Positions 1 to 64,000 of a DNA stretch of 64,000 nt are shown piece after piece; positions within the stretch are counted from its first letter, which is position 1; each line of letters starts with the position of its first letter. The DNA comes from Rhodohalobacter mucosus (GTDB lineage: Bacteria; Bacteroidota; Rhodothermia; Balneolales; Balneolaceae): assembly GCF_003150675.1 (NCBI RefSeq), contig NZ_QGGB01000006.1, positions 62,001-126,000 of the forward strand, given 5' to 3'. The position numbers and the translations under genes were made by a program. Below the pieces are notes generated by a model that saw only the letters and a list, made by a program, of their open reading frames with translations, was not told where the DNA came from and ran no database searches.

Positions 1-135
1 TGCATGTTGATCACTGCCATTGTCAGAAATGATAGATTTTGTGACGGAGCTCTGGTTGATACATTTGAGGATGGTACGATACTCAGGATTTTGAAATCAA
101 TAGACAGACAGATTAATTCTGGTCGGAAACTATGA
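1..135 (+). CDS. C-terminal end of a DUF6508-like protein (cut by window start)
   Basis: An open frame runs from base 1 to the stop TGA at 133-135 and encodes 44 residues with no start inside that needs to be real. It contains the pattern V-R-N-D-R-F-C-D-G followed by a short acidic-hydrophobic stretch and a basic tail, which I recognise as the end of DUF6508 proteins. That family has no known function and is common in accessory regions. The 5' part lies outside the window, so I cannot say whether the gene is intact. It lies on the same strand as the defence operon but is separated from it by decayed DNA. Confidence 0.5.
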   Translation, partial: CMLITAIVRNDRFCDGALVDTFEDGTILRILKSIDRQINSGRKL

Positions 136-223
136 ATCATAATAAGCTAAGTAATAATCAGAGCGCGGTGAAGGAACATGTATACATTTTTGAATCAAAA
201 TTATCGACTTTTATGGTGTCTGA

Positions 224-415
224 TCAACCTTTAATACAATAGCCACATGTGACATATGGTATATTGCAGTCGGCATCGCCATGCTGGGCTGGGCCCACAT
301 ACAGCTTGACAATGTGACACAAGAAGAGCGGAATAAGGTGTTTGAGGCATTACTGTGGTATTGCGAGCAGGACACTCTGGCGATTGTGATGATTTTTCAG
401 TATTGGGAATCATTA
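224..415 (+). pseudogene. DUF2779-like C-terminal remnant
   Basis: The frame is open from base 224 (a TGA sits at 221-223) and has no good start in its first part. It encodes residues resembling the end of DUF2779 proteins, including L-L-W-Y-C-E-Q-D-T-L-A-I-V-M-I at about 338-382. DUF2779 proteins are several hundred residues long and related to exonuclease-like folds; only about 55 residues remain. The frame runs on without a stop into the small gene that follows, so a longer reading from ATG 281 would be a chance fusion. I read this as a relic of an earlier gene at the island edge. Confidence 0.5.
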
Positions 416-727
416 ATGAACAAAGAAATGAACACAGACATACGAAGATTATTGAATTACTGTGCCGAAAACGGTAGAGTTTGTCCGATGCCTCATAAGT
501 GGAAACAGCTTTATGAGTTATTACCCAACACAAAAAGAAAATTAAATGGTGGTTTCGATCCACCTGCGCCTTTGATACTATCAGCATGGCACCATTCATC
601 AAATTTCCAGAAAATAATGCGTCTAAAAGAACATATTGAGTGGGCAGTTGAACAAGGTTCTTTAGAAACCATTGCTCAGTATCTTTATTCTTTAGACGAA
701 GAAGATTGGTTTTATCAAAATCATTAA
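416..727 (+). CDS. Small conserved protein of unknown function
   Basis: The gene encodes 103 residues from ATG 416 (ATG 428 is equally possible). I recognise the pattern N-G-R-V-C-P-M-P followed by W-K-Q-L-Y-E-L-L-P, then P-P-A-P-L-I-L-S-A-W and R-L-K-E-H-I-E-W-A near the C-terminus. It belongs to a widespread family of about 95-residue proteins with no assigned function. The longer frame that begins at 281 merges it with the DUF2779 remnant; the family length argues for the internal start. It ends 60 bases before the defence operon on the same strand and could be a passenger of the island. Confidence 0.6.
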   Translation: MNKEMNTDIRRLLNYCAENGRVCPMPHKWKQLYELLPNTKRKLNGGFDPPAPLILSAWHHSSNFQKIMRLKEHIEWAVEQGSLETIAQYLYSLDEEDWFYQNH

Positions 728-787
728 GTGAAAGTGGTTGATTATTTTACGATAATCGTTTTATTCATATAACAATATCACACAGAC
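728..787 (+). promoter_or_regulatory. Likely promoter/operator region of the defence operon
   Basis: This 60-base AT-rich gap precedes the first large defence gene. It holds an 11-base palindrome, ACGAT-A-ATCGT at 749-759, about 30 bases before the ATG at 788. It could be an operator for a repressor of the operon. I see no convincing sigma-factor boxes, so this is a weak call from position and symmetry only. Confidence 0.25.
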
Positions 788-2737
788 ATGAAAATCAGTA
801 CGATTCTTGACCAAATAGACATGGGCAGTATGGCACTACCCGAATTTCAGCGAGGTTACGTTTGGAATCGAAACCAGGTACGTGACCTCATGAACTCCCT
901 TTATAAACGTTACCCGGTTGGGAGTCTTTTAGTTTGGGAAACTAAGAGAGATAAAACGGCAGCAAGAGGACAGAGTAATGTAACTGATAACGTTAAAATG
1001 TTATTAGATGGCCAGCAAAGAATGACGTCATTATATGGAATCATTCGTGGCAAGGCACCGAAATTTTTTGACGGTGATCCTAAAGTTTTTACCTATCTGT
1101 ATTTTAATGTTGAAGAGGAAGTTTTCGAGTTTTACGGCCCTATGAAAATGGATGGAAATCCGAGTTGGGTTGACGTGACAGATTTAATGAAAAATGGCAT
1201 AGAACCCTTTATTTCTAAATTCTCTGAAGACCCTGAAAAAAGTAGCTCTTTAGGTTTATACATAAAAAGATTGAACCAAATTCATCAAGTTCAAGAAATT
1301 AACCTGCATGTAGAAGAAATAACCGGTGAAGATAAAGACACAGACACAGTTGTAGAAATCTTCAATAAGGTAAACAGTGGCGGAACTAAGTTATCAAAAG
1401 GTGATTTGGCATTAGCCAAAGTTTGCGGCTCATGGCCGGAAGCTCGTAATGAGTTGAAAGCACGTTTAGAAAGATGGAAAAAAGCAGGATTTGATTTTAA
1501 AATGGATTGGTACTTGCGTTGCATTAATGCTGTGGTAACTGGAGAAGCCAAGTTTCAGAACTTGGACGATATAACTACAAAAGAGTTTAAAGATGGATTA
1601 GAGACAGCTGAAAAAGCAGTTGATAAGCTTTTAAATACAATATCATCTAGGCTTGGATTAGATCATGACAGGGTTCTGGGGAGCGTATATTCCTTTCCTC
1701 TAATGTGCCGCTATATTTACAACAATGGAATGAGTTTAGGCGATCACCGCCAACGAGATCAACTGTTGTACTGGTATATCAATACGATGCTTTGGGGCCG
1801 ATATGCAGCATCTACCGAAAGTACGTTAGATAAGGATTTAGATTTGATTGAGGACACAGATCAACCTATTGAAAATCTTGTCCAGGAATTGCGACAGAAT
1901 CGAGGAGATTTGAAATTGTACGGTAGTGATTTCAAAGGATGGAGCCGGGGCGCTCGATTTTATCCAATGTTGTATATGTTGACACGGGTGTGGCATGCGA
2001 AAGACTGGGGCTCAGGTGATGAGTTATCTCACCATCTTCTGGGTAATTTATGTGGTCTACAACTGCACCATATATTTCCAAAGGCTTATTTGTATGATTC
2101 AGATTACGAAAGGAGGGAAGTAAATGCATTGGCAAATATGACTTTCTTAACCCAAGAAACGAACTTGGAGATTTCAGACAAGCCACCTATACAATATTTC
2201 CCAGAAATCGAAGCTAAACATCCAGGTGTTTTAGCTTCTCACTGGATTCCAATGGATGAAAATTTATGGAAGAAAGAGAACTTTAAAGATTTCCTTGTGG
2301 CACGGCAGGAACTTTTAGCCGAAGCAGCAAATAAGTTCCTGAATGAATTGAAAGAAGGGCATGTGGAAGAAAATGAATTTACACACGATGTCTTTTCGGA
2401 AAAAAGGGAACCACTATATATTCGAGTGGATAGTATCGCTGATCAGGAAGAAGAACAGTTGCTTTCAGATTTACAATCCTGGATGTCTGGACAAGGACTC
2501 CCGGAAGGTGAATGGGGTTATGAAATCTTAGATGAAAATGAAGAACCCCAAGCAATCATTGATTTAGCATGGCCAGATGGCGTGCAAAAATATTTAAGTC
2601 ATCCAGTTGCATTGCTTATTGATGAGGATGAAGAAACAAAGAAAATAGTCAATAAAGCAGGTTTCAGATATTTCACTTCTGCTGAGGAATTTAGAAAGTA
2701 CATTTTAGAGGAGATTTTAGTTTTAAATACGATCTAA
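788..2737 (+). CDS. DUF262/DUF1524 GmrSD-like protein with HNH motif
   Basis: This 649-residue protein has the DUF262 signature D-G-Q-Q-R at residues 74-78 after an N-terminal P-E-F-Q-R-G-Y-V-W motif, and a second conserved patch F-N-K-V-N-S-G-G. The DUF1524/HNH-type motif H427-H428-I-F-P-K432 lies in the middle. DUF262 is a ParB-like fold that uses nucleotide to control a nuclease, and DUF262-DUF1524 proteins (GmrSD, BrxU) are type IV restriction enzymes that cut modified phage DNA. The last 130 or so residues are an acidic extension I cannot assign. It is the first gene of the operon, 49 bases before the DUF499 gene. It could instead act only as a regulator or sensor of the downstream machinery. 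Confidence 0.85.
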   Translation: MKISTILDQIDMGSMALPEFQRGYVWNRNQVRDLMNSLYKRYPVGSLLVWETKRDKTAARGQSNVTDNVKMLLDGQQRMTSLYGIIRGKAPKFFDGDPKVFTYLYFNVEEEVFEFYGPMKMDGNPSWVDVTDLMKNGIEPFISKFSEDPEKSSSLGLYIKRLNQIHQVQEINLHVEEITGEDKDTDTVVEIFNKVNSGGTKLSKGDLALAKVCGSWPEARNELKARLERWKKAGFDFKMDWYLRCINAVVTGEAKFQNLDDITTKEFKDGLETAEKAVDKLLNTISSRLGLDHDRVLGSVYSFPLMCRYIYNNGMSLGDHRQRDQLLYWYINTMLWGRYAASTESTLDKDLDLIEDTDQPIENLVQELRQNRGDLKLYGSDFKGWSRGARFYPMLYMLTRVWHAKDWGSGDELSHHLLGNLCGLQLHHIFPKAYLYDSDYERREVNALANMTFLTQETNLEISDKPPIQYFPEIEAKHPGVLASHWIPMDENLWKKENFKDFLVARQELLAEAANKFLNELKEGHVEENEFTHDVFSEKREPLYIRVDSIADQEEEQLLSDLQSWMSGQGLPEGEWGYEILDENEEPQAIIDLAWPDGVQKYLSHPVALLIDEDEETKKIVNKAGFRYFTSAEEFRKYILEEILVLNTI

Positions 2738-2786
2738 AAAAGCACAAGTAGAATAGAGCACATAAAAAATCATATAGTAGTCATCT

Positions 2787-5700
2787 ATGAAAAACTTACG
2801 TGAACTTTGTGAAGTAAGACAATCAGTTTTCGACAAATCAAGAAGAGACGTTACACTCGATATTTCTGATCTTATCGATGATGATATTGATACAGATCAA
2901 TTTTTTGCAGAAAACTTCATCACCGAGGGAATGAAGAGCCTATATACGGCTGTATTTAAACGCCTTGAAGGTAATTCTGATGATGGGATATTTAAGTTAA
3001 CACAGGCAATGGGCGGAGGTAAAACTCACAGTATGATTGCTGTTGGACTGTTGGCCAAATACCCTGAGTATCGAGAGAAAGTTATGGGAGATGTTTATAA
3101 AACCTCCTTTAAGGGTTCTGCAAAAGTAATCGGATTTACAGGACGCGAAAATCCTAAATACGGTATTTGGGGATATATTGCAGAACAGCTTGGCAAGAAA
3201 GATAAATTCAAGGAGTATTATGATCCATTGGAAGCACCCGGTCAAAGTGCATGGATTAATTTACTAAAAGGTGAACCGATAGTCATTCTTCTGGATGAGC
3301 TACCGCCATATTTCCAGGCAGCTCAGGCAAAACAAATTGGTGACGGGAATCTCGCAGATGTAACTACTCAGGCACTTTCTAATTTATTAGTAGCTATTGG
3401 GAAAAAAGAGCTATCCAATGTATCTCTTGTAATTTCGGATTTGAGTGCTGCCTATACTGAAGGATCGCAGATGATTCGCCAGATTATGGACGATTTTGAA
3501 TCGGAAACGAATCGACTGTCTAAAAATTTTACCCCGGTTCAGCAGAACACCGATGAGATTTATCACATTCTTAGAAAACGACTTTTCTCAAATGAATTTG
3601 ATGAAAAAGAGGTAGAAGAGATCGCTGATGCCTACGCGGAAGCTATTCGGGAAGCCAAGCAAATGGATATCAGCACGGAAACACCAGAAAAGTTCAAGTC
3701 TGCTGTGATGGATTCCTTTCCTTTTCACCCTGCGATTAGAGATCTCTACGCAAGGTTTAAAGAAAACCAGGGATTCATGCAGACCCGGGGTTTGATCCGA
3801 TTGATGCGAACTATTGCAGCTCGGATGTTTGATGAAAATGATGGATGGGCAGAACAGAGATATTTGATTGCACCGGACGACATCGACCTGAATAATCCGG
3901 ATACGCTCACAGAAATTAACAGTATCAACTCGAAACTCAATAATGCTATATCGAAAGATATTGCCGATCACGGTAAGGCTCTTGCAGAACAATTAGACAG
4001 TAAGTTTGGACACAACCTTTCCTCAAGGACTGCGAATCTGATCTTGATGTCATCACTGGCAACAGTCCAAAATGCTGTACGAGGTTTGGCGGATTCCGAA
4101 ATTATCCGAAATCTCTGTGGGCCGGATACGGATATATCCAAAATAAAAACGGAAGTGCTGGAGGAGTTAAAAACGAACTCCTGGTACCTTCACATGGATA
4201 ATACCGGCAAGTTTTTGTATAAAAATGTGCAGAATGTAGTAGCCAAGTTGAATGATTACGTTAAAGGATATAATGAAGAGAGTATCCGTCAGGAGATCAA
4301 AAAACAGCTTGAAGAACTGTTTCAGCCGCAGTTAAAGGATTGCTATCAAAACGTGTATGTATTGCCCTCGATTGATGAGATTGAGGTAGTGCAACAGAAA
4401 GTTTCATTGATTGTCTATCGCCCTCATCCCGGAGGACAACTGCATCCTGACTTACAGAAGCTTTATGATGACAATCAGTATCAAAACCGGATGTTGTTTT
4501 TGACGGGTGACAGCCATTCTATGAGGTCTATTTTTGATAATGCTGCAAACTTGAAAGCAGCGGGTGCAATTCTGGAAGAGTTTAGAAGAGAAAAAATGCC
4601 CAGTGGTGATCCGCAATTTGTAGAAGCGGAGAAGCTGCTTCAAAGTTTTGATCACAGGTTCAGAAGCTCAGTCCGTGAAACTTTCGTGAAGTTATTTTAT
4701 CCGACTAAGAACGGTCTAATGAATGCCAACTTCCAGATGCAGTTTCAGGGAAATAACTACAATGGCGAAGAACAGATTAAAAAGACATTAGAGGAGAAGC
4801 GTAAATTTACAACAGATATTTCTTCAGATAGTTTTGTGCGGCAAGCCGAATCGAAACTATTTATCGACCAAAAAACGCCCTGGTCAGAAATTATAAAACG
4901 CTCTGCAACTCGACCGGATTGGCCCTGGCATAAACCGGATGCTCTCGAGCAGTTGAAAGAGGAGATGATTCGAAAAGATCATTGGCGGCAGGAAGGTAAT
5001 TGGGTTTTGAAAGGTCCGTTTCCTGCCCCACCTACCGGAGTGAATATCAAACAGATTGCTCGTGATGATGATACTGGTGAAGCAACGTTGAAGATTACTC
5101 CACTGCATGGAGATACTGTGTATTTTGAAATTGATTCCAAAGCCACGGAAGCTTCTTTAGAACTGGACACGAGCCAGCCTTATAAAACTAAGGAGCTAAA
5201 ACTCTCATTCTTATGCGTAGATTCTACGGGTGAACATGATACCGGAGAACCGGTTGAGTGGCACAACAGTATCACTCTCAAATATCAGTTTTTTGGAGCC
5301 GGAAATGATAAAAAGCTGGAACTCAAAGCCGCTCCGGATGCCCCAATTAAATACACAACGGATGGATCAGACCCGTTGAATCATTGCGGGATTTATGACG
5401 GACCGATCACGATTCTTGATAATGTAAAATATGTGCTTGCTATCGCAGAAAAAAAAGGAATTCAGTCTGATAAACTCTCGATTCCGGTACCAACTGACCC
5501 ATCTAGTGTTGAAATTGACAAAGAAAAAGAGACAACCTGGCGAAAAAGGGTTAAGAGTGATTCCACTGCAGATACCTTTAAATGGTTAAAATCCATACGA
5601 AAGCACAATGTAAAACTTTCCGAAATTCATATTTCTGTAAACGGACAGCATTGGGTTTCTCTGGATTTTGATGAACGACTTATCCTGAATCATGACAAAC

Positions 5701-5858
5701 TTGAAAAAACTCTTGAATTCATCCAGACAAACCTTCTGGAAGAGGGGGAGGTAATCATTGATGCAGGAAAGTTGCATTTTGATTCCGGTCAACAATTTAT
5801 TGACTATGTAGAAGAGGAAAAAATTGAATATAAAGCCGGTGAAATTGAGCAAAGATAA
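2787..5858 (+). CDS. DUF499 AAA+-type ATPase of an anti-phage cluster
   Basis: This 1023-residue ATPase has Walker A G-G-G-K-T-H (about 76-81) and Walker B I-L-L-D170-E171. DUF499 (COG1483) proteins are large ATPases found with DUF1156 methylases in defence loci; their mechanism is not established. The C-terminal quarter is unusual: around residues 850-905 the pattern Y-T-T-D-G-S-D-P resembles the chitobiase/beta-hexosaminidase C-terminal beta-sandwich, which could be a binding module. The end overlaps the start of the DUF3780 gene, suggesting translational coupling. The likely role is energy-driven movement on, or remodelling of, DNA for the partner methylase and nucleases. Confidence 0.85.
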   Translation: MKNLRELCEVRQSVFDKSRRDVTLDISDLIDDDIDTDQFFAENFITEGMKSLYTAVFKRLEGNSDDGIFKLTQAMGGGKTHSMIAVGLLAKYPEYREKVMGDVYKTSFKGSAKVIGFTGRENPKYGIWGYIAEQLGKKDKFKEYYDPLEAPGQSAWINLLKGEPIVILLDELPPYFQAAQAKQIGDGNLADVTTQALSNLLVAIGKKELSNVSLVISDLSAAYTEGSQMIRQIMDDFESETNRLSKNFTPVQQNTDEIYHILRKRLFSNEFDEKEVEEIADAYAEAIREAKQMDISTETPEKFKSAVMDSFPFHPAIRDLYARFKENQGFMQTRGLIRLMRTIAARMFDENDGWAEQRYLIAPDDIDLNNPDTLTEINSINSKLNNAISKDIADHGKALAEQLDSKFGHNLSSRTANLILMSSLATVQNAVRGLADSEIIRNLCGPDTDISKIKTEVLEELKTNSWYLHMDNTGKFLYKNVQNVVAKLNDYVKGYNEESIRQEIKKQLEELFQPQLKDCYQNVYVLPSIDEIEVVQQKVSLIVYRPHPGGQLHPDLQKLYDDNQYQNRMLFLTGDSHSMRSIFDNAANLKAAGAILEEFRREKMPSGDPQFVEAEKLLQSFDHRFRSSVRETFVKLFYPTKNGLMNANFQMQFQGNNYNGEEQIKKTLEEKRKFTTDISSDSFVRQAESKLFIDQKTPWSEIIKRSATRPDWPWHKPDALEQLKEEMIRKDHWRQEGNWVLKGPFPAPPTGVNIKQIARDDDTGEATLKITPLHGDTVYFEIDSKATEASLELDTSQPYKTKELKLSFLCVDSTGEHDTGEPVEWHNSITLKYQFFGAGNDKKLELKAAPDAPIKYTTDGSDPLNHCGIYDGPITILDNVKYVLAIAEKKGIQSDKLSIPVPTDPSSVEIDKEKETTWRKRVKSDSTADTFKWLKSIRKHNVKLSEIHISVNGQHWVSLDFDERLILNHDKLEKTLEFIQTNLLEEGEVIIDAGKLHFDSGQQFIDYVEEEKIEYKAGEIEQR

Positions 5859-6462
5859 CGTTGAAATCATCGATTTCGGGTTTAAACCTGAAGAATCATT
5901 CCATCATTTTTTGGTTTTGATTCCAAAGGCTAAAGAACAGGATATAATCATTTTCGAGCAATTTGATTACGATGACCAGATCACTATCAACGCACTTCAA
6001 CACATGGTGACTGGAGCTGGTTCAACCGCAAAAATTTTGCTAAGTAGAAAAAAATGGGATCTCATCGAAAGTGAATTACGAGCTGAATTTAACAGAAGGC
6101 TTAAGGGTATGAATTTGAAATCAGCTAAGTGGAAAAAGGGAAAGAACTATCTGCACCGTCTTTTTGGAAAAGAGTTGATGGTATTGGCTTGGGCAATTGA
6201 AGATACAGATCCCGGAACCATTCCATTGGCCATTGAAAACTGGTTAGGGTTGCGACCTGAAGAACGATGGTGGTTATTCACGATGACGAACGCTGCCACA
6301 GGCCACGCGATTAGAGATCGCAATAAAGGCTGGCGAAAAGCTCTTCGGTTTGCCCTGACAGAAAATCCGGTGAGCAGCAGTGGTCTTGACTCCTATCTCA
6401 ATGAACACCGAAAAAACCTTCCACTTTTTGGTGATGAAGATACTATAGAAAGTTTTTCCTAA
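5839..6462 (+). CDS. DUF3780 protein of an anti-phage cluster
   Basis: The protein has about 207 residues, taking the GTG at 5839 as start; a TTG at 5824 would add five residues. Both starts lie inside the end of the DUF499 gene, so the two are probably coupled. It matches the small DUF3780 family that sits between DUF499 and DUF1156 genes, with features such as W-L-G-L-R-P-E-E-R-W-W-L-F and a conserved T-G-H-A. No catalytic motif is visible and the function is unknown. I infer a structural or regulatory subunit of the methylase-ATPase assembly. The next gene starts 93 bases later. Confidence 0.75.
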   Translation: MKLSKDNVEIIDFGFKPEESFHHFLVLIPKAKEQDIIIFEQFDYDDQITINALQHMVTGAGSTAKILLSRKKWDLIESELRAEFNRRLKGMNLKSAKWKKGKNYLHRLFGKELMVLAWAIEDTDPGTIPLAIENWLGLRPEERWWLFTMTNAATGHAIRDRNKGWRKALRFALTENPVSSSGLDSYLNEHRKNLPLFGDEDTIESFS

Positions 6463-6555
6463 TGTACGTTGGGTATTAGTAGAATGTCACTCTGGCCAAA
6501 GGACATTTATTTAATCACTGCTGCCTTGAATTTAAAGTAAATAGATTTAGAGTTG

Positions 6556-9500
6556 ATGAGCTACAGACGATCCTTTATTGAAGCACAATTTCCAGTTTCC
6601 AAGGTTTCGAAAGAGAGCTATAAAGAGCGGAAAGCCGGGGCGAGTCAAACCTTAACAGGTTTGGGTAAATGGTGGGGCCGTAAGCCACTTGTGCTGGTAC
6701 GCGCAACTATTTTTGGACTACTGATGCCTGCCAGTGATGATCCTCAAAAAGACCTGGAAATCTTCCTTAAAATTATGACGATGGATGATAAAGGTCTGCG
6801 AAGAAGACGTTCAAAGAATATGTCATCCAGGCAGTTATTTAGCTATGGTAATCAGGATATTTTTAAAGAGTTGGTTGGAAAAGAGGTTCAGGATTACACA
6901 GAATTGAAAGATCTGCTGGACAGGGATGACAGGTCAAAATTAAATGATATCCTGTTTGACAGGTTAAGTTATGATGACAAGCTTAGTTTTTGTGACCGGC
7001 CAGAGCAAATAGATGGGCCCTCTGAAGAGGCTTGGAATGAGATTAACGAGCATTTGGACACTTCTGCGACCAGTTTACAGGAACTGGTTCAACAGTTAGG
7101 GGAAAAGCAGTTTGGACGAACACCCCGAGTGGGGGATGCCTTTTGTGGTGGCGGGTCCATTCCCTTTGAAGCAGCCCGTATTGGGTGTGAAGCGTATGGT
7201 AGTGATTTGAATCCAGCAGCCGCGCTCCTAACGTGGGCCTCTCTAAACATTATTGGTGGTGGTGAAGAAGTTCAAGAGCGTGTACAAAAAGCCCAGGAAG
7301 AGGCCTTTGAAAAAGCTGACCGGCGGATTACCGAATGGGGCATTGAGCATAACGAAAAAGGATGGCGAGCAGATGCTTACCTGTATTGTGTGGAGGCCAA
7401 GAGCCCTGCAACCGGTTATTGGGTACCGTTGTCTCCAAGCTGGGTGATTAGTGAAAAGTATAAGGTCTGTGCTGTATTAGTACCTGATCATGAAAACAAA
7501 CGCTATAATTTTGAAGTAATAACCGGGGCTGATAAAGCAACAATGGACAAAGCCCGAGAGGGGACTGTACAAAACAGTGAAATGATCTGCCCGGAAACGG
7601 GTGATCGATTTGATATTTCCACCATCCGTGGGGATAACAAAGTGGATGGAGAACGGGTATATGGCCTTCGAATGTGGGAGAATGAGGATATCGTACCTCG
7701 CCCAGATGATGTGTTTCAGGAACGGCTTTACTGTATCCGGTATATCGAGGATATGTATGTTGTCCGAAAAAAAGGTAGCCTAATTGATGTTAAAGGGGAG
7801 GTTCTGCAAAAGTTGAACAAGGGTGATATTCTGACAAAAGAAAAGGTCGAAAATATCCGGAATCTGGAAGAACTTCTTGGGGAGGGAATTTTAAAAGAAG
7901 ATACACGCCGGCATTTCGTAGCACCAAATGAAAAAGACTTAAAAAGAGATGAACGTGTTCTTTATTTACTTCGAGAGAGATTTGATGAGTGGCAGAAGAA
8001 AGGATTTATCCCATCATCACAAATACCGGACGGTGATAAAACGGAAGAACCAAAAAGAACAAGAGGCTGGACACATTGGCATCATCTGTTTAATCCGAGG
8101 CAGCTGCTAACCCACGGATTATTCTTAGAATCATTTTTAGGCGAATCAGACCATTATGAAACTGAAATGTATGCCGCTGCTTGCTTATCAGTTGGTGCAG
8201 CTGTTGATAGGTTGTCACGCTTATGTGGTTGGGATAGTCACAAGTCCAAAGGGCCTGGTACATCAAGAAACGTGTATTTCAATCAAGCCTTAAATACTCA
8301 AATTATATATGGTTGTCGTAGCATAACCGGGCTTAAGTCGTTTTATGTTTTTGAAATTCCTGAAGAAGAGAAGCATGAAAATAGTAATAGAGTTATAACT
8401 GCGGATGCTCGAATTATTGATACAAATTCCGACTTCTGGATAACAGATCCACCGTATGCAGATGCAGTAAATTATCATGAACTTGGTGATTTTTTTGTAG
8501 CGTGGTATGAGAAGTTGATCAAGAAAGCCTTCAGTTTATGGTATGCAGACTCAAGAAGTGCACTTGCAGTGAAGGGTGAAGGAGAATCCTTCAAACAGAG
8601 TATGGTGGAGTGCTATAAAAACTTTACTGAACATATGCCTGATAACGGTGCACAGGTGGTCATGTTTACCCATCAGGACAGCAGCGTGTGGGCGGATCTT
8701 GCCCTGATTCTGTGGGCCTCCGGTCTGCAGGTTACCACTGCCTGGACCATTCAAACCGAAACAGATTCGGCCGGAATTAAAAAGGGTAATTATGTGCAGG
8801 GAACGGTCATCATGGTGCTTCGAAAACGGACGGGGGATGAGATTGGCTTTTTAAGCGACATACAAGCAGATGTAGAGTATGAAGTAGTGAAACAACTCGA
8901 CTATATGACTGCCCTGGATGATGAAGAAGATCCTAACTTTGGGGATGCAGATTACCAATTGGCAGCTTATGCTGCAGCACTACGTGTACTTACTCAGTAC
9001 AACTCCATCGAAGATATTGACGTGGAGTATGAGCTGTCGAAAGAGCGTAAAAAAGGCCAACCCTCCGAAATTGAGAAAATCATCGAAAGTGCAGTGGGTG
9101 TGGCGATGGATCACCTTGTGCCCAACGGTTTTGATGCGGTACAGTGGCGTAAACTCACTCCGGAAGAACGTTTCTACATCAAAGGACTCGAAATTCAGGG
9201 TCACGGGGAATACCGTACCGGCGTGTACCAGGAGATGGCTCGGGGGTATGGACTGAAGAGTTATAGCGAATACCTAAAATCGGGCCGTGCCAACGAAACC
9301 CGCCTGATGACCCCCATCGAATTTGATCGCAAAGAGTTGAACCGCGACGGATTCGGAAAAACCCTCGTTCGGCATGTACTGTTTGCAATACGGGAGGCTC
9401 ACAAAGAAGAGGATCCAATTGCAGGACGAAATTGGCTCAAAAATGAGCTGCCGGATTACTGGGGGCAACGCAAGCAGATCATTCACATTCTGGACTACAT

Positions 9501-9591
9501 GCTCCTTCGATGCACAGACATTCGCCACTGGGAAAAAGACATCAAGACGGTTCGGGTATTGCGCGGTTATCTTGAAAATGATACGGTCTAA
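6556..9591 (+). CDS. DUF1156 adenine-specific DNA methylase-like protein
   Basis: The protein has 1011 residues; ATG 6556 is preferred over the TTG at 6553. The N-terminus carries the DUF1156 pattern G-K-W-W-G-R-K-P. A SAM-binding motif lies at about D194-A-F-C-G-G-G-S with the acidic G-S-D-L-N-P strand after it, and the catalytic D631-P-P-Y634 of N6-adenine methylases is intact. The order (SAM motif before DPPY) and the large insert are typical of COG1743. The zinc-ribbon cysteines usual in that family are only partly visible here. It probably marks host DNA so that the nearby nucleases and helicase attack only unmodified DNA, though it could also sense phage DNA. It ends 11 bases before the helicase gene. 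Confidence 0.85.
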   Translation: MSYRRSFIEAQFPVSKVSKESYKERKAGASQTLTGLGKWWGRKPLVLVRATIFGLLMPASDDPQKDLEIFLKIMTMDDKGLRRRRSKNMSSRQLFSYGNQDIFKELVGKEVQDYTELKDLLDRDDRSKLNDILFDRLSYDDKLSFCDRPEQIDGPSEEAWNEINEHLDTSATSLQELVQQLGEKQFGRTPRVGDAFCGGGSIPFEAARIGCEAYGSDLNPAAALLTWASLNIIGGGEEVQERVQKAQEEAFEKADRRITEWGIEHNEKGWRADAYLYCVEAKSPATGYWVPLSPSWVISEKYKVCAVLVPDHENKRYNFEVITGADKATMDKAREGTVQNSEMICPETGDRFDISTIRGDNKVDGERVYGLRMWENEDIVPRPDDVFQERLYCIRYIEDMYVVRKKGSLIDVKGEVLQKLNKGDILTKEKVENIRNLEELLGEGILKEDTRRHFVAPNEKDLKRDERVLYLLRERFDEWQKKGFIPSSQIPDGDKTEEPKRTRGWTHWHHLFNPRQLLTHGLFLESFLGESDHYETEMYAAACLSVGAAVDRLSRLCGWDSHKSKGPGTSRNVYFNQALNTQIIYGCRSITGLKSFYVFEIPEEEKHENSNRVITADARIIDTNSDFWITDPPYADAVNYHELGDFFVAWYEKLIKKAFSLWYADSRSALAVKGEGESFKQSMVECYKNFTEHMPDNGAQVVMFTHQDSSVWADLALILWASGLQVTTAWTIQTETDSAGIKKGNYVQGTVIMVLRKRTGDEIGFLSDIQADVEYEVVKQLDYMTALDDEEDPNFGDADYQLAAYAAALRVLTQYNSIEDIDVEYELSKERKKGQPSEIEKIIESAVGVAMDHLVPNGFDAVQWRKLTPEERFYIKGLEIQGHGEYRTGVYQEMARGYGLKSYSEYLKSGRANETRLMTPIEFDRKELNRDGFGKTLVRHVLFAIREAHKEEDPIAGRNWLKNELPDYWGQRKQIIHILDYMLLRCTDIRHWEKDIKTVRVLRGYLENDTV

Positions 9592-9602
9592 ATCTTTACC
9601 TG

Positions 9603-12335
9603 ATGATCAAAAGATATTCCTCCAGATCGCACAAAATAGATGAATCGTTCTTAAACGAAAAGCTCCGGAGTGCGGAATCATATGATCGAATTGCCGGGTA
9701 TTTCAGCTCCTCAATTTTGGAAGTTGCGGGTGAGGCTATTGAACAGATTCCTGGTAAAGTACGTATCATATGCAATTCAGATCTACAACAGCAGGATGTA
9801 GCAACAGCCAGAGCTGCGGAAATGGCTATTCGTAAAGAGTGGACATCTAAAGTAGAAATGGAAAAGCTGGAGAAAGCAAACCCTCGCCTACGACGACTCT
9901 TTAAGTTGTTAAAAAGCGGTAAAATGGAAGTTCGTGTATTGCCTTCCGAAGAGTTTGGTCTGATCCACGGTAAAGCAGGGTTAATCACCCAAAAAGATGG
10001 ATCTCAGCTCGCCTTTATGGGGAGTACCAATGAAACGTATTCAGCCTGGAAGCTTAATTATGAAATGCTTTGGGAAGACAGTTCAGATGAAGCCATCGAC
10101 TGGGTAAAGAAAGAGTTTAACGGATTGTGGAACCATCCAAGCGCGGTACCTTTATCAGATTTTGTTATAGAAGATATTGGGAGAATCTCGAAGCGAGTTG
10201 TCATCCGAAAGGAGGAGTGGGAAGAGGATGGTGATCCTGCCGGAGCTGTCGTGGAGACACCGGTATACAGAAAAGAGTATGGGTTATGGCCCCATCAGAA
10301 ATACTTTGTGAAAGTAGCTTGGGATGAATTTCAATCCGGTCGAGGTGCGCGATTTGTGTTGGCTGATCAGGTAGGATTGGGAAAAACCATTCAACTAGCA
10401 CTCACAGCTCTTTTGATTGCTTTAAAAACAAAAGGACCTATTCTCGTTATTGCTCCAAAAACATTGATCTGGCAGTGGCAGGAAGAGATGAAACATCTCT
10501 TAAATATGCCATCAGCTGTTTGGGATGGAAGGCAATGGGTAGATGAAAACGGCATATCTTACCCCTCGTCAGGAAGGGAATCCGTAACAAACTGCCCCAG
10601 AAGGGTTGGTATTCTAAGTCAGGGATTAATTGTGCAAGCAGGAGAGATACCGGATTATCTACTAAATCAGCATTACGAATGTGTCATTGTTGATGAGTGC
10701 CACCGAGCCCGGCGGAAGAATTTGAAGAAAGATGGCGAAAATGAGCCGATTCAGCCTAACAATATGATGGACTTTCTTCTGAAGATCTCACCTAAAACAA
10801 ACAATATGTTACTGGCAACGGCTACTCCGGTTCAACTTTACCCAATTGAGGCTTTTGATCTGTTGACAATTTTAAATAGGGGATCGGATCATGTAATAGG
10901 TGATGAACTCTCTATTTGGAAGCGGGACAAAGCTTATACGTTGGAACTCATCCAGGGCAAGCAGGATGTGCCGGAAGACGTCAATGAAATCTGGGATTGG
11001 GTAAGAAACCCCCTTCCTCCTGCAAATGAAAAAGCACAGCTATTTGGGTTGATCCGGCGTCGGTTACAAAAAAGCCCAACAGATTCTGTAGCAACAGGAC
11101 CTGAATTCAATGATCTGAACCCTGCAGACAAGCGAAGGCTCCAATCCAATGTAGAGTCAATTTTTTCTGAACACAATCCGTTTATTCGGCACATCATACG
11201 ACGAGAAAGAAAATTTTTAGAAGAAACTATAGATCCCAAAACCAATGAACCTTTTTTGAAGCCTGTTCGTGTTCGTCTACATGGTGAGGCAGATCATGAA
11301 GCGGTCACCTTACCCGGTTATCTACGGGATGCTTACCAGAGTGCCGAAGAGTTTTGCGACGAGCTAGGAGAACGAATGCGAGCTGCCGGTTTCATGAGAA
11401 CGATGCTTCTAAGAAGAATGGGTAGTTCCATTCAGGCTGGAAAAAATACAGCTATAAAATTTCTTGGGAACCAGTTTCAAGATTTAGAAGCTGAGGAGGA
11501 AGATTATGTCAGTAGCATCAATGACACAGAAACCCAAAAGGTTGAGACTGAGGAAGATCAGTCGATCATTACCAGCGAAATGACAGATAAGGAGCGAGAA
11601 ATATTAATACGTCTGATCAGTCAGCTTGATTCGCATAAAGATAAGGATCCCAAATACGCCTCGTTGAAGGAGTATCTTTTTAAAAAGAATTGGTTACAGC
11701 TTGGTTGCATCGTTTTCTCCCAATATCACGATACGATCCGTTATATGGCCGACCAACTCTCTGAAGAATTTCCGGAGATCGAAATCGCTATATATGCCGG
11801 GGGCAATAAATCAGGGATCATTAAAAAAGGTGAATTTAAGCCCGAGAAAAAGGAGACGATTAAAGCGAGAGTTCAACGAGGTGAATTAAAACTTCTATTT
11901 GGTACTGATTCAGCCAGTGAGGGGTTGAACTTACAACGACTCGGTACCCTCATTAATCTTGATTTACCCTGGAACCCAACTCGTCTTGAACAGAGGAAAG
12001 GCCGTATTCAAAGAATTGGTCAAACACGAGATGTTGTGGATGTTTACAATATGAGATATAAAGACTCAGTGGAAGATCGTGTGCATGAACTATTATCAGA
12101 TCGTCTGGAAGGTATCTACGACCTATTTGGTCAACTTCCGGATGTGCTTGAGGATGTCTGGATAGAAGTGGCTATAGGTGAGAAGAAACAAGCTGAGAAA
12201 ATTATTAACCAGGTCCCAAAAGAGCATCCTTTTGAAATGAGGTATCACCAGATAGAAAATATCGATTGGGAAACCTGCGAAAGAGTTCTATTTGAGGATG
12301 ATAAGAAGGAGCAATTGTTAAAAGGGTGGAGCTAA
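9603..12335 (+). CDS. PLD-nuclease and SNF2-family helicase fusion
   Basis: This 910-residue protein begins with a phospholipase-D-like domain: H122-G-K124 followed by G-S-T-N-E-T, the one H-x-K motif I can see. A SNF2-type helicase follows with Walker A G258-L-G-K261-T262, motif II D364-E-C-H367 and motif VI Q797-R-K-G-R-I-Q-R-I-G-Q. PLD-SNF2 proteins are frequent in DISARM-like and other defence loci, where PLD domains can act as Mg-independent nucleases, usually as dimers when only one motif is present. It probably translocates on incoming DNA and cuts it. It sits directly after the methylase gene and four bases before the possible TTG start of the next gene. Confidence 0.9.
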   Translation: MIKRYSSRSHKIDESFLNEKLRSAESYDRIAGYFSSSILEVAGEAIEQIPGKVRIICNSDLQQQDVATARAAEMAIRKEWTSKVEMEKLEKANPRLRRLFKLLKSGKMEVRVLPSEEFGLIHGKAGLITQKDGSQLAFMGSTNETYSAWKLNYEMLWEDSSDEAIDWVKKEFNGLWNHPSAVPLSDFVIEDIGRISKRVVIRKEEWEEDGDPAGAVVETPVYRKEYGLWPHQKYFVKVAWDEFQSGRGARFVLADQVGLGKTIQLALTALLIALKTKGPILVIAPKTLIWQWQEEMKHLLNMPSAVWDGRQWVDENGISYPSSGRESVTNCPRRVGILSQGLIVQAGEIPDYLLNQHYECVIVDECHRARRKNLKKDGENEPIQPNNMMDFLLKISPKTNNMLLATATPVQLYPIEAFDLLTILNRGSDHVIGDELSIWKRDKAYTLELIQGKQDVPEDVNEIWDWVRNPLPPANEKAQLFGLIRRRLQKSPTDSVATGPEFNDLNPADKRRLQSNVESIFSEHNPFIRHIIRRERKFLEETIDPKTNEPFLKPVRVRLHGEADHEAVTLPGYLRDAYQSAEEFCDELGERMRAAGFMRTMLLRRMGSSIQAGKNTAIKFLGNQFQDLEAEEEDYVSSINDTETQKVETEEDQSIITSEMTDKEREILIRLISQLDSHKDKDPKYASLKEYLFKKNWLQLGCIVFSQYHDTIRYMADQLSEEFPEIEIAIYAGGNKSGIIKKGEFKPEKKETIKARVQRGELKLLFGTDSASEGLNLQRLGTLINLDLPWNPTRLEQRKGRIQRIGQTRDVVDVYNMRYKDSVEDRVHELLSDRLEGIYDLFGQLPDVLEDVWIEVAIGEKKQAEKIINQVPKEHPFEMRYHQIENIDWETCERVLFEDDKKEQLLKGWS

Positions 12336-12354
12336 TAATTTGGATAATTTCTCA

Positions 12355-13062
12355 ATGAAGAATTCTGATAGATTTATCTCTTTGTTTAAAAAACTGGAAA
12401 AGTTAGTAGCCGAACAATCCCAATTACCAAGAGATGAAAGTTTTAGCAAAATGTTAGCTGAGATTACAAGAGGAAATACTGTATTCAGGCACTATAAAGA
12501 ATATATCCAACAATATGCCAAACTTAGAAATGCTATAGTACACGAAAGTGTAAGCGATGATAAGGCGATAGCTGAACCTCACGATGAGGTATTATCTAGA
12601 CTGGAAGAAATTGTCAAAAAAATCGAGAATCCAGCTAAAGTCATCCCTAAATTTCAGGTTAAGATTGAATCGGTTAAACCTGGGACAATGATTTCAGATG
12701 CACTGGACCGTTTCTATAAAGGAAACTATTCGCAATTACCCGTAATCGAAGATGGAAAATTTTTTGACTTATTAACTACTGATGCGGTTGCAAGGTGGAT
12801 TGCAGCTCATAAAGAGAAAGGTGGATACTTATTAGAAAATGTAGCTATCCGTGAAGTATTACCTTACAAGGAAGTACAAGATAATTTTAGTTTCATTTCA
12901 AGAAGAACAACACTTCTTGATGTCCTAGAGATTTTTAGGAAAATCGATTATAAAGAGCAACCACTTGACGCTCTTCTGATTACGAATGATGGAAAAAAAG
13001 AACAAAAATTGATGGGTATTATAACTCATTATGATGTTTCAAAAATTTACTCACTAATATAA
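12355..13062 (+). CDS. HEPN-like and CBS-domain fusion protein
   Basis: The protein has 235 residues from ATG 12355; a TTG at 12340 would add five. The N-terminal helical part contains R58-N-A-I-V-H63, an R-x4-H arrangement in the context Y-A-K-L-R-N-A-I-V-H-E, as in HEPN ribonucleases. Two CBS-like repeats follow, about 103-160 (with I-S-D-A-L-D and Q-L-P-V-I) and 165-235 (ending in G-I-I-T-H-Y-D-V). CBS pairs bind adenosyl ligands such as AMP, ATP or SAM. My inference is a ligand-gated RNase that triggers dormancy when the system is activated or subverted. It lies only 19 bases past the helicase stop, so it is probably part of the operon. A non-catalytic regulator is the main alternative. 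Confidence 0.6.
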   Translation: MKNSDRFISLFKKLEKLVAEQSQLPRDESFSKMLAEITRGNTVFRHYKEYIQQYAKLRNAIVHESVSDDKAIAEPHDEVLSRLEEIVKKIENPAKVIPKFQVKIESVKPGTMISDALDRFYKGNYSQLPVIEDGKFFDLLTTDAVARWIAAHKEKGGYLLENVAIREVLPYKEVQDNFSFISRRTTLLDVLEIFRKIDYKEQPLDALLITNDGKKEQKLMGIITHYDVSKIYSLI

Positions 13063-13072
13063 TGCATTACTT

Positions 13073-13383
13073 ATGTCTGACATCAAGCTCTTCCAATTGA
13101 AAGACCAGGAAGTGACTGAACTCACAGGTTCTGCCGTAAAAATCGAAAAATCCCTCCAAGATCAGATTGAGAAAAATCTTGATACGTACCTGGGTGTTAG
13201 GTTTCTAGCTACCGAATATTCAACAGGCTCTAACCATGGCGGTAGGATTGATACGTTGGGTATTGATGAAAACGGCAGCCGGTCGACATCGAGTACAAGC
13301 GGTCGATGAATGAGAACGTGATAAGCCAGGGGTTGTTTTATCTGGATTGGATGATGGGTCATAAACTGAGTTTGAGCCTTTGA
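13073..13383 (+). pseudogene. Frameshifted DUF5655/NucS-like nuclease remnant
   Basis: The first frame encodes about 69 residues that match the start of DUF91/DUF5655-type proteins (L-G-V-R-F-L-A-T-E-Y-S-T-G, then G-G-R-I-D-T-L-G-I-D). At about 13279 the match jumps to the +2 frame, which continues I-E-Y-K-R (the E-x-K of a PD-(D/E)xK nuclease), N-E-N-V-I-S-Q-G-L-F-Y-L-D-W, and stops at TGA 13381-13383. One missing C in the G-S-P codons explains the shift. The family is far longer, so the 3' part is also lost. It follows the HEPN-CBS gene by 10 bases and is most likely an operon member that died. Confidence 0.7.
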
Positions 13384-13454
13384 TTTTGAAGAGTTATGAA
13401 GAGAATTGAAACATGGAAAGGTTAGGGACGTTTAATTGCCACTTACGTTAAATT

Positions 13455-14015
13455 TCATTCCGCCCATTCTTTAAATGTATCAATGTAGGAAACAAAAGTA
13501 GGATTTATTTTATCTCTCTCAATTTGGTATAACAGTTCACCAAGTTTCTTTTTGCCCCATTCTTTATCGTGGAATTGTTCCCTTTCAAGCAGATTATACA
13601 GGTCCGTGCAGCAATCAAATTTAATCTTTGAACTCTCTGGACAGATTTTAGTGCCTGTCAACAGTGCTTCAAAGCTGGCAGTGTCACCATTTTCCTGTCT
13701 TATAAATGCCGAAATATTCAGTATCAAATCTTCCAGTGAATCGTAATCAAAGTGATTTTGGAGATCCATTAGTATCACTTTGGCTTTCTGTTTGAAAGTG
13801 CTTGTATCTACAATCGGCGGTTCGTCAGAATAACCTACCAGTATGCCGCGAAGCAAATGTACCGGGGAAAGTCCGCCAGGATTGGATTCTTCAAACTGCT
13901 GTTTGTCATTGCCATCAACAAAGTAGGGAAGTGCAAAGTCTTTAGAATCCATAATGCGCTGCCCTACGTCAGAGTCTTTAGAAAACGGTATCCATATGAT
14001 TGAATATTCTTTCAT
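13455..14015 (-). CDS. Uncharacterised protein paired with a SeqA-like gene
   Basis: This 186-residue acidic protein matches no family I recognise. It begins with a beta-strand-like stretch (I-I-W-I-P-F) and is otherwise predicted helical with several charged segments; there is no signal peptide or membrane segment. It lies 74 bases downstream of the SeqA-like gene on the same strand, so the two probably form an operon. It sits right after the defence island on the opposite strand and has similar AT-rich composition, which suggests accessory origin. No function is proposed. Confidence 0.6.
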   Translation of the reverse strand: MKEYSIIWIPFSKDSDVGQRIMDSKDFALPYFVDGNDKQQFEESNPGGLSPVHLLRGILVGYSDEPPIVDTSTFKQKAKVILMDLQNHFDYDSLEDLILNISAFIRQENGDTASFEALLTGTKICPESSKIKFDCCTDLYNLLEREQFHDKEWGKKKLGELLYQIERDKINPTFVSYIDTFKEWAE

Positions 14016-14089
14016 GTTGCCTGATATCCTGTATGCATCATTACACTAACTGCTCCAAATTATATGCGGGAGTAAAACACCTTATTCCG

Positions 14090-14977
14090 CTACTTAAGCC
14101 TGACTTTTATTTTATGCTTTAGGCTTGGTGCCAGCATCTCTGTAAGGTTCAAGATGTTTCGTATGTGGCTTGGGGCATTGTACTTTGAATCAAAGTAAAT
14201 ACCTTCTTCAACTTTATTCCATTGCCCATCGTAAGTCTCAAGCTTATGCCGGGGTTTTGAGTTGATAAAGTATTTATTGCTTGTCGCATCAATTGGAAGC
14301 ATGCTTTGGTTCAAAAGCCCGTTTTCGAGAAACCATCGAATAACTGCTTCATCAAATTCAGTCCAGGAGTTGACCTCAAATTCATTTTCATCAATACGAA
14401 CGGAAGCAGGTTTGCTTTTGAACAAGCGATCTGCATGTTTGTACAAAACCTCTATTGCTACATGTTCGCTGGTAGTATCCTTATCGCCACCTTGATTGCT
14501 CACTTTCCTTCTCGAGCTATTAATCGGATTAGTTTTGATTATTTCATTAAAGAATCCTTCAATTATGTTTCTGTAATCTTGAAACTTGTTTAACAGAATT
14601 CTTTTGAACTCCGGCAGATTTTGATCTTCAAGCAAACTGTCAACTTCACTTGTTGTTTTGTCAAGTTGCCTGCCATACTTATCCAGTACAGTTTCTCTTC
14701 TCACTTTATGTCTTTTGGAGACTGCCTTGGTAGCATCAACCCGGGAAAGTCCTCTTTTCTTAACTAAATGTATCACTTCCAATATATGCTGAAGAGCGGT
14801 TGGGATACTGCTTGGCAAAGAAGGGAATAGCTGAGAGGGGCTTACTGTGGGTGTTAATTCTTTATTTTGAAATAATTCTCTTCTCAGAATTGAGTTTGGG
14901 GTATCTCCGAAGTCTTCAATTTTGTTAAGGAGGTATTGCCGGACCTCTTCATCGATCTCGATATTATAATATTTCAT
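14090..14977 (-). CDS. DNA-binding protein with SeqA-like N-terminus
   Basis: This 295-residue protein has residues 1-35 resembling the SeqA N-terminal oligomerisation/ribbon-helix-helix-like motif (I-E-I-D-E-E-V then S-I-L-R-R-E-L-F). SeqA represses replication initiation by binding hemimethylated GATC. The middle has an alpha-helical segment with V-K-K-R-G-L-S-R-V-D-A-T that could be a DNA-binding helix-turn-helix. The C-terminal part (about 195-290) contains W-T-E-F-D-E-A-V and ends in a basic strand; I do not recognise it. It is much longer than SeqA and lacks a recognisable SeqA DNA-binding domain. It is probably a DNA-binding regulator of the pair with the downstream gene. Confidence 0.55.
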   Translation of the reverse strand: MKYYNIEIDEEVRQYLLNKIEDFGDTPNSILRRELFQNKELTPTVSPSQLFPSLPSSIPTALQHILEVIHLVKKRGLSRVDATKAVSKRHKVRRETVLDKYGRQLDKTTSEVDSLLEDQNLPEFKRILLNKFQDYRNIIEGFFNEIIKTNPINSSRRKVSNQGGDKDTTSEHVAIEVLYKHADRLFKSKPASVRIDENEFEVNSWTEFDEAVIRWFLENGLLNQSMLPIDATSNKYFINSKPRHKLETYDGQWNKVEEGIYFDSKYNAPSHIRNILNLTEMLAPSLKHKIKVRLK

Positions 14978-15337
14978 GGGTTTCTCTTTTTTTACTTTTA
15001 ATACTACAAATATTATAGTAAATATAGTAACTAAAGTGAAATCGAAATGTCGCTCTTTGCAAAAAAAAATCAGATTTTAAAGCTGACACTCGTCCATCGA
15101 TCATTGACCATCTACCAAAAAAATCAGTCCACTGCTTCCTCGTCCTCGTCCTCGTTTTCATCAGAATCTGAATTGCCAAGGTTGCAGGAGAGTATTTCAT
15201 CAACTTCTTCGCCGATGATTGATATGTAATGGATAGACTTTCCGGAATGAACGGAACCGGCTGATTCTGAATGCCATCAGTCAAACAGAATGCCATTTAC
15301 TGCTAATCGTGAATAAGAACGCAAGAACTCTTGTTTT
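14978..15337. other. Gene-poor gap with a decayed gene
   Basis: Apart from the acidic-tail remnant on the minus strand, this stretch shows no convincing gene. An A-run at 15059-15069 and a short heptamer-like patch (CATCGATCATTGACCATC, around 15095-15112) resemble the repeats seen elsewhere. The plus-strand palindrome CAAGA-AC-TCTTG at 15322-15333 followed by T6 could act as a weak terminator overlapping the VWA stop codon. Confidence 0.4.
15124..15276 (-). pseudogene. Possible remnant of a gene with an acidic C-terminal tail
   Basis: A minus-strand frame is open from 15276 (after an in-frame stop) to TGA at 15126-15124. It reads I-H-Y-I-S-I-I-G-E-E-V-D-E-I-L and then a run of Asp/Glu, which looks like a genuine protein end rather than chance translation. 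No start codon exists in this frame; upstream protein-like sequence continues in another frame (F-I-P-E-S-L), which suggests a frameshift. I cannot name the family. Confidence 0.3.
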
Positions 15338-15925
15338 TTACTTTTTTCTGTAATCAGATACACGAATGCTCATATCATTGTAAGCTGATCGTACTCCTTC
15401 ATCTGTCGCTGCGAAGTTAAATGCATCTTTATTGTCAATGCCTATTTTGTAAGCTTCTGAGAAAGCATCCTGATTCGCTCCCAGAAAGATAAACTCCCAT
15501 GAGTACTTTTCCTTCTGGTGCTTGATCATTTTTTTGATTTTTGACAAATGGTATTCTTTGCTGGAGTTTTCCTGCCCGTCCGTTAGAATGGCAACAATCA
15601 CCTTTTCAGGCCGGTTTGCTTCCGGCGTATTGGCCAATCTCTTGCCTGTACTGTCAATGGTAAACCCCACGGCATCCAGCAATGCGGTCGCTCCGCCGGG
15701 TATAAAATCATCATCTGTTATCGGTTCCACGTTGTTAAGAGGCTTGTTCTCATGAACGACCTCCATCTCCGTATTGAACTGAACAAACGTAAACGAAGCC
15801 TCTCCCGGCTGCTTTTTCTGTTCGGCCAGAAAGGTGTTGAAGCCTCCGATCGCGTCACTCTTAATCGTATTCATAGATCCCGATCTGTCAATAATGCAAA
15901 GTATCTCTGATAGTCCCTTTTTCAT
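15338..15925 (-). CDS. VWA-domain protein
   Basis: This 195-residue protein is a single von Willebrand factor A domain. The metal-ion site is intact: D13-R-S15-G-S17-M, T80 in the P-G-G-A-T loop, and D116-G in L-T-D-G-Q-E. Such stand-alone cytoplasmic VWA proteins resemble TerY/YfbK-type proteins that mediate metal-dependent protein contacts, often in stress or tellurite-related loci. A Shine-Dalgarno-like AAGGAG lies five bases before the ATG, which supports the start. No ter-type partner is nearby, so the binding partner is unknown. It is flanked upstream by a GGTAGTT heptamer array. Confidence 0.85.
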   Translation of the reverse strand: MKKGLSEILCIIDRSGSMNTIKSDAIGGFNTFLAEQKKQPGEASFTFVQFNTEMEVVHENKPLNNVEPITDDDFIPGGATALLDAVGFTIDSTGKRLANTPEANRPEKVIVAILTDGQENSSKEYHLSKIKKMIKHQKEKYSWEFIFLGANQDAFSEAYKIGIDNKDAFNFAATDEGVRSAYNDMSIRVSDYRKK

Positions 15926-15938
15926 TTTTCTCCTTGTT

Positions 15939-15978
15939 TTGTTGGTAGTTGGTAGTTGGTAGCTAGTGGTTGGTGGTA
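15939..15978. repeat. Degenerate 7-nt array (GGTAGTT type)
   Basis: The unit GGTAGTT repeats with drift to AGTGGTT just upstream of the VWA gene on the minus strand. It belongs to the general class of heptamer arrays in this window. Confidence 0.6.
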
Positions 15979-16176
15979 CTCTGATTTAATATCGGTATTG
16001 TGAGTGACAACGTGGTGTCACCGCATCCAAAATTATTTTGAGTATGGATTCTTGACGATCTATTGGAACTTAGTTTAGCCAACTAATAATTGGCTATTCA
16101 GTAAGCAGATGTGATGGCATCGGTATAAGAATTTAATCTTTTTGAGATGGGTTCATAAAGTGTATCGGGCCTTTGT

Positions 16177-16668
16177 TTACCCGAGGGTCAATTCTCCATC
16201 AGCAATCATCAAGCACCTCCTGATCATCTCCCTATCCGCAAAGCCTTCCTTGTCGGACGTCTGAATAAAATGCGGAAACCGCTCGCTGATGCCGTTGTCG
16301 TTGTCATCCAGGATGAGATGAAGGCCGTTGTTGGCATCATTTTCATCGATCCAGGCCTGAATGGCTTCGCCGCGGGTGGCGGATCGGTCTTCGTAAATGA
16401 GGCTGGGAATGACGCCGGTCACATGGTCCGGATTCATCCCGTTTTGATGAAACAGCTTTTTCAGTTCATCCAGGGAATATTCATAACGCCAGGTGGAGGT
16501 GACCACAATTTGGGCACCCAGTTTTTCGGTGAGCAGATTGATATGCGCCGCGGCCATGGGGCACCAGTCGAACCGTGACGGTTTCTTTCCGTTTTTCGCC
16601 TGTCGGCGGAGGTGGTTTTTTGTGTTGAGGACTCTTCCTATTACTTTTGAGTGATCAAAAGTAATCAA
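16177..16668 (-). pseudogene. HAD-family phosphatase truncated by a palindromic repeat
   Basis: The frame encodes 163 residues. From residue 11 on it matches HAD-like proteins of the kind found in RNA-repair 'Swiss army knife' proteins: V-L-N-T, then I-V-V-T-S-T-W-R (motif II) and L-I-L-D-D-N-D (motif IV). The family begins with D-x-D-G-V-L-N, which carries the nucleophile; here the residues before V-L-N-T are M-I-T-F-D-H-S-K-V-I, translated from the hairpin of the repeat at 16640-16833. The catalytic aspartates are therefore gone and the remaining upstream gene cannot be found beyond the repeat. I treat it as dead, although it still has an open frame. Confidence 0.7.
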
Positions 16669-16833
16669 AAATCACCGGCGGGCAGATTCTCCGGCGGATC
16701 CGTCCTCCACGAGACGGGAAGAAACCAATGGTCCATCTAAATGGTGGTCGTCACTCCAGGATCTCACCGGTATGGTTTCTTTCTTGTCGTCCCGCTACGA
16801 ACGTCTCTAATCGCCGTCCAATCTGCAGGCGGG
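16640..16833. repeat. Palindromic repeat element, copy 1
   Basis: This ~194-base element starts with the hairpin ATTACTTTTGA-GTGA-TCAAAAGTAAT. Then come outer arms GGCGGGCAGATTCTCCGGCG / CGCCG...ATCTGCAGGCGGG, which are near-complementary, and inner arms AGAAACCA / TGGTTTCT. It replaces the 5' end of the HAD gene. Three further full copies and a partial one occur in this window. Confidence 0.85.
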
Positions 16834-16985
16834 AAATGAGTTGTGATCTACGATGGACGATGGTTGATGTTTGATTTAGAATAGATCAAATATATCGTCC
16901 ATCTACCATTGACCATTGCCTATCGACTTTCATAAATCACAAGTCGCTCATCGTCTAGCACATATCAAGGCTTTCTCCCTGATTT
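16834..16985. repeat. Extended flank shared with repeat copy 3
   Basis: The sequence after copy 1 (ATGGACGATGGTTGATGTTT and on through ATCGTCCATCTACCATTGAC) is nearly the same as that after copy 3 at 38301-38430. It contains inverted ATGGACGAT / ATCGTCCAT arms. No gene is seen here. Confidence 0.6.
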
Positions 16986-17030
16986 ACCGCTCTCACTTGG
17001 AAATAATTGCAATTTTATTAGCTTGACAAT

Positions 17031-17249
17031 ATGAACAAATCCATTTCAATAGATAAACTTTCGACTGCCGAGAAAATTGAGCTTATGGAAAAGCTATGGG
17101 CTGATCTATCCGCATCTGCCGGTTACGAACCACCGGCCTGGCATGAGGAAGAACTGGCCAGGCGAAAAAACGCAGTGAAAGAGGGGGATGCAACATATAA
17201 AAGCTGGGGTCAGGCTAAAAAGGAGATTCGAAATGCATGTTACTTTTGA
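17031..17249 (+). CDS. Addiction-module antitoxin-like protein (orphan)
   Basis: This 72-residue protein matches the short 'addiction module' antitoxin family (PF09720-like): L-S-T-A-E-K-I-E-L-M-E-K-L-W near the start, P-x-W-H near the middle, and S-W-G-Q-A-K-K-E-I-R at the end. These partner ParE/RelE-type toxins, whose gene normally follows at once. Here the last few codons (A-C-Y-F) and the stop run into the palindromic repeat at 17239, and no toxin follows. The antitoxin is nearly full length, so its own 3' end was only slightly altered while the toxin was lost. It may be a silent relic or a protective orphan. Confidence 0.65.
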   Translation: MNKSISIDKLSTAEKIELMEKLWADLSASAGYEPPAWHEEELARRKNAVKEGDATYKSWGQAKKEIRNACYF

Positions 17250-17454
17250 GTGATCAAAAGTAACCAACCCCGAAGGGATCCCGATGGGAAAATCACCGGC
17301 GGGCAGATTCTCCGGCGGATCCGTCCTGCGCTGGACGAAAAGAAACCAATGGTCCATCTAAATGGTGGTCGTCACTCCAGGATCTCACCGGTATGGTTTC
17401 TTTCTTGTCGTCCCGCTACGAACGTCTCTAATCGCCGGCCAATCTGCAGGCGGC
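17239..17454. repeat. Palindromic repeat element, copy 2
   Basis: Hairpin GTTACTTTTGA-GTGA-TCAAAAGTAAC, with outer and inner arms as in copy 1. It has an extra small insert (CCCCGAAGGGATCCCGATGG) after the first hairpin. The outermost pair has changed from A-T in copy 1 to G-C here, keeping pairing. It overlaps the end of the antitoxin gene. Confidence 0.85.
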
Positions 17455-17546
17455 CTTCGACTTGAGATCGTGATTCAAAAAACACTTTCTCGGTTACTCT
17501 GTTCGTCTGTTCGTCTGTTTTGCCCGTTCATCCATTGGCCGCGTAA

Positions 17547-19505
17547 TCAGTCTTTCTCCCGATCTTCATCGATGTCTGTCTGGCCGTTTTGGCCGCTGAG
17601 CAGCTCATCCACTTCTTTTCCGGCAATTTCTTCTTTCTCAAGAAGCAGCTCGGCCACTTTTTCCAGTACATCGCGGTTTTCCTTGAGGGTGGTGAGTGCG
17701 CGATCGAACGCTTCCTCGGTAATCTTGTTCACCTCTTCATCAATTTCGCGGGCGGTTGAGTCGCTGTATTCGCGCTGACGGCTCATGTCGCGGCCCAGAA
17801 ACACTTCTTCTTCCTCGCTTCCCAATGAGATATGGCGAAAGCGTTCGCTCATGCCCCAGTCGAGCACCATTTTGCGTGAAAGCTTGGCCACCTGCTTCAG
17901 ATCGTCCTGCGCACCGCTGGTCGAGGTTTCGAAGACAAGCTCCTCTGCGGCGCGTCCGCCCATCACCACCGCGAGACGGTCGAGCAAATACTCCCGTTTG
18001 TAGATATACCTCTCTTTTTCCGGAAACTGCTGCGTGGCGCCCATCGCTTTTCCGCGGGGGATGATGGTGACCTTGTGGATCGGCTCGGAATGCGGAAGAA
18101 CGGCCGCCACCAGCGCATGACCCGCCTCGTGATAGGCGAGCATCTTTTTCTCCTCATCGTCTATCTGAACTCCTTCGCGCTCGAGGCCCATCATCACTTT
18201 GTCGCGTGCGCGATCGATATCGTCCATGGTCACCTTTTTGCGTTTGTCGCGTCCCGCATAGAGAGAGGCCTCGTTGAGCAGGTTTTCCAGATCCGCACCG
18301 CTGAACCCGGGCGTGCTCTGGGCTACTTTCTCCAGGTCCACATCGTCGGCCAGCGGCTTGTTTTTGGCGTGTATCTTCAGGATTTCAACACGCGATTTCT
18401 GGGTGGGCATATCCACCGTCAGCCGTCGGTCGAAGCGGCCGGGACGCAGCAGCGCCTTGTCGAGGATGTCGGGACGGTTGGTGGCGGCCATCACCACCAC
18501 GCCCTCGTTGCGTTCAAAGCCGTCGAGCTCAGAAAGCAGCTGGTTGAGGGTCTGCTCGCGTTCATCGTGTCCGCCGCCAAGCCCTGCGCCGCGCCTTCGG
18601 CCTACGGAGTCGAGCTCGTCAATGAAGATGATGCTGGGGGAGTTCTCCTTCGCCTTTTTGAACATGTCGCGTATCCGCTTGGCGCCCACGCCCACGAACA
18701 TCTCCATAAAATCGGATCCGCTGATGGAGTAAAACGGAACGTCGGCCTCGCCGGCCGCCGCACGGGCCAGTAGCGTTTTGCCGGTGCCGGGCGGACCCAC
18801 AAGAAGCAGTCCCTTCGGCAATTTGGCGCCGATTTCCTTGAAGCGGTCGGGCTCTTTCAGGAACTCAATCACTTCTGTGAGCTCTTTCTTGGTGTTATCA
18901 AGGCCGGCCACATCGTCGAACGTGGTGTCGATGCTTTCAGGTTCCTGCAGCTTGGCCTTGCTCTTGCCGATATTAAAAAACCCCTGACCGCGTGCCCTCA
19001 TGCGCTGGTAGAACATAAATCCGACATAGATGAACAGCAGGATCGGAAAACCGATCAGAAAGAGAGTCCACCAGTTAAAATCCGATTCCGGTTCGGAGGA
19101 TACGGCTACATTCTGCTCCTCAAGTATCGATAAGAGGCGCTCGTCGCCGAACGAGGGGATGTAGGTGATGAAGCGCTCATGCCGCGTGGTATCCTGCTCG
19201 CTGATCTCCAGCACGCGCGGCTCCCGCAGCTCTCCGCGTATCATCTCACCCTGTACGTGCACGCTCTCCACGTTTTCACGGCTGAGCTCCTGGCGGAATT
19301 CGCTGTAGGCAATTTCGGGCGATGTGGAAAAGAGTCCGCCATTCGAGGAGGTAAGCCACGAGATCAGCAAGGCGGTAAAAATTACCCAAAGCAGCAGATT
19401 GCCCCAGGATGCATTCCGTCCGCGTCCGGGCCTCTGTTGTTTCCCCTGCTTTTTCTTTTTGCCGTTTTTGTTCGTTTGATCGGTCTTCTTCTTTTTGTCT
19501 GCCAA
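17547..19505 (-). CDS. ftsH: ATP-dependent zinc metalloprotease FtsH
   Basis: This 652-residue membrane protease degrades misfolded and short-lived membrane and cytosolic proteins. A basic Lys-rich leader (1-30) precedes transmembrane helix 1 (about 33-50), a periplasmic part, helix 2 (about 147-168), the AAA+ domain with Walker A G237-P-P-G-T-G-K-T244, the arginine-rich SRH, and the zinc site H459-E-A-G-H463. The start codon is TTG at 19505: a stop lies three codons upstream in frame and no ATG is available before the first membrane helix. Length and domain order are normal. No obvious operon partner; the upstream gap is full of 7-nt repeats. Confidence 0.97.
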
Positions 19506-19587
19506 ATCAGGTCAGTTTTTTGTGAATCGATCTTATTGGTTATAAAACAGTTTTGGGGGAGAAATAGTTTTGAGTGTTTAGATTTAG

Positions 19588-19731
19588 TTGTTGGTGGTTG
19601 GTGGTTGGTGGTTAGTTGTCAGTTGTTAGTTGTCGGTTGTTGGTTGTCAGTTGTGAGTATTGAGTATTGAGTATTGAGTATTGAGTATTGAGAAGGCAGA
19701 AGGCAGAAGGCAAAAGGCAAAAGTGAAAAGT
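19588..19731. repeat. Compound 7-nt repeat array
   Basis: Successive heptamer families with drift: TGGTGGT, then AGTTGTC/AGTTGTT, then GAGTATT (five perfect units), then GGCAGAA/GGCAAAA. The 7-nt phase is kept across most unit changes. Confidence 0.8.
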
Positions 19732-19820
19732 CAAAATGGAGTTTTTTATTTAGAAAAGATCGCAGTTCGTTCATCGTGAATCGTTGTTCGTAAATCATTC
19801 ACATGTCGAACCTTGCCCTT

Positions 19821-19877
19821 TGTAGCCTGTAGCCTGTAGCCTGTAGCCTGTAGCCTGTAGCCTGAACCCTGTACCTT
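19821..19877. repeat. CTGTAGC heptamer array
   Basis: About six nearly perfect TGTAGCC units followed by related TGAACCC and TGTACCT units. The phase of seven is preserved. Confidence 0.85.
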
Positions 19878-19915
19878 GGATCAAGTCACTCATCGTTCAT
19901 CGTCCATCGCCGGTC

Positions 19916-21898
19916 TTAAAGTCCGAACGGATAGGTTTCCGGTACGCCTTTTTCTTTCTTTCGCGGGGGGAGCGGGTTGATGGCGCGGGTTTCATCAAAC
20001 CAGATGTATTCGTCAAACTGGTTCGACAGCGACGCCTGAAAGTAGTGGCTCTGCATTTCGGTACCCGGACGATAGATGACGCCGATGGCGCGTTCCAGCC
20101 GGCTTTTCTCCATCTCGCGTGTAAGCTCTCCGTGGCCTTCTTTGTGCAGCGGAAGCAGGAAGTTGTCGTGTTCTGCCCGGTGCATCAGGCGCTCGAGGCT
20201 CTCATTGTGTGAGGGACGCACGTCCATTACCCGCATCCGGCCGCCCCAGTTGTGGGCCGCGGCCACGGTTCCGTGATCGGTTCCAAACCCGATGTTATAG
20301 GCGTCCTCTTCGAAATGCTCTTTGGCGAGCTGACCGATATTGTGCTCTCCGCGGGCGCCCATCTCTGTGGCGCGTGCGTCACCAACGTGTGAATTGTGTG
20401 CCCACACCACCGCTTTGGCATCGTCACCGCGGTGGTCCATCAGTGAGGTGAGCGTTTTAAACATATGGGTGTCGCGCAGGTTCCAGCTCGACTGCGCCCC
20501 GAAGTACATGCTGCGGTAATATTTCTCCGCATTGGCTACGAGCCGTGCATTCTGCAGGGCATCCAGGTAGCGGGTTCCGTCCTGCTCCGCTTTTTCAATG
20601 CGGCGGGTCAGGATCCTGCGCAGCATCTCCGTGACCTCTTTTTCACATTTGCGGTACTCGTCGCTCATGGCGGCCGCGCCGTAGCTGGTCGGGTCGTTTT
20701 CGTAGGGCGACAGGCAGCCGTAGCGGTTGCGCGCAATCTCGGCGAGCGAGGGATCAAGATCTTCCAGGTAGTCAACGATCGCTTTGATGGAGGAGAACAT
20801 GCTGTAGAAATCGAGTCCGTACACCCCGGTTCTGCTGTCCGGATCAGCGGTTCCCTCGTTGTACTCCTTCAGCCATTTCACAAAACGCAGCACCTCGCCG
20901 TTGTTCCACATCCAGGTGGGGAACCGGGTGAACGGTTCCTCCTCGGGAAGCGGAATGTCCAGATCCCTCACAAACCGGTCGATATGCGCGGCATCCGGCC
21001 AGTCGGCCTCCAGCGATACGATATTAAACCCTTTCTCTTCAATCAGCTTCCTGGTGATCTGTTCACGCAGCCGGTAGAACTCGGAGGTTCCGTGCGTGGC
21101 CTCTCCGATCAGCACTACCCGCGCGTCGCCGATCCGCTCCAGAAGGGGAGAGAGGTCTGCGCTTTCGGGATTGTTGAATGGTTCTGCGGCATCGTTGATG
21201 CGGTCGGTGACGCTCTTTTTCTTTTTGGGGGGAGATTCCTCTTTCGCCTCGCGGTTCACCCAGCCGCCCGTGCCGATCAGCGGCACAAACTGAACCCGTC
21301 CAAGGTCCCGCTCGCTGAATTGCCCGTTGTTGCGTGTAGTGAGAACCAACCGCTGCGTCCGTATCTGGGAACCAACCGGGATCACCATGCGGCCGCCCGG
21401 GGCCAGCTGCTCCTTCAGATCCTCCGGTATCCGGGGGCCTCCAGCCGCCACATTGATGGCGTCAAACGGAGCGTGCTCGGGCCAGCCTTCCGTACCGTCA
21501 CCGTGCAGAATATAAATGTTATCGTAGCCAAGCCTTTCAAACCGTTTGCTTGCGGACTCTGCAAGCGATTTGTGCCGTTCAATGGTATACACCTCTTTTC
21601 CCAGTTCACTCATCACCGCAGCCGCATATCCGGATCCGGTACCCACATCCAGCACCTTCTCATCTTCGCGGATATCCAGAATCTCCGCCGCCAGGGCCAC
21701 GATGTAGGGCTGCGAGATGGTTTGCTCTTCATCGATCGGCAACGGCGCGTCCCGGTAGGCGTACTCAACCAGATCCTTTGAGATAAACTCCTCTCTCGGG
21801 ACCTCCATCATCGCATCAAGTACCCGCTGATTGGTTATCCCTCTTGCTTTCAGCTGTTTTTCCAGCATCTCCTGTTTTTGATCCAGTAAGTCAACCAT
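19916..21898 (-). CDS. Protein-isoaspartate methyltransferase fused to erythromycin esterase-like domain
   Basis: This 660-residue fusion has residues 1-215 as an L-isoaspartyl protein methyltransferase (Pcm) with the SAM motif V82-L-D-V-G-T-G-S-G90 and the family motif T-I-S-Q-P near 60-64. Pcm repairs damaged Asp/Asn residues. After a basic linker (about 220-240), the rest is an erythromycin esterase/EreA-like domain with G-E-A-T-H-G-T near residue 265, E-A-D-W-P-D-A and W-A-H-N-S-H. EreA proteins hydrolyse macrolide lactones, but many relatives have other, unknown substrates. Both halves look intact. Fusion suggests a stress-related role rather than antibiotic resistance as such. An ATG start is used, and 7-nt arrays lie downstream. 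Confidence 0.9.
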   Translation of the reverse strand: MVDLLDQKQEMLEKQLKARGITNQRVLDAMMEVPREEFISKDLVEYAYRDAPLPIDEEQTISQPYIVALAAEILDIREDEKVLDVGTGSGYAAAVMSELGKEVYTIERHKSLAESASKRFERLGYDNIYILHGDGTEGWPEHAPFDAINVAAGGPRIPEDLKEQLAPGGRMVIPVGSQIRTQRLVLTTRNNGQFSERDLGRVQFVPLIGTGGWVNREAKEESPPKKKKSVTDRINDAAEPFNNPESADLSPLLERIGDARVVLIGEATHGTSEFYRLREQITRKLIEEKGFNIVSLEADWPDAAHIDRFVRDLDIPLPEEEPFTRFPTWMWNNGEVLRFVKWLKEYNEGTADPDSRTGVYGLDFYSMFSSIKAIVDYLEDLDPSLAEIARNRYGCLSPYENDPTSYGAAAMSDEYRKCEKEVTEMLRRILTRRIEKAEQDGTRYLDALQNARLVANAEKYYRSMYFGAQSSWNLRDTHMFKTLTSLMDHRGDDAKAVVWAHNSHVGDARATEMGARGEHNIGQLAKEHFEEDAYNIGFGTDHGTVAAAHNWGGRMRVMDVRPSHNESLERLMHRAEHDNFLLPLHKEGHGELTREMEKSRLERAIGVIYRPGTEMQSHYFQASLSNQFDEYIWFDETRAINPLPPRKKEKGVPETYPFGL

Positions 21899-22160
21899 CT
21901 CTTTATCCCTTTTATTCCGTATTAAGCTGCTCTTATTCTATCAACAAAAGAGGAGGGAGGTTCGTTTAATGATTCCCGTTTGTTGATTCCTCTCCGTGTT
22001 CGTAACCAGTTGGCGCCAAATAACATCGGTTCAGAAAAGCCGGATGTTTGATTCTCTTGTTTTCTTAACCGGGGGAAGAGGGATTAGCATTGATTTTACT
22101 CAAATTGCATGAGTTTCCCGGGGGGATCCTTTCGGGGAAAGGGGGACAATTCTGAGCAAA

Positions 22161-23339
22161 CTACTGTCTCGAAATAGTGTTCATTTCACCAAATCCCGGG
22201 GCGCTGAAGAATGCGGATTCGGCCTGTGCAAGGAGGGAAGAGGCGAGACTGACGTGGTTGATGTGGACGTGATCTATGTATGTGGGATTGTCCTTGTTCT
22301 CTCTTTTGCTCCAGAAATGCTCAATCTCATCGGCCAGGTAGAGACGGTCGTCAAGTTTGCCGGATTCCAGCCCGTTGTCTTCAAGAATATCGCGCCGGCT
22401 GTCTGCAACCCGTAAACCCAGCGACAGTCCGCACTCCCGGAATGCCAGGCGGTATGCCGGGGAGGATGAATGGTCTGCCTGAACGGCATAGCTTTTCAGC
22501 CCCTTGAGTGCGTCATCAAAAAGGGTTTGAGGCGATACGGATGCCGGCAGGTCCACATCTGCTGCGAGCTGCGCAGACCGAACCGTATTCAGCAAGAGTC
22601 CGCCAAGGCCGAGAGGGTCGGATGTCTGCCAGTTTTTTCCTTCACAGAGCGCCTCCAGCTGCAGCAAATACTCGCTGAAATCAAACGCATCACCCGTCAA
22701 CCGACGGCAGGTGAGAGCCGTCAGATACCCGTCAAGCCGATCGTGTGCGCCCATCGACAGCACCTGGGGGTAGGAGAGGTCCACGCTCATCTTCCAGAAG
22801 AGATGCAGGTGTTCGTTCGTACTCCTCAGAAAATGTTTCCCCGCGAGGCTTAATTCGGCGGCGTTTTCAACAAGTTTATCCCGGTCGTTCTCCAGATATT
22901 GAGCGGCATGCAGCAGGGCGCTGATCCAGCGCGTGTGGTAGTGATAATACTGGCCGTCCCGGCTCCACTCCCGTTGTGAATCACGCGGCTCGGTCTTTTT
23001 CCGTTCGGGCTGCTTCTTGCCGATTCGGAGTCCGCCCGCGGTCGGGTGCTTTCGTCCTTCCTCCTCACCCAATCCGCTGATCCAGCCGGTCCGCGAATCG
23101 GCGGGGGCAAAGCGTCCCAGGGTGTAGTGTACCTTCTCTATCAGGTGTCTCGCCAGATCTTTGTACGTATCGTCGCCGGTATGAGAGGAGAGGGCCAGAA
23201 AATTCTGTACGGCAAAGGCGTCCGTCCACAGATATCGGTTCTGCTTCTCCTCACCGCCCTTCGTCAGACCGGTTCCCTCTGCGAATTCGTCCATGAGTGT
23301 TTTTGCCGCTGCTACAGAATCGGCTTCCGGGGTTTCCAT
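22161..23339 (-). CDS. Uncharacterised alpha/alpha-toroid-like protein
   Basis: This 392-residue protein has repeated helical segments with W-T-D-A-F-A-V-Q-N-F near 40 and many aromatic and acidic residues, including Q-Y-Y-H-Y-H-T-R-W. The pattern suggests an alpha/alpha-barrel such as glycoside hydrolase or thioredoxin-domain-associated folds, but I cannot assign a family. No signal peptide is visible. It is divergent from nadE, with about 190 bases between starts that must hold both promoters. Confidence 0.6.
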   Translation of the reverse strand: METPEADSVAAAKTLMDEFAEGTGLTKGGEEKQNRYLWTDAFAVQNFLALSSHTGDDTYKDLARHLIEKVHYTLGRFAPADSRTGWISGLGEEEGRKHPTAGGLRIGKKQPERKKTEPRDSQREWSRDGQYYHYHTRWISALLHAAQYLENDRDKLVENAAELSLAGKHFLRSTNEHLHLFWKMSVDLSYPQVLSMGAHDRLDGYLTALTCRRLTGDAFDFSEYLLQLEALCEGKNWQTSDPLGLGGLLLNTVRSAQLAADVDLPASVSPQTLFDDALKGLKSYAVQADHSSSPAYRLAFRECGLSLGLRVADSRRDILEDNGLESGKLDDRLYLADEIEHFWSKRENKDNPTYIDHVHINHVSLASSLLAQAESAFFSAPGFGEMNTISRQ

Positions 23340-23526
23340 ATCAGAATTTTTTATGTTGTTCCTCCATCATATCAAACAATTCTTTCCCCAATGTTGTTTC
23401 ATGACGGGAATGAGCAGCTGATACCGAATCCATGGATCGGCAGAGAGTTGTACATTGACGCAACGGTTCTCTGTATGGTACCTGCAGAACGGCTCAATAC
23501 GCTGAATCAGACAGAAATTAGTTTAT

Positions 23527-25398
23527 ATGGAAATCAACATTGCCGCTTGCCAGATTGAGGTAAAACCGGGACATCCGGATCAAAATTTCGAAAAAATCAG
23601 ATCGCGCGTTTCGGAGGCGAAAAAGAATGGTGATGATATCGTCATTTTTCCGGAGATGGCCGTGCCGGGGTATATCATCGGTGATGAGTGGGAAAACAGC
23701 GCATTTATTAACGACTGCATGAGCTACAATAAACGCATTGCAGAGCTTTCAGAAGGCCTTGTCATTGTGTGGGGCAGCGTGGATGCAGACAAGCAGAAAG
23801 TGGGGGAGGATGGGCGGATCCGTAAGTTCAATACGGCTTTTACGGCTCAGAACGGAAAGATCATCTCACGGGTCTGTAAAACGCTTCACCCCGACTACCG
23901 AGAATTTGACGATGACCGTCACTTCTATTCATCGCGCAAATTGGCACAGGATCGTGGGATGTCGGTCCGTGACTACATACAGCCGCTGACCGTTGATATA
24001 AACGGTGAAGAGAGAAAGATCGGGGTCAGCCTCTGCGAAGATATGTGGAGCGATGACTATTCCATTCACCCGATTGAGATTCTGCTCGATAACGGCGCGG
24101 AATTCATCATCAATATTTCGTGCTCACCATGGACATGGCGGAAAAATGACAAGCGGCACCGTGTGGTGCGCCAGCGTTTGCAGGCGCAAAAAGCCCCGTT
24201 TGTCTATGTGAACAATACGGGAGTTCAGAACAACGGGAAAAACATCTTTCTCTTCGACGGCGGAACCACCATCTATAACCGTGACGGCTCCCTGCGGGAT
24301 ATGTGCCGCGAGTACCGTGATGACGTTATAAGAACCACGCTTTTCAGCAGCCGGACTGATGTGATCAAAAGGCCGGTACTCTCTCACGAACGGGATCAGG
24401 AAGAGCTGTTAAGCGGGCTTATCTATGGGTTGAGGAAATTTTTTGAACTGATAAGAGCCTCAAAAGCAGTAATCGGCATGAGCGGCGGAGTGGACTCATC
24501 GCTGAGCTCCTACCTGGTGAGCAAAGCACTGGGTGCGGAAAATGTGTACGGGGTGAATATGCCGTCTGAATTCAATTCGGACATCACAAAAAGCCTTGCC
24601 CGCCGGATGGCAGAAACCCTCCGTTTGAATTATGCCATTGTTCCCATTCAGGATGTTTATGAGTACTCCGTGGAGCAGCTCGAACAGACTGAATTTACCC
24701 GTCTGGATGCGTCGGGAGTGAAAAAGATGCTTGAGTTAAGCAGCGTGGATAAAGAAAATATACAGTCGCGCGATCGCGGCAGCAGGATATTGGCCGGTAT
24801 TGCTTCGGCACTGGATGCGGTGTTTATCAACAACGGCAACAAGAGTGAAGTGGCAACGGGTTACACCACGCTCTATGGCGATGTGAACGGAGCCGTGGCA
24901 CCGATCGCCGATCTATACAAGACACAGGTGTACGACCTCTGCACATATATAAATTCTGTGGAAAAGAAACAGATATTTCCCGACGAGCTTTTCGACATTC
25001 CCGCTTCAGCTGAACTCAGCGCTGAACAGGATATTGAGAAGGGCGAAGGCGATCCCTTTGCGTACGAGTACCACGACAAGCTGCTTCGTGCCTTCATCGA
25101 GTGGAGGCTCGATCCCGAGGATATTCTTAAGGGATACACGGATGGGAGTTTGTCGGATACTCTTGGTATGGATCGGAATTTTCTTTCAGAATACTTTGCG
25201 AGCGATTCGCTGTTTGTGGAGGATCTGGAGAGAATCTGGAGGCTGTACAAGATAAATTATTTTAAACGCATACAGGCACCGCCGATCATTGCGGTGAGCA
25301 AGCGCGCATTTGGCTTCGACCTCCGCGAGTCGCAGTTAGGCGTGTACTATACCCAGAACTACAAAGAGATGAAGAGAAAACTGCTGGGCGGTGACTGA
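23527..25398 (+). CDS. nadE: Glutamine-dependent NAD+ synthetase
   Basis: This 623-residue two-domain enzyme makes NAD+ from deamido-NAD+, ATP and glutamine. The N-terminal nitrilase-type glutaminase has the triad E43, K118 and C170 (S-L-C-E-D-M-W). The C-terminal synthetase has the ATP-pyrophosphatase P-loop S319-G-G-V-D-S-S, and a later K-S-E-V-A-T-G-Y motif typical of NAD synthetases. Length fits the short two-domain type. ATG 23527 follows a region without a clear ribosome binding site. NAD supply is relevant to the NAD-dependent ligase encoded 3.6 kb downstream, but there is no operon link. Confidence 0.95.
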   Translation: MEINIAACQIEVKPGHPDQNFEKIRSRVSEAKKNGDDIVIFPEMAVPGYIIGDEWENSAFINDCMSYNKRIAELSEGLVIVWGSVDADKQKVGEDGRIRKFNTAFTAQNGKIISRVCKTLHPDYREFDDDRHFYSSRKLAQDRGMSVRDYIQPLTVDINGEERKIGVSLCEDMWSDDYSIHPIEILLDNGAEFIINISCSPWTWRKNDKRHRVVRQRLQAQKAPFVYVNNTGVQNNGKNIFLFDGGTTIYNRDGSLRDMCREYRDDVIRTTLFSSRTDVIKRPVLSHERDQEELLSGLIYGLRKFFELIRASKAVIGMSGGVDSSLSSYLVSKALGAENVYGVNMPSEFNSDITKSLARRMAETLRLNYAIVPIQDVYEYSVEQLEQTEFTRLDASGVKKMLELSSVDKENIQSRDRGSRILAGIASALDAVFINNGNKSEVATGYTTLYGDVNGAVAPIADLYKTQVYDLCTYINSVEKKQIFPDELFDIPASAELSAEQDIEKGEGDPFAYEYHDKLLRAFIEWRLDPEDILKGYTDGSLSDTLGMDRNFLSEYFASDSLFVEDLERIWRLYKINYFKRIQAPPIIAVSKRAFGFDLRESQLGVYYTQNYKEMKRKLLGGD

Positions 25399-25526
25399 GT
25401 GACTTGTGTAGGCTGCCCCGAAAGAGAGTACCGCCTTCAAGCAGGGAGGGGCGAACCATAGTGAAATCTACGCTTATGCCCGCAGGGTAAGGGGGAGTTT
25501 TTTGGTTCATTAGCCTTAAGGAACCA

Positions 25527-25579
25527 TCCCCTCCCATTGGGATGCCTATGGGGAATTCCCCACCTTGGGAAGGAGGGGA
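25527..25579. repeat. GC-rich inverted repeat between nadE and a DUF2267 gene
   Basis: The arms TCCCCTCC (25527-25534) and GGAGGGGA (25572-25579) flank the 12-base perfect palindrome GGGGAATTCCCC (25550-25561). It is probably a small dispersed repeat; there is no T-run, so it is not an obvious terminator. The surrounding gap 25399-25696 has no gene. Confidence 0.5.
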
Positions 25580-25632
25580 CTTATTTCGTCGTCAATTCAT
25601 CGATTTTATATCGACTTCACGACACGTTAATT

Positions 25633-25668
25633 AAAAAAAGCCATTCAACCCGGTGAGGGTGAATGGCT
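25633..25668 (-). terminator. Intrinsic terminator after a DUF2267 gene
   Basis: On the minus strand AGCCATTCACCC pairs with GGGTTGAATGGCT (one bulge) and a run of seven T follows. It lies about 28 bases after the stop of the gene at 25697. Confidence 0.9.
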
Positions 25669-25696
25669 CCGGAAAGATATAGATCGTGCTGTTGAA

Positions 25697-26140
25697 TTAT
25701 GCCAGGCTCTGTGCCTGTTCCGGCCACAATTCACGCAGCTCTTCAGGCAGAACCTTGAGGATATCCTCAATTTCCCCTTCAGAGATATGATTGTTGAGTA
25801 CCCTGAAAACAGTCTGAACGGCGTGCATACTGTTTATTTCAGGTGCTTTGTCTGAAAGATACTCATCGATATGCTCAAGAAATTCTTCCTGAGACCTGTC
25901 TTTACGCGGCGTTGCAGCCGGTTTCCAACCCTCGTAGTAAAAGCCGCTCAGCAAAACCGGCAGTTGCGCACCTATGTGCGCTGCTGTTTCAACCTGCAAC
26001 CGGTCGCGAAGTGCATGGAGGGTGCCCCGGAGTGCTTTAAACGCCTTTTCCCGGTCGTGAAAATTGCCTTCCACGCTTACTTCATCAATTAGTATCATTG
26101 TTTTTTGAACTGTTTTGTCAATTACTGGAAATGCTGCCAT
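25697..26140 (-). CDS. DUF2267 protein (paralogue 1 of 3)
   Basis: This 147-residue protein matches DUF2267: an L-R-G-T-L-H-A-L-R-D-R-L motif at about 38-49, L-P-V-L-L-S-G-F-Y-Y-E-G-W after it, and a second helical repeat V-F-R-V-L-N-N-H-I with E-D-I-L-K-V-L-P-E-E-L. The family is made of helical repeats and is of unknown molecular function, often found near stress genes. The gene is monocistronic with a strong terminator. Two paralogues lie elsewhere in the window. Confidence 0.85.
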   Translation of the reverse strand: MAAFPVIDKTVQKTMILIDEVSVEGNFHDREKAFKALRGTLHALRDRLQVETAAHIGAQLPVLLSGFYYEGWKPAATPRKDRSQEEFLEHIDEYLSDKAPEINSMHAVQTVFRVLNNHISEGEIEDILKVLPEELRELWPEQAQSLA

Positions 26141-26335
26141 GACTGTACCTCTTTTGATTTTTTTAAGCTTTTCAATTCTGTGATTCAGTCTGAATATGAA
26201 TCGTCTCCGATCGTACCTTTAAAACAGAAATGAACAGAATAAAATTTCGATAAAACCTTTGAAATCCTGCTCTGCCATTGATTTCCGGCAGATTTCAGGC
26301 CAAAGCAAAGCGCTATTCGTCCATTCCCCCTCGGC

Positions 26336-27124
26336 TCAATCCTGACAGGACGGGCAAAAGTAGCCTGACCTCCCCGCTGCGGCTATTTTCTCAATGGTTC
26401 CGCCGCATGCGGGACACGCTTCATTTTCCTCCCTGTGTTCCAGCAGAAAATTGTCCGGCATCGGCCGTCCCTGATCCAGGCACTCCACTCTCGTTTCGAT
26501 AACCGACCGCATTGTTCTATAGATCTTCTGAAGGTCGTCTTCACTCAGATCGCTTACTTTTCTTTTGGGATGAATGCGCGACTGGAACAGAATTTCATCC
26601 GACTGCTCATTGCCGATTCCGGCCATCAAATGCTGATCCATGAGTGATGATTTGATCATGCCTCTGCGGTTCTCCATCAGCTTGCGAAAGGTTTCAAAGC
26701 TGAACCCCTCAGAAGAGATATCGGGACCCAGCTCTTTGTCTTCAATAAATGCCTCTTTGGCTTCAGTTAACTCCAGCCTGCCAAACATGCGCATACAGTT
26801 AAACGCCAGCTTATAACCGTTATCAAAATGGAAAACCGCCCGGGGATAATCGGGTTTATGGCCTTCATTTTTGAAGTAGACGGGGCTTCCCGTCATTCCG
26901 AAGTGCATCACCAGGTAGTGCGCGCCCGTAGAGTGCAAAAACAGGTATTTGCCGTAATTGGAGCAGGATGCAAATGCATGTCCGGACAGGTGTTTTTTGA
27001 ACTGCTGCTCACTGTCATTGGCCAGAATCTGGTCGTTGAGTACCTCAATATCCGCAATAGTCTGATTCAGGGCGGTGGATTCGATGTAGTGCTTAAAATG
27101 TATTACTTCGGGCAGTTCCGGCAT
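26336..27124 (-). CDS. Fpg/Nei-family DNA glycosylase
   Basis: This 262-residue base-excision glycosylase/AP lyase removes oxidised bases. I take the second ATG (27124) as start, because it yields M-P-E-L-P-E with the catalytic Pro2 and Glu3 exposed after Met removal; ATG 27130 would bury them. Other features are the lysine in Y-G-K-Y-L, the helix-two-turn-helix A-G-I-G-N-E-Q-S-D-E, and the C-terminal zinc finger C-P-A-C-G ... C-P-S-C. The N-E-Q-S variant replaces the usual N-I-Y-A/V, so substrate preference may differ from classic MutM. It is divergent from polX, with which it could share a repair role. Confidence 0.92.
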   Translation of the reverse strand: MPELPEVIHFKHYIESTALNQTIADIEVLNDQILANDSEQQFKKHLSGHAFASCSNYGKYLFLHSTGAHYLVMHFGMTGSPVYFKNEGHKPDYPRAVFHFDNGYKLAFNCMRMFGRLELTEAKEAFIEDKELGPDISSEGFSFETFRKLMENRRGMIKSSLMDQHLMAGIGNEQSDEILFQSRIHPKRKVSDLSEDDLQKIYRTMRSVIETRVECLDQGRPMPDNFLLEHREENEACPACGGTIEKIAAAGRSGYFCPSCQD

Positions 27125-27262
27125 ATCCATTTGGGCTGAGAAGGTTAATCATGCTGTGATTTACGGCACACTCAGAAAGTTGTCATTCTATGTACTAAAT
27201 ATTAAACGAAACAGGCCTGTTTTTTTGTTCCATTAATAAGCGTTCAAACAATTTAAATCATT

Positions 27263-28993
27263 ATGCCCGTCCACAATAGTGACATTTCCGATATGTTAAG
27301 AAAAGCGGCAGATCTGCTTGAAATTGAGGGCGCTGATGAGTTTCGGGTACGATCGTATCGGCAGGCCGCACGGTCGATTGATAACCTGACGGAAAATCTG
27401 ACCGATAAAGTGTCAGACGGGGAAGATCTCACCGGCATTCCGGATGTGGGTGAAAGCATTGCGGAGAAGATTGAGGAGATTGTGAAAACCGGCTCACTGA
27501 AGCAGCTCGAAGAGATCAAAAAGAGGGTGCCTGAAGAGCTTGCTGATCTGCTGAACCTGGAAGGCATTGGCCCCAAGCGCGCCAAAGAGATATATGATGA
27601 ACTGGATGTTGACAGCATTACTGACCTCCGTGAGGCCGTAGAAAAACATAAGGTCCGGGAGATCGAGGGCTTCGGCAAAAAAACCGAGGAAAAAATCGGG
27701 AGAGAACTTGAGCGGCAGAGCAATCAGGAATCGCGGACACTTCTGTCGCGTGCGGAAGAAATCGCTGAACCGCTGCTTGAATATCTTAACGAGTGCAAGG
27801 AGGCAGACAGGATTGTGATTGCGGGGAGTTACCGGCGGCGTAAAGAGACTGTGGGTGATCTGGATATTCTGGCTACCGGTGAGGATGAGGAAGCCATTGC
27901 AAATCATTTTGTGAGTTACGAAGACGTGGATGAAGTGATTAAAAAGGGGGAAAAACGCACCTCTATTCGCCTGAAATCCGGTCTGCAGGTGGATATGGCC
28001 GTTCTTTCCAAAGAATCGTTCGGGGCGGCACTGATCTACTTTACCGGTTCCAAGGAGCATGGAATCCATCTGCGCGAACGGGCTCTCGCCCGCGATCTGA
28101 AAGTGAACGAGTACGGCATCTTCAGGGAAGGCGAAGACGAACCCATTGCAGGTGAAACGGAAGAAGAGATGTATGAAGCTCTCGATTTGGCCTGGGTGCC
28201 GCCCGAAATGAGGGAGAACCGCGGGGAGATTGAACTGGCGGAGAAGGATAATCTTCCCGATCTCATCACCCTTGACGACATCAAAGGGGATATCCACATG
28301 CATACAACCTATACCGACGGAGGAGCCTCCATAAGGGAGATGGCTGAGGCAGCCCGGGACCTGGGTTATCAATACATCGCGATAACCGACCATTCAAAGC
28401 GCGTAAATGTAGCCGGCGGGCTTGATGCAGACGAGCTGGCTGAGCAGCTGAAGGAAATTGACGAATTGAACGATGAAACAGACGGGATCCGGATTCTGAA
28501 GGGTGCCGAAGTGGATATTCTGGAAGACGGATCGCTGGACCTTCCGGATGATATTCTGAGCCGGCTTGACCTGCGTATCTGTTCGGTGCACTACCACATG
28601 GATATGGATAGCGATAAACAGACCGAGCGAATCCTGAAGGCAATGGACAATCCCTGGTTTGACATCCTGGCACATCCAACCGGCCGTCTGCTGCAGAAGC
28701 GTGAGGCGATGGAGCTGGACCTGGAAGCCATCATGGATAAAGCGGCGGAGAAAAAGATCCTGATGGAAATCAACGCCAATCCTGAACGGCTGGACCTCAA
28801 TGACCGCAACTGTAAAATGGCCATGGAAAGGGGATTGATGATTTCCGTTGCGACCGACGCGCACAGCATAGGTGATCTGAAAAACATGAAATACGGTGTG
28901 TACCAGGCGCGGCGCGGCTGGCTTGAACCCAAAAATGTAGTGAACACCCTCGGAGTTGATGAGCTGCTGGAACACTTTGGCAAGAACGGATGA
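27263..28993 (+). CDS. polX: DNA polymerase X family protein with PHP domain
   Basis: This 576-residue gap-filling polymerase contains an N-terminal helix-hairpin-helix region (I-P-D-V-G-E-S-I-A-E-K near 50-60 and G-I-G-P-K-R-A-K-E near 100), the nucleotidyltransferase motif G-S-Y-R-R-R ... G-D-L-D-I-L at about 188-203 with a third Asp in L-Q-V-D-M-A, and a C-terminal PHP phosphoesterase (H-M-H-T-T-Y-T-D-G at about 345-353) that supplies 3'-5' exonuclease and end-cleaning activity. The length is typical for bacterial PolX. It acts in base excision and possibly end repair, and lies 36 bases before ligA on the same strand: a likely repair operon. Confidence 0.95.
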   Translation: MPVHNSDISDMLRKAADLLEIEGADEFRVRSYRQAARSIDNLTENLTDKVSDGEDLTGIPDVGESIAEKIEEIVKTGSLKQLEEIKKRVPEELADLLNLEGIGPKRAKEIYDELDVDSITDLREAVEKHKVREIEGFGKKTEEKIGRELERQSNQESRTLLSRAEEIAEPLLEYLNECKEADRIVIAGSYRRRKETVGDLDILATGEDEEAIANHFVSYEDVDEVIKKGEKRTSIRLKSGLQVDMAVLSKESFGAALIYFTGSKEHGIHLRERALARDLKVNEYGIFREGEDEPIAGETEEEMYEALDLAWVPPEMRENRGEIELAEKDNLPDLITLDDIKGDIHMHTTYTDGGASIREMAEAARDLGYQYIAITDHSKRVNVAGGLDADELAEQLKEIDELNDETDGIRILKGAEVDILEDGSLDLPDDILSRLDLRICSVHYHMDMDSDKQTERILKAMDNPWFDILAHPTGRLLQKREAMELDLEAIMDKAAEKKILMEINANPERLDLNDRNCKMAMERGLMISVATDAHSIGDLKNMKYGVYQARRGWLEPKNVVNTLGVDELLEHFGKNG

Positions 28994-29025
28994 ACGAATA
29001 AACAATAAACGGGTACCGGAGCTGA

Positions 29026-31116
<2,091 letters not shown>

Positions 31117-31302
31117 AAAAGTTGGAACAGGTTTACATTAAGGTAAACATAACGTGAGTTTGATATCAGGAAATGAAACGTGATTTATTCAATCCCACGC
31201 CCAGCAGGGTAACAGGCGGAGGCACATCATTTGAAATGAATGGGTAGTGGATTCTGTTGTATAAATGAGGTTAATTACTCATCCTAAAATTTGGGAGATA
31301 TC

Positions 31303-31719
31303 ATGCAAATCAAAGACTACTACGTTCCGGTTATTCATTCATTTGATTTTATCGATAGTGAAGAGGAAACCAGAGAATCGATCAAAACGGTACTGGGTGT
31401 ATTGGCTACTTCAGTTTCTGAGGAAATGGTAAGAGATTTTTCGGCCCAGCTGCCCGACTGGCTCGATTATGATGCTCTCCGGGGTGAAAACAGGAATACG
31501 ATCTCCAGGATACCGGCGGATTGCAAGGAGGTATTGAAGGAGGAGTACGGATTCGACGACACGGATGCGGAAGCCCTTATGTACAAGGTTGTCGCGATCA
31601 CTGTTCAGAACAGTACGGGGAACCTGGGTGATCTCATTCTGGAGCTGCCGGATGAATGGGAGGAAGTGTTCAATCAGTCGCCCAAACGCGAAAACGTTGA
31701 AGATGAACCGGTAATCTGA
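31303..31719 (+). CDS. DUF2267 protein (paralogue 2 of 3)
   Basis: The protein has 138 residues. ATG 31303 is chosen because GGGAG at 31293-31297 lies five bases upstream; the frame also extends to a TTG at 31291 that would include this site. The sequence has the DUF2267 arrangement of a V-L-G-V-L-A-T-S-V helix followed by F-S-A-Q-L-P-D-W-L and a second repeat ending in D-L-I-L-E-L-P-D-E-W. Function unknown. The gene follows ligA by 186 bases and precedes an aldo/keto reductase by 277 bases, so it is probably separately transcribed. Confidence 0.75.
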   Translation: MQIKDYYVPVIHSFDFIDSEEETRESIKTVLGVLATSVSEEMVRDFSAQLPDWLDYDALRGENRNTISRIPADCKEVLKEEYGFDDTDAEALMYKVVAITVQNSTGNLGDLILELPDEWEEVFNQSPKRENVEDEPVI

Positions 31720-31996
31720 ACGAACATCAGCAGGAGCCGGATGAACAGAGATCCGGAGTGCCCATAATTCTGAGACAAAACTGGATGGGAAATCTCGCAG
31801 ACACGTAAAATTGGCGGGGTGTGATGAGCAAAAAAAGGATGACCTATGTTTGGAGGTGCACTTCCCGTTGGTATGACGGAGGACCCCTAGCACCATGAAA
31901 GAGGCATCCGGTACACGCTCATTCCGGGGCCGCATGAAGAGCATTTGACTGCAAACAGTGTATAAGAAAAGATAAAAGAGAAAGGAGTAAACAGCT

Positions 31997-32944
31997 ATGA
32001 AAACATTTCAATTTAATAACGGTGATGAGTTGCCTGCGATCGGCCTTGGAACCTGGAAATCGGAAAAAGATGCGGTTGGCAGAGCGGTGAAAGAAGCACT
32101 TGCAGCCGGATATCGCCACATTGATTGTGCGGCTGACTATGACAATGAAGAGTATGTGGGCAAGGCGCTTTCTGAATTCTTTTCAGACGGGGAGATTGCG
32201 AGAAAGGATGTATGGGTTACATCCAAACTCTGGAATAACGCCCATAAGGAAGAAGATGTAATTCCTGCCCTGAAACAGACGCTGCAGGATCTTCAGCTGG
32301 ACTATCTGGACCTGTATCTGATTCACTGGCCGGTTGCGTTCAAGCCGGATGTAAGATACCCGGAAGATGACGGCGATTTTCTTTCTCTCGACGAAGTGCC
32401 ATTGATCGAAACGTGGTCTGCCATGCTGAAAGCAAAAGAGCAGGGGCTGATCCGGCATGCGGGAGTTTCAAATTTCAGCATCAAAAAGTTGAAGAACCTA
32501 GCTTCTCAGACGGATGACACTCCTGAAATGAACCAGGTTGAACTCCATCCCTACCTGCAGCAGCAGGAACTGGTGGATTATTGCCATGAAAACAACATCC
32601 ACGTAACCGCGTATTCGCCGCTGGGAAGCAGTGACAGGCCGGATGCCCTGAAAAGGGATGACGAACCGAGCCTGTTAAACAATGATACTATCGAAGAGAT
32701 TGCGGCGAAACATAATGCAACGCCCGCTCAGGTGCTTATAAGATGGTCGGTTGAGCGGGATACAGCGGTGATTCCGAAGTCGGAAAATCCGGGCCGAATC
32801 AGGGAGAACATCAAAAGCATCGAGCTGGATCTGGACGAAGGGGATATGAATAAGATCAGTGATCTGGACAGGCATTTCCGATATGTACACGGCAAGTTTT
32901 TTGAAATCGGGGATAACTCGTACGACAACATTTTTGATGACTGA
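31997..32944 (+). CDS. Aldo/keto reductase
   Basis: This 315-residue NADPH-dependent oxidoreductase has the full AKR tetrad D43, Y48, K77 and H110 in their usual contexts (H-I-D-C-A-x-x-Y, T-S-K-L-W, L-I-H-W-P), and the NADP-binding I-P-K-S near residue 258. It reduces aldehydes or ketones; exact substrate unknown. An AAGGAG-like site lies about 12 bases before ATG 31997. It ends 21 bases from the 3' end of thiL on the other strand (convergent). Confidence 0.95.
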   Translation: MKTFQFNNGDELPAIGLGTWKSEKDAVGRAVKEALAAGYRHIDCAADYDNEEYVGKALSEFFSDGEIARKDVWVTSKLWNNAHKEEDVIPALKQTLQDLQLDYLDLYLIHWPVAFKPDVRYPEDDGDFLSLDEVPLIETWSAMLKAKEQGLIRHAGVSNFSIKKLKNLASQTDDTPEMNQVELHPYLQQQELVDYCHENNIHVTAYSPLGSSDRPDALKRDDEPSLLNNDTIEEIAAKHNATPAQVLIRWSVERDTAVIPKSENPGRIRENIKSIELDLDEGDMNKISDLDRHFRYVHGKFFEIGDNSYDNIFDD

Positions 32945-32965
32945 AAACGAGTTGTCCGTTGATTG

Positions 32966-34000
32966 TCAGTCCGATTTAAACTGATCAAATCCGTGAGCGC
33001 CCGGGTCAAAATTCCGGCCGTTTTTGAGGAAACGGACGCCTGCATTGCCATCCGAAACACTGCCGATCACGGAGAAAGGGGTATCGGGAAACGAGTTCTG
33101 AAAACTGCGTTTCAGGTTCTCCTCCCTGTCGCTGTGAAAAGAGAAAAGAAGAGCATAATCTTCGCCCGCCGTAAGCGCAATCTCCTCAGGAGACCATGAA
33201 AAAGCATTGCACACCTCCGCAAGCACATCGCTCACGGGAAGACGGTCTGTATGAATCGTGAGTTTTGCGCCCGACTGTTTTGCAATATGGGCGGCATCGG
33301 AGCGGATTCCGTCAGACACGTCTATCATGGAGTGAACGAATCCGCTTTCGGCAAGAAAAATGGCTTCCCGCACATAAATGGTTGGACGATTGTGGGCGCT
33401 GATTAGGTGCCTGTGAAGGGGCAGGTCCGGAGAGCTCGATTGCTTAAGCAGCCGAAGCCCCGCTCCGGAGTCGCCAACCCTGCCGATTAAGCCCAATTTA
33501 TCTCCGGGTTTCGCGCCTGAACGAAGGAGAATGTTCTTTTCCGGGATGGATCCGAGTACCGTAAAATTGACGATAACGGAGTTGCTTTTTACGGTATCGC
33601 CACCGATCAATTTCATACCATGAGTATCACAAAGTCCCTTTATCCCGCCAAAAAAGCCATTCAGCCAGTCAGGATCCGTATTCCCGGGAAGGCCAATGCT
33701 CAGCAGTGCATACCGGGGTTTACCACCCATTGCGGAAATATCGCTGATGTTCACAGCAAGAGACGTATAGCCAAGATCTTCAGCTGAAATCCAGTTGCGT
33801 TTGAAATGACGCCCTTCAACCAGCATGTCGGTAGTGATGAGTGTGGCAAATCCGTTCGAAGTATTTCGAATAACGGCACAATCGTCACCAATACCCATTG
33901 AATCGTGAGTGTTGCCTGACCCTGTTAAACGGGCGATGCGTTCAATCAGGCCGAATTCACCCAGTTCTTCCGGTGATTCCTCTTCATCAAACCAATTCAT
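32966..34000 (-). CDS. thiL: Thiamine-monophosphate kinase
   Basis: This 344-residue enzyme phosphorylates thiamine monophosphate to the active cofactor thiamine diphosphate. Recognisable features are the N-terminal F-G-L-I-E-R-I, G-I-G-D-D-C-A-V, the metal-binding D-M-L-V-E-G-R-H-F, and G-G-D-T and M-I-D-V-S-D-G-I later on, all typical of ThiL in the AIR-synthase fold. No thiamine biosynthesis gene or TPP riboswitch is nearby. Length is normal. The gene stands alone, divergent from the small coiled-coil gene. Confidence 0.95.
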   Translation of the reverse strand: MNWFDEEESPEELGEFGLIERIARLTGSGNTHDSMGIGDDCAVIRNTSNGFATLITTDMLVEGRHFKRNWISAEDLGYTSLAVNISDISAMGGKPRYALLSIGLPGNTDPDWLNGFFGGIKGLCDTHGMKLIGGDTVKSNSVIVNFTVLGSIPEKNILLRSGAKPGDKLGLIGRVGDSGAGLRLLKQSSSPDLPLHRHLISAHNRPTIYVREAIFLAESGFVHSMIDVSDGIRSDAAHIAKQSGAKLTIHTDRLPVSDVLAEVCNAFSWSPEEIALTAGEDYALLFSFHSDREENLKRSFQNSFPDTPFSVIGSVSDGNAGVRFLKNGRNFDPGAHGFDQFKSD

Positions 34001-34126
34001 GTTATCCTTGCCATCTGTTCTGTGCAGGTTGAGGTTCAGGGAATGTATTCAGGGAAAAAATCATTTTTATATATAGAGACGAATCATAGAAATTTGTCAA
34101 TCTTAAACCTTAGATAAAGGGGAAAA

Positions 34127-34417
34127 ATGAACAGAGAGCAATATATTGATAATATGGCCGCGAAACTGAAAGAGTGGAATGCAGAAGTGGAAAAGCTGGA
34201 GGCCAAAGCCCAGCGGGCAGGCACGGATGCCAAAAAAGAGATCAGCAAGGAGATCCAGGAATTGCGTACCAAAAAGAATGTGGCGCAGGATAAGCTGGAT
34301 GATGTAAAAGAGGCCGGCGAAGATGCGTGGAAAGAACTTCAAACGGAAGCCGAGGACGCTTTTGAGGACATTAAAAGTGCCCTGGATAATGCAGTGAACA
34401 GGTTTGAGGATATTTGA
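34127..34417 (+). CDS. Small coiled-coil protein, sll1863-like
   Basis: This 96-residue protein is almost all heptad-type helix rich in Lys, Glu and Ala (L-K-E-W-N-A-E-V-E-K-L-E-A-K-A), with no Cys, His or membrane segment. It resembles the short sll1863-type stress proteins of cyanobacteria and other bacteria. AAAGGGG lies just before the ATG. A stress role is inferred from the family only. Confidence 0.7.
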   Translation: MNREQYIDNMAAKLKEWNAEVEKLEAKAQRAGTDAKKEISKEIQELRTKKNVAQDKLDDVKEAGEDAWKELQTEAEDAFEDIKSALDNAVNRFEDI

Positions 34418-34463
34418 TATTTGGTTAGTGGTTGGTGGTCAGTGAAATAACAGACGTCAGACG

Positions 34464-34721
34464 TCAAACGTCAGATGTGTGTATTAAGATGTCGGTAGTG
34501 AGGTCTGCAACCAGTGGAATGGCATTGTATCCATTAACCGGATAAGCTCTGATTGAAGAGTAGTGACCGGAGATCTCTGAATGATCTTCTTCAAAGGCTC
34601 TTTTCGCTACGCGTTCAAAAAATGAGCCCTTTCCATTTCGAATCACTTCTGCCTGCTCCTCACAGCTTTCTTGAACTGCGAAGTAGTTAGCGTAGTGGAG
34701 CCTTCTGCCCTCTGCGGCCAC
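34464..34721 (-). CDS. Doubtful small ORF
   Basis: An 85-residue frame with balanced composition, but both ends lie in dispersed repeat-like DNA (ACGTCAG heptamers at the C-terminal end, and the GCGTAGT/GCGAAGT motif that recurs at 35949-36001 at the N-terminal end). The family is not recognised. The middle (E-E-Q-A-E-V-I-R-N-G-K-G-S-F-F) could be a relic of a real gene. Confidence 0.25.
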   Translation of the reverse strand: MAAEGRRLHYANYFAVQESCEEQAEVIRNGKGSFFERVAKRAFEEDHSEISGHYSSIRAYPVNGYNAIPLVADLTTDILIHTSDV

Positions 34722-34812
34722 TTACACACCGTGTCACTTGAGCGAAACGCATCCAACGGGTGAACTGTTGTTCAATAAGAAGACAAAATATTCAATAACA
34801 AGGATTTAAAAT

Positions 34813-35772
34813 ATGAGTACCGAACAGGAAAAGATGACCGCCGCCTATATCAATGATTTTGGAGGACCGGATAAGGTGCAAACCGGCGAACTGGACAAAC
34901 CGGAACCGGATGAAGGAGACGTGCTGGTGCGAGTGGGTGCTGCCGGCGTCAATCCCGTAGATGCAGCCGTCGTGCAGGGGATGCTGAAAGATGCCATTCC
35001 TTCAGACTTTCCGCTTATTCCGGGGTGGGACCTTGCCGGTACCGTGGAGGCAAGAGGTTATGCAGCCCGAAGATTTGAGGTAGGGGATAAGGTTATGGCG
35101 TATGCAAGACGGCCCGTGATACAGCAAGGAACATTTGCGGAGTATGTTGCGCTGCCCGAAGCGTACCTGGCGCGCAAACCCGAATTCCTCAGCATAAAAC
35201 AGGCCGGGGGCGTGCCTCTGACCGGGCTTACGGCCTATCAATCGCTTTTTGATGCGGGACAGCTGAAAGAGGGCGAAACGATTGTGATTCTGGGCGCATC
35301 GGGAGGCGTTGGATCATTTGCAGTGCAGCTGGCCTCCTGGAAAGGAGCGCGCGTAATTGGCGTGGCGGGTTCGTCTAACCAGGAGTACATGATAGAGCTG
35401 GGGGCGGACGAAACCATCGACTACAGCGCAGGCGATGTGGGAGAAGCGGTTAACGAAATTGCTCCCGACGGAGTTGATTTTATTTATCACTGCTCTCGCG
35501 GTGATTCACTGAGTCAGTGCGCCGATACGATCAGGCAGGGCGGACGCCTGATTTCCATTACCGACAGCAACCCTGACCGCCGCGATGACGTACGCTTCGA
35601 ATATGTTTTTGTGGAACCCAATGCTTCTCAGCTCGGTCACCTGGCCCGGCTTGCCGATGGCGGACATCTTGATGTCAATATCACCCAAACCTGGCCGCTG
35701 GACGAAGCGGATGAAGCTCTTAAAAGCATCTCCGAGCTGCACACAAGAGGGAAAACGGTTGTAACGGTTTGA
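34813..35772 (+). CDS. NADP-dependent zinc-free alcohol dehydrogenase/quinone oxidoreductase
   Basis: This 319-residue member of the medium-chain dehydrogenase superfamily has an N-terminal GroES-like fold with V-G-A-A-G-V-N-P-V-D and a Rossmann domain with G-A-S-G-G-V-G-S-F-A near residue 160. The cysteine and histidine zinc ligands of true alcohol dehydrogenases are absent, as in quinone oxidoreductase/enoyl reductase types. It probably reduces reactive carbonyls or quinones. ATG 34813; the 3' end runs into a GATGGAC array 11 bases later. Confidence 0.9.
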   Translation: MSTEQEKMTAAYINDFGGPDKVQTGELDKPEPDEGDVLVRVGAAGVNPVDAAVVQGMLKDAIPSDFPLIPGWDLAGTVEARGYAARRFEVGDKVMAYARRPVIQQGTFAEYVALPEAYLARKPEFLSIKQAGGVPLTGLTAYQSLFDAGQLKEGETIVILGASGGVGSFAVQLASWKGARVIGVAGSSNQEYMIELGADETIDYSAGDVGEAVNEIAPDGVDFIYHCSRGDSLSQCADTIRQGGRLISITDSNPDRRDDVRFEYVFVEPNASQLGHLARLADGGHLDVNITQTWPLDEADEALKSISELHTRGKTVVTV

Positions 35773-35782
35773 ACTGCGTAAG

Positions 35783-35890
35783 TGATGGACGATGGACGAT
35801 GGGCGATGGACGATGGACGATGGACGATGGACGATGGACGATGAGTGACTGGCGACTGGCGATGAGTGACTGGCGATGAGTGACTGGCGA
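35783..35890. repeat. GATGGAC heptamer array
   Basis: About eight GATGGAC units pass into GAGTGAC and TGGCGAC units while keeping 7-nt spacing. It fills the gap after the oxidoreductase gene; the rest of 35773-36123 holds a second set of repeated TGCGAAG/TAGCGTAG motifs (35949-36001) and no gene. Confidence 0.85.
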
Positions 35891-36123
35891 TTTACAGCTG
35901 ACTACCGTCTTGACAATTGCCAACACCCTGTACCTCGCACCCCCTGGTCTGCGAAGCTTTCCTGATCTGCGAAGCTTTAGCGTAGTAGTTAGCGTAGTAG
36001 ACTGCACCCTAAAAACCGAACGCACCTTTCAGCTCCATCTCTTCTATGATGTGTTTATTTACTGTTTTCAATACTATTTATCATTGAAAAGGCAAAAATC
36101 GGGTTTACTATCCGAAATAGTAA

Positions 36124-37245
36124 TCAGTAAGAACCGGGCAATTCCAAATCAAGCACCTCAAGTCGTATGTTGTCTTCAGTGCTGCTGTTTTTACCCGTCA
36201 GTTTGTTTCCGTTGAACGATACCGGGAAAAAGTGAGGCGCCACACTGCAATAAACAGTCTCTTTTGACACCTGGTTATGGAGCACGATGATTTTCTCGCT
36301 GCTGCCGGCATAAAATGAGGAGATAACGACCCATTCTTTGGTTGCGAATAGGTCGTGGTTCAATGGCAGTTGACCCGATTTATCAATGAACTCTTTCAAT
36401 ACAGGTTCGACATCGAGTATGGGTTCCAGCCGGTTTGTCAGGTAAGCTTTTGACAGATGGTTGTTTTTACGTTCTGTTTGATTGACATAGGAGATCGAAT
36501 CGATGGCACCTGTAAGTAAGTTTCGTTTTTGCCATTCAGATTGATGAGAATTTAATAAATAAAAATAGTCTCCATTTTGGCTCCAAAGCGGTTGACGCGC
36601 CAGCGGATGATCAATGTACAGCCCATTGTCTGATTCAATTTTTTCTGTGCCTTCAAATTCAAATAGCAGCTCATCAGAATTGAATGTGCCGTCTGCTTTG
36701 TACAAACGATAGCTGTTCGCACGGGTTATATTAGCTTCAAAATGATTCAAGAGAGTATAAACACCTGAAGGTGTCACAAATATGTTCACCAAAAACATTG
36801 TGTCGGGAACGTCCGGTGAAAAAGAGGTTACATAATCGATCTCATCATCAGCAATCTGAAATTTGCTCACTCTTGTCAGATTTCTGTCGAGCACATATAA
36901 ATATCCGTCTGATCCCCTGTGCAATTGATTAATTAATTCAAATTCACCCGGACCCCGGCCCCGGCCTCCGGCTGATGCAACGTCACTTCCGTCCGCCTTA
37001 AGCAGGTTAAGCGTCAGCAGCGACAGATCAACAACAATCAGCCGATCGTCACTCCACCTCAGGATGTCGCCAAGCCTGTTTACAGTTGGTGTATTTATTT
37101 CAGTGCTTCCGATCACAGCAACTTCCCGGATTTCACTGGTTAACTGGGCCAGGAATAGATCCTCTGATTTGTCATATAGAGACTGATTTTCAGTGCATGA
37201 CAGAAAGATGAAAAAACCAATAACTGCAGTAAGATTTTTATACAT
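36124..37245 (-). CDS. 6-bladed beta-propeller lipoprotein (DUF5128-like)
   Basis: This 373-residue protein has a signal peptide ending in a lipobox (F-L-S-C, lipidated Cys about 16). The signature G-R-G-R-G-P-G-E-F near residue 95 and repeated strands with V-L-D-R-N and similar motifs mark the 6-bladed propeller family widespread in Bacteroidota. It would sit on the outside of a membrane and bind an unknown partner. It follows a small Cys-rich secreted protein gene by 10 bases, which suggests the peptide is its partner. A related lipoprotein is encoded at 57313. Confidence 0.85.
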   Translation of the reverse strand: MYKNLTAVIGFFIFLSCTENQSLYDKSEDLFLAQLTSEIREVAVIGSTEINTPTVNRLGDILRWSDDRLIVVDLSLLTLNLLKADGSDVASAGGRGRGPGEFELINQLHRGSDGYLYVLDRNLTRVSKFQIADDEIDYVTSFSPDVPDTMFLVNIFVTPSGVYTLLNHFEANITRANSYRLYKADGTFNSDELLFEFEGTEKIESDNGLYIDHPLARQPLWSQNGDYFYLLNSHQSEWQKRNLLTGAIDSISYVNQTERKNNHLSKAYLTNRLEPILDVEPVLKEFIDKSGQLPLNHDLFATKEWVVISSFYAGSSEKIIVLHNQVSKETVYCSVAPHFFPVSFNGNKLTGKNSSTEDNIRLEVLDLELPGSY

Positions 37246-37255
37246 GAACCATAAC

Positions 37256-37504
37256 TTAAGCTTTTTCAGGAAAGGCTTGTTGCATGCAAAGATCCCTCAA
37301 ATTTTTACACATTTGGTTATGTTCTGCATACCCCCATGGATCTTCAAACTGATCGTTAGGATTACTATTAAGACATGAAATACCAATATCATTACATATG
37401 ATAACACATTCGTAATCGCATTGATTTGCATGTAAATCTCCCGTCGTAACCGACAATGATATACTTATCCACAAGATTATAGGTATAATGATTTTTTTTG
37501 CCAT
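37256..37504 (-). CDS. Small secreted Cys-rich protein
   Basis: This 82-residue precursor has a hydrophobic signal sequence (I-I-I-P-I-I-L-W-I) and likely cleavage after A-N or nearby. The mature part of about 55 residues has six cysteines, C-x3-C-x3-C-x6-C spacing followed by two more in the C-terminal helix, consistent with three disulfides. It resembles in layout the small NVEALA-type secreted peptides that accompany propeller lipoproteins in Bacteroidota, but I do not see that motif itself. It is the first gene of a two-gene operon with the propeller lipoprotein. Confidence 0.65.
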   Translation of the reverse strand: MAKKIIIPIILWISISLSVTTGDLHANQCDYECVIICNDIGISCLNSNPNDQFEDPWGYAEHNQMCKNLRDLCMQQAFPEKA

Positions 37505-38105
37505 AAATATTTTCAGTTAATAGAGGGTGTTGAAGCTCCCCTTTATTTCGAGGTGTTGGTTAATAAGAAGCAGATCTTAAGGAAATCATCAGGATAGACA
37601 CTCATGTCGCAAACCATTTTTATGAATGAGCGATTTCAGCTCGGCATCCTAAATCAATTGGCAAGCAGGTCCGGTCAGATTTCCCGTTCCACCAGGCGGA
37701 TTCATTAACTTGACGGCCCGCTTGACCGGCTTCAAGCTGATTCCTAAGGTTTGATTTACCCCGGACTCACCCAAACACAGCACCGTATTGGAAGATCTGA
37801 TCATCAAAGATATATGCAGCCTGTCTGGCGATAAAACCAGACGAAATCCGAGATACAGATCGCCTGGGAGCTGCGGTTTGGGCGAAAAAAAGTCAATAAG
37901 GTGCTCCCGAAAGAGAGAAAACCTTAAAAAATCTACACTATATGAAAGAACAATGGCTGTTACGCCATTTTTTTAGAAACATGGCAGTTCAGGCCTCCTT
38001 ATAGTAAGAACCAATCCAAGCCAGATCCTTACAAAAAAATAAATCGCTCATCAATCGTCACTCCCTTCGACTCCGCTCAGGGCAAGCATCGTCGATCACA
38101 TATCA
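37505..38105. other. Gene-poor region, possible decayed gene
   Basis: No convincing gene is seen. A weak plus-strand reading around 37790-37940 has protein-like stretches in two frames (such as K-P-D-E-I-R-D-T-D-R-L-G-A-A-V-W), suggesting a decayed gene whose terminator survives at 37952-37974. Composition is mixed. Confidence 0.35.
37952..37974 (+). terminator. Intrinsic terminator without an evident gene upstream
   Basis: AATGGC-TGTTAC-GCCATT followed by T7 is a clean hairpin plus U-tract. No intact plus-strand gene precedes it within 600 bases, so it probably belonged to a lost gene. Confidence 0.75.
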
Positions 38106-38300
38106 CTTACTTTTGAGTGATCAAAAGTAATCAAAAATCACCGGCGAGCAGATTCTCCGGCGGATCCGTCCTTCGCGGGTCGGTGAAAAACCAATGGTCC
38201 ATCCCAATGGTCATCGTCACTCTGAGATCTCACCGGTATGATTTTTCACTATTCGCCCCGCTCCGGTCGTCTCTGATCGCCGGATAATCTGCAGGCGGGG
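38106..38300. repeat. Palindromic repeat element, copy 3
   Basis: Hairpin TTACTTTTGA-GTGA-TCAAAAGTAA; inner arms GTGAAAAACCA / TGATTTTTCAC (one mismatch), different from copies 1 and 2 on both sides, and outer arms as before. It lies in intergenic DNA. Confidence 0.85.
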
Positions 38301-38430
38301 AATGATGTGTGAACTACTATGGACGATGGTTGATGTTTGATTTGGAATAGATCAAATATATCGTCCATCTACCATTAACCATTGACTTTTATAAATCATA
38401 AGTTGCTCATCGTACATCACATAACCCCCG
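38301..38430. repeat. Extended flank shared with repeat copy 1
   Basis: Near-identical to 16834-16970, including ATGGACGATGGTTGATGTTT and ATCGTCCATCTACCATTAAC. A short GCCTTTT/GCCTTCT heptamer patch follows at 38463-38490. No gene is seen up to 38595. Confidence 0.6.
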
Positions 38431-38595
38431 TTTCTCTATTCATCTGTTCATATGTTTTCACTGCCTTTTGCCTTCTGCCTTCTGCCTTCAACATGCAACC
38501 TTCAACCAAAAAGTCGAACGCATCCCGTAAACGATCTGTTTCTAATAGAAAGGGATAAAAACATTAACACCTACAAACTTTAACACATAGAAAAA

Positions 38596-38808
38596 ATGGA
38601 AATCACAGAGAAAACACGTCGGGAACTGGAACGAAGAGTGGATGAACTGGAAGATTTTATTGCCAAAAAAGGAATCGGCTCAGAATACCTGCAGCGAGCC
38701 GAACGAGCACAGCGCGACCTGAATCTTGCACTTCTGTTCGGATCTGCCGCCGTCGCATTGGGCGTCGCTGCATGGACAGTATATAAGTTCAGAGACGGTG
38801 AAGGATGA
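38596..38808 (+). CDS. Small single-span membrane protein
   Basis: This 70-residue protein has an N-terminal amphipathic Arg/Glu-rich helix (R-R-E-L-E-R-R-V-D-E-L-E) and one hydrophobic helix at about 45-63 (A-L-L-F-G-S-A-A-V-A-L-G-V-A-A-W). No family is recognised. It probably sits in the inner membrane. Alone between repeat regions. Confidence 0.6.
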   Translation: MEITEKTRRELERRVDELEDFIAKKGIGSEYLQRAERAQRDLNLALLFGSAAVALGVAAWTVYKFRDGEG

Positions 38809-38886
38809 ATGATGGACGATGAATGATGAGTAATGGACGATTTGTTTAAGCACTGGAGTAGACGTTCCGCATTAAATATGTAGTTT

Positions 38887-39243
38887 TCATTTTAAACCTT
38901 TTGCAGTTCGTACGCTTCGGACAAAAATTGAGATGAGCTCGTTGCACTCTGAAAGTACATCCGACACCTCGTCCTCCCTTTTAATGAGTTTTGTTTTCTG
39001 AATAATCTTCAGACAAATAAATGTTTCTCTAAGTTCTTTGAGCACGAGCTGGATTTTGTGAATAAAATCCTTCCGGGACTCTGCTCCTCTTGCTTCCCCG
39101 TAATTCAATGCGCAGGATGTACCGCTACGTGCAATCTGACCGGAAAGTATTTGTCCGGTTCTGGAACCGGGAAGCTGAATTGATATCCGTAATACCTGCA
39201 CGGAAAAATCGGTTAGTCTCTCCTCAAGCTCACTATTTGTCAT
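38887..39243 (-). CDS. Four-helix bundle protein (23S IVP-like)
   Basis: This 118-residue protein matches the four-helix bundle family (TIGR02436/S23-like) first seen as proteins encoded in 23S rRNA intervening sequences: Q-I-A-R-S-G-T-S near 35-42, N-Y-G-E-A-R-G-A, then K-I-Q-L-V-L-K-E-L-R-E-T. These are common in Bacteroidota, often near repeats. The function is unknown; some relatives assist diversity-generating retroelements, but no such element is visible here. Confidence 0.85.
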   Translation of the reverse strand: MTNSELEERLTDFSVQVLRISIQLPGSRTGQILSGQIARSGTSCALNYGEARGAESRKDFIHKIQLVLKELRETFICLKIIQKTKLIKREDEVSDVLSECNELISIFVRSVRTAKGLK

Positions 39244-39360
39244 TTGTTCTATCCATATTCAGTCTCTTTATTTAGTAAGAACCCAAACATCGAATTTCCT
39301 TACAAAAAAATTTACTGATGATTTGAAAATTGGGCTGATTTCAGATCTAAAAGATCAAAT

Positions 39361-39420
39361 CGCCAGTCGCCAGTCACTCATCATTCATCGCCCATCGTCC
39401 ATCACCCATCGCCCATCGAT
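39361..39420. repeat. CGCCAGT / CGCCCAT heptamer array
   Basis: Eight consecutive heptamers that change from CGCCAGT to CACTCAT to CGCCCAT without losing phase. It lies upstream of the desaturase gene. Confidence 0.85.
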
Positions 39421-39530
39421 CCAGTTTGATATCTCGATGTTTATAGTTACACTTAATGTTGATGTTCATTCACTAACCGGACCCATAGACGGGTCATTCT
39501 GCAGACCAAACACATCTCAAAAATCTGACT

Positions 39531-40634
39531 ATGGGAGCCGTTCAAAGAGTTACGTTCAACAATCGTATCAGCCGTGAATTCAGTCAAACGGTGAAAAAGC
39601 GTGTCGACGACTATTTTACCGAAAATGGCCTGTCAAAACATGCGAACGGACAGATGGTGCTTAAGACGGTGGTTCTGCTTACGCTCTATTTCGGGTCGTA
39701 TGCATTGATTATCTCCGGCCAGTTTTCACTCAACGGCATGTGGCTGCTCACCTTTCTGATGGGTATCGGGATGGCTGGGATCGGATTTTCGGTATCGCAT
39801 GATGCGCTGCACGGAGCCTATTCGTCCAATAACGCAGTAAACCGTGCGCTTGGATTTACCTTTGACCTGTTGGGCGCCAACGGATATATCTGGAAGATTA
39901 CCCACAACATTGTTCACCATACCTACACCAATATTCACGGACATGACGAGGACCTTGAGGTTGCCGAATTCATTCGTCTGTCGCCTCATTCCGAATACAA
40001 GGCGGTGCACCGCGTTCAGCATATTCTTGCATTCATTGCCTACAGTTTCGCCACTCTGTTCTGGGTGTTCATCAAGGATTACCGGTATTTTCTGCAGCCC
40101 AATATTGGTCCGTACGAAAATAAAAACCATCCCGCGAGCGAGTGGGCCATTCTCATTTTTACCAAGCTCCTTTACTACGCCTATATGCTGGTGATTCCCA
40201 TGCTCTTGCTGGAGATCACCTGGGTGCACCTGCTGATCGGTTTTGCTACCGTACATCTTACGGCCGGACTCATATTGGGTATTATTTTTCAGCTGGCGCA
40301 CGTTGTGGAGGAGACCGACCACCCCGTGCCGAACGAGGAGAACATGATCGACGAGCACTGGATGATCCATGAAATGGTAACCACCAACAATTTTGCCCGT
40401 GAAAACAAGGCGCTTTGCTGGTACGTGGGCGGACTCAATTTTCAGATCGAACACCATCTGTTTCCCAAAGTGTGCAGTATTCACTACCCGGCCATCAGCC
40501 ACATTGTGGAAAAAACCGCAGATGAATTTGGTATTCCCTACAATCAGCATAAAACCTTTTTCCAGGCCGTGGCTTCCCACTATCGCACCCTGAAGAAGTT
40601 TGGAGATCCGGAGTTTGTTTACGCGGAGGCGTGA
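39531..40634 (+). CDS. Membrane fatty-acid (acyl-CoA) desaturase
   Basis: This 367-residue integral membrane di-iron desaturase introduces a double bond in fatty acyl chains. The three histidine boxes are present: H90-D-A-L-H94, H125-N-I-V-H-H130 and Q305-I-E-H-H309. A Gln at the first position of the third box is the hallmark of front-end desaturases (delta-6 type). Hydrophobic helices lie at about 43-62, 68-88, 165-185 and 215-255. It probably adjusts membrane fluidity to cold or salt. Monocistronic, with tandem compound repeats directly downstream. Confidence 0.92.
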   Translation: MGAVQRVTFNNRISREFSQTVKKRVDDYFTENGLSKHANGQMVLKTVVLLTLYFGSYALIISGQFSLNGMWLLTFLMGIGMAGIGFSVSHDALHGAYSSNNAVNRALGFTFDLLGANGYIWKITHNIVHHTYTNIHGHDEDLEVAEFIRLSPHSEYKAVHRVQHILAFIAYSFATLFWVFIKDYRYFLQPNIGPYENKNHPASEWAILIFTKLLYYAYMLVIPMLLLEITWVHLLIGFATVHLTAGLILGIIFQLAHVVEETDHPVPNEENMIDEHWMIHEMVTTNNFARENKALCWYVGGLNFQIEHHLFPKVCSIHYPAISHIVEKTADEFGIPYNQHKTFFQAVASHYRTLKKFGDPEFVYAEA

Positions 40635-40640
40635 GTCGGC

Positions 40641-41316
40641 AGAAGGAAGAAGTGAAAAGGCAAACGTCAGACGTCAAACGTGAGACTGATCTCTGATTGG
40701 AGATAGTTGATTGTCGATCTCAGAAGGATTTTTTAGTACTACACCCTGCACCCTGTTGCTCGGAGGTCGGTTTCTACAGTCGCCAGACGTTAATCGCCAG
40801 TCGTTAGTCGCCAGTCAGATCGACACACTTTAGAAGGCAGAAGGAAGAAGTGAAAAGGCAAACGTCAGACGTCAAACGTGAGACGGGAGAGGGTAGGGTG
40901 ATCTCTGATTGGAGATTGTTGATTGTCGATCTCAGAAGGATTTTTTAGTACTACACCCTGCACCCTGAACCTTGAGCCTTGAACCCTGCACCCCGCACCC
41001 TGTTGCTCGGAGGTCGGTTTATACAGTCGCCAGTCGTTAATCGCCAGTCGTCAGTCGCCAGTCAGATTGACACACTTTAGAAGGCAGAAGGCAGAAGGCA
41101 GAAGGCAGAAGGCAAAAGGCAGAAGTGAAAAGTGAGACGGGAGAGGGTAGGGTGATCTCTGATTGGAGATAGTTGATTGTCGATCTCAGAAGGATTTTTT
41201 AGTACTACACTCTGCACCCTGTACCTTGAGCCTTGAACCCTGCACCCTGTACCTTGAGCCTTGAACCCTGCACCCTGCGGCTCGGAGCGCAGTTCCGACA
41301 CTTCTGGGCACCCTGT
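40641..41316. repeat. Three tandem copies of a ~190-245-base compound repeat
   Basis: Units begin at about 40641, 40832 and 41080. Each contains, in order: GAAGGCA heptamers, ACGTCAG heptamers (lost in the third), the unique block GATCTCTGATTGGAGAT..GTTGATTGTCGATCTCAG, CCTGCAC/CCTTGAG heptamers, GGCTCGGAG(GT)C and CGCCAGT heptamers. Unit length differs because heptamer numbers differ. No gene lies in 40635-41499. Confidence 0.8.
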
Positions 41317-41499
41317 AATGAATAACCCGATAGATTTCATCGCGCTACCACTACAGCAGGCATGGAAGGGTCTCTTTGGCTGAAATCCGGCGTTCTTTGT
41401 TTTTTTATAAAAGAAAAAGGAGAACGACTCCTTAACAGGCCGGTTCCGTGGAAACCGGTCAGTCAAACCCTTAACCCAAAACAACATCAAGGTGCTGAA

Positions 41500-41952
41500 A
41501 TGAAAGTTGTGAAAAAAAGAACCCACGAACCCGGATCAATCGATCTGCTGAGAAGAGAAATGGATCAGTTTTTCGATGACCTCGTTCCTTTTTCATGGAC
41601 CAGGGAAAAAGGCGGAAGGGCACTGTCAGCATGGTCGCCCAATGCCGATATGACGGAAGATGAGAAGGAATACATGATCCGTATGGATATTCCGGGAATG
41701 AAAAAAGACGACATCAACGTGAATTTTCAGGATGGCAGAATCACCATCTCCGGTGAGCGTAAAGAAGAGGAAAAAGAAGAGAAAAAAGATTTCGTTCGTC
41801 AGGAGCGCTATTACGGAAGCTTCTACAGATCGTTTACACTTCCTGAAAACGTAAAAGAAGATGAGATCGAAGCCAGGTTTAAAAACGGAGTACTGGAATT
41901 GGTCATTCCGAAAGCGGAAGTAGTGAAACCAAAATCAATCAAGGTAAATTGA
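41500..41952 (+). CDS. Small heat shock protein (Hsp20/alpha-crystallin)
   Basis: This 150-residue chaperone, starting at ATG 41500 (an upstream open frame from 41362 is not supported), holds unfolding proteins in a refoldable state. The alpha-crystallin domain spans about 48-140 with Y-M-I-R-M-D-I-P-G-M and F-K-N-G-V-L-E-L-V-I-P-K; F-R-S-F-T-L-P is also typical. It lies downstream of the compound repeats and before an SDR, in a stretch rich in stress genes. Confidence 0.93.
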   Translation: MKVVKKRTHEPGSIDLLRREMDQFFDDLVPFSWTREKGGRALSAWSPNADMTEDEKEYMIRMDIPGMKKDDINVNFQDGRITISGERKEEEKEEKKDFVRQERYYGSFYRSFTLPENVKEDEIEARFKNGVLELVIPKAEVVKPKSIKVN

Positions 41953-42283
41953 GACTGAGTTAGTTGGGTAGTTGGTTACATAAAAAATAACAGAGCCTAC
42001 ATACAGGAGCATGCGCCGGCGGGTGGAACGGCCGGTGTTTCTACATCAGAGCCAGCGGTGCCGGTTTAGCCGGCTTGAGCATGATCACTATCGCAATGCA
42101 ATCTGCGCCTGCACCGCTGCCCGTTTTGGTTGTTTTAGATTTTATATGTTGCAGAAATTTTACTGGATAGGGTATCCGGACCGGGGGAGCAGACTTACAT
42201 CATGTGGAGATCCCGTCGCGGCGGCCACCAGCCCGGACAGAGCCCGATTCCTTATTTAATTAATTAATAAAAAAAATATCACC
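41953..42283. other. Intergenic region with GC-rich inverted repeats
   Basis: No gene is seen. Short GC-rich complementary patches (GCGCCGGC / GCCGG, and GCCGGTTTAGCCGGC around 42060-42075) could form local hairpins. An AT-rich run at 42255-42280 just precedes the SDR start and may hold its promoter. Confidence 0.4.
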
Positions 42284-43039
42284 ATGTTTTCAGAAAAAGT
42301 AGCCGTAGTAACAGGAGCTGCATCCGGTATCGGGCTGGAAGCGGCGAAAGCATTTGCTCACAAAGGGGCCGCAGTGGTCATGTCTGACGTGGACGAAGAC
42401 AGACTGAAAGAGTCTGCAAAGGTTGTAAACATGATCAATGAAAAAACCCTTTCGATCAAGGCGGATATATCCAGTGAAAAGGAGGTGCAGCAGTTGGTGC
42501 GTTTTACGGTGGATGCATTTGGCGGCCTCGACGTTGCCTGCAACAATGCGGGCGTAGGCGGTGAGCTCAAGCCCACGGCCGACTATACCGTTGAAGAGTG
42601 GGATCGTGTAATCAACATCAATCTTCGGGGACAGTGGCTCTGCATGAAGTATCAGATTCCGGAAATGCTAAAGCGCGACAGCGGGTCAATTGTGAACGTG
42701 GCTTCCATACTGGGCAAAGTGGGATTTGCAAATGCACCGGCTTACGTGGCAGCAAAACACGGCCTGGTGGGACTTACAAAGTCTGCCGCCCTGGAGTACA
42801 GCGCGAAGGGAGTGCGCGTAAATGCCATCGCACCGGCCTTTATTGAAACACCGATGCTCGAACGTGCAGGCCTCACAACCGACCCGGAAGCCAAACAGGG
42901 GCTCGTCGACATGCACCCGATTGGCCGGTTGGGTCAGCCCGAAGAGGTGGCCCACGCTATTGTCTGGCTGGCGTCCGACGAAGCGTCTTTCGTGACCGGC
43001 CATACTCTCCTGGTAGACGGCGGATATATTGCACAGTAA
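42284..43039 (+). CDS. Short-chain dehydrogenase/reductase
   Basis: This 251-residue classical SDR has the cofactor motif T10-G-A-A-S-G-I-G17, N-N-A-G at about 88-91, and the catalytic Ser near 141 with Y154-x3-K158 (Y-V-A-A-K). D39 after the second strand (V-M-S-D-V-D) points to NAD(H). The C-terminal G-G-Y-I is typical. Substrate unknown; glucose-dehydrogenase or 3-oxoacyl-reductase-like. It lies 122 bases upstream of the PEP synthase gene on the same strand. Confidence 0.93.
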   Translation: MFSEKVAVVTGAASGIGLEAAKAFAHKGAAVVMSDVDEDRLKESAKVVNMINEKTLSIKADISSEKEVQQLVRFTVDAFGGLDVACNNAGVGGELKPTADYTVEEWDRVININLRGQWLCMKYQIPEMLKRDSGSIVNVASILGKVGFANAPAYVAAKHGLVGLTKSAALEYSAKGVRVNAIAPAFIETPMLERAGLTTDPEAKQGLVDMHPIGRLGQPEEVAHAIVWLASDEASFVTGHTLLVDGGYIAQ

Positions 43040-43161
43040 CACATATACATGGCCTGAAATGAAAAAAATGGACACAGGCTGAAATAGACAACCCACGATA
43101 TACCCTGCCGGGCAACCGGTAATCCATTCATCAAACATATAAAACGGCAGGAGATCTTATT

Positions 43162-45579
43162 ATGACACCAGAAAGTACTCAATACACCCTTCCTTTTACG
43201 GAAATGGGAATGGATGATCAGCCGAAAGTTGGCGGGAAAAACGCATCTCTCGGAGAAATGATACGGCACCTGAAATCGGCCGGCGTTCGCATTCCAGACG
43301 GTTTTGCTACCACATCCGACGCATACCGATATTTCGTTGAAGCAAACAAGCTGGAAGAGCCGATCCGGGAAAACCTGGATAAGTATCACAACGGTGAACT
43401 GGAGATCGACGAGGCGGGGAGAAATATTCGCCAGCTGTTTCAAAAAAGCACATTTCCGACAGCGCTGGCCGAGTCGATCCGGGAGGCTTATACCGAGCTG
43501 AATCATAAATACGCGGAGCAGTATGATGAGGATTCGGATACCTACAACGCTGATGTGGCCGTTCGCAGCAGTGCCACGGCCGAAGATCTTCCCGGAGCCA
43601 GTTTTGCCGGACAGCAGGAGACCTATCTGAACGTGCGGGGTGTGGAGGACCTGATGAAGGCTTGTAAAAGCTGTTTCGCATCCCTGTTTACCAACCGGGC
43701 CATTGTGTACCGCGACAAAAAGGATTTTGGGCATATGGACGTTGCCCTGTCGGTAGGCGTGCAGAAGATGGTACGGGCCGACAACAGCTGTTCCGGCGTA
43801 CTCTTTACGGTGGATACGGAAACGGGCTTTCCCAATGCTCTACTGATCAACGGGGCGTGGGGGCTTGGAGAAAATGTTGTAAAGGGAACCGTGAATCCGG
43901 ATCAGTACTATGTTTTTAAAAATCGGCTGGATAATCCGGACTACGTACCCATCATCGACAAGGTGACCGGCTCAAAGGAGATGAAGATGGTCTACTCGGG
44001 CGATGACGGCAATACAACTGAAAATGTTCCGACCTCCCTTGCCGAGCGTCAGCAGATGGTGCTCGAAGACGAGGAGATCATTCAGCTGGCCAAATGGGGC
44101 GTAGCTATTGAAAAACACTACGATAAACCGATGGATATCGAGTGGGTTAAGGAAGACAAGACGAAGCAGATCTACATTGTTCAGGCGCGGCCTGAAACCG
44201 TGCACTCGCTTAAGCTGAACGGCATGCTGAAGTCGTACAGGCTGCGAGAAAACAATCCCACGCTTCTGTTAAAAGGGCAGAGCGTCGGTAGCGTCATTAC
44301 CACCGGAACGGTTAAGGTAGTGCGCGACACATCCGACCTGTCAGGTATTGAAGAGGACACCATTTTGGTGACTGAAATGACTGAACCCGACTGGGTGCCC
44401 GCTCTCAAGAACGCGGGCGGTATTGTAACCGATTTCGGCGGACGAACCTGCCATGCTGCCATTGTGAGCCGCGAACTGGGTATTCCTGCTGTGGTTGGGA
44501 CCGACAAGGCAACGGATGAGCTGAAAGACGGTGACAAGATCACGCTATCGTCAGCTGAAGGAGACGTGGGCAAGATTTACAAGGGGTTGCTGGAATACAA
44601 GGTGGACGAAGTGGACCTCGGCAGCCTGCCCAAACCGGAAACGGAGGTGATGCTCAACCTGGCCACACCGGAGTCGGCGTTCAAGTGGTGGAGGCTGCCC
44701 GTGAAGGGTGTGGGCCTTGCACGGATGGAGTTTATTATATCGAATCATATCAGGATTCATCCGATGGCGCTTGTACATCCCGATCAGGTGGAAGATGAAG
44801 AAGCGTACAGAAAGATCCGGAAACTGACTACGGGTTATTCGGACATGAAGGAGTATTTTGTGGATAAACTCGCCAGCGGTATTTCAAAAATAGCCGCATC
44901 CCGCTTTCCAGATCCCGTAATTGTACGAACCAGTGATTTCAAGTCGAATGAGTACGCCGGACTGATCGGCGGAGAGGGATTTGAGCCGGATGAAGAGAAT
45001 CCGATGATTGGCTGGCGGGGAGCTTCACGGTACTATCACGAGAACTACCGGGAAGGGTTTGAGCTGGAGTGCCGTGCACTGAAAAAAGTGCGCGAAGTGA
45101 TCGGCCTTGATAATGTGATTGTAATGATCCCGTTCTGCCGTACCCTTACCGAGGCGGAAAAGGTGCTGGAGGTGATGGAGGAGTATGGATTGAAACGGGG
45201 CGAGAAAGGGCTGCAGATCTATATGATGTGTGAAATTCCGTCAAACTATATCCTGGCGGATCAGTTTGCGGAATTTTTTGACGGGTTTTCCATCGGGTCA
45301 AACGACCTTACGCAGCTCATCCTTGGCGTGGACCGCGATTCGGGCCTGATGTCGCATGTTTTTGACGAGAATGACCCGGCTGTTAAAACCGCAATTCGTG
45401 AGGTGGTGGAACGCGCGCATGATGCAGGAATCAAGGTTGGATTTTGTGGTCAGGCCCCAAGCAATGATCCGGAGTACGCTGCATTTCTTGTAGAATGCGG
45501 CATCGATTCCGTTTCCGTGGTGCCCGATAGCGTGATACGCGTAATCCACAAAGTGGCGGAAGCGGAAGGAAAGGGATGA
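43162..45579 (+). CDS. ppsA: Phosphoenolpyruvate synthase
   Basis: This 805-residue enzyme makes PEP from pyruvate and ATP (AMP-forming), the entry to gluconeogenesis. The N-terminal ATP-binding domain (V-G-G-K-N-A-S-L-G-E-M near 22-32; R-S-S-A-T-A-E-D-L-P near 135-144) is followed by the phosphohistidine domain with H431 in G-G-R-T-C-H-A-A-I and the PEP-binding barrel with the catalytic C762 in G-F-C-G-Q-A. CAGGAG lies 11 bases before the ATG. Placed among stress genes, it may support survival on non-sugar carbon. Confidence 0.95.
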   Translation: MTPESTQYTLPFTEMGMDDQPKVGGKNASLGEMIRHLKSAGVRIPDGFATTSDAYRYFVEANKLEEPIRENLDKYHNGELEIDEAGRNIRQLFQKSTFPTALAESIREAYTELNHKYAEQYDEDSDTYNADVAVRSSATAEDLPGASFAGQQETYLNVRGVEDLMKACKSCFASLFTNRAIVYRDKKDFGHMDVALSVGVQKMVRADNSCSGVLFTVDTETGFPNALLINGAWGLGENVVKGTVNPDQYYVFKNRLDNPDYVPIIDKVTGSKEMKMVYSGDDGNTTENVPTSLAERQQMVLEDEEIIQLAKWGVAIEKHYDKPMDIEWVKEDKTKQIYIVQARPETVHSLKLNGMLKSYRLRENNPTLLLKGQSVGSVITTGTVKVVRDTSDLSGIEEDTILVTEMTEPDWVPALKNAGGIVTDFGGRTCHAAIVSRELGIPAVVGTDKATDELKDGDKITLSSAEGDVGKIYKGLLEYKVDEVDLGSLPKPETEVMLNLATPESAFKWWRLPVKGVGLARMEFIISNHIRIHPMALVHPDQVEDEEAYRKIRKLTTGYSDMKEYFVDKLASGISKIAASRFPDPVIVRTSDFKSNEYAGLIGGEGFEPDEENPMIGWRGASRYYHENYREGFELECRALKKVREVIGLDNVIVMIPFCRTLTEAEKVLEVMEEYGLKRGEKGLQIYMMCEIPSNYILADQFAEFFDGFSIGSNDLTQLILGVDRDSGLMSHVFDENDPAVKTAIREVVERAHDAGIKVGFCGQAPSNDPEYAAFLVECGIDSVSVVPDSVIRVIHKVAEAEGKG

Positions 45580-45628
45580 ATTGTGATTTGTGATTTGTGA
45601 TTTGCGACTTGTGACTGGCGACTGAAAA
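45580..45628. repeat. GATTTGT / GACTGGC heptamer array
   Basis: Starts directly at the ppsA stop: GATTTGT repeats drift to GACTTGT and GACTGGC in strict 7-nt phase. A GCAGAAG patch follows. No gene is seen in 45580-46005. Confidence 0.8.
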
Positions 45629-45849
45629 CTGAATTTCGAGCAGAAGGCGAATCCTGTAAGCTGAACACCACGCAGCATTTTACAATGTGTCAGGAAAAGG
45701 CAGAAGGCAAAAGTGAAAAAAATGATAGGTGGTAACTGGCGGAGAGACGGGGAAAAGTATACGGAAGACGTGAAATTCGATTGAATACCGTTTGAATTCT
45801 TTAGTCTCATTACTCACTACAACTATCTGCCAAATCCCGTCCTGCAATC

Positions 45850-45995
45850 CAAAACCCAAAACTCGAAACCCGAAACTCGAAACCCGAAACCCGAAACTCG
45901 AAACTCGAAACCCGAAACCCAAAACCCGAAACCCGAAACCCGAAACCCAAAACCCGAAACCCAAAACCCGAAACCCGAAACCCGAAACCCAAAAC
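45850..45995. repeat. CGAAACC/CAAAACC heptamer array abutting a start codon
   Basis: About 20 units of C(G/A)AAAC(C/T) in 7-nt phase, ending 10 bases before the ATG at 46006. The long open frames over it on both strands are artefacts of the 21-base (7 x 3) period. Confidence 0.9.
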
Positions 45996-46005
45996 GGTGA
46001 TCGAC

Positions 46006-46410
46006 ATGGAAGAGAAAAAGGTGACAGAAAGTCCATTATCGGAGGATACGCTGCAATATTTTAAGGAAAAGCTGCTCGCCAAAAGGGCGGAGGCAAAGGA
46101 GCAGATAGAGATCCTGAGCGACCGCAGGGATAATCTTGATGAAGCTGACGACGCAGACCGTTCATCTCTGACGCACCACCCGGGCGATGTGGGGTCGGAA
46201 GCGGAAGAGGATGAAATGAACTATCAGCTTCTGGAGCGGGAGAAAAAATATGTGAATGAGATCAACGACGCCCTTGAGCGAATTGAAAACGGTAACTACG
46301 GTATCTGTCAGGCCACCGGCAAGCCGATCTCAAAGGGCCGGCTGGATGCAGTGCCTCACACACGCTACAGCATGGAAGCCAAGGAGAAGGGATTGGTGGA
46401 AGATGAGTGA
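46006..46410 (+). CDS. DksA/TraR-family regulator with degenerate zinc finger
   Basis: The protein has 134 residues from ATG 46006 (an in-frame GTG at 45997 lies at the repeat edge). An N-terminal coiled-coil (about 10-85) is followed by the DksA-like C-terminal segment N-G-N-Y-G-I-C-Q-A-T-G-K-P-I. Only one of the four zinc cysteines remains; the last pair is replaced by P-H-T-R-Y-S, a form common in Bacteroidota. The acidic coil-tip pattern D-D-A-D is present. DksA-like proteins bind RNA polymerase's secondary channel with ppGpp; a stress-linked transcription role is inferred. No Shine-Dalgarno is visible because the heptamer array occupies that position. Confidence 0.85.
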   Translation: MEEKKVTESPLSEDTLQYFKEKLLAKRAEAKEQIEILSDRRDNLDEADDADRSSLTHHPGDVGSEAEEDEMNYQLLEREKKYVNEINDALERIENGNYGICQATGKPISKGRLDAVPHTRYSMEAKEKGLVEDE

Positions 46411-46458
46411 TGGGTGATGTTTGACTTGTGATTAGTGATTGGCGATTGACGACTGGAA
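46404..46458. repeat. GAGTGAT / TGGCGAT heptamer array
   Basis: Begins at the 3' end of the DksA-like gene; the units GAGTGAT, GGGTGAT, TTGTGAT, TAGTGAT, TGGCGAT and TGACGAC keep 7-nt phase. Confidence 0.75.
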
Positions 46459-46542
46459 ACAGTGTATCAGGGCTACAGCTTGTCAGTGCCAAGAGTTGTG
46501 CATTGATCGGTTGATCGGTTGTGCATTCCCTTCACCTTTTTC

Positions 46543-46577
46543 AATACTAAATACTCAAGACTCAATACTCACGACTC
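46543..46577. repeat. CAATACT heptamer array overlapping a stop codon
   Basis: Five units CAATACT, AAATACT, CAAGACT, CAATACT and CACGACT; the stop of the minus-strand GNAT gene falls inside the last unit. Confidence 0.75.
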
Positions 46578-47042
46578 AATCCTGTCTTCCTCAAACATTC
46601 TATACGCGGTCTCATCCATGCCAAGATCACGGTAGGTTTTCTGGGCCGTAAGATTTTCCTTCTCCACATAAAGACGGAAACCGCAAACTGATGGATCCCC
46701 GGAGGCAAGCTTCTTCACTTTGTCATACATGGCGCGATAGACGCCCCGGCGGCGGTATTCGGGAATCACATAGACGCTTTGAATCCACCAGAAGAGCCCG
46801 TTTCGCCAGTCGCTCCACTCAAAGGTGATCATGAGTGAGCCAACAACTTGTTCCTTATAAACGGCCACCAGGTAAAATCCATAATTGGGATTGTTCATCA
46901 ATCCACGCACACCGGACTCGATCTTGCGGCGGTCAAGCTTTTTGCCCTCTGTTTCCAGCGCCATGGCGATATTAAACTCTGCAATGGTTGATGCATCGGC
47001 ACGCGTTCCTTTTCGGATGGTCAGGTTCAGATGGTTGGTCAT
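46569..47042 (-). CDS. GNAT-family N-acetyltransferase
   Basis: The protein has 157 residues; ATG 47042 is chosen over 47132 because the fold begins at L-T-I-R-K-G-T-R-A-D-A. The acetyl-CoA-binding motif is clear at V-Y-V-I-P-E-Y-R-R-R-G-V-Y-R-A-M-Y, and the C-terminal strand ends R-L-Y-V-E-K-E-N. It acetylates an unknown amine. The stop codon lies within a 7-nt repeat array, so the array could alter the C-terminus by unit gain or loss. No operon partner. Confidence 0.88.
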   Translation of the reverse strand: MTNHLNLTIRKGTRADASTIAEFNIAMALETEGKKLDRRKIESGVRGLMNNPNYGFYLVAVYKEQVVGSLMITFEWSDWRNGLFWWIQSVYVIPEYRRRGVYRAMYDKVKKLASGDPSVCGFRLYVEKENLTAQKTYRDLGMDETAYRMFEEDRIES

Positions 47043-47525
47043 GGCATTGTCAACAATTGAAGGATCAGTTTCATGCAACAAAATGAGCACACGGTCGGAT
47101 GAAAGCAAGGGAGTTCGGGTATCGGGTATCAATCAGCAGGTAGGAGAGGGATTAATAGACAAACAGACAAACAGACAAACCGACCAACCGAGAAACGGAT
47201 GAAACCGGTGAACAGAACAACCGACGAACCGAGAAACCGAAAAAGTGGAAACCATATACCATTTACTATTCAACACAGACCACAAGTCACCCATTGCCAA
47301 TCGCCCAACATGTAGGGGCAAACAAAACATAAATAGTGGAGAATCCCCGATACTGATTCGTTTAGAATCTGGCTATCATTAGTATATACAATTAATTGGA
47401 TAACCTTGCATTCAGATGTTCGGCAGATGAACATGCGGTGAATCTTTCCGAAGTGTTATCAATCTCTATCTGTTTCGCACCTGTTTGTGAAGGGAATGAA
47501 CGTCACAAACCCCAAATCTTGTGCC
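47043..47525. other. Intergenic region with an octamer array
   Basis: No gene is seen. The upstream part holds the (C/A)GACAAAC octamers described separately. The AT-rich stretch 47330-47400 may contain the promoter of the Lon-like gene. A short upstream extension of that gene (47487-47525) is open but not preferred. Confidence 0.45.
47152..47245. repeat. 8-nt repeat array (AGACAAAC type)
   Basis: AGACAAAC x3, then CGACCAAC, CGAGAAAC, CGGTGAAC, AGAACAAC, CGACGAAC and CGAGAAAC: an eight-base period with one nine-base unit, unlike the seven-base arrays. Confidence 0.8.
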
Positions 47526-49988
47526 ATGAAGCAGTTAACCACGTTATCCGCAGATCAGCTTTATCAACGCGCCTCCCTGGATGAACTTGAATTTTCGACT
47601 ACCCAAGAACTGGATCATGATAACTACCGGTTTGTGGGACAGGAACGAGCGCTTCGTTCGGCTGATTTCGGAATTCGAATCAAACAAAACGGATACAATA
47701 TTTACGCGCTGGGTCCTGAAGAGGTTGACAAGCGGTCACTGCTGGAAAATCTCATTGAAAAAGAAGCTAAAAAACAGTCCGTGCCCGACGATTGGGTCTA
47801 TGTCTGTAATTTTGAGGATGAACAGAAACCCATCGTGCTAAAACTGAAGCCGGGAGACGGTATTCGCTTCCGTGATAAGATGAACCGGTTTGCAGAGGAT
47901 CTGCCCAACGTGCTCACCAGCGTTTTTGAGAGTGAAGAGTACCAGAATCGGCGTCAGGTAATCGAGGAGAAGGTAAAGGAGAAGGAGCATGAAGACTTTA
48001 CCGAAATCCAGAAAAAAGCAGAGGAAAAAGGTTTGTCCATTGTCAGGACTCCGATGGGATACTCGGTTTCGCCAGTGAAAGACGGTGAGATTATGAGTAT
48101 GGACGACATAAAGAAAATGAGTGAAGAGGACCGCAAAGAGCTCGAGCAGGAGGTCCACAACCTTCAGAAAGAATTGCAGAAAATCTTGCGCCAGATTCCG
48201 GAGCAACAGCGTAAGATAAAAGATGAGCGGGATGAGCTGAACCGTGAATTCACTGAATATGCCGTAAAGGGACTGATTGAAGAGGTTCAGGATGAGTTTG
48301 AGTATAACAGTGATGTCGTATCGTATCTGGAATCGGCGAAGAAAGATATTATCAACAGGGCCGAGCAGATTCTTAACCCCGCGGCTGGCAATCCGCTGAT
48401 GCAGGCAATGTCCGGTAATAAGCCGGATAAAACCACATCACCCTCCGACCACCCGGTGCTCTGGCGCTACACCGTGAACGTAATGGTGAACAACGCAAAA
48501 CTGGAGGGCGCGCCTGTTATTTACGAAGATCACCCGATTTACAATAACTTGCTCGGCAGGACCGAACATGTGTCCGAAATGGGCGCTCTTACCACCGATT
48601 TCACCTACCTGAAGCCGGGATCTCTTCACAAAGCGAACGGTGGGTACGTTATTGTGGATGCACTGCGGCTTCTCACACAGCCCTATGCGTGGGATGGCCT
48701 CAAAAGAGCTCTGATGAGCAGAAAGCTGAAAATAGAGGCTCCCGGGGAGATGTACGGATTATTCAGTACGGTTACCCTTGAACCGGAACCGATCGAGCTG
48801 AATGTGAAGGTGGTTTTGGTTGGCAGCCGCCTGCTGTACTATATGCTCTGTGCATATGACGATGATTTTCAAAACCTGTTCAAGGTGGAAGTGGATTTTG
48901 ACGATGAGATGGATCGTAGCCCGGAAACACAGAAAATGTATGCGGTGATGATTGCAGGGATGCTCAAAAAGAACGACCTGCAGCCGATGAAGAAAGACGC
49001 CGTTGTACGGCTGATCGAGCATACATCCAGAATGGTAAGCGACAGCGAAAAACTCTCCACCAAAACCAATGATATTTTGAAGCTCCTGCAGGAGTCCGAC
49101 TACTGGAGCCGCAAGGAGGGAGGTGAGGTTATTGACCTGAAAGCGGTTGAAACCGCGATTGAGCAGGTGCGCTATCGCTCGGGGCGTCTCCGCGATAAAT
49201 ACAGGGAGCAGATTCTGCGAAATACCATATTCATTGACACCGAAGGGGAGGCGGCCGGACAGGTGAATGGCTTGTCGGTAGTGTCGCTGGGCAACCTGGT
49301 TTTTGCACACCCCACCCGGATAACTGCGCGCGTTCGCGTGGGTAAGGGAGAAGTGGTGAATATTGAGCGTGAAGTGGAGATGAGTGGCCCCATTCATTCG
49401 AAAGGTGTACTGATACTGTCTGCTTTTCTGGGGGCACGATACGCACTCGACCGCCCGCTATCGCTGTCGGCAAGCCTGGTGTTTGAGCAGGCCTATGGAG
49501 GGGTGGACGGTGACAGTGCCTCATCCACGGAGCTCTATGCACTGCTCTCAGCCATTGGTGACATACCGATACGGCAATCGATTGCGGTTACCGGTTCAGT
49601 GAACCAGCACGGCGATATCCAGCCCATTGGAGGCGTAAACGAGAAAATAGAGGGATTCTTCGAGATTTGTAATGAACGCGGCCTTACCGGAGATCAGGGA
49701 GTGATGATACCGAAGGCCAATGTGAAAAATCTGATGCTCAAAGCGGATGTGGTGGAAGCCGTTGAAAATGATGAATTCCATATTTATGCCATTGAGAGTA
49801 TTGATGAAGGTATGTCGCTGCTGAGCGGCATGGAGATGGGTGAACGGGATGAAAATGGAAACTACCCCGACGGTACCGTAAACCATAAGGTAGCCGAAAA
49901 ACTGGCCCGCTTTGCCAGTGTTAAGAAGCAGTTCACCACACAGAACGATCAGGCGGAGCTACACGCGTCAACAAAGGATAGCAAGTAA
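47526..49988 (+). CDS. Lon-like (LonB/AsrA-type) protease with degenerate P-loop
   Basis: The protein has 820 residues from ATG 47526 (M-K-Q-L-T-T-L-S, as in family starts; 47487 would add 13). The AAA_32-type ATPase part keeps the Walker-B-like G-S-L-H-K-A-N-G-G-Y-V-I-V-D, but the P-loop reads G63-P-E-E-V-D-K-R70 instead of G-x-x-G-x-G-K/R. A coiled-coil insert lies at about 140-230. The C-terminal Lon protease domain has the Ser-Lys dyad S664 and K707, 43 residues apart as in Lon. It probably degrades misfolded proteins under stress, but ATP use is doubtful. It ends 16 bases before the Usp gene: likely an operon. Confidence 0.92.
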   Translation: MKQLTTLSADQLYQRASLDELEFSTTQELDHDNYRFVGQERALRSADFGIRIKQNGYNIYALGPEEVDKRSLLENLIEKEAKKQSVPDDWVYVCNFEDEQKPIVLKLKPGDGIRFRDKMNRFAEDLPNVLTSVFESEEYQNRRQVIEEKVKEKEHEDFTEIQKKAEEKGLSIVRTPMGYSVSPVKDGEIMSMDDIKKMSEEDRKELEQEVHNLQKELQKILRQIPEQQRKIKDERDELNREFTEYAVKGLIEEVQDEFEYNSDVVSYLESAKKDIINRAEQILNPAAGNPLMQAMSGNKPDKTTSPSDHPVLWRYTVNVMVNNAKLEGAPVIYEDHPIYNNLLGRTEHVSEMGALTTDFTYLKPGSLHKANGGYVIVDALRLLTQPYAWDGLKRALMSRKLKIEAPGEMYGLFSTVTLEPEPIELNVKVVLVGSRLLYYMLCAYDDDFQNLFKVEVDFDDEMDRSPETQKMYAVMIAGMLKKNDLQPMKKDAVVRLIEHTSRMVSDSEKLSTKTNDILKLLQESDYWSRKEGGEVIDLKAVETAIEQVRYRSGRLRDKYREQILRNTIFIDTEGEAAGQVNGLSVVSLGNLVFAHPTRITARVRVGKGEVVNIEREVEMSGPIHSKGVLILSAFLGARYALDRPLSLSASLVFEQAYGGVDGDSASSTELYALLSAIGDIPIRQSIAVTGSVNQHGDIQPIGGVNEKIEGFFEICNERGLTGDQGVMIPKANVKNLMLKADVVEAVENDEFHIYAIESIDEGMSLLSGMEMGERDENGNYPDGTVNHKVAEKLARFASVKKQFTTQNDQAELHASTKDSK

Positions 49989-50004
49989 CCAAGCAGGTAA
50001 AAAG

Positions 50005-50736
50005 ATGACACTGACATCCATACTGATTGCAATCGACTCGGTTCCGGGCTCCAGGCCTGTGGTTCAGGCCGCTTCTGAGCTGGCTCTTAGAACCGGGGCA
50101 TCGCTCAAAGCGCTGTTTATTGAAGATGATAACTGGTATAAAGCCAGTCGAGTCAGTTTCGCATATCAGGTCAGCAGTATCACCGGAGAGCTGATGCCAT
50201 TTGATGAAGCGGAGATGCTGAAACAGGGCAGAGCCCACAGTTCACTGCTGGAGAGGATGATTGTGAATCACAGCCGTGAGCTCAATATCCGGTGCCACTA
50301 TCGTACCGCACGAGGACCTGTAATCCGTGAACTGATGGAAGCTGCAAGGGATCAGGACCTTATTGTTATTGGCCGTAACCGTGATCCGGATGGCAGCAGG
50401 AGGAAACTGGGCGGAACGGCCCGGTTTCTGGCGGAAAATTGCACTGTCCCGGTGCTGGTCTGGAATGGCGGGGCAACGTGGCCGGGAATCATTACAGGCA
50501 TGATTGAGCCTGGCACGGAGGGTGAGAATGTGAAAAGGTGGATGCAGTTTTTAGGAAATTGCCTGAACCGGGAAACCGTTACCCTGCATCAGAATCTCAC
50601 TGAATTGAGCAAAACCGAAAAAACGAAACGTTTACGTGATAAAAACCACCTGCTGGTAGCTGAACGCCATCGGGATGAGGACGGAACTCCGCACCCCGAT
50701 CTTGAGCAGTTGCCGAATTCGGTGCTATTGGTTTGA
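50005..50736 (+). CDS. Universal stress protein family
   Basis: The protein has 243 residues from ATG 50005 (an open upstream extension overlaps the Lon-like gene). The first ~150 residues form a Usp domain: I-L-I-A-I-D-S at the start, L-I-V-I-G-R-N-R-D near 122, and T-V-P-V-L-V-W at about 147-153. The nucleotide-binding G-x2-G-x9-G is only partly recognisable. The C-terminal ~90 residues are a degenerate second half. It probably acts in stress survival with the protease encoded just upstream. Confidence 0.8.
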   Translation: MTLTSILIAIDSVPGSRPVVQAASELALRTGASLKALFIEDDNWYKASRVSFAYQVSSITGELMPFDEAEMLKQGRAHSSLLERMIVNHSRELNIRCHYRTARGPVIRELMEAARDQDLIVIGRNRDPDGSRRKLGGTARFLAENCTVPVLVWNGGATWPGIITGMIEPGTEGENVKRWMQFLGNCLNRETVTLHQNLTELSKTEKTKRLRDKNHLLVAERHRDEDGTPHPDLEQLPNSVLLV

Positions 50737-50739
50737 TGA

Positions 50740-50790
50740 GTGGGGATTGAGTATTGAGTAGTGAGAAGGCAGAAGGCAAAAGGCAGAAGA
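50740..50790. repeat. TGAGTAT / GCAGAAG heptamer array
   Basis: TGAGTAT, TGAGTAG, TGAGAAG, GCAGAAG, GCAAAAG and GCAGAAG in 7-nt phase after the Usp gene, followed near 50860 by 8-nt CTGTTCGT-type units. Confidence 0.75.
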
Positions 50791-50890
50791 TCAGACGAAC
50801 ATCTAGCCGTAGGTTTCCTGGGTAACCGTACCGGCACACCCACCACTTTCTCGGTTTCTCTGTTCGTCCGTTCGTCTGTTTTTTATCTCT

Positions 50891-52183
50891 TTATCGCTTC
50901 TCCAGCGGTACGTAGTCGCGCTCGGTTGGACCTACATAGATCTGGCGCGGCCGTGAGATCGGCTCGTTGTTGTCGCGCATCTCTTTCCATTGCGCTATCC
51001 AGCCCGGAAGCCGCCCGAGAGCAAACATCACCGTAAACATCTCCGTCGGGATACCGATGGCGCGGTACAGAATACCTGAATAGAAATCCACGTTTGGATA
51101 GAGCTTGCGATCAACAAAATAGCTGTCGTTCAGCGCGACCTCTTCCAGGGATGTTGCGATCTCAAGAAGCGGGTCGTCCACACCCAATTCGTTCAGTACC
51201 TCATCAGAAACTTTCTTGATGATTTTGGCGCGCGGATCAAAATTCTTATAAACACGGTGACCGAAGCCCATAAGCCGAAAATCGCTGTCTTTATCCTTGG
51301 CTTTTTCCACCATTTTCTTCACATCTCCGCCTTCCCTGCGAATGTGTTCTAGCATCTCAATCACTTTCTGGTTGGCGCCTCCGTGGAGCGGTCCCCATAG
51401 TGCACAGACGCCCGATGAAATAGCCGCATAAAGGCTTGCATGGGAAGATCCTGCTATTCGAACGGTGGATGTGGAACAGTTTTGTTCATGGTCTGCATGA
51501 AGAATCAGCAGCGTATTGAGTGCCTTCACAACCGTCGGATTGATCTCATACTCTTCAGTTGGCAGCGCAAACATCATGTGCAGGAAATTGGCACAGTAGT
51601 CCAGGCGATTCTGCGGATACATGATCGGGAATCCCTGTGACTTACGATACGACCAGGCCGCAATCGTGGCGCTCTTTGCAATAAGCCGCCTTATCGTCAG
51701 ATTAACCTGTTCGGGATGAAGCTGTGTATTGTGCGCATCGGGATAAAATGTGGACAATGCGCTGATCATGGAGGCCAGAACACCCATCGGATGTGCTTTT
51801 TCCGGATATCCCTCATACAGTTTCTTCATATCCTCATGGATAAGGGTATGGCGTGTAATGCCGTGTGTGAAAGATTCAAGCTCTTCCTTGCCGGGCAGAT
51901 CTCCGTAAATAAGAAGGTAAGCCACTTCCAGAAAATCGCTCTGGCTGGCAAGCTGTTCGATTGGGTAGCCCCGGTATCTGAGAATTCCTTTTTCACCGTT
52001 CAGGAACGTGATGGCGCTGCGTGTCGCTCCTGTACTTTTATAGCCGGTATCGGATGTGATGAACCCCGTTTCGCTTCTCAGATTTGTGATATCGATTGCG
52101 CGTTCCCCTTCGGAGCCCTCGATGATATCCAGTTCAAACGTTTGGTCGTCAATTTCAAGTTTTGCAATATTCGATTTGCTCAT
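50891..52183 (-). CDS. gltA: Citrate synthase
   Basis: This 430-residue type II citrate synthase condenses acetyl-CoA and oxaloacetate at the start of the TCA cycle. Key motifs are H-A-D-H-E-Q-N-C-S-T-S (about 255-265), W-G-P-L-H-G-G-A-N and the M-G-F-G-H-R-V-Y-K region with the catalytic His and the later Asp in the R-A-I-G-I-P region. The N-terminal beta-rich extension (residues 1-50) is typical of the bacterial hexameric type. Monocistronic. Confidence 0.96.
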   Translation of the reverse strand: MSKSNIAKLEIDDQTFELDIIEGSEGERAIDITNLRSETGFITSDTGYKSTGATRSAITFLNGEKGILRYRGYPIEQLASQSDFLEVAYLLIYGDLPGKEELESFTHGITRHTLIHEDMKKLYEGYPEKAHPMGVLASMISALSTFYPDAHNTQLHPEQVNLTIRRLIAKSATIAAWSYRKSQGFPIMYPQNRLDYCANFLHMMFALPTEEYEINPTVVKALNTLLILHADHEQNCSTSTVRIAGSSHASLYAAISSGVCALWGPLHGGANQKVIEMLEHIRREGGDVKKMVEKAKDKDSDFRLMGFGHRVYKNFDPRAKIIKKVSDEVLNELGVDDPLLEIATSLEEVALNDSYFVDRKLYPNVDFYSGILYRAIGIPTEMFTVMFALGRLPGWIAQWKEMRDNNEPISRPRQIYVGPTERDYVPLEKR

Positions 52184-52640
52184 GGTATGATGTCTCGTTT
52201 ATGGATTCGGAAATGTTATTTTGTAAGAATAATATTCGTTTAGCCTTTAATCTGTTTGTAAGCAGTTCCGCTGCAATAATTGCGTGTGCAGATATTCTGT
52301 CAGTTTCGGTTAGCTTTCTATTTACCCCATCTCAAGAAATAAAGCCGTTACTAAAGATACAACTCCTGATTCAGATGATCTGCAGATTGATGGTTGATGC
52401 GTGGAAAAAACCCGCATTGTTGATAAAAAATAGCCAACTGCAGATTGTGGATGTAAAGGTTATGCAGAAGAAGCAAACGGCCGGAAAGATCCGGAGACTG
52501 TACACAACCTACACAGTTTTTATGATAACTTTATCATCCTGATCCCCTGTTTTACCATGGGGGAATTTCCCAGTTGAACACGAATGAGAAAAAAAGAGAA
52601 GCGTGTAAAAGCAGTGAGCCCCACCTGGAGTATTTATTTT
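52184..52640. other. Intergenic region upstream of gltA, no gene seen
   Basis: The gltA side (52184-52260) is AT-rich and probably carries its promoter, though no exact boxes are recognised. CCCC-N11-GGGG near 52545-52563 is the only notable hairpin. Open frames on the plus strand here look non-coding. Confidence 0.4.
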
Positions 52641-53183
52641 TTAAGTGATGGCTTTCACGGAAAATGAATCAGGAAAAGTAGTCTCCAGCAAGTGCTGTGG
52701 AATTTGCAGAAGTACTCCGTGCATTTTTTCATTTCGTCCGCGCTTGATCAGTATTTCAAGCACGACACGGAAAGCTTCTTCAGGGTCCACTCTTTTTTCA
52801 AGCCGTGAATAGCTGTTTATCATCTGTAAAAACTCCTCCCTCTCCGGCACCCGGTTGCGCTGATGTTCAAGAAACTGTTCAAAATAGTCTGCATTTCCGG
52901 GCCCCATCCGTTTCTTATAGTGATCGAGCAACGCGCGGTTGTAGAGAATTTGTGAAACGGCATTCGGATTATACCCTTCAAAAAAGATCGCTCGAATGTG
53001 CAATGGAAGGGCAGAGGAGAACCGAAATACAAGATCAAGTGGAAGTACATCTCTCATAGCATGGAGTACGCCCAGCATTGCCCTGAATCCGATATCCGTT
53101 TTGCCAGCCCACCCGAGCCTTTCCGCAATTTCATTTGACAGCATTTTTTGTCCGGCCGATCGCCGGTAGGTGGTTGTTTTCAT
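52641..53183 (-). CDS. DUF2267 protein (paralogue 3 of 3)
   Basis: The 180-residue protein starts at ATG 53183 (a Met at residue 14 is an alternative). It carries the family patterns M-L-G-V-L-H-A-M-R-D-V-L-P-L-D and L-P-L-H-I-R-A-I-F-F-E-G-Y in the first repeat and V-L-E-I-L-I-K-R in the second. It is about 35 residues longer than the two paralogues, mainly through an N-terminal basic stretch. Function unknown; the neighbouring genes suggest stress response. Confidence 0.85.
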   Translation of the reverse strand: MKTTTYRRSAGQKMLSNEIAERLGWAGKTDIGFRAMLGVLHAMRDVLPLDLVFRFSSALPLHIRAIFFEGYNPNAVSQILYNRALLDHYKKRMGPGNADYFEQFLEHQRNRVPEREEFLQMINSYSRLEKRVDPEEAFRVVLEILIKRGRNEKMHGVLLQIPQHLLETTFPDSFSVKAIT

Positions 53184-53338
53184 GATCAGATAGTTTCAAT
53201 GGTTGAATAAAAACAAGAGAGCCATTCTGCTGATTAAAACTAATGAACTGTACCCTCTATGGCATTCAGGGTGATCGCTCATTCCATGTAGAATATATTC
53301 TTATCAGTCTGTAATGGTTTTCACTACCGCCCGGGATG

Positions 53339-53528
53339 GAAGGTGAACGGAGGAACGGGGGAACTGAGGAACAGAGGAACAGAGAAACGGAGGAACAGAG
53401 AAACGGAGGAACAGAGAAACGGAGGAACAGACGAACAGAGGAACGGAAATACGAATAACGAACGACGAACTGCGAACGACGAACAACTAACAACGAACAA
53501 CCAACAACCAACAACCAACAACCAACAA
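53339..53528. repeat. Octamer then heptamer repeat array
   Basis: 8-nt units GGAGGAAC/AGAGAAAC (about 12) pass at about 53455 into 7-nt units GAACGAC, GAACAAC and CCAACAA. It ends about 55 bases before the tricorn-like gene. The gap 53184-53583 has no gene. Confidence 0.88.
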
Positions 53529-53583
53529 ACCCATTTCCAGTTCGCGTTTTTGATTGAATTAACTATCTTGAAAGAGTGCTCCC

Positions 53584-56500
53584 ATGAACCTAAAAAAATC
53601 CGTCATGAAAAAAGCAATTCTATTTTGCGCCATACAGTTAGCGCTCTCTTCCTCGATTCTTTCTGCACAGGGAACCCAGCTTTTGCGTGAACCCACCATC
53701 AGCGATACGCATATCGTTTTTGTTCATGCATACGACCTCTGGAAAGTGGATCGCGATGGCGGTGATGCCATCCGCCTTACCAGTAACATCGGCGGGGAGA
53801 TGAGCCCGCATTTCTCACCCGACGGATCGATGGTTGCATTTACCGGTCAGTACGACGGAAACCAGGATGTATACATTGTTCCGATTGAAGGTGGAGAACC
53901 CGAACGGCTCACATGGCATCCCGGCGCGGATGTGGTGACGGGATGGACGCCCGACGGTGAGGTGCTCTTTCGGTCTTCGCGTGACGGACATCCAACCGAA
54001 ACAAACCGCATCTGGAAAGTAGCTACCGATGGCGGCATGCCTGACGTGCTGCCGATACCCAGGGCGGCCAACGGGGATATGTCGGATGACGGACGCTACC
54101 TGGCTTACAACCCCATTACGTTCTGGGATCCGGAGTGGAGGAACTATCGTGGCGGACAGGCACAGCCGATATGGATTGTGGATTTGGAAACCTATGAGCT
54201 GGTACAGACGCCCCGCACCGATAATGAACGACATACCGACCCGGCCTGGCTGGGTGATCAGGTGTTTTACCTTTCGGAGCGTGATTTTGCAAACAACATC
54301 TGGTCGTACAATCCGGATACGGGTGAGGAGAAGCAGTGGACATTCCATACGGATTTTGACGCCAAAAATATTGACGCGGGCTTTGGCATGATTGTGTATG
54401 AGCAGGGCGGATACCTTCACCTTCTCGATCCACAGACCGGGGTAACGGAACCGCTTGAAATTCATGTTGCAGGCGATATGAGTTACGGACGCGTGCGATG
54501 GGAGGAACCGTCTGCCTGGAACATGGATAATGCCGCCATATCACCAACGGGACAGCGGGCCGTTTTTCAGTTCAGGGGCGAAATCATAACCGTGCCTAAG
54601 GAAGACGGAACCTGGCGTAATCTGACGAATTCGTCAGACAGTGCGGAAAGATATCCGGTCTGGTCGCCCAAGGGTGATCAGGTAGCATGGTTTTCCGATG
54701 CCAACGGGGAGTACCAGCTGGTTATCTCCGATCAGTTTGGACTGGAAGATCCGCGATACATTGAACTTCCCAATCCCACATTTTATTTCAGACCGGATTG
54801 GTCACCCGATGGCACGCATATCGCCTACACGGATACCGATTACAATCTATGGTATGTGAACGTGGAGTCGGGTGAAGCTACCTATGTGGATACGGACGGC
54901 TATGCGCATCCTAATCGTACACTGAATCCGGTATGGTCGCCCGACGGCAAGTGGATCGCCTATGTGAAGCTGCTGCCCAATCAGTTCAAGGCGGTGATGG
55001 TGCATAACATTGACAGCGGTGATACCTGGCAGCTGAGTGATGGCATGTCGGACTCCATCACACCGGTGTGGAGTGAAGATGGAAAGTACCTCTGGTTCCT
55101 GGCCAGTACCGATTACGGCCTCAACACGGGGTGGCTCGATATGAGTTCATACAATATGCCGATCACCCGTGCGCTTTATATGATTGTACTGGCTGAAGGG
55201 GAACCTTCCCCGCTGCTGCCCGAAAGCGATGATGAAGAAGTGGCAGATGCTGACGGAGATGATGAGGTAGAAAACGGCGGCAATTCAGACTCATCAAATG
55301 GTGAGGTGACCGTTCGAATCGATCCTGAAGGCATTGCCAGCCGCACCCTCGCCGTAAATATTCCTGAGCGTAACTATACCGGCCTCATGCCGGGTCCCGG
55401 CGGAAGCGTATTCTATACCGAGTCGGTTCCCAACGAGGGCACCCGCCTGCACAAATATGACCTGGAGAAACGCGAAGGGAGCCTTTTTATGGCCAATGTG
55501 AACAGCGCGGTAGTGTCGCACGACCGGAAAAGCATTCTCTACCGGAGCGGCAGCACCTGGGGAATAACCGATACCGGAACCGGTGAGAAGAGGCCGGGTG
55601 ACGGATCTCTCTCCATCAGCGGGATTCAGGTTCAGGTGAATCCACAGGAAGAATTTCACCAGATCTTTCGCGACGGCTGGCGCTTCATGAGGGATTTCCT
55701 CTACGTTGACAACATGCACGGTGCTCCCTGGGATGAGGTGTACGAGTGGTATGCTCCATGGGTGGATCATGCAAAACACCGCTCCGACCTGAATTATGTG
55801 CTCGATATCATGAGCGGTGAAGTGGCGGTAGGGCACTCCTACGTTGCAGGCGGAGACTTCCCGGAGTTGGAAAATGTGCGTGCCGGTCTGCTTGGCGCAG
55901 ATATTTCGCTGGACAACAATGCATTCCGAATTGACAAAATCTACACCGGCGAGAGCTGGAATCCGGATCTGAGGGCACCATTGTCGGGCCCTGGCATTGA
56001 CGTGAACGAGGGCGATTACATCCTTGCAGTAAATGGTGAAGAGCTGAACCCAGCCGAAAACTTCTATCGCTATTTTGAAGGAACCGTGAACCGGCAAATT
56101 CAGCTGCTGGTGAATGACCGTCCGAATACGCGGAATGCACGCCTGGTAACGGTTGTACCTGTTGCAAGTGAAGGAGGACTGCGAACACGCGACTGGGTAG
56201 AATCGAATCGGCGCAAGGTGGATGAGATGTCGGACGGACAGCTTGCCTATGTCTGGGTACCCAACACTGGCACCGGAGGGTACAATTACTTCAATCGCTA
56301 CTTTTTCTCCCAACAGCACAAGCGAGGTGCGGTTATTGATGAACGCAACAACGGAGGCGGATCCGCAGCCGATTATATGGTGGATATCCTCTCGCGTGAA
56401 TTGCACGGATTTTTCAACAGCAAAGCAGCCGACCGTCAGCCGTTTACCACTCCGGGTGCGGGCATCTGGGGACCCAAGGTGATGATCATTAACGAACGGG

Positions 56501-56871
56501 CCGGTTCGGGCGGCGACCTGCTGCCGTTCATGTTCCGCAAGATGGATATTGGTCCGCTCATCGGAACCACCACCTGGGGCGGACTGGTGGGTACCTGGGA
56601 TACGCCGCCGTTTGTGGATGGCGGACGTTTTGTGGCACCCCGCGGCGGGTTCTACAACCTTGCCGGTGAGTGGGATGTAGAGGGACTTGGTATCGAGCCC
56701 GACATCCACGTGATGCAGACCCCGAAGGATGTGATTGAAGGCCGCGATCCGCAGCTCGAACGCGCCGTTCAGGAAGCGCTCAGGCTGCTGGAGGACTATC
56801 CGAATCCGATTGTGCCCACACCGGAGGATCCGGTGCGGTACAGGCGTCCGGCGACGGGAGGGGAAAACTGA
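53584..56871 (+). CDS. Tricorn-like S41 protease
   Basis: This 1095-residue secreted peptidase has a signal peptide at 1-29 (S-I-L-S-A-Q-G), then two WD40/PD40-type propeller regions (repeated F-S-P-D-G, W-S-P-D-G and W-S-P-K-G motifs, about 35-520), a tricorn core, a PDZ domain (about 780-850) and the S41 domain with the nucleophile S975 in A-G-S-G-G-D and the helper motif G-T-T-T-W-G-G. Tricorn-type proteases trim oligopeptides. An acidic linker lies at about 545-575. The order and length match the tricorn homologues of Bacteroidota. It is monocistronic. Confidence 0.92.
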   Translation: MNLKKSVMKKAILFCAIQLALSSSILSAQGTQLLREPTISDTHIVFVHAYDLWKVDRDGGDAIRLTSNIGGEMSPHFSPDGSMVAFTGQYDGNQDVYIVPIEGGEPERLTWHPGADVVTGWTPDGEVLFRSSRDGHPTETNRIWKVATDGGMPDVLPIPRAANGDMSDDGRYLAYNPITFWDPEWRNYRGGQAQPIWIVDLETYELVQTPRTDNERHTDPAWLGDQVFYLSERDFANNIWSYNPDTGEEKQWTFHTDFDAKNIDAGFGMIVYEQGGYLHLLDPQTGVTEPLEIHVAGDMSYGRVRWEEPSAWNMDNAAISPTGQRAVFQFRGEIITVPKEDGTWRNLTNSSDSAERYPVWSPKGDQVAWFSDANGEYQLVISDQFGLEDPRYIELPNPTFYFRPDWSPDGTHIAYTDTDYNLWYVNVESGEATYVDTDGYAHPNRTLNPVWSPDGKWIAYVKLLPNQFKAVMVHNIDSGDTWQLSDGMSDSITPVWSEDGKYLWFLASTDYGLNTGWLDMSSYNMPITRALYMIVLAEGEPSPLLPESDDEEVADADGDDEVENGGNSDSSNGEVTVRIDPEGIASRTLAVNIPERNYTGLMPGPGGSVFYTESVPNEGTRLHKYDLEKREGSLFMANVNSAVVSHDRKSILYRSGSTWGITDTGTGEKRPGDGSLSISGIQVQVNPQEEFHQIFRDGWRFMRDFLYVDNMHGAPWDEVYEWYAPWVDHAKHRSDLNYVLDIMSGEVAVGHSYVAGGDFPELENVRAGLLGADISLDNNAFRIDKIYTGESWNPDLRAPLSGPGIDVNEGDYILAVNGEELNPAENFYRYFEGTVNRQIQLLVNDRPNTRNARLVTVVPVASEGGLRTRDWVESNRRKVDEMSDGQLAYVWVPNTGTGGYNYFNRYFFSQQHKRGAVIDERNNGGGSAADYMVDILSRELHGFFNSKAADRQPFTTPGAGIWGPKVMIINERAGSGGDLLPFMFRKMDIGPLIGTTTWGGLVGTWDTPPFVDGGRFVAPRGGFYNLAGEWDVEGLGIEPDIHVMQTPKDVIEGRDPQLERAVQEALRLLEDYPNPIVPTPEDPVRYRRPATGGEN

Positions 56872-56876
56872 GGAAC

Positions 56877-56936
56877 AGCTGTCAGCTATCAGCTTTCAGC
56901 AGTCAGTGGTTGGTGGTTTGTTGTTAGTTGTTGGTG
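56877..56936. repeat. AGCTATC / AGTTGTT heptamer array
   Basis: AGCTGTC, AGCTATC, AGCTTTC, AGCAGTC, AGTGGTT, GGTGGTT, TGTTGTT and AGTTGTT in 7-nt phase after the tricorn-like gene. Confidence 0.78.
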
Positions 56937-56951
56937 GAAGAAACTAACGAC

Positions 56952-57145
56952 TGTCATTCCGACCGAAGCGGAGGAATCTCCCAAACTGTGTGCTGCACTA
57001 AGTTCTGACAACGCTCACCCAAGAACCACGCACGGAGATGTCTCCATTCTCTCGCTCCGCTCTTTCAGTCGACATGACATGTTCTGGATTTAGAAGGGGG
57101 GCGGTGCGGATGAATTGTCTTTGGCCTGTGTTCTGTCAGCACCGC
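56952..57145. repeat. Inverted-repeat element B, left copy
   Basis: Arms TGTCATTCCGACCGAAGCGG and its imperfect complement CCGCTCTTTCAGTCGACATGACA enclose about 80 bases; a second hairpin GCGGTGC ... GCACCGC follows. A related copy lies after the next gene. The rest of the gap to 57312 has no gene. Confidence 0.75.
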
Positions 57146-57312
57146 AAAAACGACACTTCATCGGTTCGATATTCGTCTGTTCATCCGTTCATCTGTTTCC
57201 TTCTTTTTCCTTGACTATTTCCGCGCAATTCCATTTACTACAATTGTTTAGCGATTTAAACGCATAACTCAGGGTACGGGGTTGTGCCTGCGATCCATCC
57301 AATCCTGCCGGG

Positions 57313-58494
57313 ATGAATAAAGATACTTTAAACGGGTTGAAGTTCCGCTACGGGAATCTGTTTCTGATGTTTGTGTCTGCGACAGTTTTTCTTTCCTGTT
57401 CGTCTTCAGCGGACGATTCAGAGTCTGCCAATAGCCTGGATCTGGTAGCCGTTGAAGAACTGCGCATTGGTCAGATGGAAGGAGATGAAGAGGTTGTCTT
57501 CGGGGCCATCAATGGCATCGCTGTTGGGGCGGAGGGACGAATCTATGTATCGGACTATCAAGTGCCCACATTACGCATGTACGATTCCGGGGGCAATTTT
57601 CTTGGCAATGTTGGAAGAGAGGGCAGAGGCCCGGGGGAATACCTGAGAATTGCAGGTGTAAAAACATTTACTGACGGTGAGCTGGCCATTTGGGATGGCG
57701 GCAATCAACGTATTACCACCTATGAACCGGACGGCTCTTTTCAAGAGCATTTTCCGCTCCAGGCCCGGTTGAGTGCCGTAGATATTTTTGAAGTCGATAC
57801 GGAAGGCAATTTTTATGTCAGAATTGTTCTCCGAAGCGGGCCCGGTGTTCCGAACTGGGAGTATGGATGGGTCAGGGTGAGTGCTGAAGGCGCTGTTGTG
57901 GATACGCTTCAGGTACCTCCCGACCTTAACGAATATCCACAAACGTTTGTCCTGTTCACCGCATCGGGTGATGCACATGCATTTATTGAAAGAGAAATGT
58001 TTGCATTAAGCCCGATGGGATATCTGGTGACCGGCCGCAATACCGAATACGACATCACCCTTCACAAACCGGAGGGAGAAGTCAGCATTCAGCGGGACTA
58101 TGAACCGATTGCGGTCAGAGAAGAAGAAAAAACCCAGTGGCGCAAATGGATCGATTATTACAACGTAACACACCAGGTTCCGGATAATAAGCCTGTGTTT
58201 AAAAAAATTATGACCGATATGGAGGGGCGGATCTGGGTTTGGCGATATACGGAGGCCATTTATACGGAAGAGAATATCGGTCCGCACTTTGGCCCCGAAA
58301 GCAACTGGTGGGAGCCGCCCACGTTTGATGTGTTCAATCCGGACGGCTCATTCTATGCACGCGTTGAGCTCCCGATGCGTGCCAAATTTTTCGAAGCCCG
58401 TGGTAATCATGTCTGGGCCCTGGTAAAGGGCGAATTTGACGAACAATACGTGGTTCGCTACCTGCTGGAAGAACAGGGAAAGGCTATTCAATAA
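57313..58494 (+). CDS. 6-bladed beta-propeller lipoprotein (second copy)
   Basis: This 393-residue protein has a signal peptide and lipobox (F-L-S-C, Cys about 29). The family motif G-R-E-G-R-G-P-G-E-Y is near 97-106, with propeller strands such as A-I-W-D-G-G-N-Q-R and the C-terminal H-V-W-A-L-V-K-G. It is homologous to the protein at 36124-37245 but has no small Cys-rich gene beside it. Two related repeat elements flank the gene as direct repeats. The binding partner is unknown. Confidence 0.85.
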   Translation: MNKDTLNGLKFRYGNLFLMFVSATVFLSCSSSADDSESANSLDLVAVEELRIGQMEGDEEVVFGAINGIAVGAEGRIYVSDYQVPTLRMYDSGGNFLGNVGREGRGPGEYLRIAGVKTFTDGELAIWDGGNQRITTYEPDGSFQEHFPLQARLSAVDIFEVDTEGNFYVRIVLRSGPGVPNWEYGWVRVSAEGAVVDTLQVPPDLNEYPQTFVLFTASGDAHAFIEREMFALSPMGYLVTGRNTEYDITLHKPEGEVSIQRDYEPIAVREEEKTQWRKWIDYYNVTHQVPDNKPVFKKIMTDMEGRIWVWRYTEAIYTEENIGPHFGPESNWWEPPTFDVFNPDGSFYARVELPMRAKFFEARGNHVWALVKGEFDEQYVVRYLLEEQGKAIQ

Positions 58495-58511
58495 ACAGAC
58501 GAACAGACGAA

Positions 58512-58704
58512 TGTTGATCTGAGGAAGCGGATGAAATTCCTATACTGGGTGCAGCACGAAGTTCTGTCAAACCTATCCCCGGAACAACGTGAGGGGATGT
58601 CTCCATTCACTCGCTCCGCTCGTTCAGTCGACATGACACGTTCCCGGGTGAAGAAAGGGGCGGTGCATAAAGATTGACTCATGCATGCGCTCTGTCAGCA
58701 CCGC
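58512..58704. repeat. Inverted-repeat element B, right copy
   Basis: The same order as the left copy: GATGTCTCCATTCACTCGCT and TTCAGTCGACATGACAC, then GGGGCGGTGC ... GTCAGCACCGC. The left arm is more diverged. Confidence 0.7.
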
Positions 58705-58717
58705 CAGTCTTAAGTTT

Positions 58718-58909
58718 GTCCCTTTTGAGTGATCAAAAGGGACGAAAAATCACCGGCGGGCAGATTCTCCGGCGAAAGCTTCCTTCGTTTCGCTAAAGAA
58801 CATCAATGGTCCATGAAATCCATCACATTTGATTCGATCTCACCGGTATGATGTTCTTCTTAACGCTGCACTTTGGAATCTATTTGTCGCCGAATGATCT
58901 GCAGGCGGA
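58718..58909. repeat. Palindromic repeat element, copy 4
   Basis: Hairpin GTCCCTTTTGA-GTGA-TCAAAAGGGAC (outer pairs changed together compared with the other copies) and inner arms AGAACATCA / TGATGTTCT, again both changed. It comes 13 bases after element B. Confidence 0.85.
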
Positions 58910-58998
58910 CGTAGATCATAGATTAGGGGTCAAAAAAATACTTTCTCGGTTACTCTGTTCATCTGTTCGTCCGTTTACATCACAATTCACTCATCACA

Positions 58999-59073
58999 GA
59001 TCTCACATCAAAAGGTTCCTTCCTATTCGTCCCACTCCGGTCGTATCTGATCGCCGGATAATCTGCAGGCGGG
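58999..59073. repeat. Palindromic repeat element, partial copy (right arm)
   Basis: Only the right half is present: GATCTCACATCAAAAGGTTC and then CTCCGGTCGTATCTGATCGC, closing with ATCTGCAGGCGGG. The region 58495-59245 contains no gene; it holds these repeats plus 8-nt (CTGTTCCT) and 7-nt arrays. Confidence 0.75.
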
Positions 59074-59196
59074 CTTCGAAAATAGATTAAGAAGAAAACT
59101 TTCTCTGTTCCTCTGTTCCTCTGTTTCACTTCGTGTGAATCGCCTACGGCTCGGGGGCTCTGTTCGTCTGTTCTTCGGTTTTTCCGTCTTCCGTCT

Positions 59197-59239
59197 CACG
59201 TTTGACGTCTGACGTTTGACGTTTGACGTCTGACGTCTC
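59197..59239. repeat. GACGTTT/GACGTCT heptamer array
   Basis: Six units in strict 7-nt phase right at the 3' end of the CocE-like gene. Confidence 0.85.
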
Positions 59240-59245
59240 TTCCGC

Positions 59246-61090
59246 TCAATCCATCCCGCCTACAACAGGTAGAGTAAGGCTCGTCCGGTCCAGATCGATC
59301 GTCAGTTCGGTTCCGGGATCCGGCCAGAGAGTATATTCGCGGTCGCTTGAAAAGATCATCAACCCAATCTGCTGGCCCTCGCGGATAATCTGGTCGTCGG
59401 GCTGAAGCTCAAAGGTGACGGTGTAAAATTCACCCGGAATCAGCGGCTCGCTTTCAGTCAGCGACTCATAATTTTGCGGATCGGCCCAGCCGCGCGTTAT
59501 GATATTGTCGGTCAGTACGGTGCCGCGCCCATCGTTCCAGGGCAGGGAAACCACCCAGACAGATAGGTTTACCGCCGGCTTACTGCTGGCCAGCGTTACG
59601 GTCACTTCCGGCACGCCGGAGATATGCAGCGGCTCTTCAAGCTCCTCCGTGACATAGATCAATCGGTGGTCGGTCCACTCAGCCTGCGCCAGGGCGGAAC
59701 CGGAGAAGGAGACATTGTCGATCAGGGTTTCCGTGCCGCTTGCGGATACCGGGGTTGTGGTGAGTCCGCCGCGCTCCGGAGCTCCGGGCGTCAGATAAAA
59801 AGTAACCGGCTCGGCTTCCGGATGAGGATAGTCGGGATATGACGTGGGATCCTGCCTCTCGTCGCGCTCGCGGGTGATCCATGCGCGGGGCAGTTCCTCC
59901 ACTCCGTTCTCCACATTGTACAAATATCTTGCAAACCACATGTTCATCAGCTCATGCGGCGGCTCGCCCCCGTGTCCGCCCTGATGGTAGTAGATCATGG
60001 TTGGAACTCCTTTCTCTTTTGCGGCTTCATAGATTCGAAGGCTGTGTTCGGGCATCACATTCCAGTCATTGAAGGCGTGGGCCATCAGCATCGGGGTGTT
60101 CATATTCTCCATCTGGTTCAGGTAGTCGCGCCCGGCCCAGAACTCATTGTAGTCGCCCGTAATCCGGTCGATACCGCTGGCAATTTCCGTATCGCGGGTT
60201 GTCCGGTTGTTATAGGCACGCTTTGACTCATCCCCGCTGTGAATAAAATCATACAGCACATCCACATCCTCACCCAGGTACCCGCCGGGTGACCGAACCA
60301 GTCCGTGGGAGCGATAGTAGTGATAGTAGGACGTGTTGGGCGCCACCGGAATGATCGCCTCCAGGCCGTCTACACCGGTCGTTGCCGCAGCCAGCGGGAG
60401 GGTGCCGTTGTAGGAGGTGCCGGTCATGCCCACCTTTCCGTTTGTCCAGTAAGCTTCTACGGTTTCATCGCCATCGGGTGTGGTGTAGCCGGTTGCGCGC
60501 CCGTTCAGCCAGTCGATCACCGCTTTGGGTGCAAGCGATTCATTCTCTCCGCCCACCGTTGGAGAACCCTGCGAAAGACCTGTACCCGGCGATGATGAGT
60601 GTACCACGACAAATCCAAGCGGCACCCAGGTCTGAATATGTGAATTGGAAATGATGGGCCGTTCCCCGCGTCGCTGAACTTCCGGTCCCGGTGTACGTGC
60701 CGGCGGCTCCTCGCCCAGCTCATGGCGCACATCCCAGAAAAAATCGTAGGGTGGGGTGGCGGTTCCTGCATAATAGGGGCTTGTTTCATAGATCACAGGC
60801 AGCTTAAGATCACCCGATTCGGTCTGCTGCGGACGCGTAACGGCAACGTGCATCCGGTCGTGTTGGCCATCACCGTCCGTATCGAACTCCGTCTCCACCC
60901 ACAGATCATGGCGGATCCAATTTTCCTGATTCGAAAATTCAGGAATGGGCTGCAGGAGGCCGTTTTCAACAAGGGGTACCCGGAGCCCGGTTTCCGCAAC
61001 GGTTTGGCCAAAAACAGAGGGAATCTGCGCCAGGCTCAGGATTGCGATAAGAAGTGCAGGGATAACTACAGACAGCGGAATACGTTTCAT
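59246..61090 (-). CDS. Secreted CocE/NonD-family (X-Pro dipeptidyl peptidase-like) hydrolase
   Basis: This 614-residue protein has a signal peptide at about 1-29 (V-F-G-Q-T). The alpha/beta-hydrolase triad is S226 (G-T-S-Y-N-G), D342 (A-F-N-D-W-N-V) and H373 (G-G-H-G-G-E), followed by the C-terminal jelly-roll domain of the X-Pro dipeptidyl-peptidase S15 family (V-S-G-V-P-E-V-type strand, about 430-610). It probably cleaves X-Pro dipeptides or esters outside the cytoplasm and could cooperate with the tricorn-like peptidase in peptide use. Monocistronic. Confidence 0.92.
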   Translation of the reverse strand: MKRIPLSVVIPALLIAILSLAQIPSVFGQTVAETGLRVPLVENGLLQPIPEFSNQENWIRHDLWVETEFDTDGDGQHDRMHVAVTRPQQTESGDLKLPVIYETSPYYAGTATPPYDFFWDVRHELGEEPPARTPGPEVQRRGERPIISNSHIQTWVPLGFVVVHSSSPGTGLSQGSPTVGGENESLAPKAVIDWLNGRATGYTTPDGDETVEAYWTNGKVGMTGTSYNGTLPLAAATTGVDGLEAIIPVAPNTSYYHYYRSHGLVRSPGGYLGEDVDVLYDFIHSGDESKRAYNNRTTRDTEIASGIDRITGDYNEFWAGRDYLNQMENMNTPMLMAHAFNDWNVMPEHSLRIYEAAKEKGVPTMIYYHQGGHGGEPPHELMNMWFARYLYNVENGVEELPRAWITRERDERQDPTSYPDYPHPEAEPVTFYLTPGAPERGGLTTTPVSASGTETLIDNVSFSGSALAQAEWTDHRLIYVTEELEEPLHISGVPEVTVTLASSKPAVNLSVWVVSLPWNDGRGTVLTDNIITRGWADPQNYESLTESEPLIPGEFYTVTFELQPDDQIIREGQQIGLMIFSSDREYTLWPDPGTELTIDLDRTSLTLPVVGGMD

Positions 61091-61221
61091 AAAAATCAGG
61101 AGTCTTGAGTTGAACGGGAATTATCAACGCAGTAAATAGCAAATTATGAGGTGAATGTCATCCGGTAAAAAAAGATAGGTTTGTGGAAAAACACGTCATT
61201 GAGAATCCCATTAATGCCGAT

Positions 61222-63942
61222 TTATTCAGTATCTGTTTGCTGAATTAGTACCAGTTCATCCTCAAACCGTTCAGCACTCTCATGCTTATCCCAATCTCTG
61301 TATAGACTGATGAGCTGCTGTAGTGTATTTCTCTTGTGCCGGTCGGATATTCCTTCATTTTTATTGAAATGGCTGTAGGCATCGAGTAAATGTGTCTCCG
61401 CCTCCGGAAATTGTTTTGTTTCAAGGAGTGCTTTGCCAAGCTGATGCTGAACGGTAGCAATGGTAAACAGCCCGCTTGGGGATACGTTTTTAAACATAGT
61501 GAGTGCCTCAGTAAAAAGAGGCACCGCATTCTCAGGCTGTCCAATACTCAGGTAAAATTCACCGTTTGTATTGTAGGATTCAGCAAGATGTATGTGACCC
61601 TCAGGGTAAACTCTTAGATGCATCTGAAGTGATTCTGATAAATATAATTCTGCTTTCTCGAGTTCACCTTTATCCCGATAGATCATTCCCAGAATAGATA
61701 GACCTTGAGCAATGGTTGTATGATCTTCATCAAACGATTCACTTACAATCCGGTATGATCTCAAAGCGACCTTTTCAGCTGACTCGTAGTCTCCTTTTTT
61801 TCTGTGAATTGTGGCCAGTACGTTTAGCGCTCGGGCTACTCTACTGTGATTCTCACCATACACCTTTTCTCTGATACGAATTGATTCAATTATCAACTCT
61901 TCAGCCTGGTCAAATTTGCCCTGCCGTTGTAGAAGACGTGCGAGATTACTTAAAAAGATAGCGACATCCGAATGATTATCTCCCAGCAGCATTCGACCCG
62001 CATTCAGGCCCTCACGATAGTAAAGCTCGGCTTCCTCCAGTTTTCCTCTTTTAGCCAAAAGATATGCCAGGTTATTCAATGTGAAGTTTACTTTTGAATG
62101 GACAGGTCCATAGTATGCTTTTCGGGCTTCCAGGTTCTCCCGGTGAATCTCTTCAGCCTCGTCTAACTGTCCCATATCAAGCAGAACCAGCGCATAGTTG
62201 TTCAGGCTGGTAAAGACATCCGGATGCTGTGATCCGTGCACGCGCTTTCGAATTTCCAGCGCCTCTCGAAGATAGGGCTCCGCTATCAGGTCTTTATCCA
62301 CCGACCAATGTACGGAACCCAAAGCATTCAGGGTAAACGCGATGTCGGGATGATCGCTGGGAAGATGATTACGCTGAAGGTTCAGAGCCTTTTCCAGAAG
62401 AGGGACCGCTTTATCCGGCATTTGCATTCCTCTATATGAACTTCCAATCGTATATAGCATCTCTGCCTGCACAAGCGGTTGTTCCGACAGATCTTCCACT
62501 CGTTCGATACCCATATCAAGAAGGTCTACTGCCGTCAGCATTTCTCCCTGTGCATTTACAGGGTTGCCTGCACTAAACAGGCTTGTGAGAAAATCAGCCA
62601 CCTGTTCAGCCTTCTCCCTTTCAAGCTGTGCAATATTGCGCTCCTGGGTGATATTCCACGTATAAATCAGGGATAAGGCAATAAGGGAAATCAAAAAAAC
62701 GGCTGCTGCTGCCAGCCTTGTTCTGTGTCTTTTTATGAACTTACCAACACGATATCGCACAGAGCCGGATTTAGCCATCAGCGGCTGACCGCTTTCAAAC
62801 CGATCCAGCTCCTCAATCAGCTGGCTTACGGAATTGTAGCGGTCTCCGGGTTCTTTTCGAAGGGTTTTTAATATCAGGTAATCCAGGTCGGTTTTCAGCA
62901 CATCGATTATTGATGATGCCGTTGCAGACCGGTTCGACGCAATTTTTGATAAATCAGGGGAGTTGGAGATGCACCTGCTGGGCGCTACCGGTTCATCGTT
63001 CAGTATCCGCTGTTCCACTACGTGAATTGGCCGGTCCTTCAGGTCAATCGGATAGGTGTCTGTGAGGAGATAGTGGAGCAGCACTCCCAGCGCATACACA
63101 TCGGTGGATGTCGTTACAGTATCCCCTTTTACTTGCTCGGGTGAGGCATACTGCGGCGTCCAGATTTTTCTGCCGGGAAGCGTCTCAAGCAGGTCAATAT
63201 CAGGATGGGTCCGATCCAGCAGCTTGGCGATGCCAAAGTCAAGGATCTTTACATTGCCGTTCGCAGATACGAAAATATTTGGTGCTTTAAGGTCACGGTG
63301 AATCACCAGATTTTTGTGTGCGTAATCGACCGTTTGGCAGATTTGGCGGAACAGCGAGATTCGCTCATTTACAGTCAGAGAATTTGCATTGCAGTATTCA
63401 TCGATGGGGCTGCCCTCAATAAACTCCATTACCAGGTAGGGGAGGCCATCGTTTGTGATCCCTCCGTCGTAAATTTGAGCAATATTGGGATGATTCAGCG
63501 AAGAGAGAATCTCACGCTCAATTTTAAAGCGATGGATGTTCTCTTCTGTATCAAGGCCTTTTTTCAGGAGTTTAACCGCCACGTCCTGGCTGAACTCTCC
63601 GTCGGCGCGCCGGGCTTTGAAAACCATGCCCATTCCGCCAACGTCAATGAGGTCCGTAACCAGATAGCGCCCGATTTTTCTGCCGATCAAGTTTTCTCCG
63701 ATACGTTCTTCGGATTCGTCACTGCCAAGTTCGGAAATCAATTTTTCCCCGTCACGCCTGACACTCTGCATGAAATGCGCCTGCTGCGACTCCTCAATTA
63801 GCAACAGCATTTGCTTCACTTCATCTGCGATGTGGGGCGTTTCCTCAAATACTGTATTCAAATACGTATCCCTCTCTTTACCCGAATAGGTAAGCGCGGT
63901 ATCAACAACTTCTTTAACCAGATTCCAGTGTCTCTTATTCAC
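61222..63942 (-). CDS. Ser/Thr protein kinase with TPR repeats
   Basis: The 906-residue protein starts at GTG 63942. The kinase domain (about 90-380) has G-G-M-G-M-V in the glycine loop, K124, E143, H215-R-D217-L-K and D235-F-G. A single transmembrane helix (about 405-428, A-A-A-V-F-L-I-S-L-I-A-L) precedes a C-terminal array of about nine tetratricopeptide repeats (roughly 500-890; N-N-L-A-Y-L-L-A-K-R-G and similar). The architecture is typical of Bacteroidota/Rhodothermota kinases coupled to an ECF sigma gene. It overlaps an upstream frame by eight bases. Confidence 0.93.
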   Translation of the reverse strand: MNKRHWNLVKEVVDTALTYSGKERDTYLNTVFEETPHIADEVKQMLLLIEESQQAHFMQSVRRDGEKLISELGSDESEERIGENLIGRKIGRYLVTDLIDVGGMGMVFKARRADGEFSQDVAVKLLKKGLDTEENIHRFKIEREILSSLNHPNIAQIYDGGITNDGLPYLVMEFIEGSPIDEYCNANSLTVNERISLFRQICQTVDYAHKNLVIHRDLKAPNIFVSANGNVKILDFGIAKLLDRTHPDIDLLETLPGRKIWTPQYASPEQVKGDTVTTSTDVYALGVLLHYLLTDTYPIDLKDRPIHVVEQRILNDEPVAPSRCISNSPDLSKIASNRSATASSIIDVLKTDLDYLILKTLRKEPGDRYNSVSQLIEELDRFESGQPLMAKSGSVRYRVGKFIKRHRTRLAAAAVFLISLIALSLIYTWNITQERNIAQLEREKAEQVADFLTSLFSAGNPVNAQGEMLTAVDLLDMGIERVEDLSEQPLVQAEMLYTIGSSYRGMQMPDKAVPLLEKALNLQRNHLPSDHPDIAFTLNALGSVHWSVDKDLIAEPYLREALEIRKRVHGSQHPDVFTSLNNYALVLLDMGQLDEAEEIHRENLEARKAYYGPVHSKVNFTLNNLAYLLAKRGKLEEAELYYREGLNAGRMLLGDNHSDVAIFLSNLARLLQRQGKFDQAEELIIESIRIREKVYGENHSRVARALNVLATIHRKKGDYESAEKVALRSYRIVSESFDEDHTTIAQGLSILGMIYRDKGELEKAELYLSESLQMHLRVYPEGHIHLAESYNTNGEFYLSIGQPENAVPLFTEALTMFKNVSPSGLFTIATVQHQLGKALLETKQFPEAETHLLDAYSHFNKNEGISDRHKRNTLQQLISLYRDWDKHESAERFEDELVLIQQTDTE

Positions 63943-64000
63943 GGTAATCCTGCTGATTGAAAGAAAATCCCAATTCTTGTTTTAGACATGCTGATGAAGA
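63935..64000 (-). CDS. Possible 3' end of the gene upstream of the kinase
   Basis: A minus-strand frame is open from the window edge and ends at TAA 63937-63935, overlapping the kinase GTG by eight bases, which is a typical coupled arrangement. In this family an ECF-type sigma factor often precedes the kinase, but the 21 visible residues carry no recognisable motif. It could be chance. Confidence 0.25.
   Translation of the reverse strand, partial: SSSACLKQELGFSFNQQDYRE

Follow-up and report, generated by a model that had tools for sequence, protein, structure and literature searches.

A Type-2 BREX-related core with GmrSD-like and HEPN-CBS genes at its ends in Rhodohalobacter mucosus

The 64 000 nt stretch of Rhodohalobacter mucosus DNA analysed here (the window) contains a compact set of six genes that had been predicted to form a layered defence system of novel composition. 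The question raised by this locus is whether the six genes are parts of one system or a described system with neighbours of separate origin. All six ORFs lie on the forward strand at positions 788–13062 and, in the ORF listing, are intact with no internal stops, consistent with the compact same-strand arrangement originally described. The gaps between them are, in order, 49, -35, 90, 11 and 4 nt. Domains and families were assigned using the Pfam, NCBIfam and PADLOC HMM libraries. The gene content, families and motifs were observed directly, as was the rarity of the combination, and the set is very probably a composite defence cassette made up of a known Type-2 BREX-related (BR) core and two portable accessory genes, one at each end and in the same orientation, which would add the layers of defence set out below.

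The four internal genes were examined for the features of Type-2 BR systems. The first of them (2787–5858, forward strand) encodes a DUF499 AAA+ ATPase that matched PDLC02192 over its full length (E 7.7e-226) as well as PF04465, with a Walker A motif (GGGKT) at residue 76 and a Walker B motif (LLDE) at 168–171 that includes D170-E171. It also matched NF042962 (E 1.3e-263), scoring 877 bits, below the cut-off of 1200. The next gene (5824–6462, forward strand), whose start overlaps the end of the ATPase gene and which has an alternative in-frame GTG start at 5839, encodes a protein with the DUF3780 domain that is diagnostic of Type-2 BR (PF12635, E 8e-53; PDLC02191); it scored 176 bits against an NCBIfam equivalog cut-off of 200. 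Though both proteins fall below the equivalog cut-offs, these were their sole NCBIfam matches and span most of each protein. The third gene (6553–9591, forward strand) encodes a DUF1156 N6-adenine DNA methyltransferase (NF042963, 1392 bits, above the cut-off of 1000; PF06634) with the motifs DAFCGGGS at 195 and DPPY at 632, the aspartate being D632 when counted from the TTG start and D631 when counted from the ATG. The fourth (9603–12335, forward strand) encodes the predicted core effector, an HKD/PLD nuclease-SNF2 helicase (NF042964, 1284 bits, above the cut-off of 1100; PDLC02193, E 1.2e-247) in which a PLDc_2 domain (19–176) is followed by SNF2 and Helicase_C domains, and the motifs HGK (122–124), GLGKT (258, including K261), DECH (364) and QRKGR (797) are present.

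The same four genes were reportedly recovered in the computational defence-gene screen of Gao et al. in 2020. In a 2026 NAR paper (PMC12839542), Type-2 BR is defined by a DUF499 ATPase, a stand-alone DUF3780 protein, an N6-methylase and an HKD-helicase, and is recorded in 1120 taxa, with the stand-alone DUF3780 in 98% of them and with the HKD nuclease of the helicase replacing an N-terminal tudor domain. Because all four proteins match PADLOC and NCBIfam anti-phage families and conform to this definition, the four genes are, by sequence, a textbook example of a complete Type-2 BR system, alike in gene content, order, domains and motifs (NF042961–NF042964; PDLC02189–02193; PMC12839542). The defence role originally proposed is borne out, and the core, which had been regarded as partly described, proved to be described in full. 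What distinguishes the locus from Type-2 BR is the GmrSD gene upstream and the HEPN-CBS gene downstream; CBS does not appear in the main text of PMC12839542, the supplement of which may list such neighbours. The same paper attributes tandem beta-sandwich domains preceding the C-terminal domain of DUF499 to about half of Type-2 members; here, a Fn3-associated/CHB_HEX_C match (PF13290, PF13287) was found at residues 841–894 of the ATPase, as a single region with no tandem pair resolved.

Other named systems share only parts of this core. Hma (helicase-methylase-ATPase), which corresponds to Type-1 BR, has a related DUF499 ATPase and methylase, and weaker HmaC and HmaB matches were found here, but according to PMC12839542 it is without DUF3780 and has a C-terminal REase nuclease in place of the N-terminal HKD nuclease seen here. 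The original prediction had noted that PLD-SNF2 helicases are seen in DISARM-like loci. DISARM also combines an SNF2 helicase with PLD domains, but here PLD is fused to the helicase and the cassette is without DrmA and DrmB genes: PADLOC and NCBIfam HMMs found neither as a family in the cassette, only helicase-domain cross-matches, and the DrmD score was 156 bits against a cut-off of 610. With DrmA and DrmB missing, DISARM membership was ruled out, and the core is of Type-2 BR kind rather than DISARM-like. Membership in BREX (types 1–6) was ruled out in the same way, as BrxC and PglZ are missing; Pfam, NCBIfam and PADLOC gave no match to BrxC/PglY or PglZ in the cassette.

The gene in front of the core (788–2737, forward strand) encodes a fused GmrSD-like Type IV restriction enzyme of 649 aa, in which DUF262 (GmrSD_N; PF03235, E 6.5e-31) and DUF1524/HNH (GmrSD_C; PF07510, E 1.8e-5) domains are found in a single chain, with DGQQR at 74 and HHIFPK at 427 (HH 427–428). 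It matched PADLOC HEC-05 (E 5e-50) and, over part of the chain, the BrxU structure 7p9k (phmmer, E 4.6e-11). BrxU cuts DNA containing modified cytosine and, on one plasmid, complements BREX, a pairing that was tested experimentally (PMC8565348), and GmrSD enzymes as auxiliary nucleases of BREX and BR are a published theme. The two enzymes (PDB 7P9K, PMC8565348) are alike in fusing DUF262 to HNH and in lying beside a methylation-based system, but the GmrSD protein here is distant in sequence, has an additional C-terminal segment of about 130 aa and lies beside BR instead of BREX. Those residues after the HNH domain (encoded by 2345–2734) match no Pfam family. Relatives sharing 50–57% identity were found in other settings: one on a plasmid of Nostoc adjoins DISARM, one in Paracoccus precedes genes for DruE/DpdE-like helicases and for a methylase, and one in Nostoc edaphicum has no such defence partner annotated nearby. 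Upstream of the GmrSD gene, a 148-aa ORF (281–727) gave no matches in the three libraries.

The gene behind the core (12340–13062, forward strand) encodes a 240-aa accessory protein, a candidate RNase, with a CBS region at the C-terminus (PF00571, E 8e-12) and an N-terminal HEPN-type region containing the Rx4H motif R63-N-A-I-V-H68. None of the three libraries called a HEPN domain in this protein. The motif does not vary among six full-length sequences and persists in truncated copies, and the identification of the N-terminal region as HEPN, by Rx4H motif instead of a database match, is a well-supported inference. The N-terminal region is helical in a low-confidence single-sequence AlphaFold model (pLDDT 39). 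With this one assignment made by motif, the gene identities given originally agree with those obtained from the libraries, and every motif named there was located, D631 of the methylase being D632 from the TTG start. A candidate ribosome-binding site (GGTGGAG; 12326–12342, forward strand) lies within the 3′ end of the helicase gene and precedes the TTG start codon of HEPN-CBS by 8 nt, and for this reason translation of the HEPN-CBS gene appears to be coupled to that of the BR helicase.

HEPN-CBS fusions were earlier predicted to link nucleotide sensing with RNA stability. One such protein, DS-11, is a validated antiphage system of one gene that works alone, and loses defence when either the HEPN catalytic residues or the CBS ligand site are mutated, the CBS residue needed for defence being a predicted adenine-nucleotide contact (PMC13092281). 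The protein here resembles DS-11 in combining a CBS domain and a HEPN motif in one small protein, but it scored 22.1 bits against the cut-off of 260 of NF053863 (DS11_antiphage), through the CBS part alone, and sits directly behind a BR helicase. By analogy it may work like DS-11 while not being classed as such. The NF053863 model itself returned no matches in 198 same-phylum genomes, and none in controls either, so that this result says nothing about absence. The closest relative among 394 same-phylum genomes was found in a genome of the same family (G360), divergent and beside a type I BREX operon (L047, 9754–19976) with BrxA-BrxB-BrxC-PglX, preceded by a small gene with a weak BrxE match. 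Relatives in Chlorohelix and Rhodococcus were near a Type III-like methylase/endonuclease pair, one in Corynebacterium was beside a SIR2-HerA pair and a type I RM system, and one in another Rhodococcus adjoined an HNH gene with no methylase annotated nearby. Contigs from Enterococcus and Listeria in a phage collection, which lack annotation, yielded further relatives, and a scan of viral contigs with the HEPN-CBS protein gave no match.

To determine whether the six-gene set recurs, the locus was compared with 24 other loci containing genes of the core, made up of 12 plasmids, two E. coli chromosomes from two lineages, five cyanobacterial contigs and five genomes of the same phylum. These came from one narrow genome-contig scan (a single helicase, five loci only, with search peptides that were not the conserved ones), sampled genomes of one phylum, a plasmid collection and the two E. 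coli loci, a smaller sample than a large survey would give. Generic helicase domains scored against NF042964 in nearly every genome of the phylum and only far higher scores were counted; on that basis the core helicase was present in six of 394 same-phylum genomes; two of the 394 contained a full-length relative of HEPN-CBS. Approximately 21 of the 24 loci extend 1 kb or more past the helicase, and approximately 18 reach 1 kb or more upstream of DUF499. Several are contig fragments with part of the core only. Complete loci retain the order DUF499, DUF3780, DUF1156, PLD-SNF2, in some cases interrupted by additional genes, and the core was found without the flanking genes seen here in Pseudomonadota, Thermomicrobiota, Deinococcota, Cyanobacteria and others. 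The flanks themselves vary, and include a TIR protein, a VapC pair, a restriction endonuclease, two DUF262 genes and conjugation genes, amongst others.

Neither the HEPN-CBS family, for which a leave-one-out search with the profile recovered each member at E ≤ 1e-41, nor the GmrSD family of the window was detected at any of the 24 loci by profile search and tblastn, and none has the full six-gene set. Two of them (Methylocystis and Lichenicola) have annotated DUF262 genes next to the core that do not belong to the same GmrSD family; those in Methylocystis occupy the slot behind the BR helicase. In E. coli UMNK88 (L075, 11706–15322), a restriction endonuclease gene overlaps the end of the Type-2 BR helicase gene, in the slot taken here by HEPN-CBS. 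As the window was picked for its content, a single co-occurrence of six genes carries no significance. The novel six-gene system was rejected by this neighbourhood comparison: within the searched sample the flanking genes lie next to the core only here, which is the refuting condition set originally, so the claim of a new composition fails. Both families sit beside other systems elsewhere, and for that reason the GmrSD and HEPN-CBS genes are portable accessory genes. A version with the complete set of six might still occur in some rare clade.

Composition separates the cassette from its surroundings and the end genes from the core. The G+C content of the cassette is 0.414, as against 0.50 in the flanks, confirming the AT-rich island originally noted. 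At 0.333 and 0.387, respectively, the GmrSD and HEPN-CBS genes are lower in G+C than every stretch of the core of equal length. The lower G+C and the relatives beside unrelated systems are consistent with separate arrival and separate histories of these two genes. The decay reported on the flanks was found on the 3′ side, where a frameshifted remnant ORF (13072–13400, forward strand; three-frame translation) directly follows the HEPN-CBS gene, one frame reading MSDIKLFQLKDQEV...RIDTLGIDENG and the other continuing VDIEYKRSMNENVISQGLFYLDWMMGHK. By eye, it looks like a decayed member of the PD-(D/E)XK-type nuclease family, and it forms the boundary of the intact cassette.

The original reading, that this is a single integrated system with GmrSD and HEPN-CBS as indispensable subunits, draws on the common strand, the short gaps and the apparent translational coupling at one end, but it is highly improbable given that the combination is found at no other locus, that the core is conserved across several phyla without the flanking genes, and that these genes differ from it in G+C. 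At the other extreme, three unrelated defence units might have been stacked by chance in an island, with nothing but mobility in common. Defence genes do cluster generally, the end genes are mobile and compositionally distinct, and a decayed nuclease-like remnant adjoins the cassette; set against the tight same-strand spacing and the precedent of a GmrSD enzyme complementing BREX, these points leave stacking a rather unlikely account, though one of some weight. With gaps of 49 nt before and 4 nt after the core and a sequence like a ribosome-binding site in the helicase gene, co-expression of the flanking genes with the core, and some functional coupling, is plausible.

A more specific form of coupling would have HEPN-CBS act as a guardian of a BR, BREX or RM core, its RNase firing when the core is inhibited or adenine nucleotides shift, in the way of PrrC or PARIS next to restriction systems. 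The gene is 4 nt from the BR helicase and apparently coupled to it, its closest same-phylum relative is divergent beside type I BREX, other relatives are near the Type III-like pair or SIR2-HerA and type I RM, and the same slot is taken by nuclease genes elsewhere (the UMNK88 endonuclease and the Methylocystis DUF262 genes). The relatives are only a handful and mostly lie by different systems, a pattern that general clustering of defence genes would also produce; in addition, DS-11 acts alone, one relative has no annotated methylase nearby, and HEPN-CBS is absent from all 24 other core loci. We therefore regard the guardian role as speculative and improbable. The broader proposal, in which the family as a whole would consist of nucleotide-sensing RNase guardians that associate with methylation-based systems (BR, BREX, Type III-like RM) and abort infection once the partner system is inhibited, and the slot behind the BR helicase would be swappable, is a similarly long shot.

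In the composite cassette that we favour, the biochemical steps and the independent action of the layers are inferred. Judging from its family, the DUF1156 methylase would mark host DNA at N6-adenine, while the DUF499 ATPase would scan DNA and assemble the restriction complex, DUF3780 would probably sense whether DNA is modified, and the PLD-SNF2 helicase would translocate on and cut unmarked phage DNA. Since BrxU cleaves modified-cytosine DNA and complements BREX, a comparable division of labour is expected here, with the GmrSD protein cutting modified-cytosine phage DNA that would evade the core, in the manner of BrxU at BREX loci. HEPN-CBS is a likely RNase that would be restrained by its adenine-nucleotide-sensing CBS module and freed on infection, as proposed for DS-11. 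The front add-on is a common kind of extra DNA-cutting gene and the rear one is of a rarer, RNA-cutting type. The cassette illustrates how a described RM-like core can carry interchangeable back-up nucleases, and offers a natural compact construct in which restriction of unmodified DNA, restriction of modified DNA and a nucleotide-gated RNase could be separated by gene deletion. The new point is a modest one: a HEPN-CBS gene lies 4 nt behind a BR helicase, and within the same taxonomic family a relative adjoins type I BREX. This provides a small lead on the trigger of CBS-gated HEPN effectors.

Promoter and terminator scans performed no better than on shuffled sequence. In a genome of the same genus, 188 kb separate FtsH from PaaC, and apart from FtsH itself little of the stretch next to it aligned with the window, so that the comparison did not define an empty insertion site. 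The reverse strand at 13455–16668, lying between the cassette and FtsH, contains small AT-rich ORFs that encode a VWA protein, an HAD_SAK_2 protein, a protein matching the SeqA N-terminal family (E 1.9e-7) and two others without a family assignment. Further along the window, positions 19919–21898 encode a protein-L-isoaspartate methyltransferase fused to an erythromycin-esterase-like domain.

Follow-up and report, generated by a model that had tools for sequence, protein, structure and literature searches.

The HEPN-CBS Gene and Its Operon

The window considered here is a stretch of 64,000 nt from Rhodohalobacter mucosus (contig NZ_QGGB01000006.1, positions 62,001–126,000, forward strand). At 12355..13062 (+) it contains an ORF, judged to be real, for a 235-amino acid protein with a predicted N-terminal HEPN-like domain and a C-terminal pair of CBS repeats. 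The ORF opens 4–19 bp past the stop codon (at 12335) of a PLD-helicase gene, the distance depending on the start codon. Translation from ATG 12355 yields the 235-residue protein; translation from an alternative TTG at 12340 yields 240 residues, and begins 8 nt after GGGTGGAG (12324..12331, +), by its sequence a possible ribosome-binding site. The choice is left undecided, because homologue N-termini (MKNSDRF / MRNSDRF) match the protein at the ATG 12355 residue, whereas it is the TTG that has the better ribosome-binding site in front of it. No promoter- or terminator-like sites stood out.

Five defense genes lie directly upstream on the same strand, either overlapping or separated by gaps of 4–91 bp, so the initial annotation was correct in placing the gene at the end of a defense operon. 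The first encodes a GmrSD-like nuclease (DUF262/DUF1524; 788..2737, +) resembling HEC-05 of PADLOC. It is followed by genes for a DUF499 AAA+ ATPase (2787..5858, +), a DUF3780 protein (5824..6462, + as the ORF is listed; the true start may be later), a DUF1156 N6-adenine methyltransferase (6553..9591, +; NF042963, 1392 bits), and a PLD(HKD)-SNF2 helicase, the primary nuclease effector of the cassette (9603..12335, +; NF042964, 1284 bits). The DUF499, DUF1156, PLD helicase and standalone DUF3780 proteins encoded at this locus each score above a Pfam or NCBIfam cut-off, with DUF499 and DUF3780 falling under the stricter equivalog cut-offs of NCBIfam. A DUF499-DUF3780-DUF1156-PLD helicase cassette is listed as anti-phage by both NCBIfam and PADLOC, and the four genes preceding the HEPN-CBS gene make up the Type-2 BREX-related (BR) system (PMC12839542).

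The HEPN-CBS gene differs from this cassette in base composition: its GC content is 33.5%, whereas the four cassette genes have 41–45% and the remainder of the window ~50%, and it is below that of all other window genes measured (38–57%). This suggests that it was acquired separately.

Several other window genes are worth recording. The HEPN-CBS gene is followed by a 78-amino acid frame (13073–13309, +; MSDIKLFQLKDQEVTELTGS...GGRIDTLGIDENG) that resembles the disrupted beginning of a gene of nuclease type but has no Pfam match. At 14090–14977 (−) is a gene for a 295-amino acid protein whose N-terminal domain is SeqA (Pfam, 30.7 bits; cut-off 23), here in an organism that is not a gammaproteobacterium; no match to the SeqA DNA-binding domain is seen at the C-terminus. 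An apparent fusion of protein-L-isoaspartate methyltransferase-like and erythromycin-esterase-like domains, as read from the sequence, is encoded at 19916–21898 (−).

The N-Terminal Domain

The initial annotation described an R58-N-A-I-V-H63 motif in a helical N-terminus, joined to two CBS repeats. This arrangement is borne out by the ORF itself, by an AlphaFold2 model of the whole protein (built from 57 sequences, pLDDT 92.8), and by a Pfam CBS match (E 7e-12, in two stretches). The model has helices at residues 3–22, 30–40, 42–46, 48–61, and 77–91, followed by the CBS pair. The predicted RNase catalytic motif, R58-N59-A-I-V-H63 (12526..12543, +), lies at the end of helix 48–61 and the start of the loop that leads to helix 77–91; the HEPN motif has been placed at the end of helix 3 or the start of the next loop (PMC3710099).

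HEPN motifs are defined as R-x4-6-H with a polar residue following the arginine (PMC3710099), and the initial annotation had taken R-x4-6-H as a sign of a HEPN ribonuclease. In its bare form it is not one: the motif is at chance level, occurring in 48% of 379 proteins of 180–300 amino acids. Stricter forms are progressively rarer in the same proteins (R[NDH]x3-5H, 11%; RNx3H, 1.1%; LRNx3H, 0.3%), and it is the exact form, together with its conservation, that carries weight. R58, N59, and H63 are 100% conserved in 36 relatives, including the polar residue (N, D, or H) expected after the arginine, which rules out a chance motif in spite of the high bare-motif frequency. The initial proposal that R58 and H63 would prove invariant thus holds in this set. 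The three residues between N59 and H63 are by comparison variable (AIV, TIV, SLV, VLV, MLV, LLV, VVA, AIS, LLT, CLA), and the only other fully invariant positions in the protein are P75 and G213.

The 36 relatives were collected mainly by profile (HMM) and protein-similarity searches; two (L010 and L011) are instead tblastn matches to the window protein in phage records. The search profile was itself built from sequences containing RNAIVH, yet scoring spanned the whole protein, so that motif variants would still be detectable. R58, N59, and H63 are also invariant in a small alignment. Conservation in 80 loci from a genome scan (see below) was not counted, since the use of LRNAIVH in one of the search patterns makes the argument circular.

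The HEPN-like domain covers residues 1–97 (12355..12645, +). Modeled alone, it is predicted to form a four-helix domain (pLDDT 87.0). Among the top nine rows of a VIA-align structural comparison are four HepT and two HepS structures, the HEPN domain of sacsin, and Csm6, at Z scores of 6.5–7.3; the HepT structures align at Z 7.0–7.3, with rmsd 3.2–3.3 Å over 89–91 of the 97 residues. A plain Foldseek search with the HEPN domain alone gave nothing significant (best E 0.6, with sacsin HEPN at rank 23). As Z scores for helical bundles go, 7 or so is modest, and a sequence-profile test was therefore added. Compared with a profile of 16 HepT proteins from related genomes, the N-terminal alignment scored 30.9 (probability 61%, pairwise E 8e-5), versus a maximum of 20.9 for 100 column-shuffled controls and 17.1 for a reversed one, and RNxxxH falls in register with the HepT motif. 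Weak matches to Pfam HEPN families are scattered through the 57 family members (HepT-like in 14, HEPN_RiboL-PSP in 12, Apea in four, Cthe2314 in two); on the window protein, HEPN_RiboL-PSP (PF18735) scored 18.3 bits, below its gathering cut-off of 28.4. Taken with the position of the motif, the fold comparison and the HepT profile match support a HEPN identity for the N-terminal domain, as initially proposed, with evidence for the fold that is moderate but not overwhelming.

The CBS Pair

The first CBS repeat covers approximately residues 94–152 (12634..12810, +), within the Pfam match, and the second approximately residues 165–235 (12847..13059, +), as delimited from the AlphaFold2 model and VIA-align. 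In structural comparison the pair matches other CBS pairs at Z scores of up to 15.0, and among the best are nucleotide-binding AcuB structures with AMP, ADP, or Ap4A, at Z 14–15. The second repeat contains a putative nucleotide-site motif, G221-I-I-T-x-x-D227 (13015–13035, +), in which D227 is an aspartate in 90 of 92 relatives (98%) and T224 a threonine in 69 of the 92. In nucleotide-binding CBS pairs, this aspartate contacts the ribose. In the first repeat the threonine is present (T141), but the position corresponding to D227 is an alanine (A144) instead of an acidic residue. With a conserved site motif in one repeat and no acidic residue in the other, the simplest inference is that each protein has one adenine-type nucleotide site.

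As to the ligand, the evidence does not favor SAM over AMP, ATP, Ap4A, or c-di-AMP. SAM had been put forward in the initial annotation, but nothing specific speaks in its favor. No nucleotide-signal synthase was recognized in the operon.

Distribution and Neighbors of Relatives

A search of plasmids with the single protein found relatives at ~31% identity, and the matches of the two best spanned 95% or more of the query. Scanning 84,980 species by sequence pattern turned up 288 relatives, and 80 of these loci were retrieved. In profile searches of whole genomes, the gene was found in 26 of 348 from the Enterococcus phylum, seven of a sample of 251 Chloroflexota, and one of 274 from the class of Cupriavidus; within the family to which the window belongs, it was found in the window's genome and one other. 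IMG/VR viral contigs had no relatives with either single-protein or alignment queries. Apparent phage copies were rejected, because the matching records hold chromosomal genes (fhs, lspA, pyr). The records concerned are three unverified GenBank wastewater “phage” entries (L010, L011, and L012; OR846607, OR849199, and OR847038) with fhs, lspA, rluD, a pyr operon, and carA/carB, and these bacterial chromosome genes identify them as host contigs labeled phage. One further match (G180) was dropped as an unrelated cation-efflux-like protein.

For the most part the relatives are Bacillota genes that stand alone on the chromosome, outside visible defense islands. In the tree, these copies account for most of one clade of 47 rows (support 99/96), and the window protein is outside it. 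The Enterococcaceae copies adjoin lspA in every locus inspected, and pyr genes. A Tn-seq study classes EF1724 of E. faecalis, a CBS protein, as important for growth (PMC7701990); from locus numbering and gene order, this is probably the HEPN-CBS gene.

Copies outside the Bacillota clade are sporadic, and several are near defense genes. The copy closest to the window gene by tree path (G360), from the same bacterial family, is directly upstream of BrxA-BrxB-BrxC genes and divergent from them. Others adjoin a type III restriction-modification methylase/Res pair (L018), the HsdR gene of a type I system (L013), an OLD-like TOPRIM ATPase (L014), an Eco57I-type methylase (L043), or, on a plasmid, SIR2 and DUF87 proteins (L006); two (L016 and L037) have ordinary neighbors. 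The brxA-brxB-brxC genes beside the nearest relative (L102:10639-16106, G360:C1), in another genus of the family, are Type-1 BREX-like, with Schlafen/AlbA_2-type and tyrosine-recombinase-like genes nearby. Some plasmid copies are damaged: the one on Corynebacterium glutamicum pBL90 (L006) is a split frame, and two on Rhodococcus plasmids (L007 and L008) are truncated and adjoined by IS21 elements.

The initial annotation also suggested that homologues might cluster with DUF1156 genes. They do not: none of the 80 fetched loci has a DUF1156, DUF499, or DUF3780 gene beside it, within as much as 10 kb to either side, contig ends permitting. Conversely, the DUF1156 family cut-off was exceeded in three of 316 genomes in a phylum sample, and only one of these three, the window's own, has the HEPN-CBS gene. 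The two results together rule out a tight link to DUF1156 and indicate that the HEPN-CBS family does not belong to the cassette.

Possible Functions

The reading preferred here, with about an even chance of being right, is that the gene encodes a HEPN RNase gated by nucleotide binding to its CBS pair, and is an independent defense gene, comparable to the DS-11 system described below, appended to the BR operon as its last gene. The product would be a soluble endoribonuclease controlled by the CBS pair at its C-terminus. It would dimerize in the manner of HEPN RNases, with R58, N59, and H63 forming the RNA-cutting site, and an adenine-type nucleotide at the single conserved CBS site would switch the RNase on or off. 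As a single-gene module at the end of the operon it would be co-transcribed with the cassette, and a change in a nucleotide pool or signal could cause the RNase to stop or slow the infected cell.

Three other explanations have to be weighed against this. The gene might be a dedicated back-up effector, with the DUF499/helicase machinery of the cassette, or the turnover of DNA and nucleotides that it causes, making the signal read by the CBS pair, and the RNase killing or stalling the cell if restriction fails. Its place on the same strand 4–19 bp past the helicase gene would suit this, as would the position of its nearest relative, which immediately precedes a BREX operon but is on the opposite strand from it, and a survey of BREX and BREX-related loci counts HEPN RNases among their back-up effectors (PMC12839542), although the word CBS does not appear in its main text. 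The absence of cassette genes from all 80 loci, the absence of the gene from two of three genomes with DUF1156 family members in the phylum sample, and the low GC content, which suggests separate acquisition, make such dedication unlikely, although a “last defense” role for the BREX-related operon, as first proposed, is possible. At the other extreme, the protein might have no part in defense, and be an RNA regulator (for example, a nucleotide- or c-di-AMP-responsive factor for mRNA or tRNA processing), as the Bacillota solo copies may be, with its place in the operon an accident. The solo copies are widespread, with 26 of the 348 sampled Enterococcus-phylum genomes having the gene; those of Enterococcaceae keep a constant neighbor in lspA in the loci inspected; and the growth importance of EF1724 would also fit. 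The window copy, however, is outside the main Bacillota clade, and more than one sporadic copy has restriction or BREX genes nearby, so that this too is improbable as an account of the window gene. The HEPN domain might, finally, be catalytically inactive or an RNA-binding module, the protein acting by binding, as certain HEPN families do (PMC3710099); but R58, N59, and H63 are among the five most conserved positions, which would be unexpected in a dead enzyme, and this is very unlikely.

Beyond the preferred reading of a nucleotide-gated, independent defense RNase, a broader one can be offered tentatively, as a lesser possibility: that a broad HEPN-CBS family, solo and perhaps important for growth in many Bacillota, has on separate occasions supplied BREX loci and BREX-related loci with a nucleotide-gated RNase as back-up. 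If so, recruitment would link a housekeeping nucleotide-sensing RNase to phage defense, and the combination of adenine-nucleotide sensor and RNA-cutting enzyme would serve both in phage-defense loci and in the ordinary chromosomes of Enterococcus and Bacillus relatives.

Comparison with Known Systems

Against the Type-2 BREX-related system, the HEPN-CBS gene is not a core part, and members of its family do not as a rule accompany the system.

HepT-like toxins (PF01934) share with the window protein a helical fold (VIA Z about 7) and an RNxxxH motif in register. Unlike HepT, the window protein has no MntA partner, lacks the tyrosine of the HepT H-x-Y, and is fused to CBS repeats; Pfam HepT matches to its relatives are weak (best E 0.005).

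HEPN-CBS fusions have been described before, for example in Pelobacter, and nucleotide-controlled RNA decay proposed for them (Anantharaman et al., 2013; PMC3710099). Some of those also carry an HD domain, which the window protein does not.

The closest functional parallel is DS-11, a single protein with CBS and HEPN domains that protects E. coli from phage (DefensePredictor, 2026; PMC13092281). Its defense is abolished by HEPN catalytic mutants and by the CBS mutation Y157A, a residue predicted to touch adenine; in the published model CBS regulates the HEPN RNase, with the controlling nucleotide left open. The window protein likewise combines CBS and HEPN in one chain, but it matches the DS-11 model (NF053863) at only 22.2 bits, and in the CBS region alone, versus a curated equivalog cut-off of 260, which rules out identity with DS-11. 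The DS-11 model is 305 amino acids long, and the CBS part of the 235-residue window protein aligns to model positions 76–192, so that the two differ in length and may differ in domain order. A search of 274 genomes of the Cupriavidus class found no DS-11 members. By analogy, the window protein would work like DS-11 without being of its family.

The HEPN-CBS design is therefore already known, with one such protein a tested phage-defense system. New are the size and spread of this family, its solo Bacillota copies, and its occurrence beside BREX and BREX-related operons. The family offers many small (about 235 amino acids), conserved natural variants in which the ligand and the RNA target can be examined.
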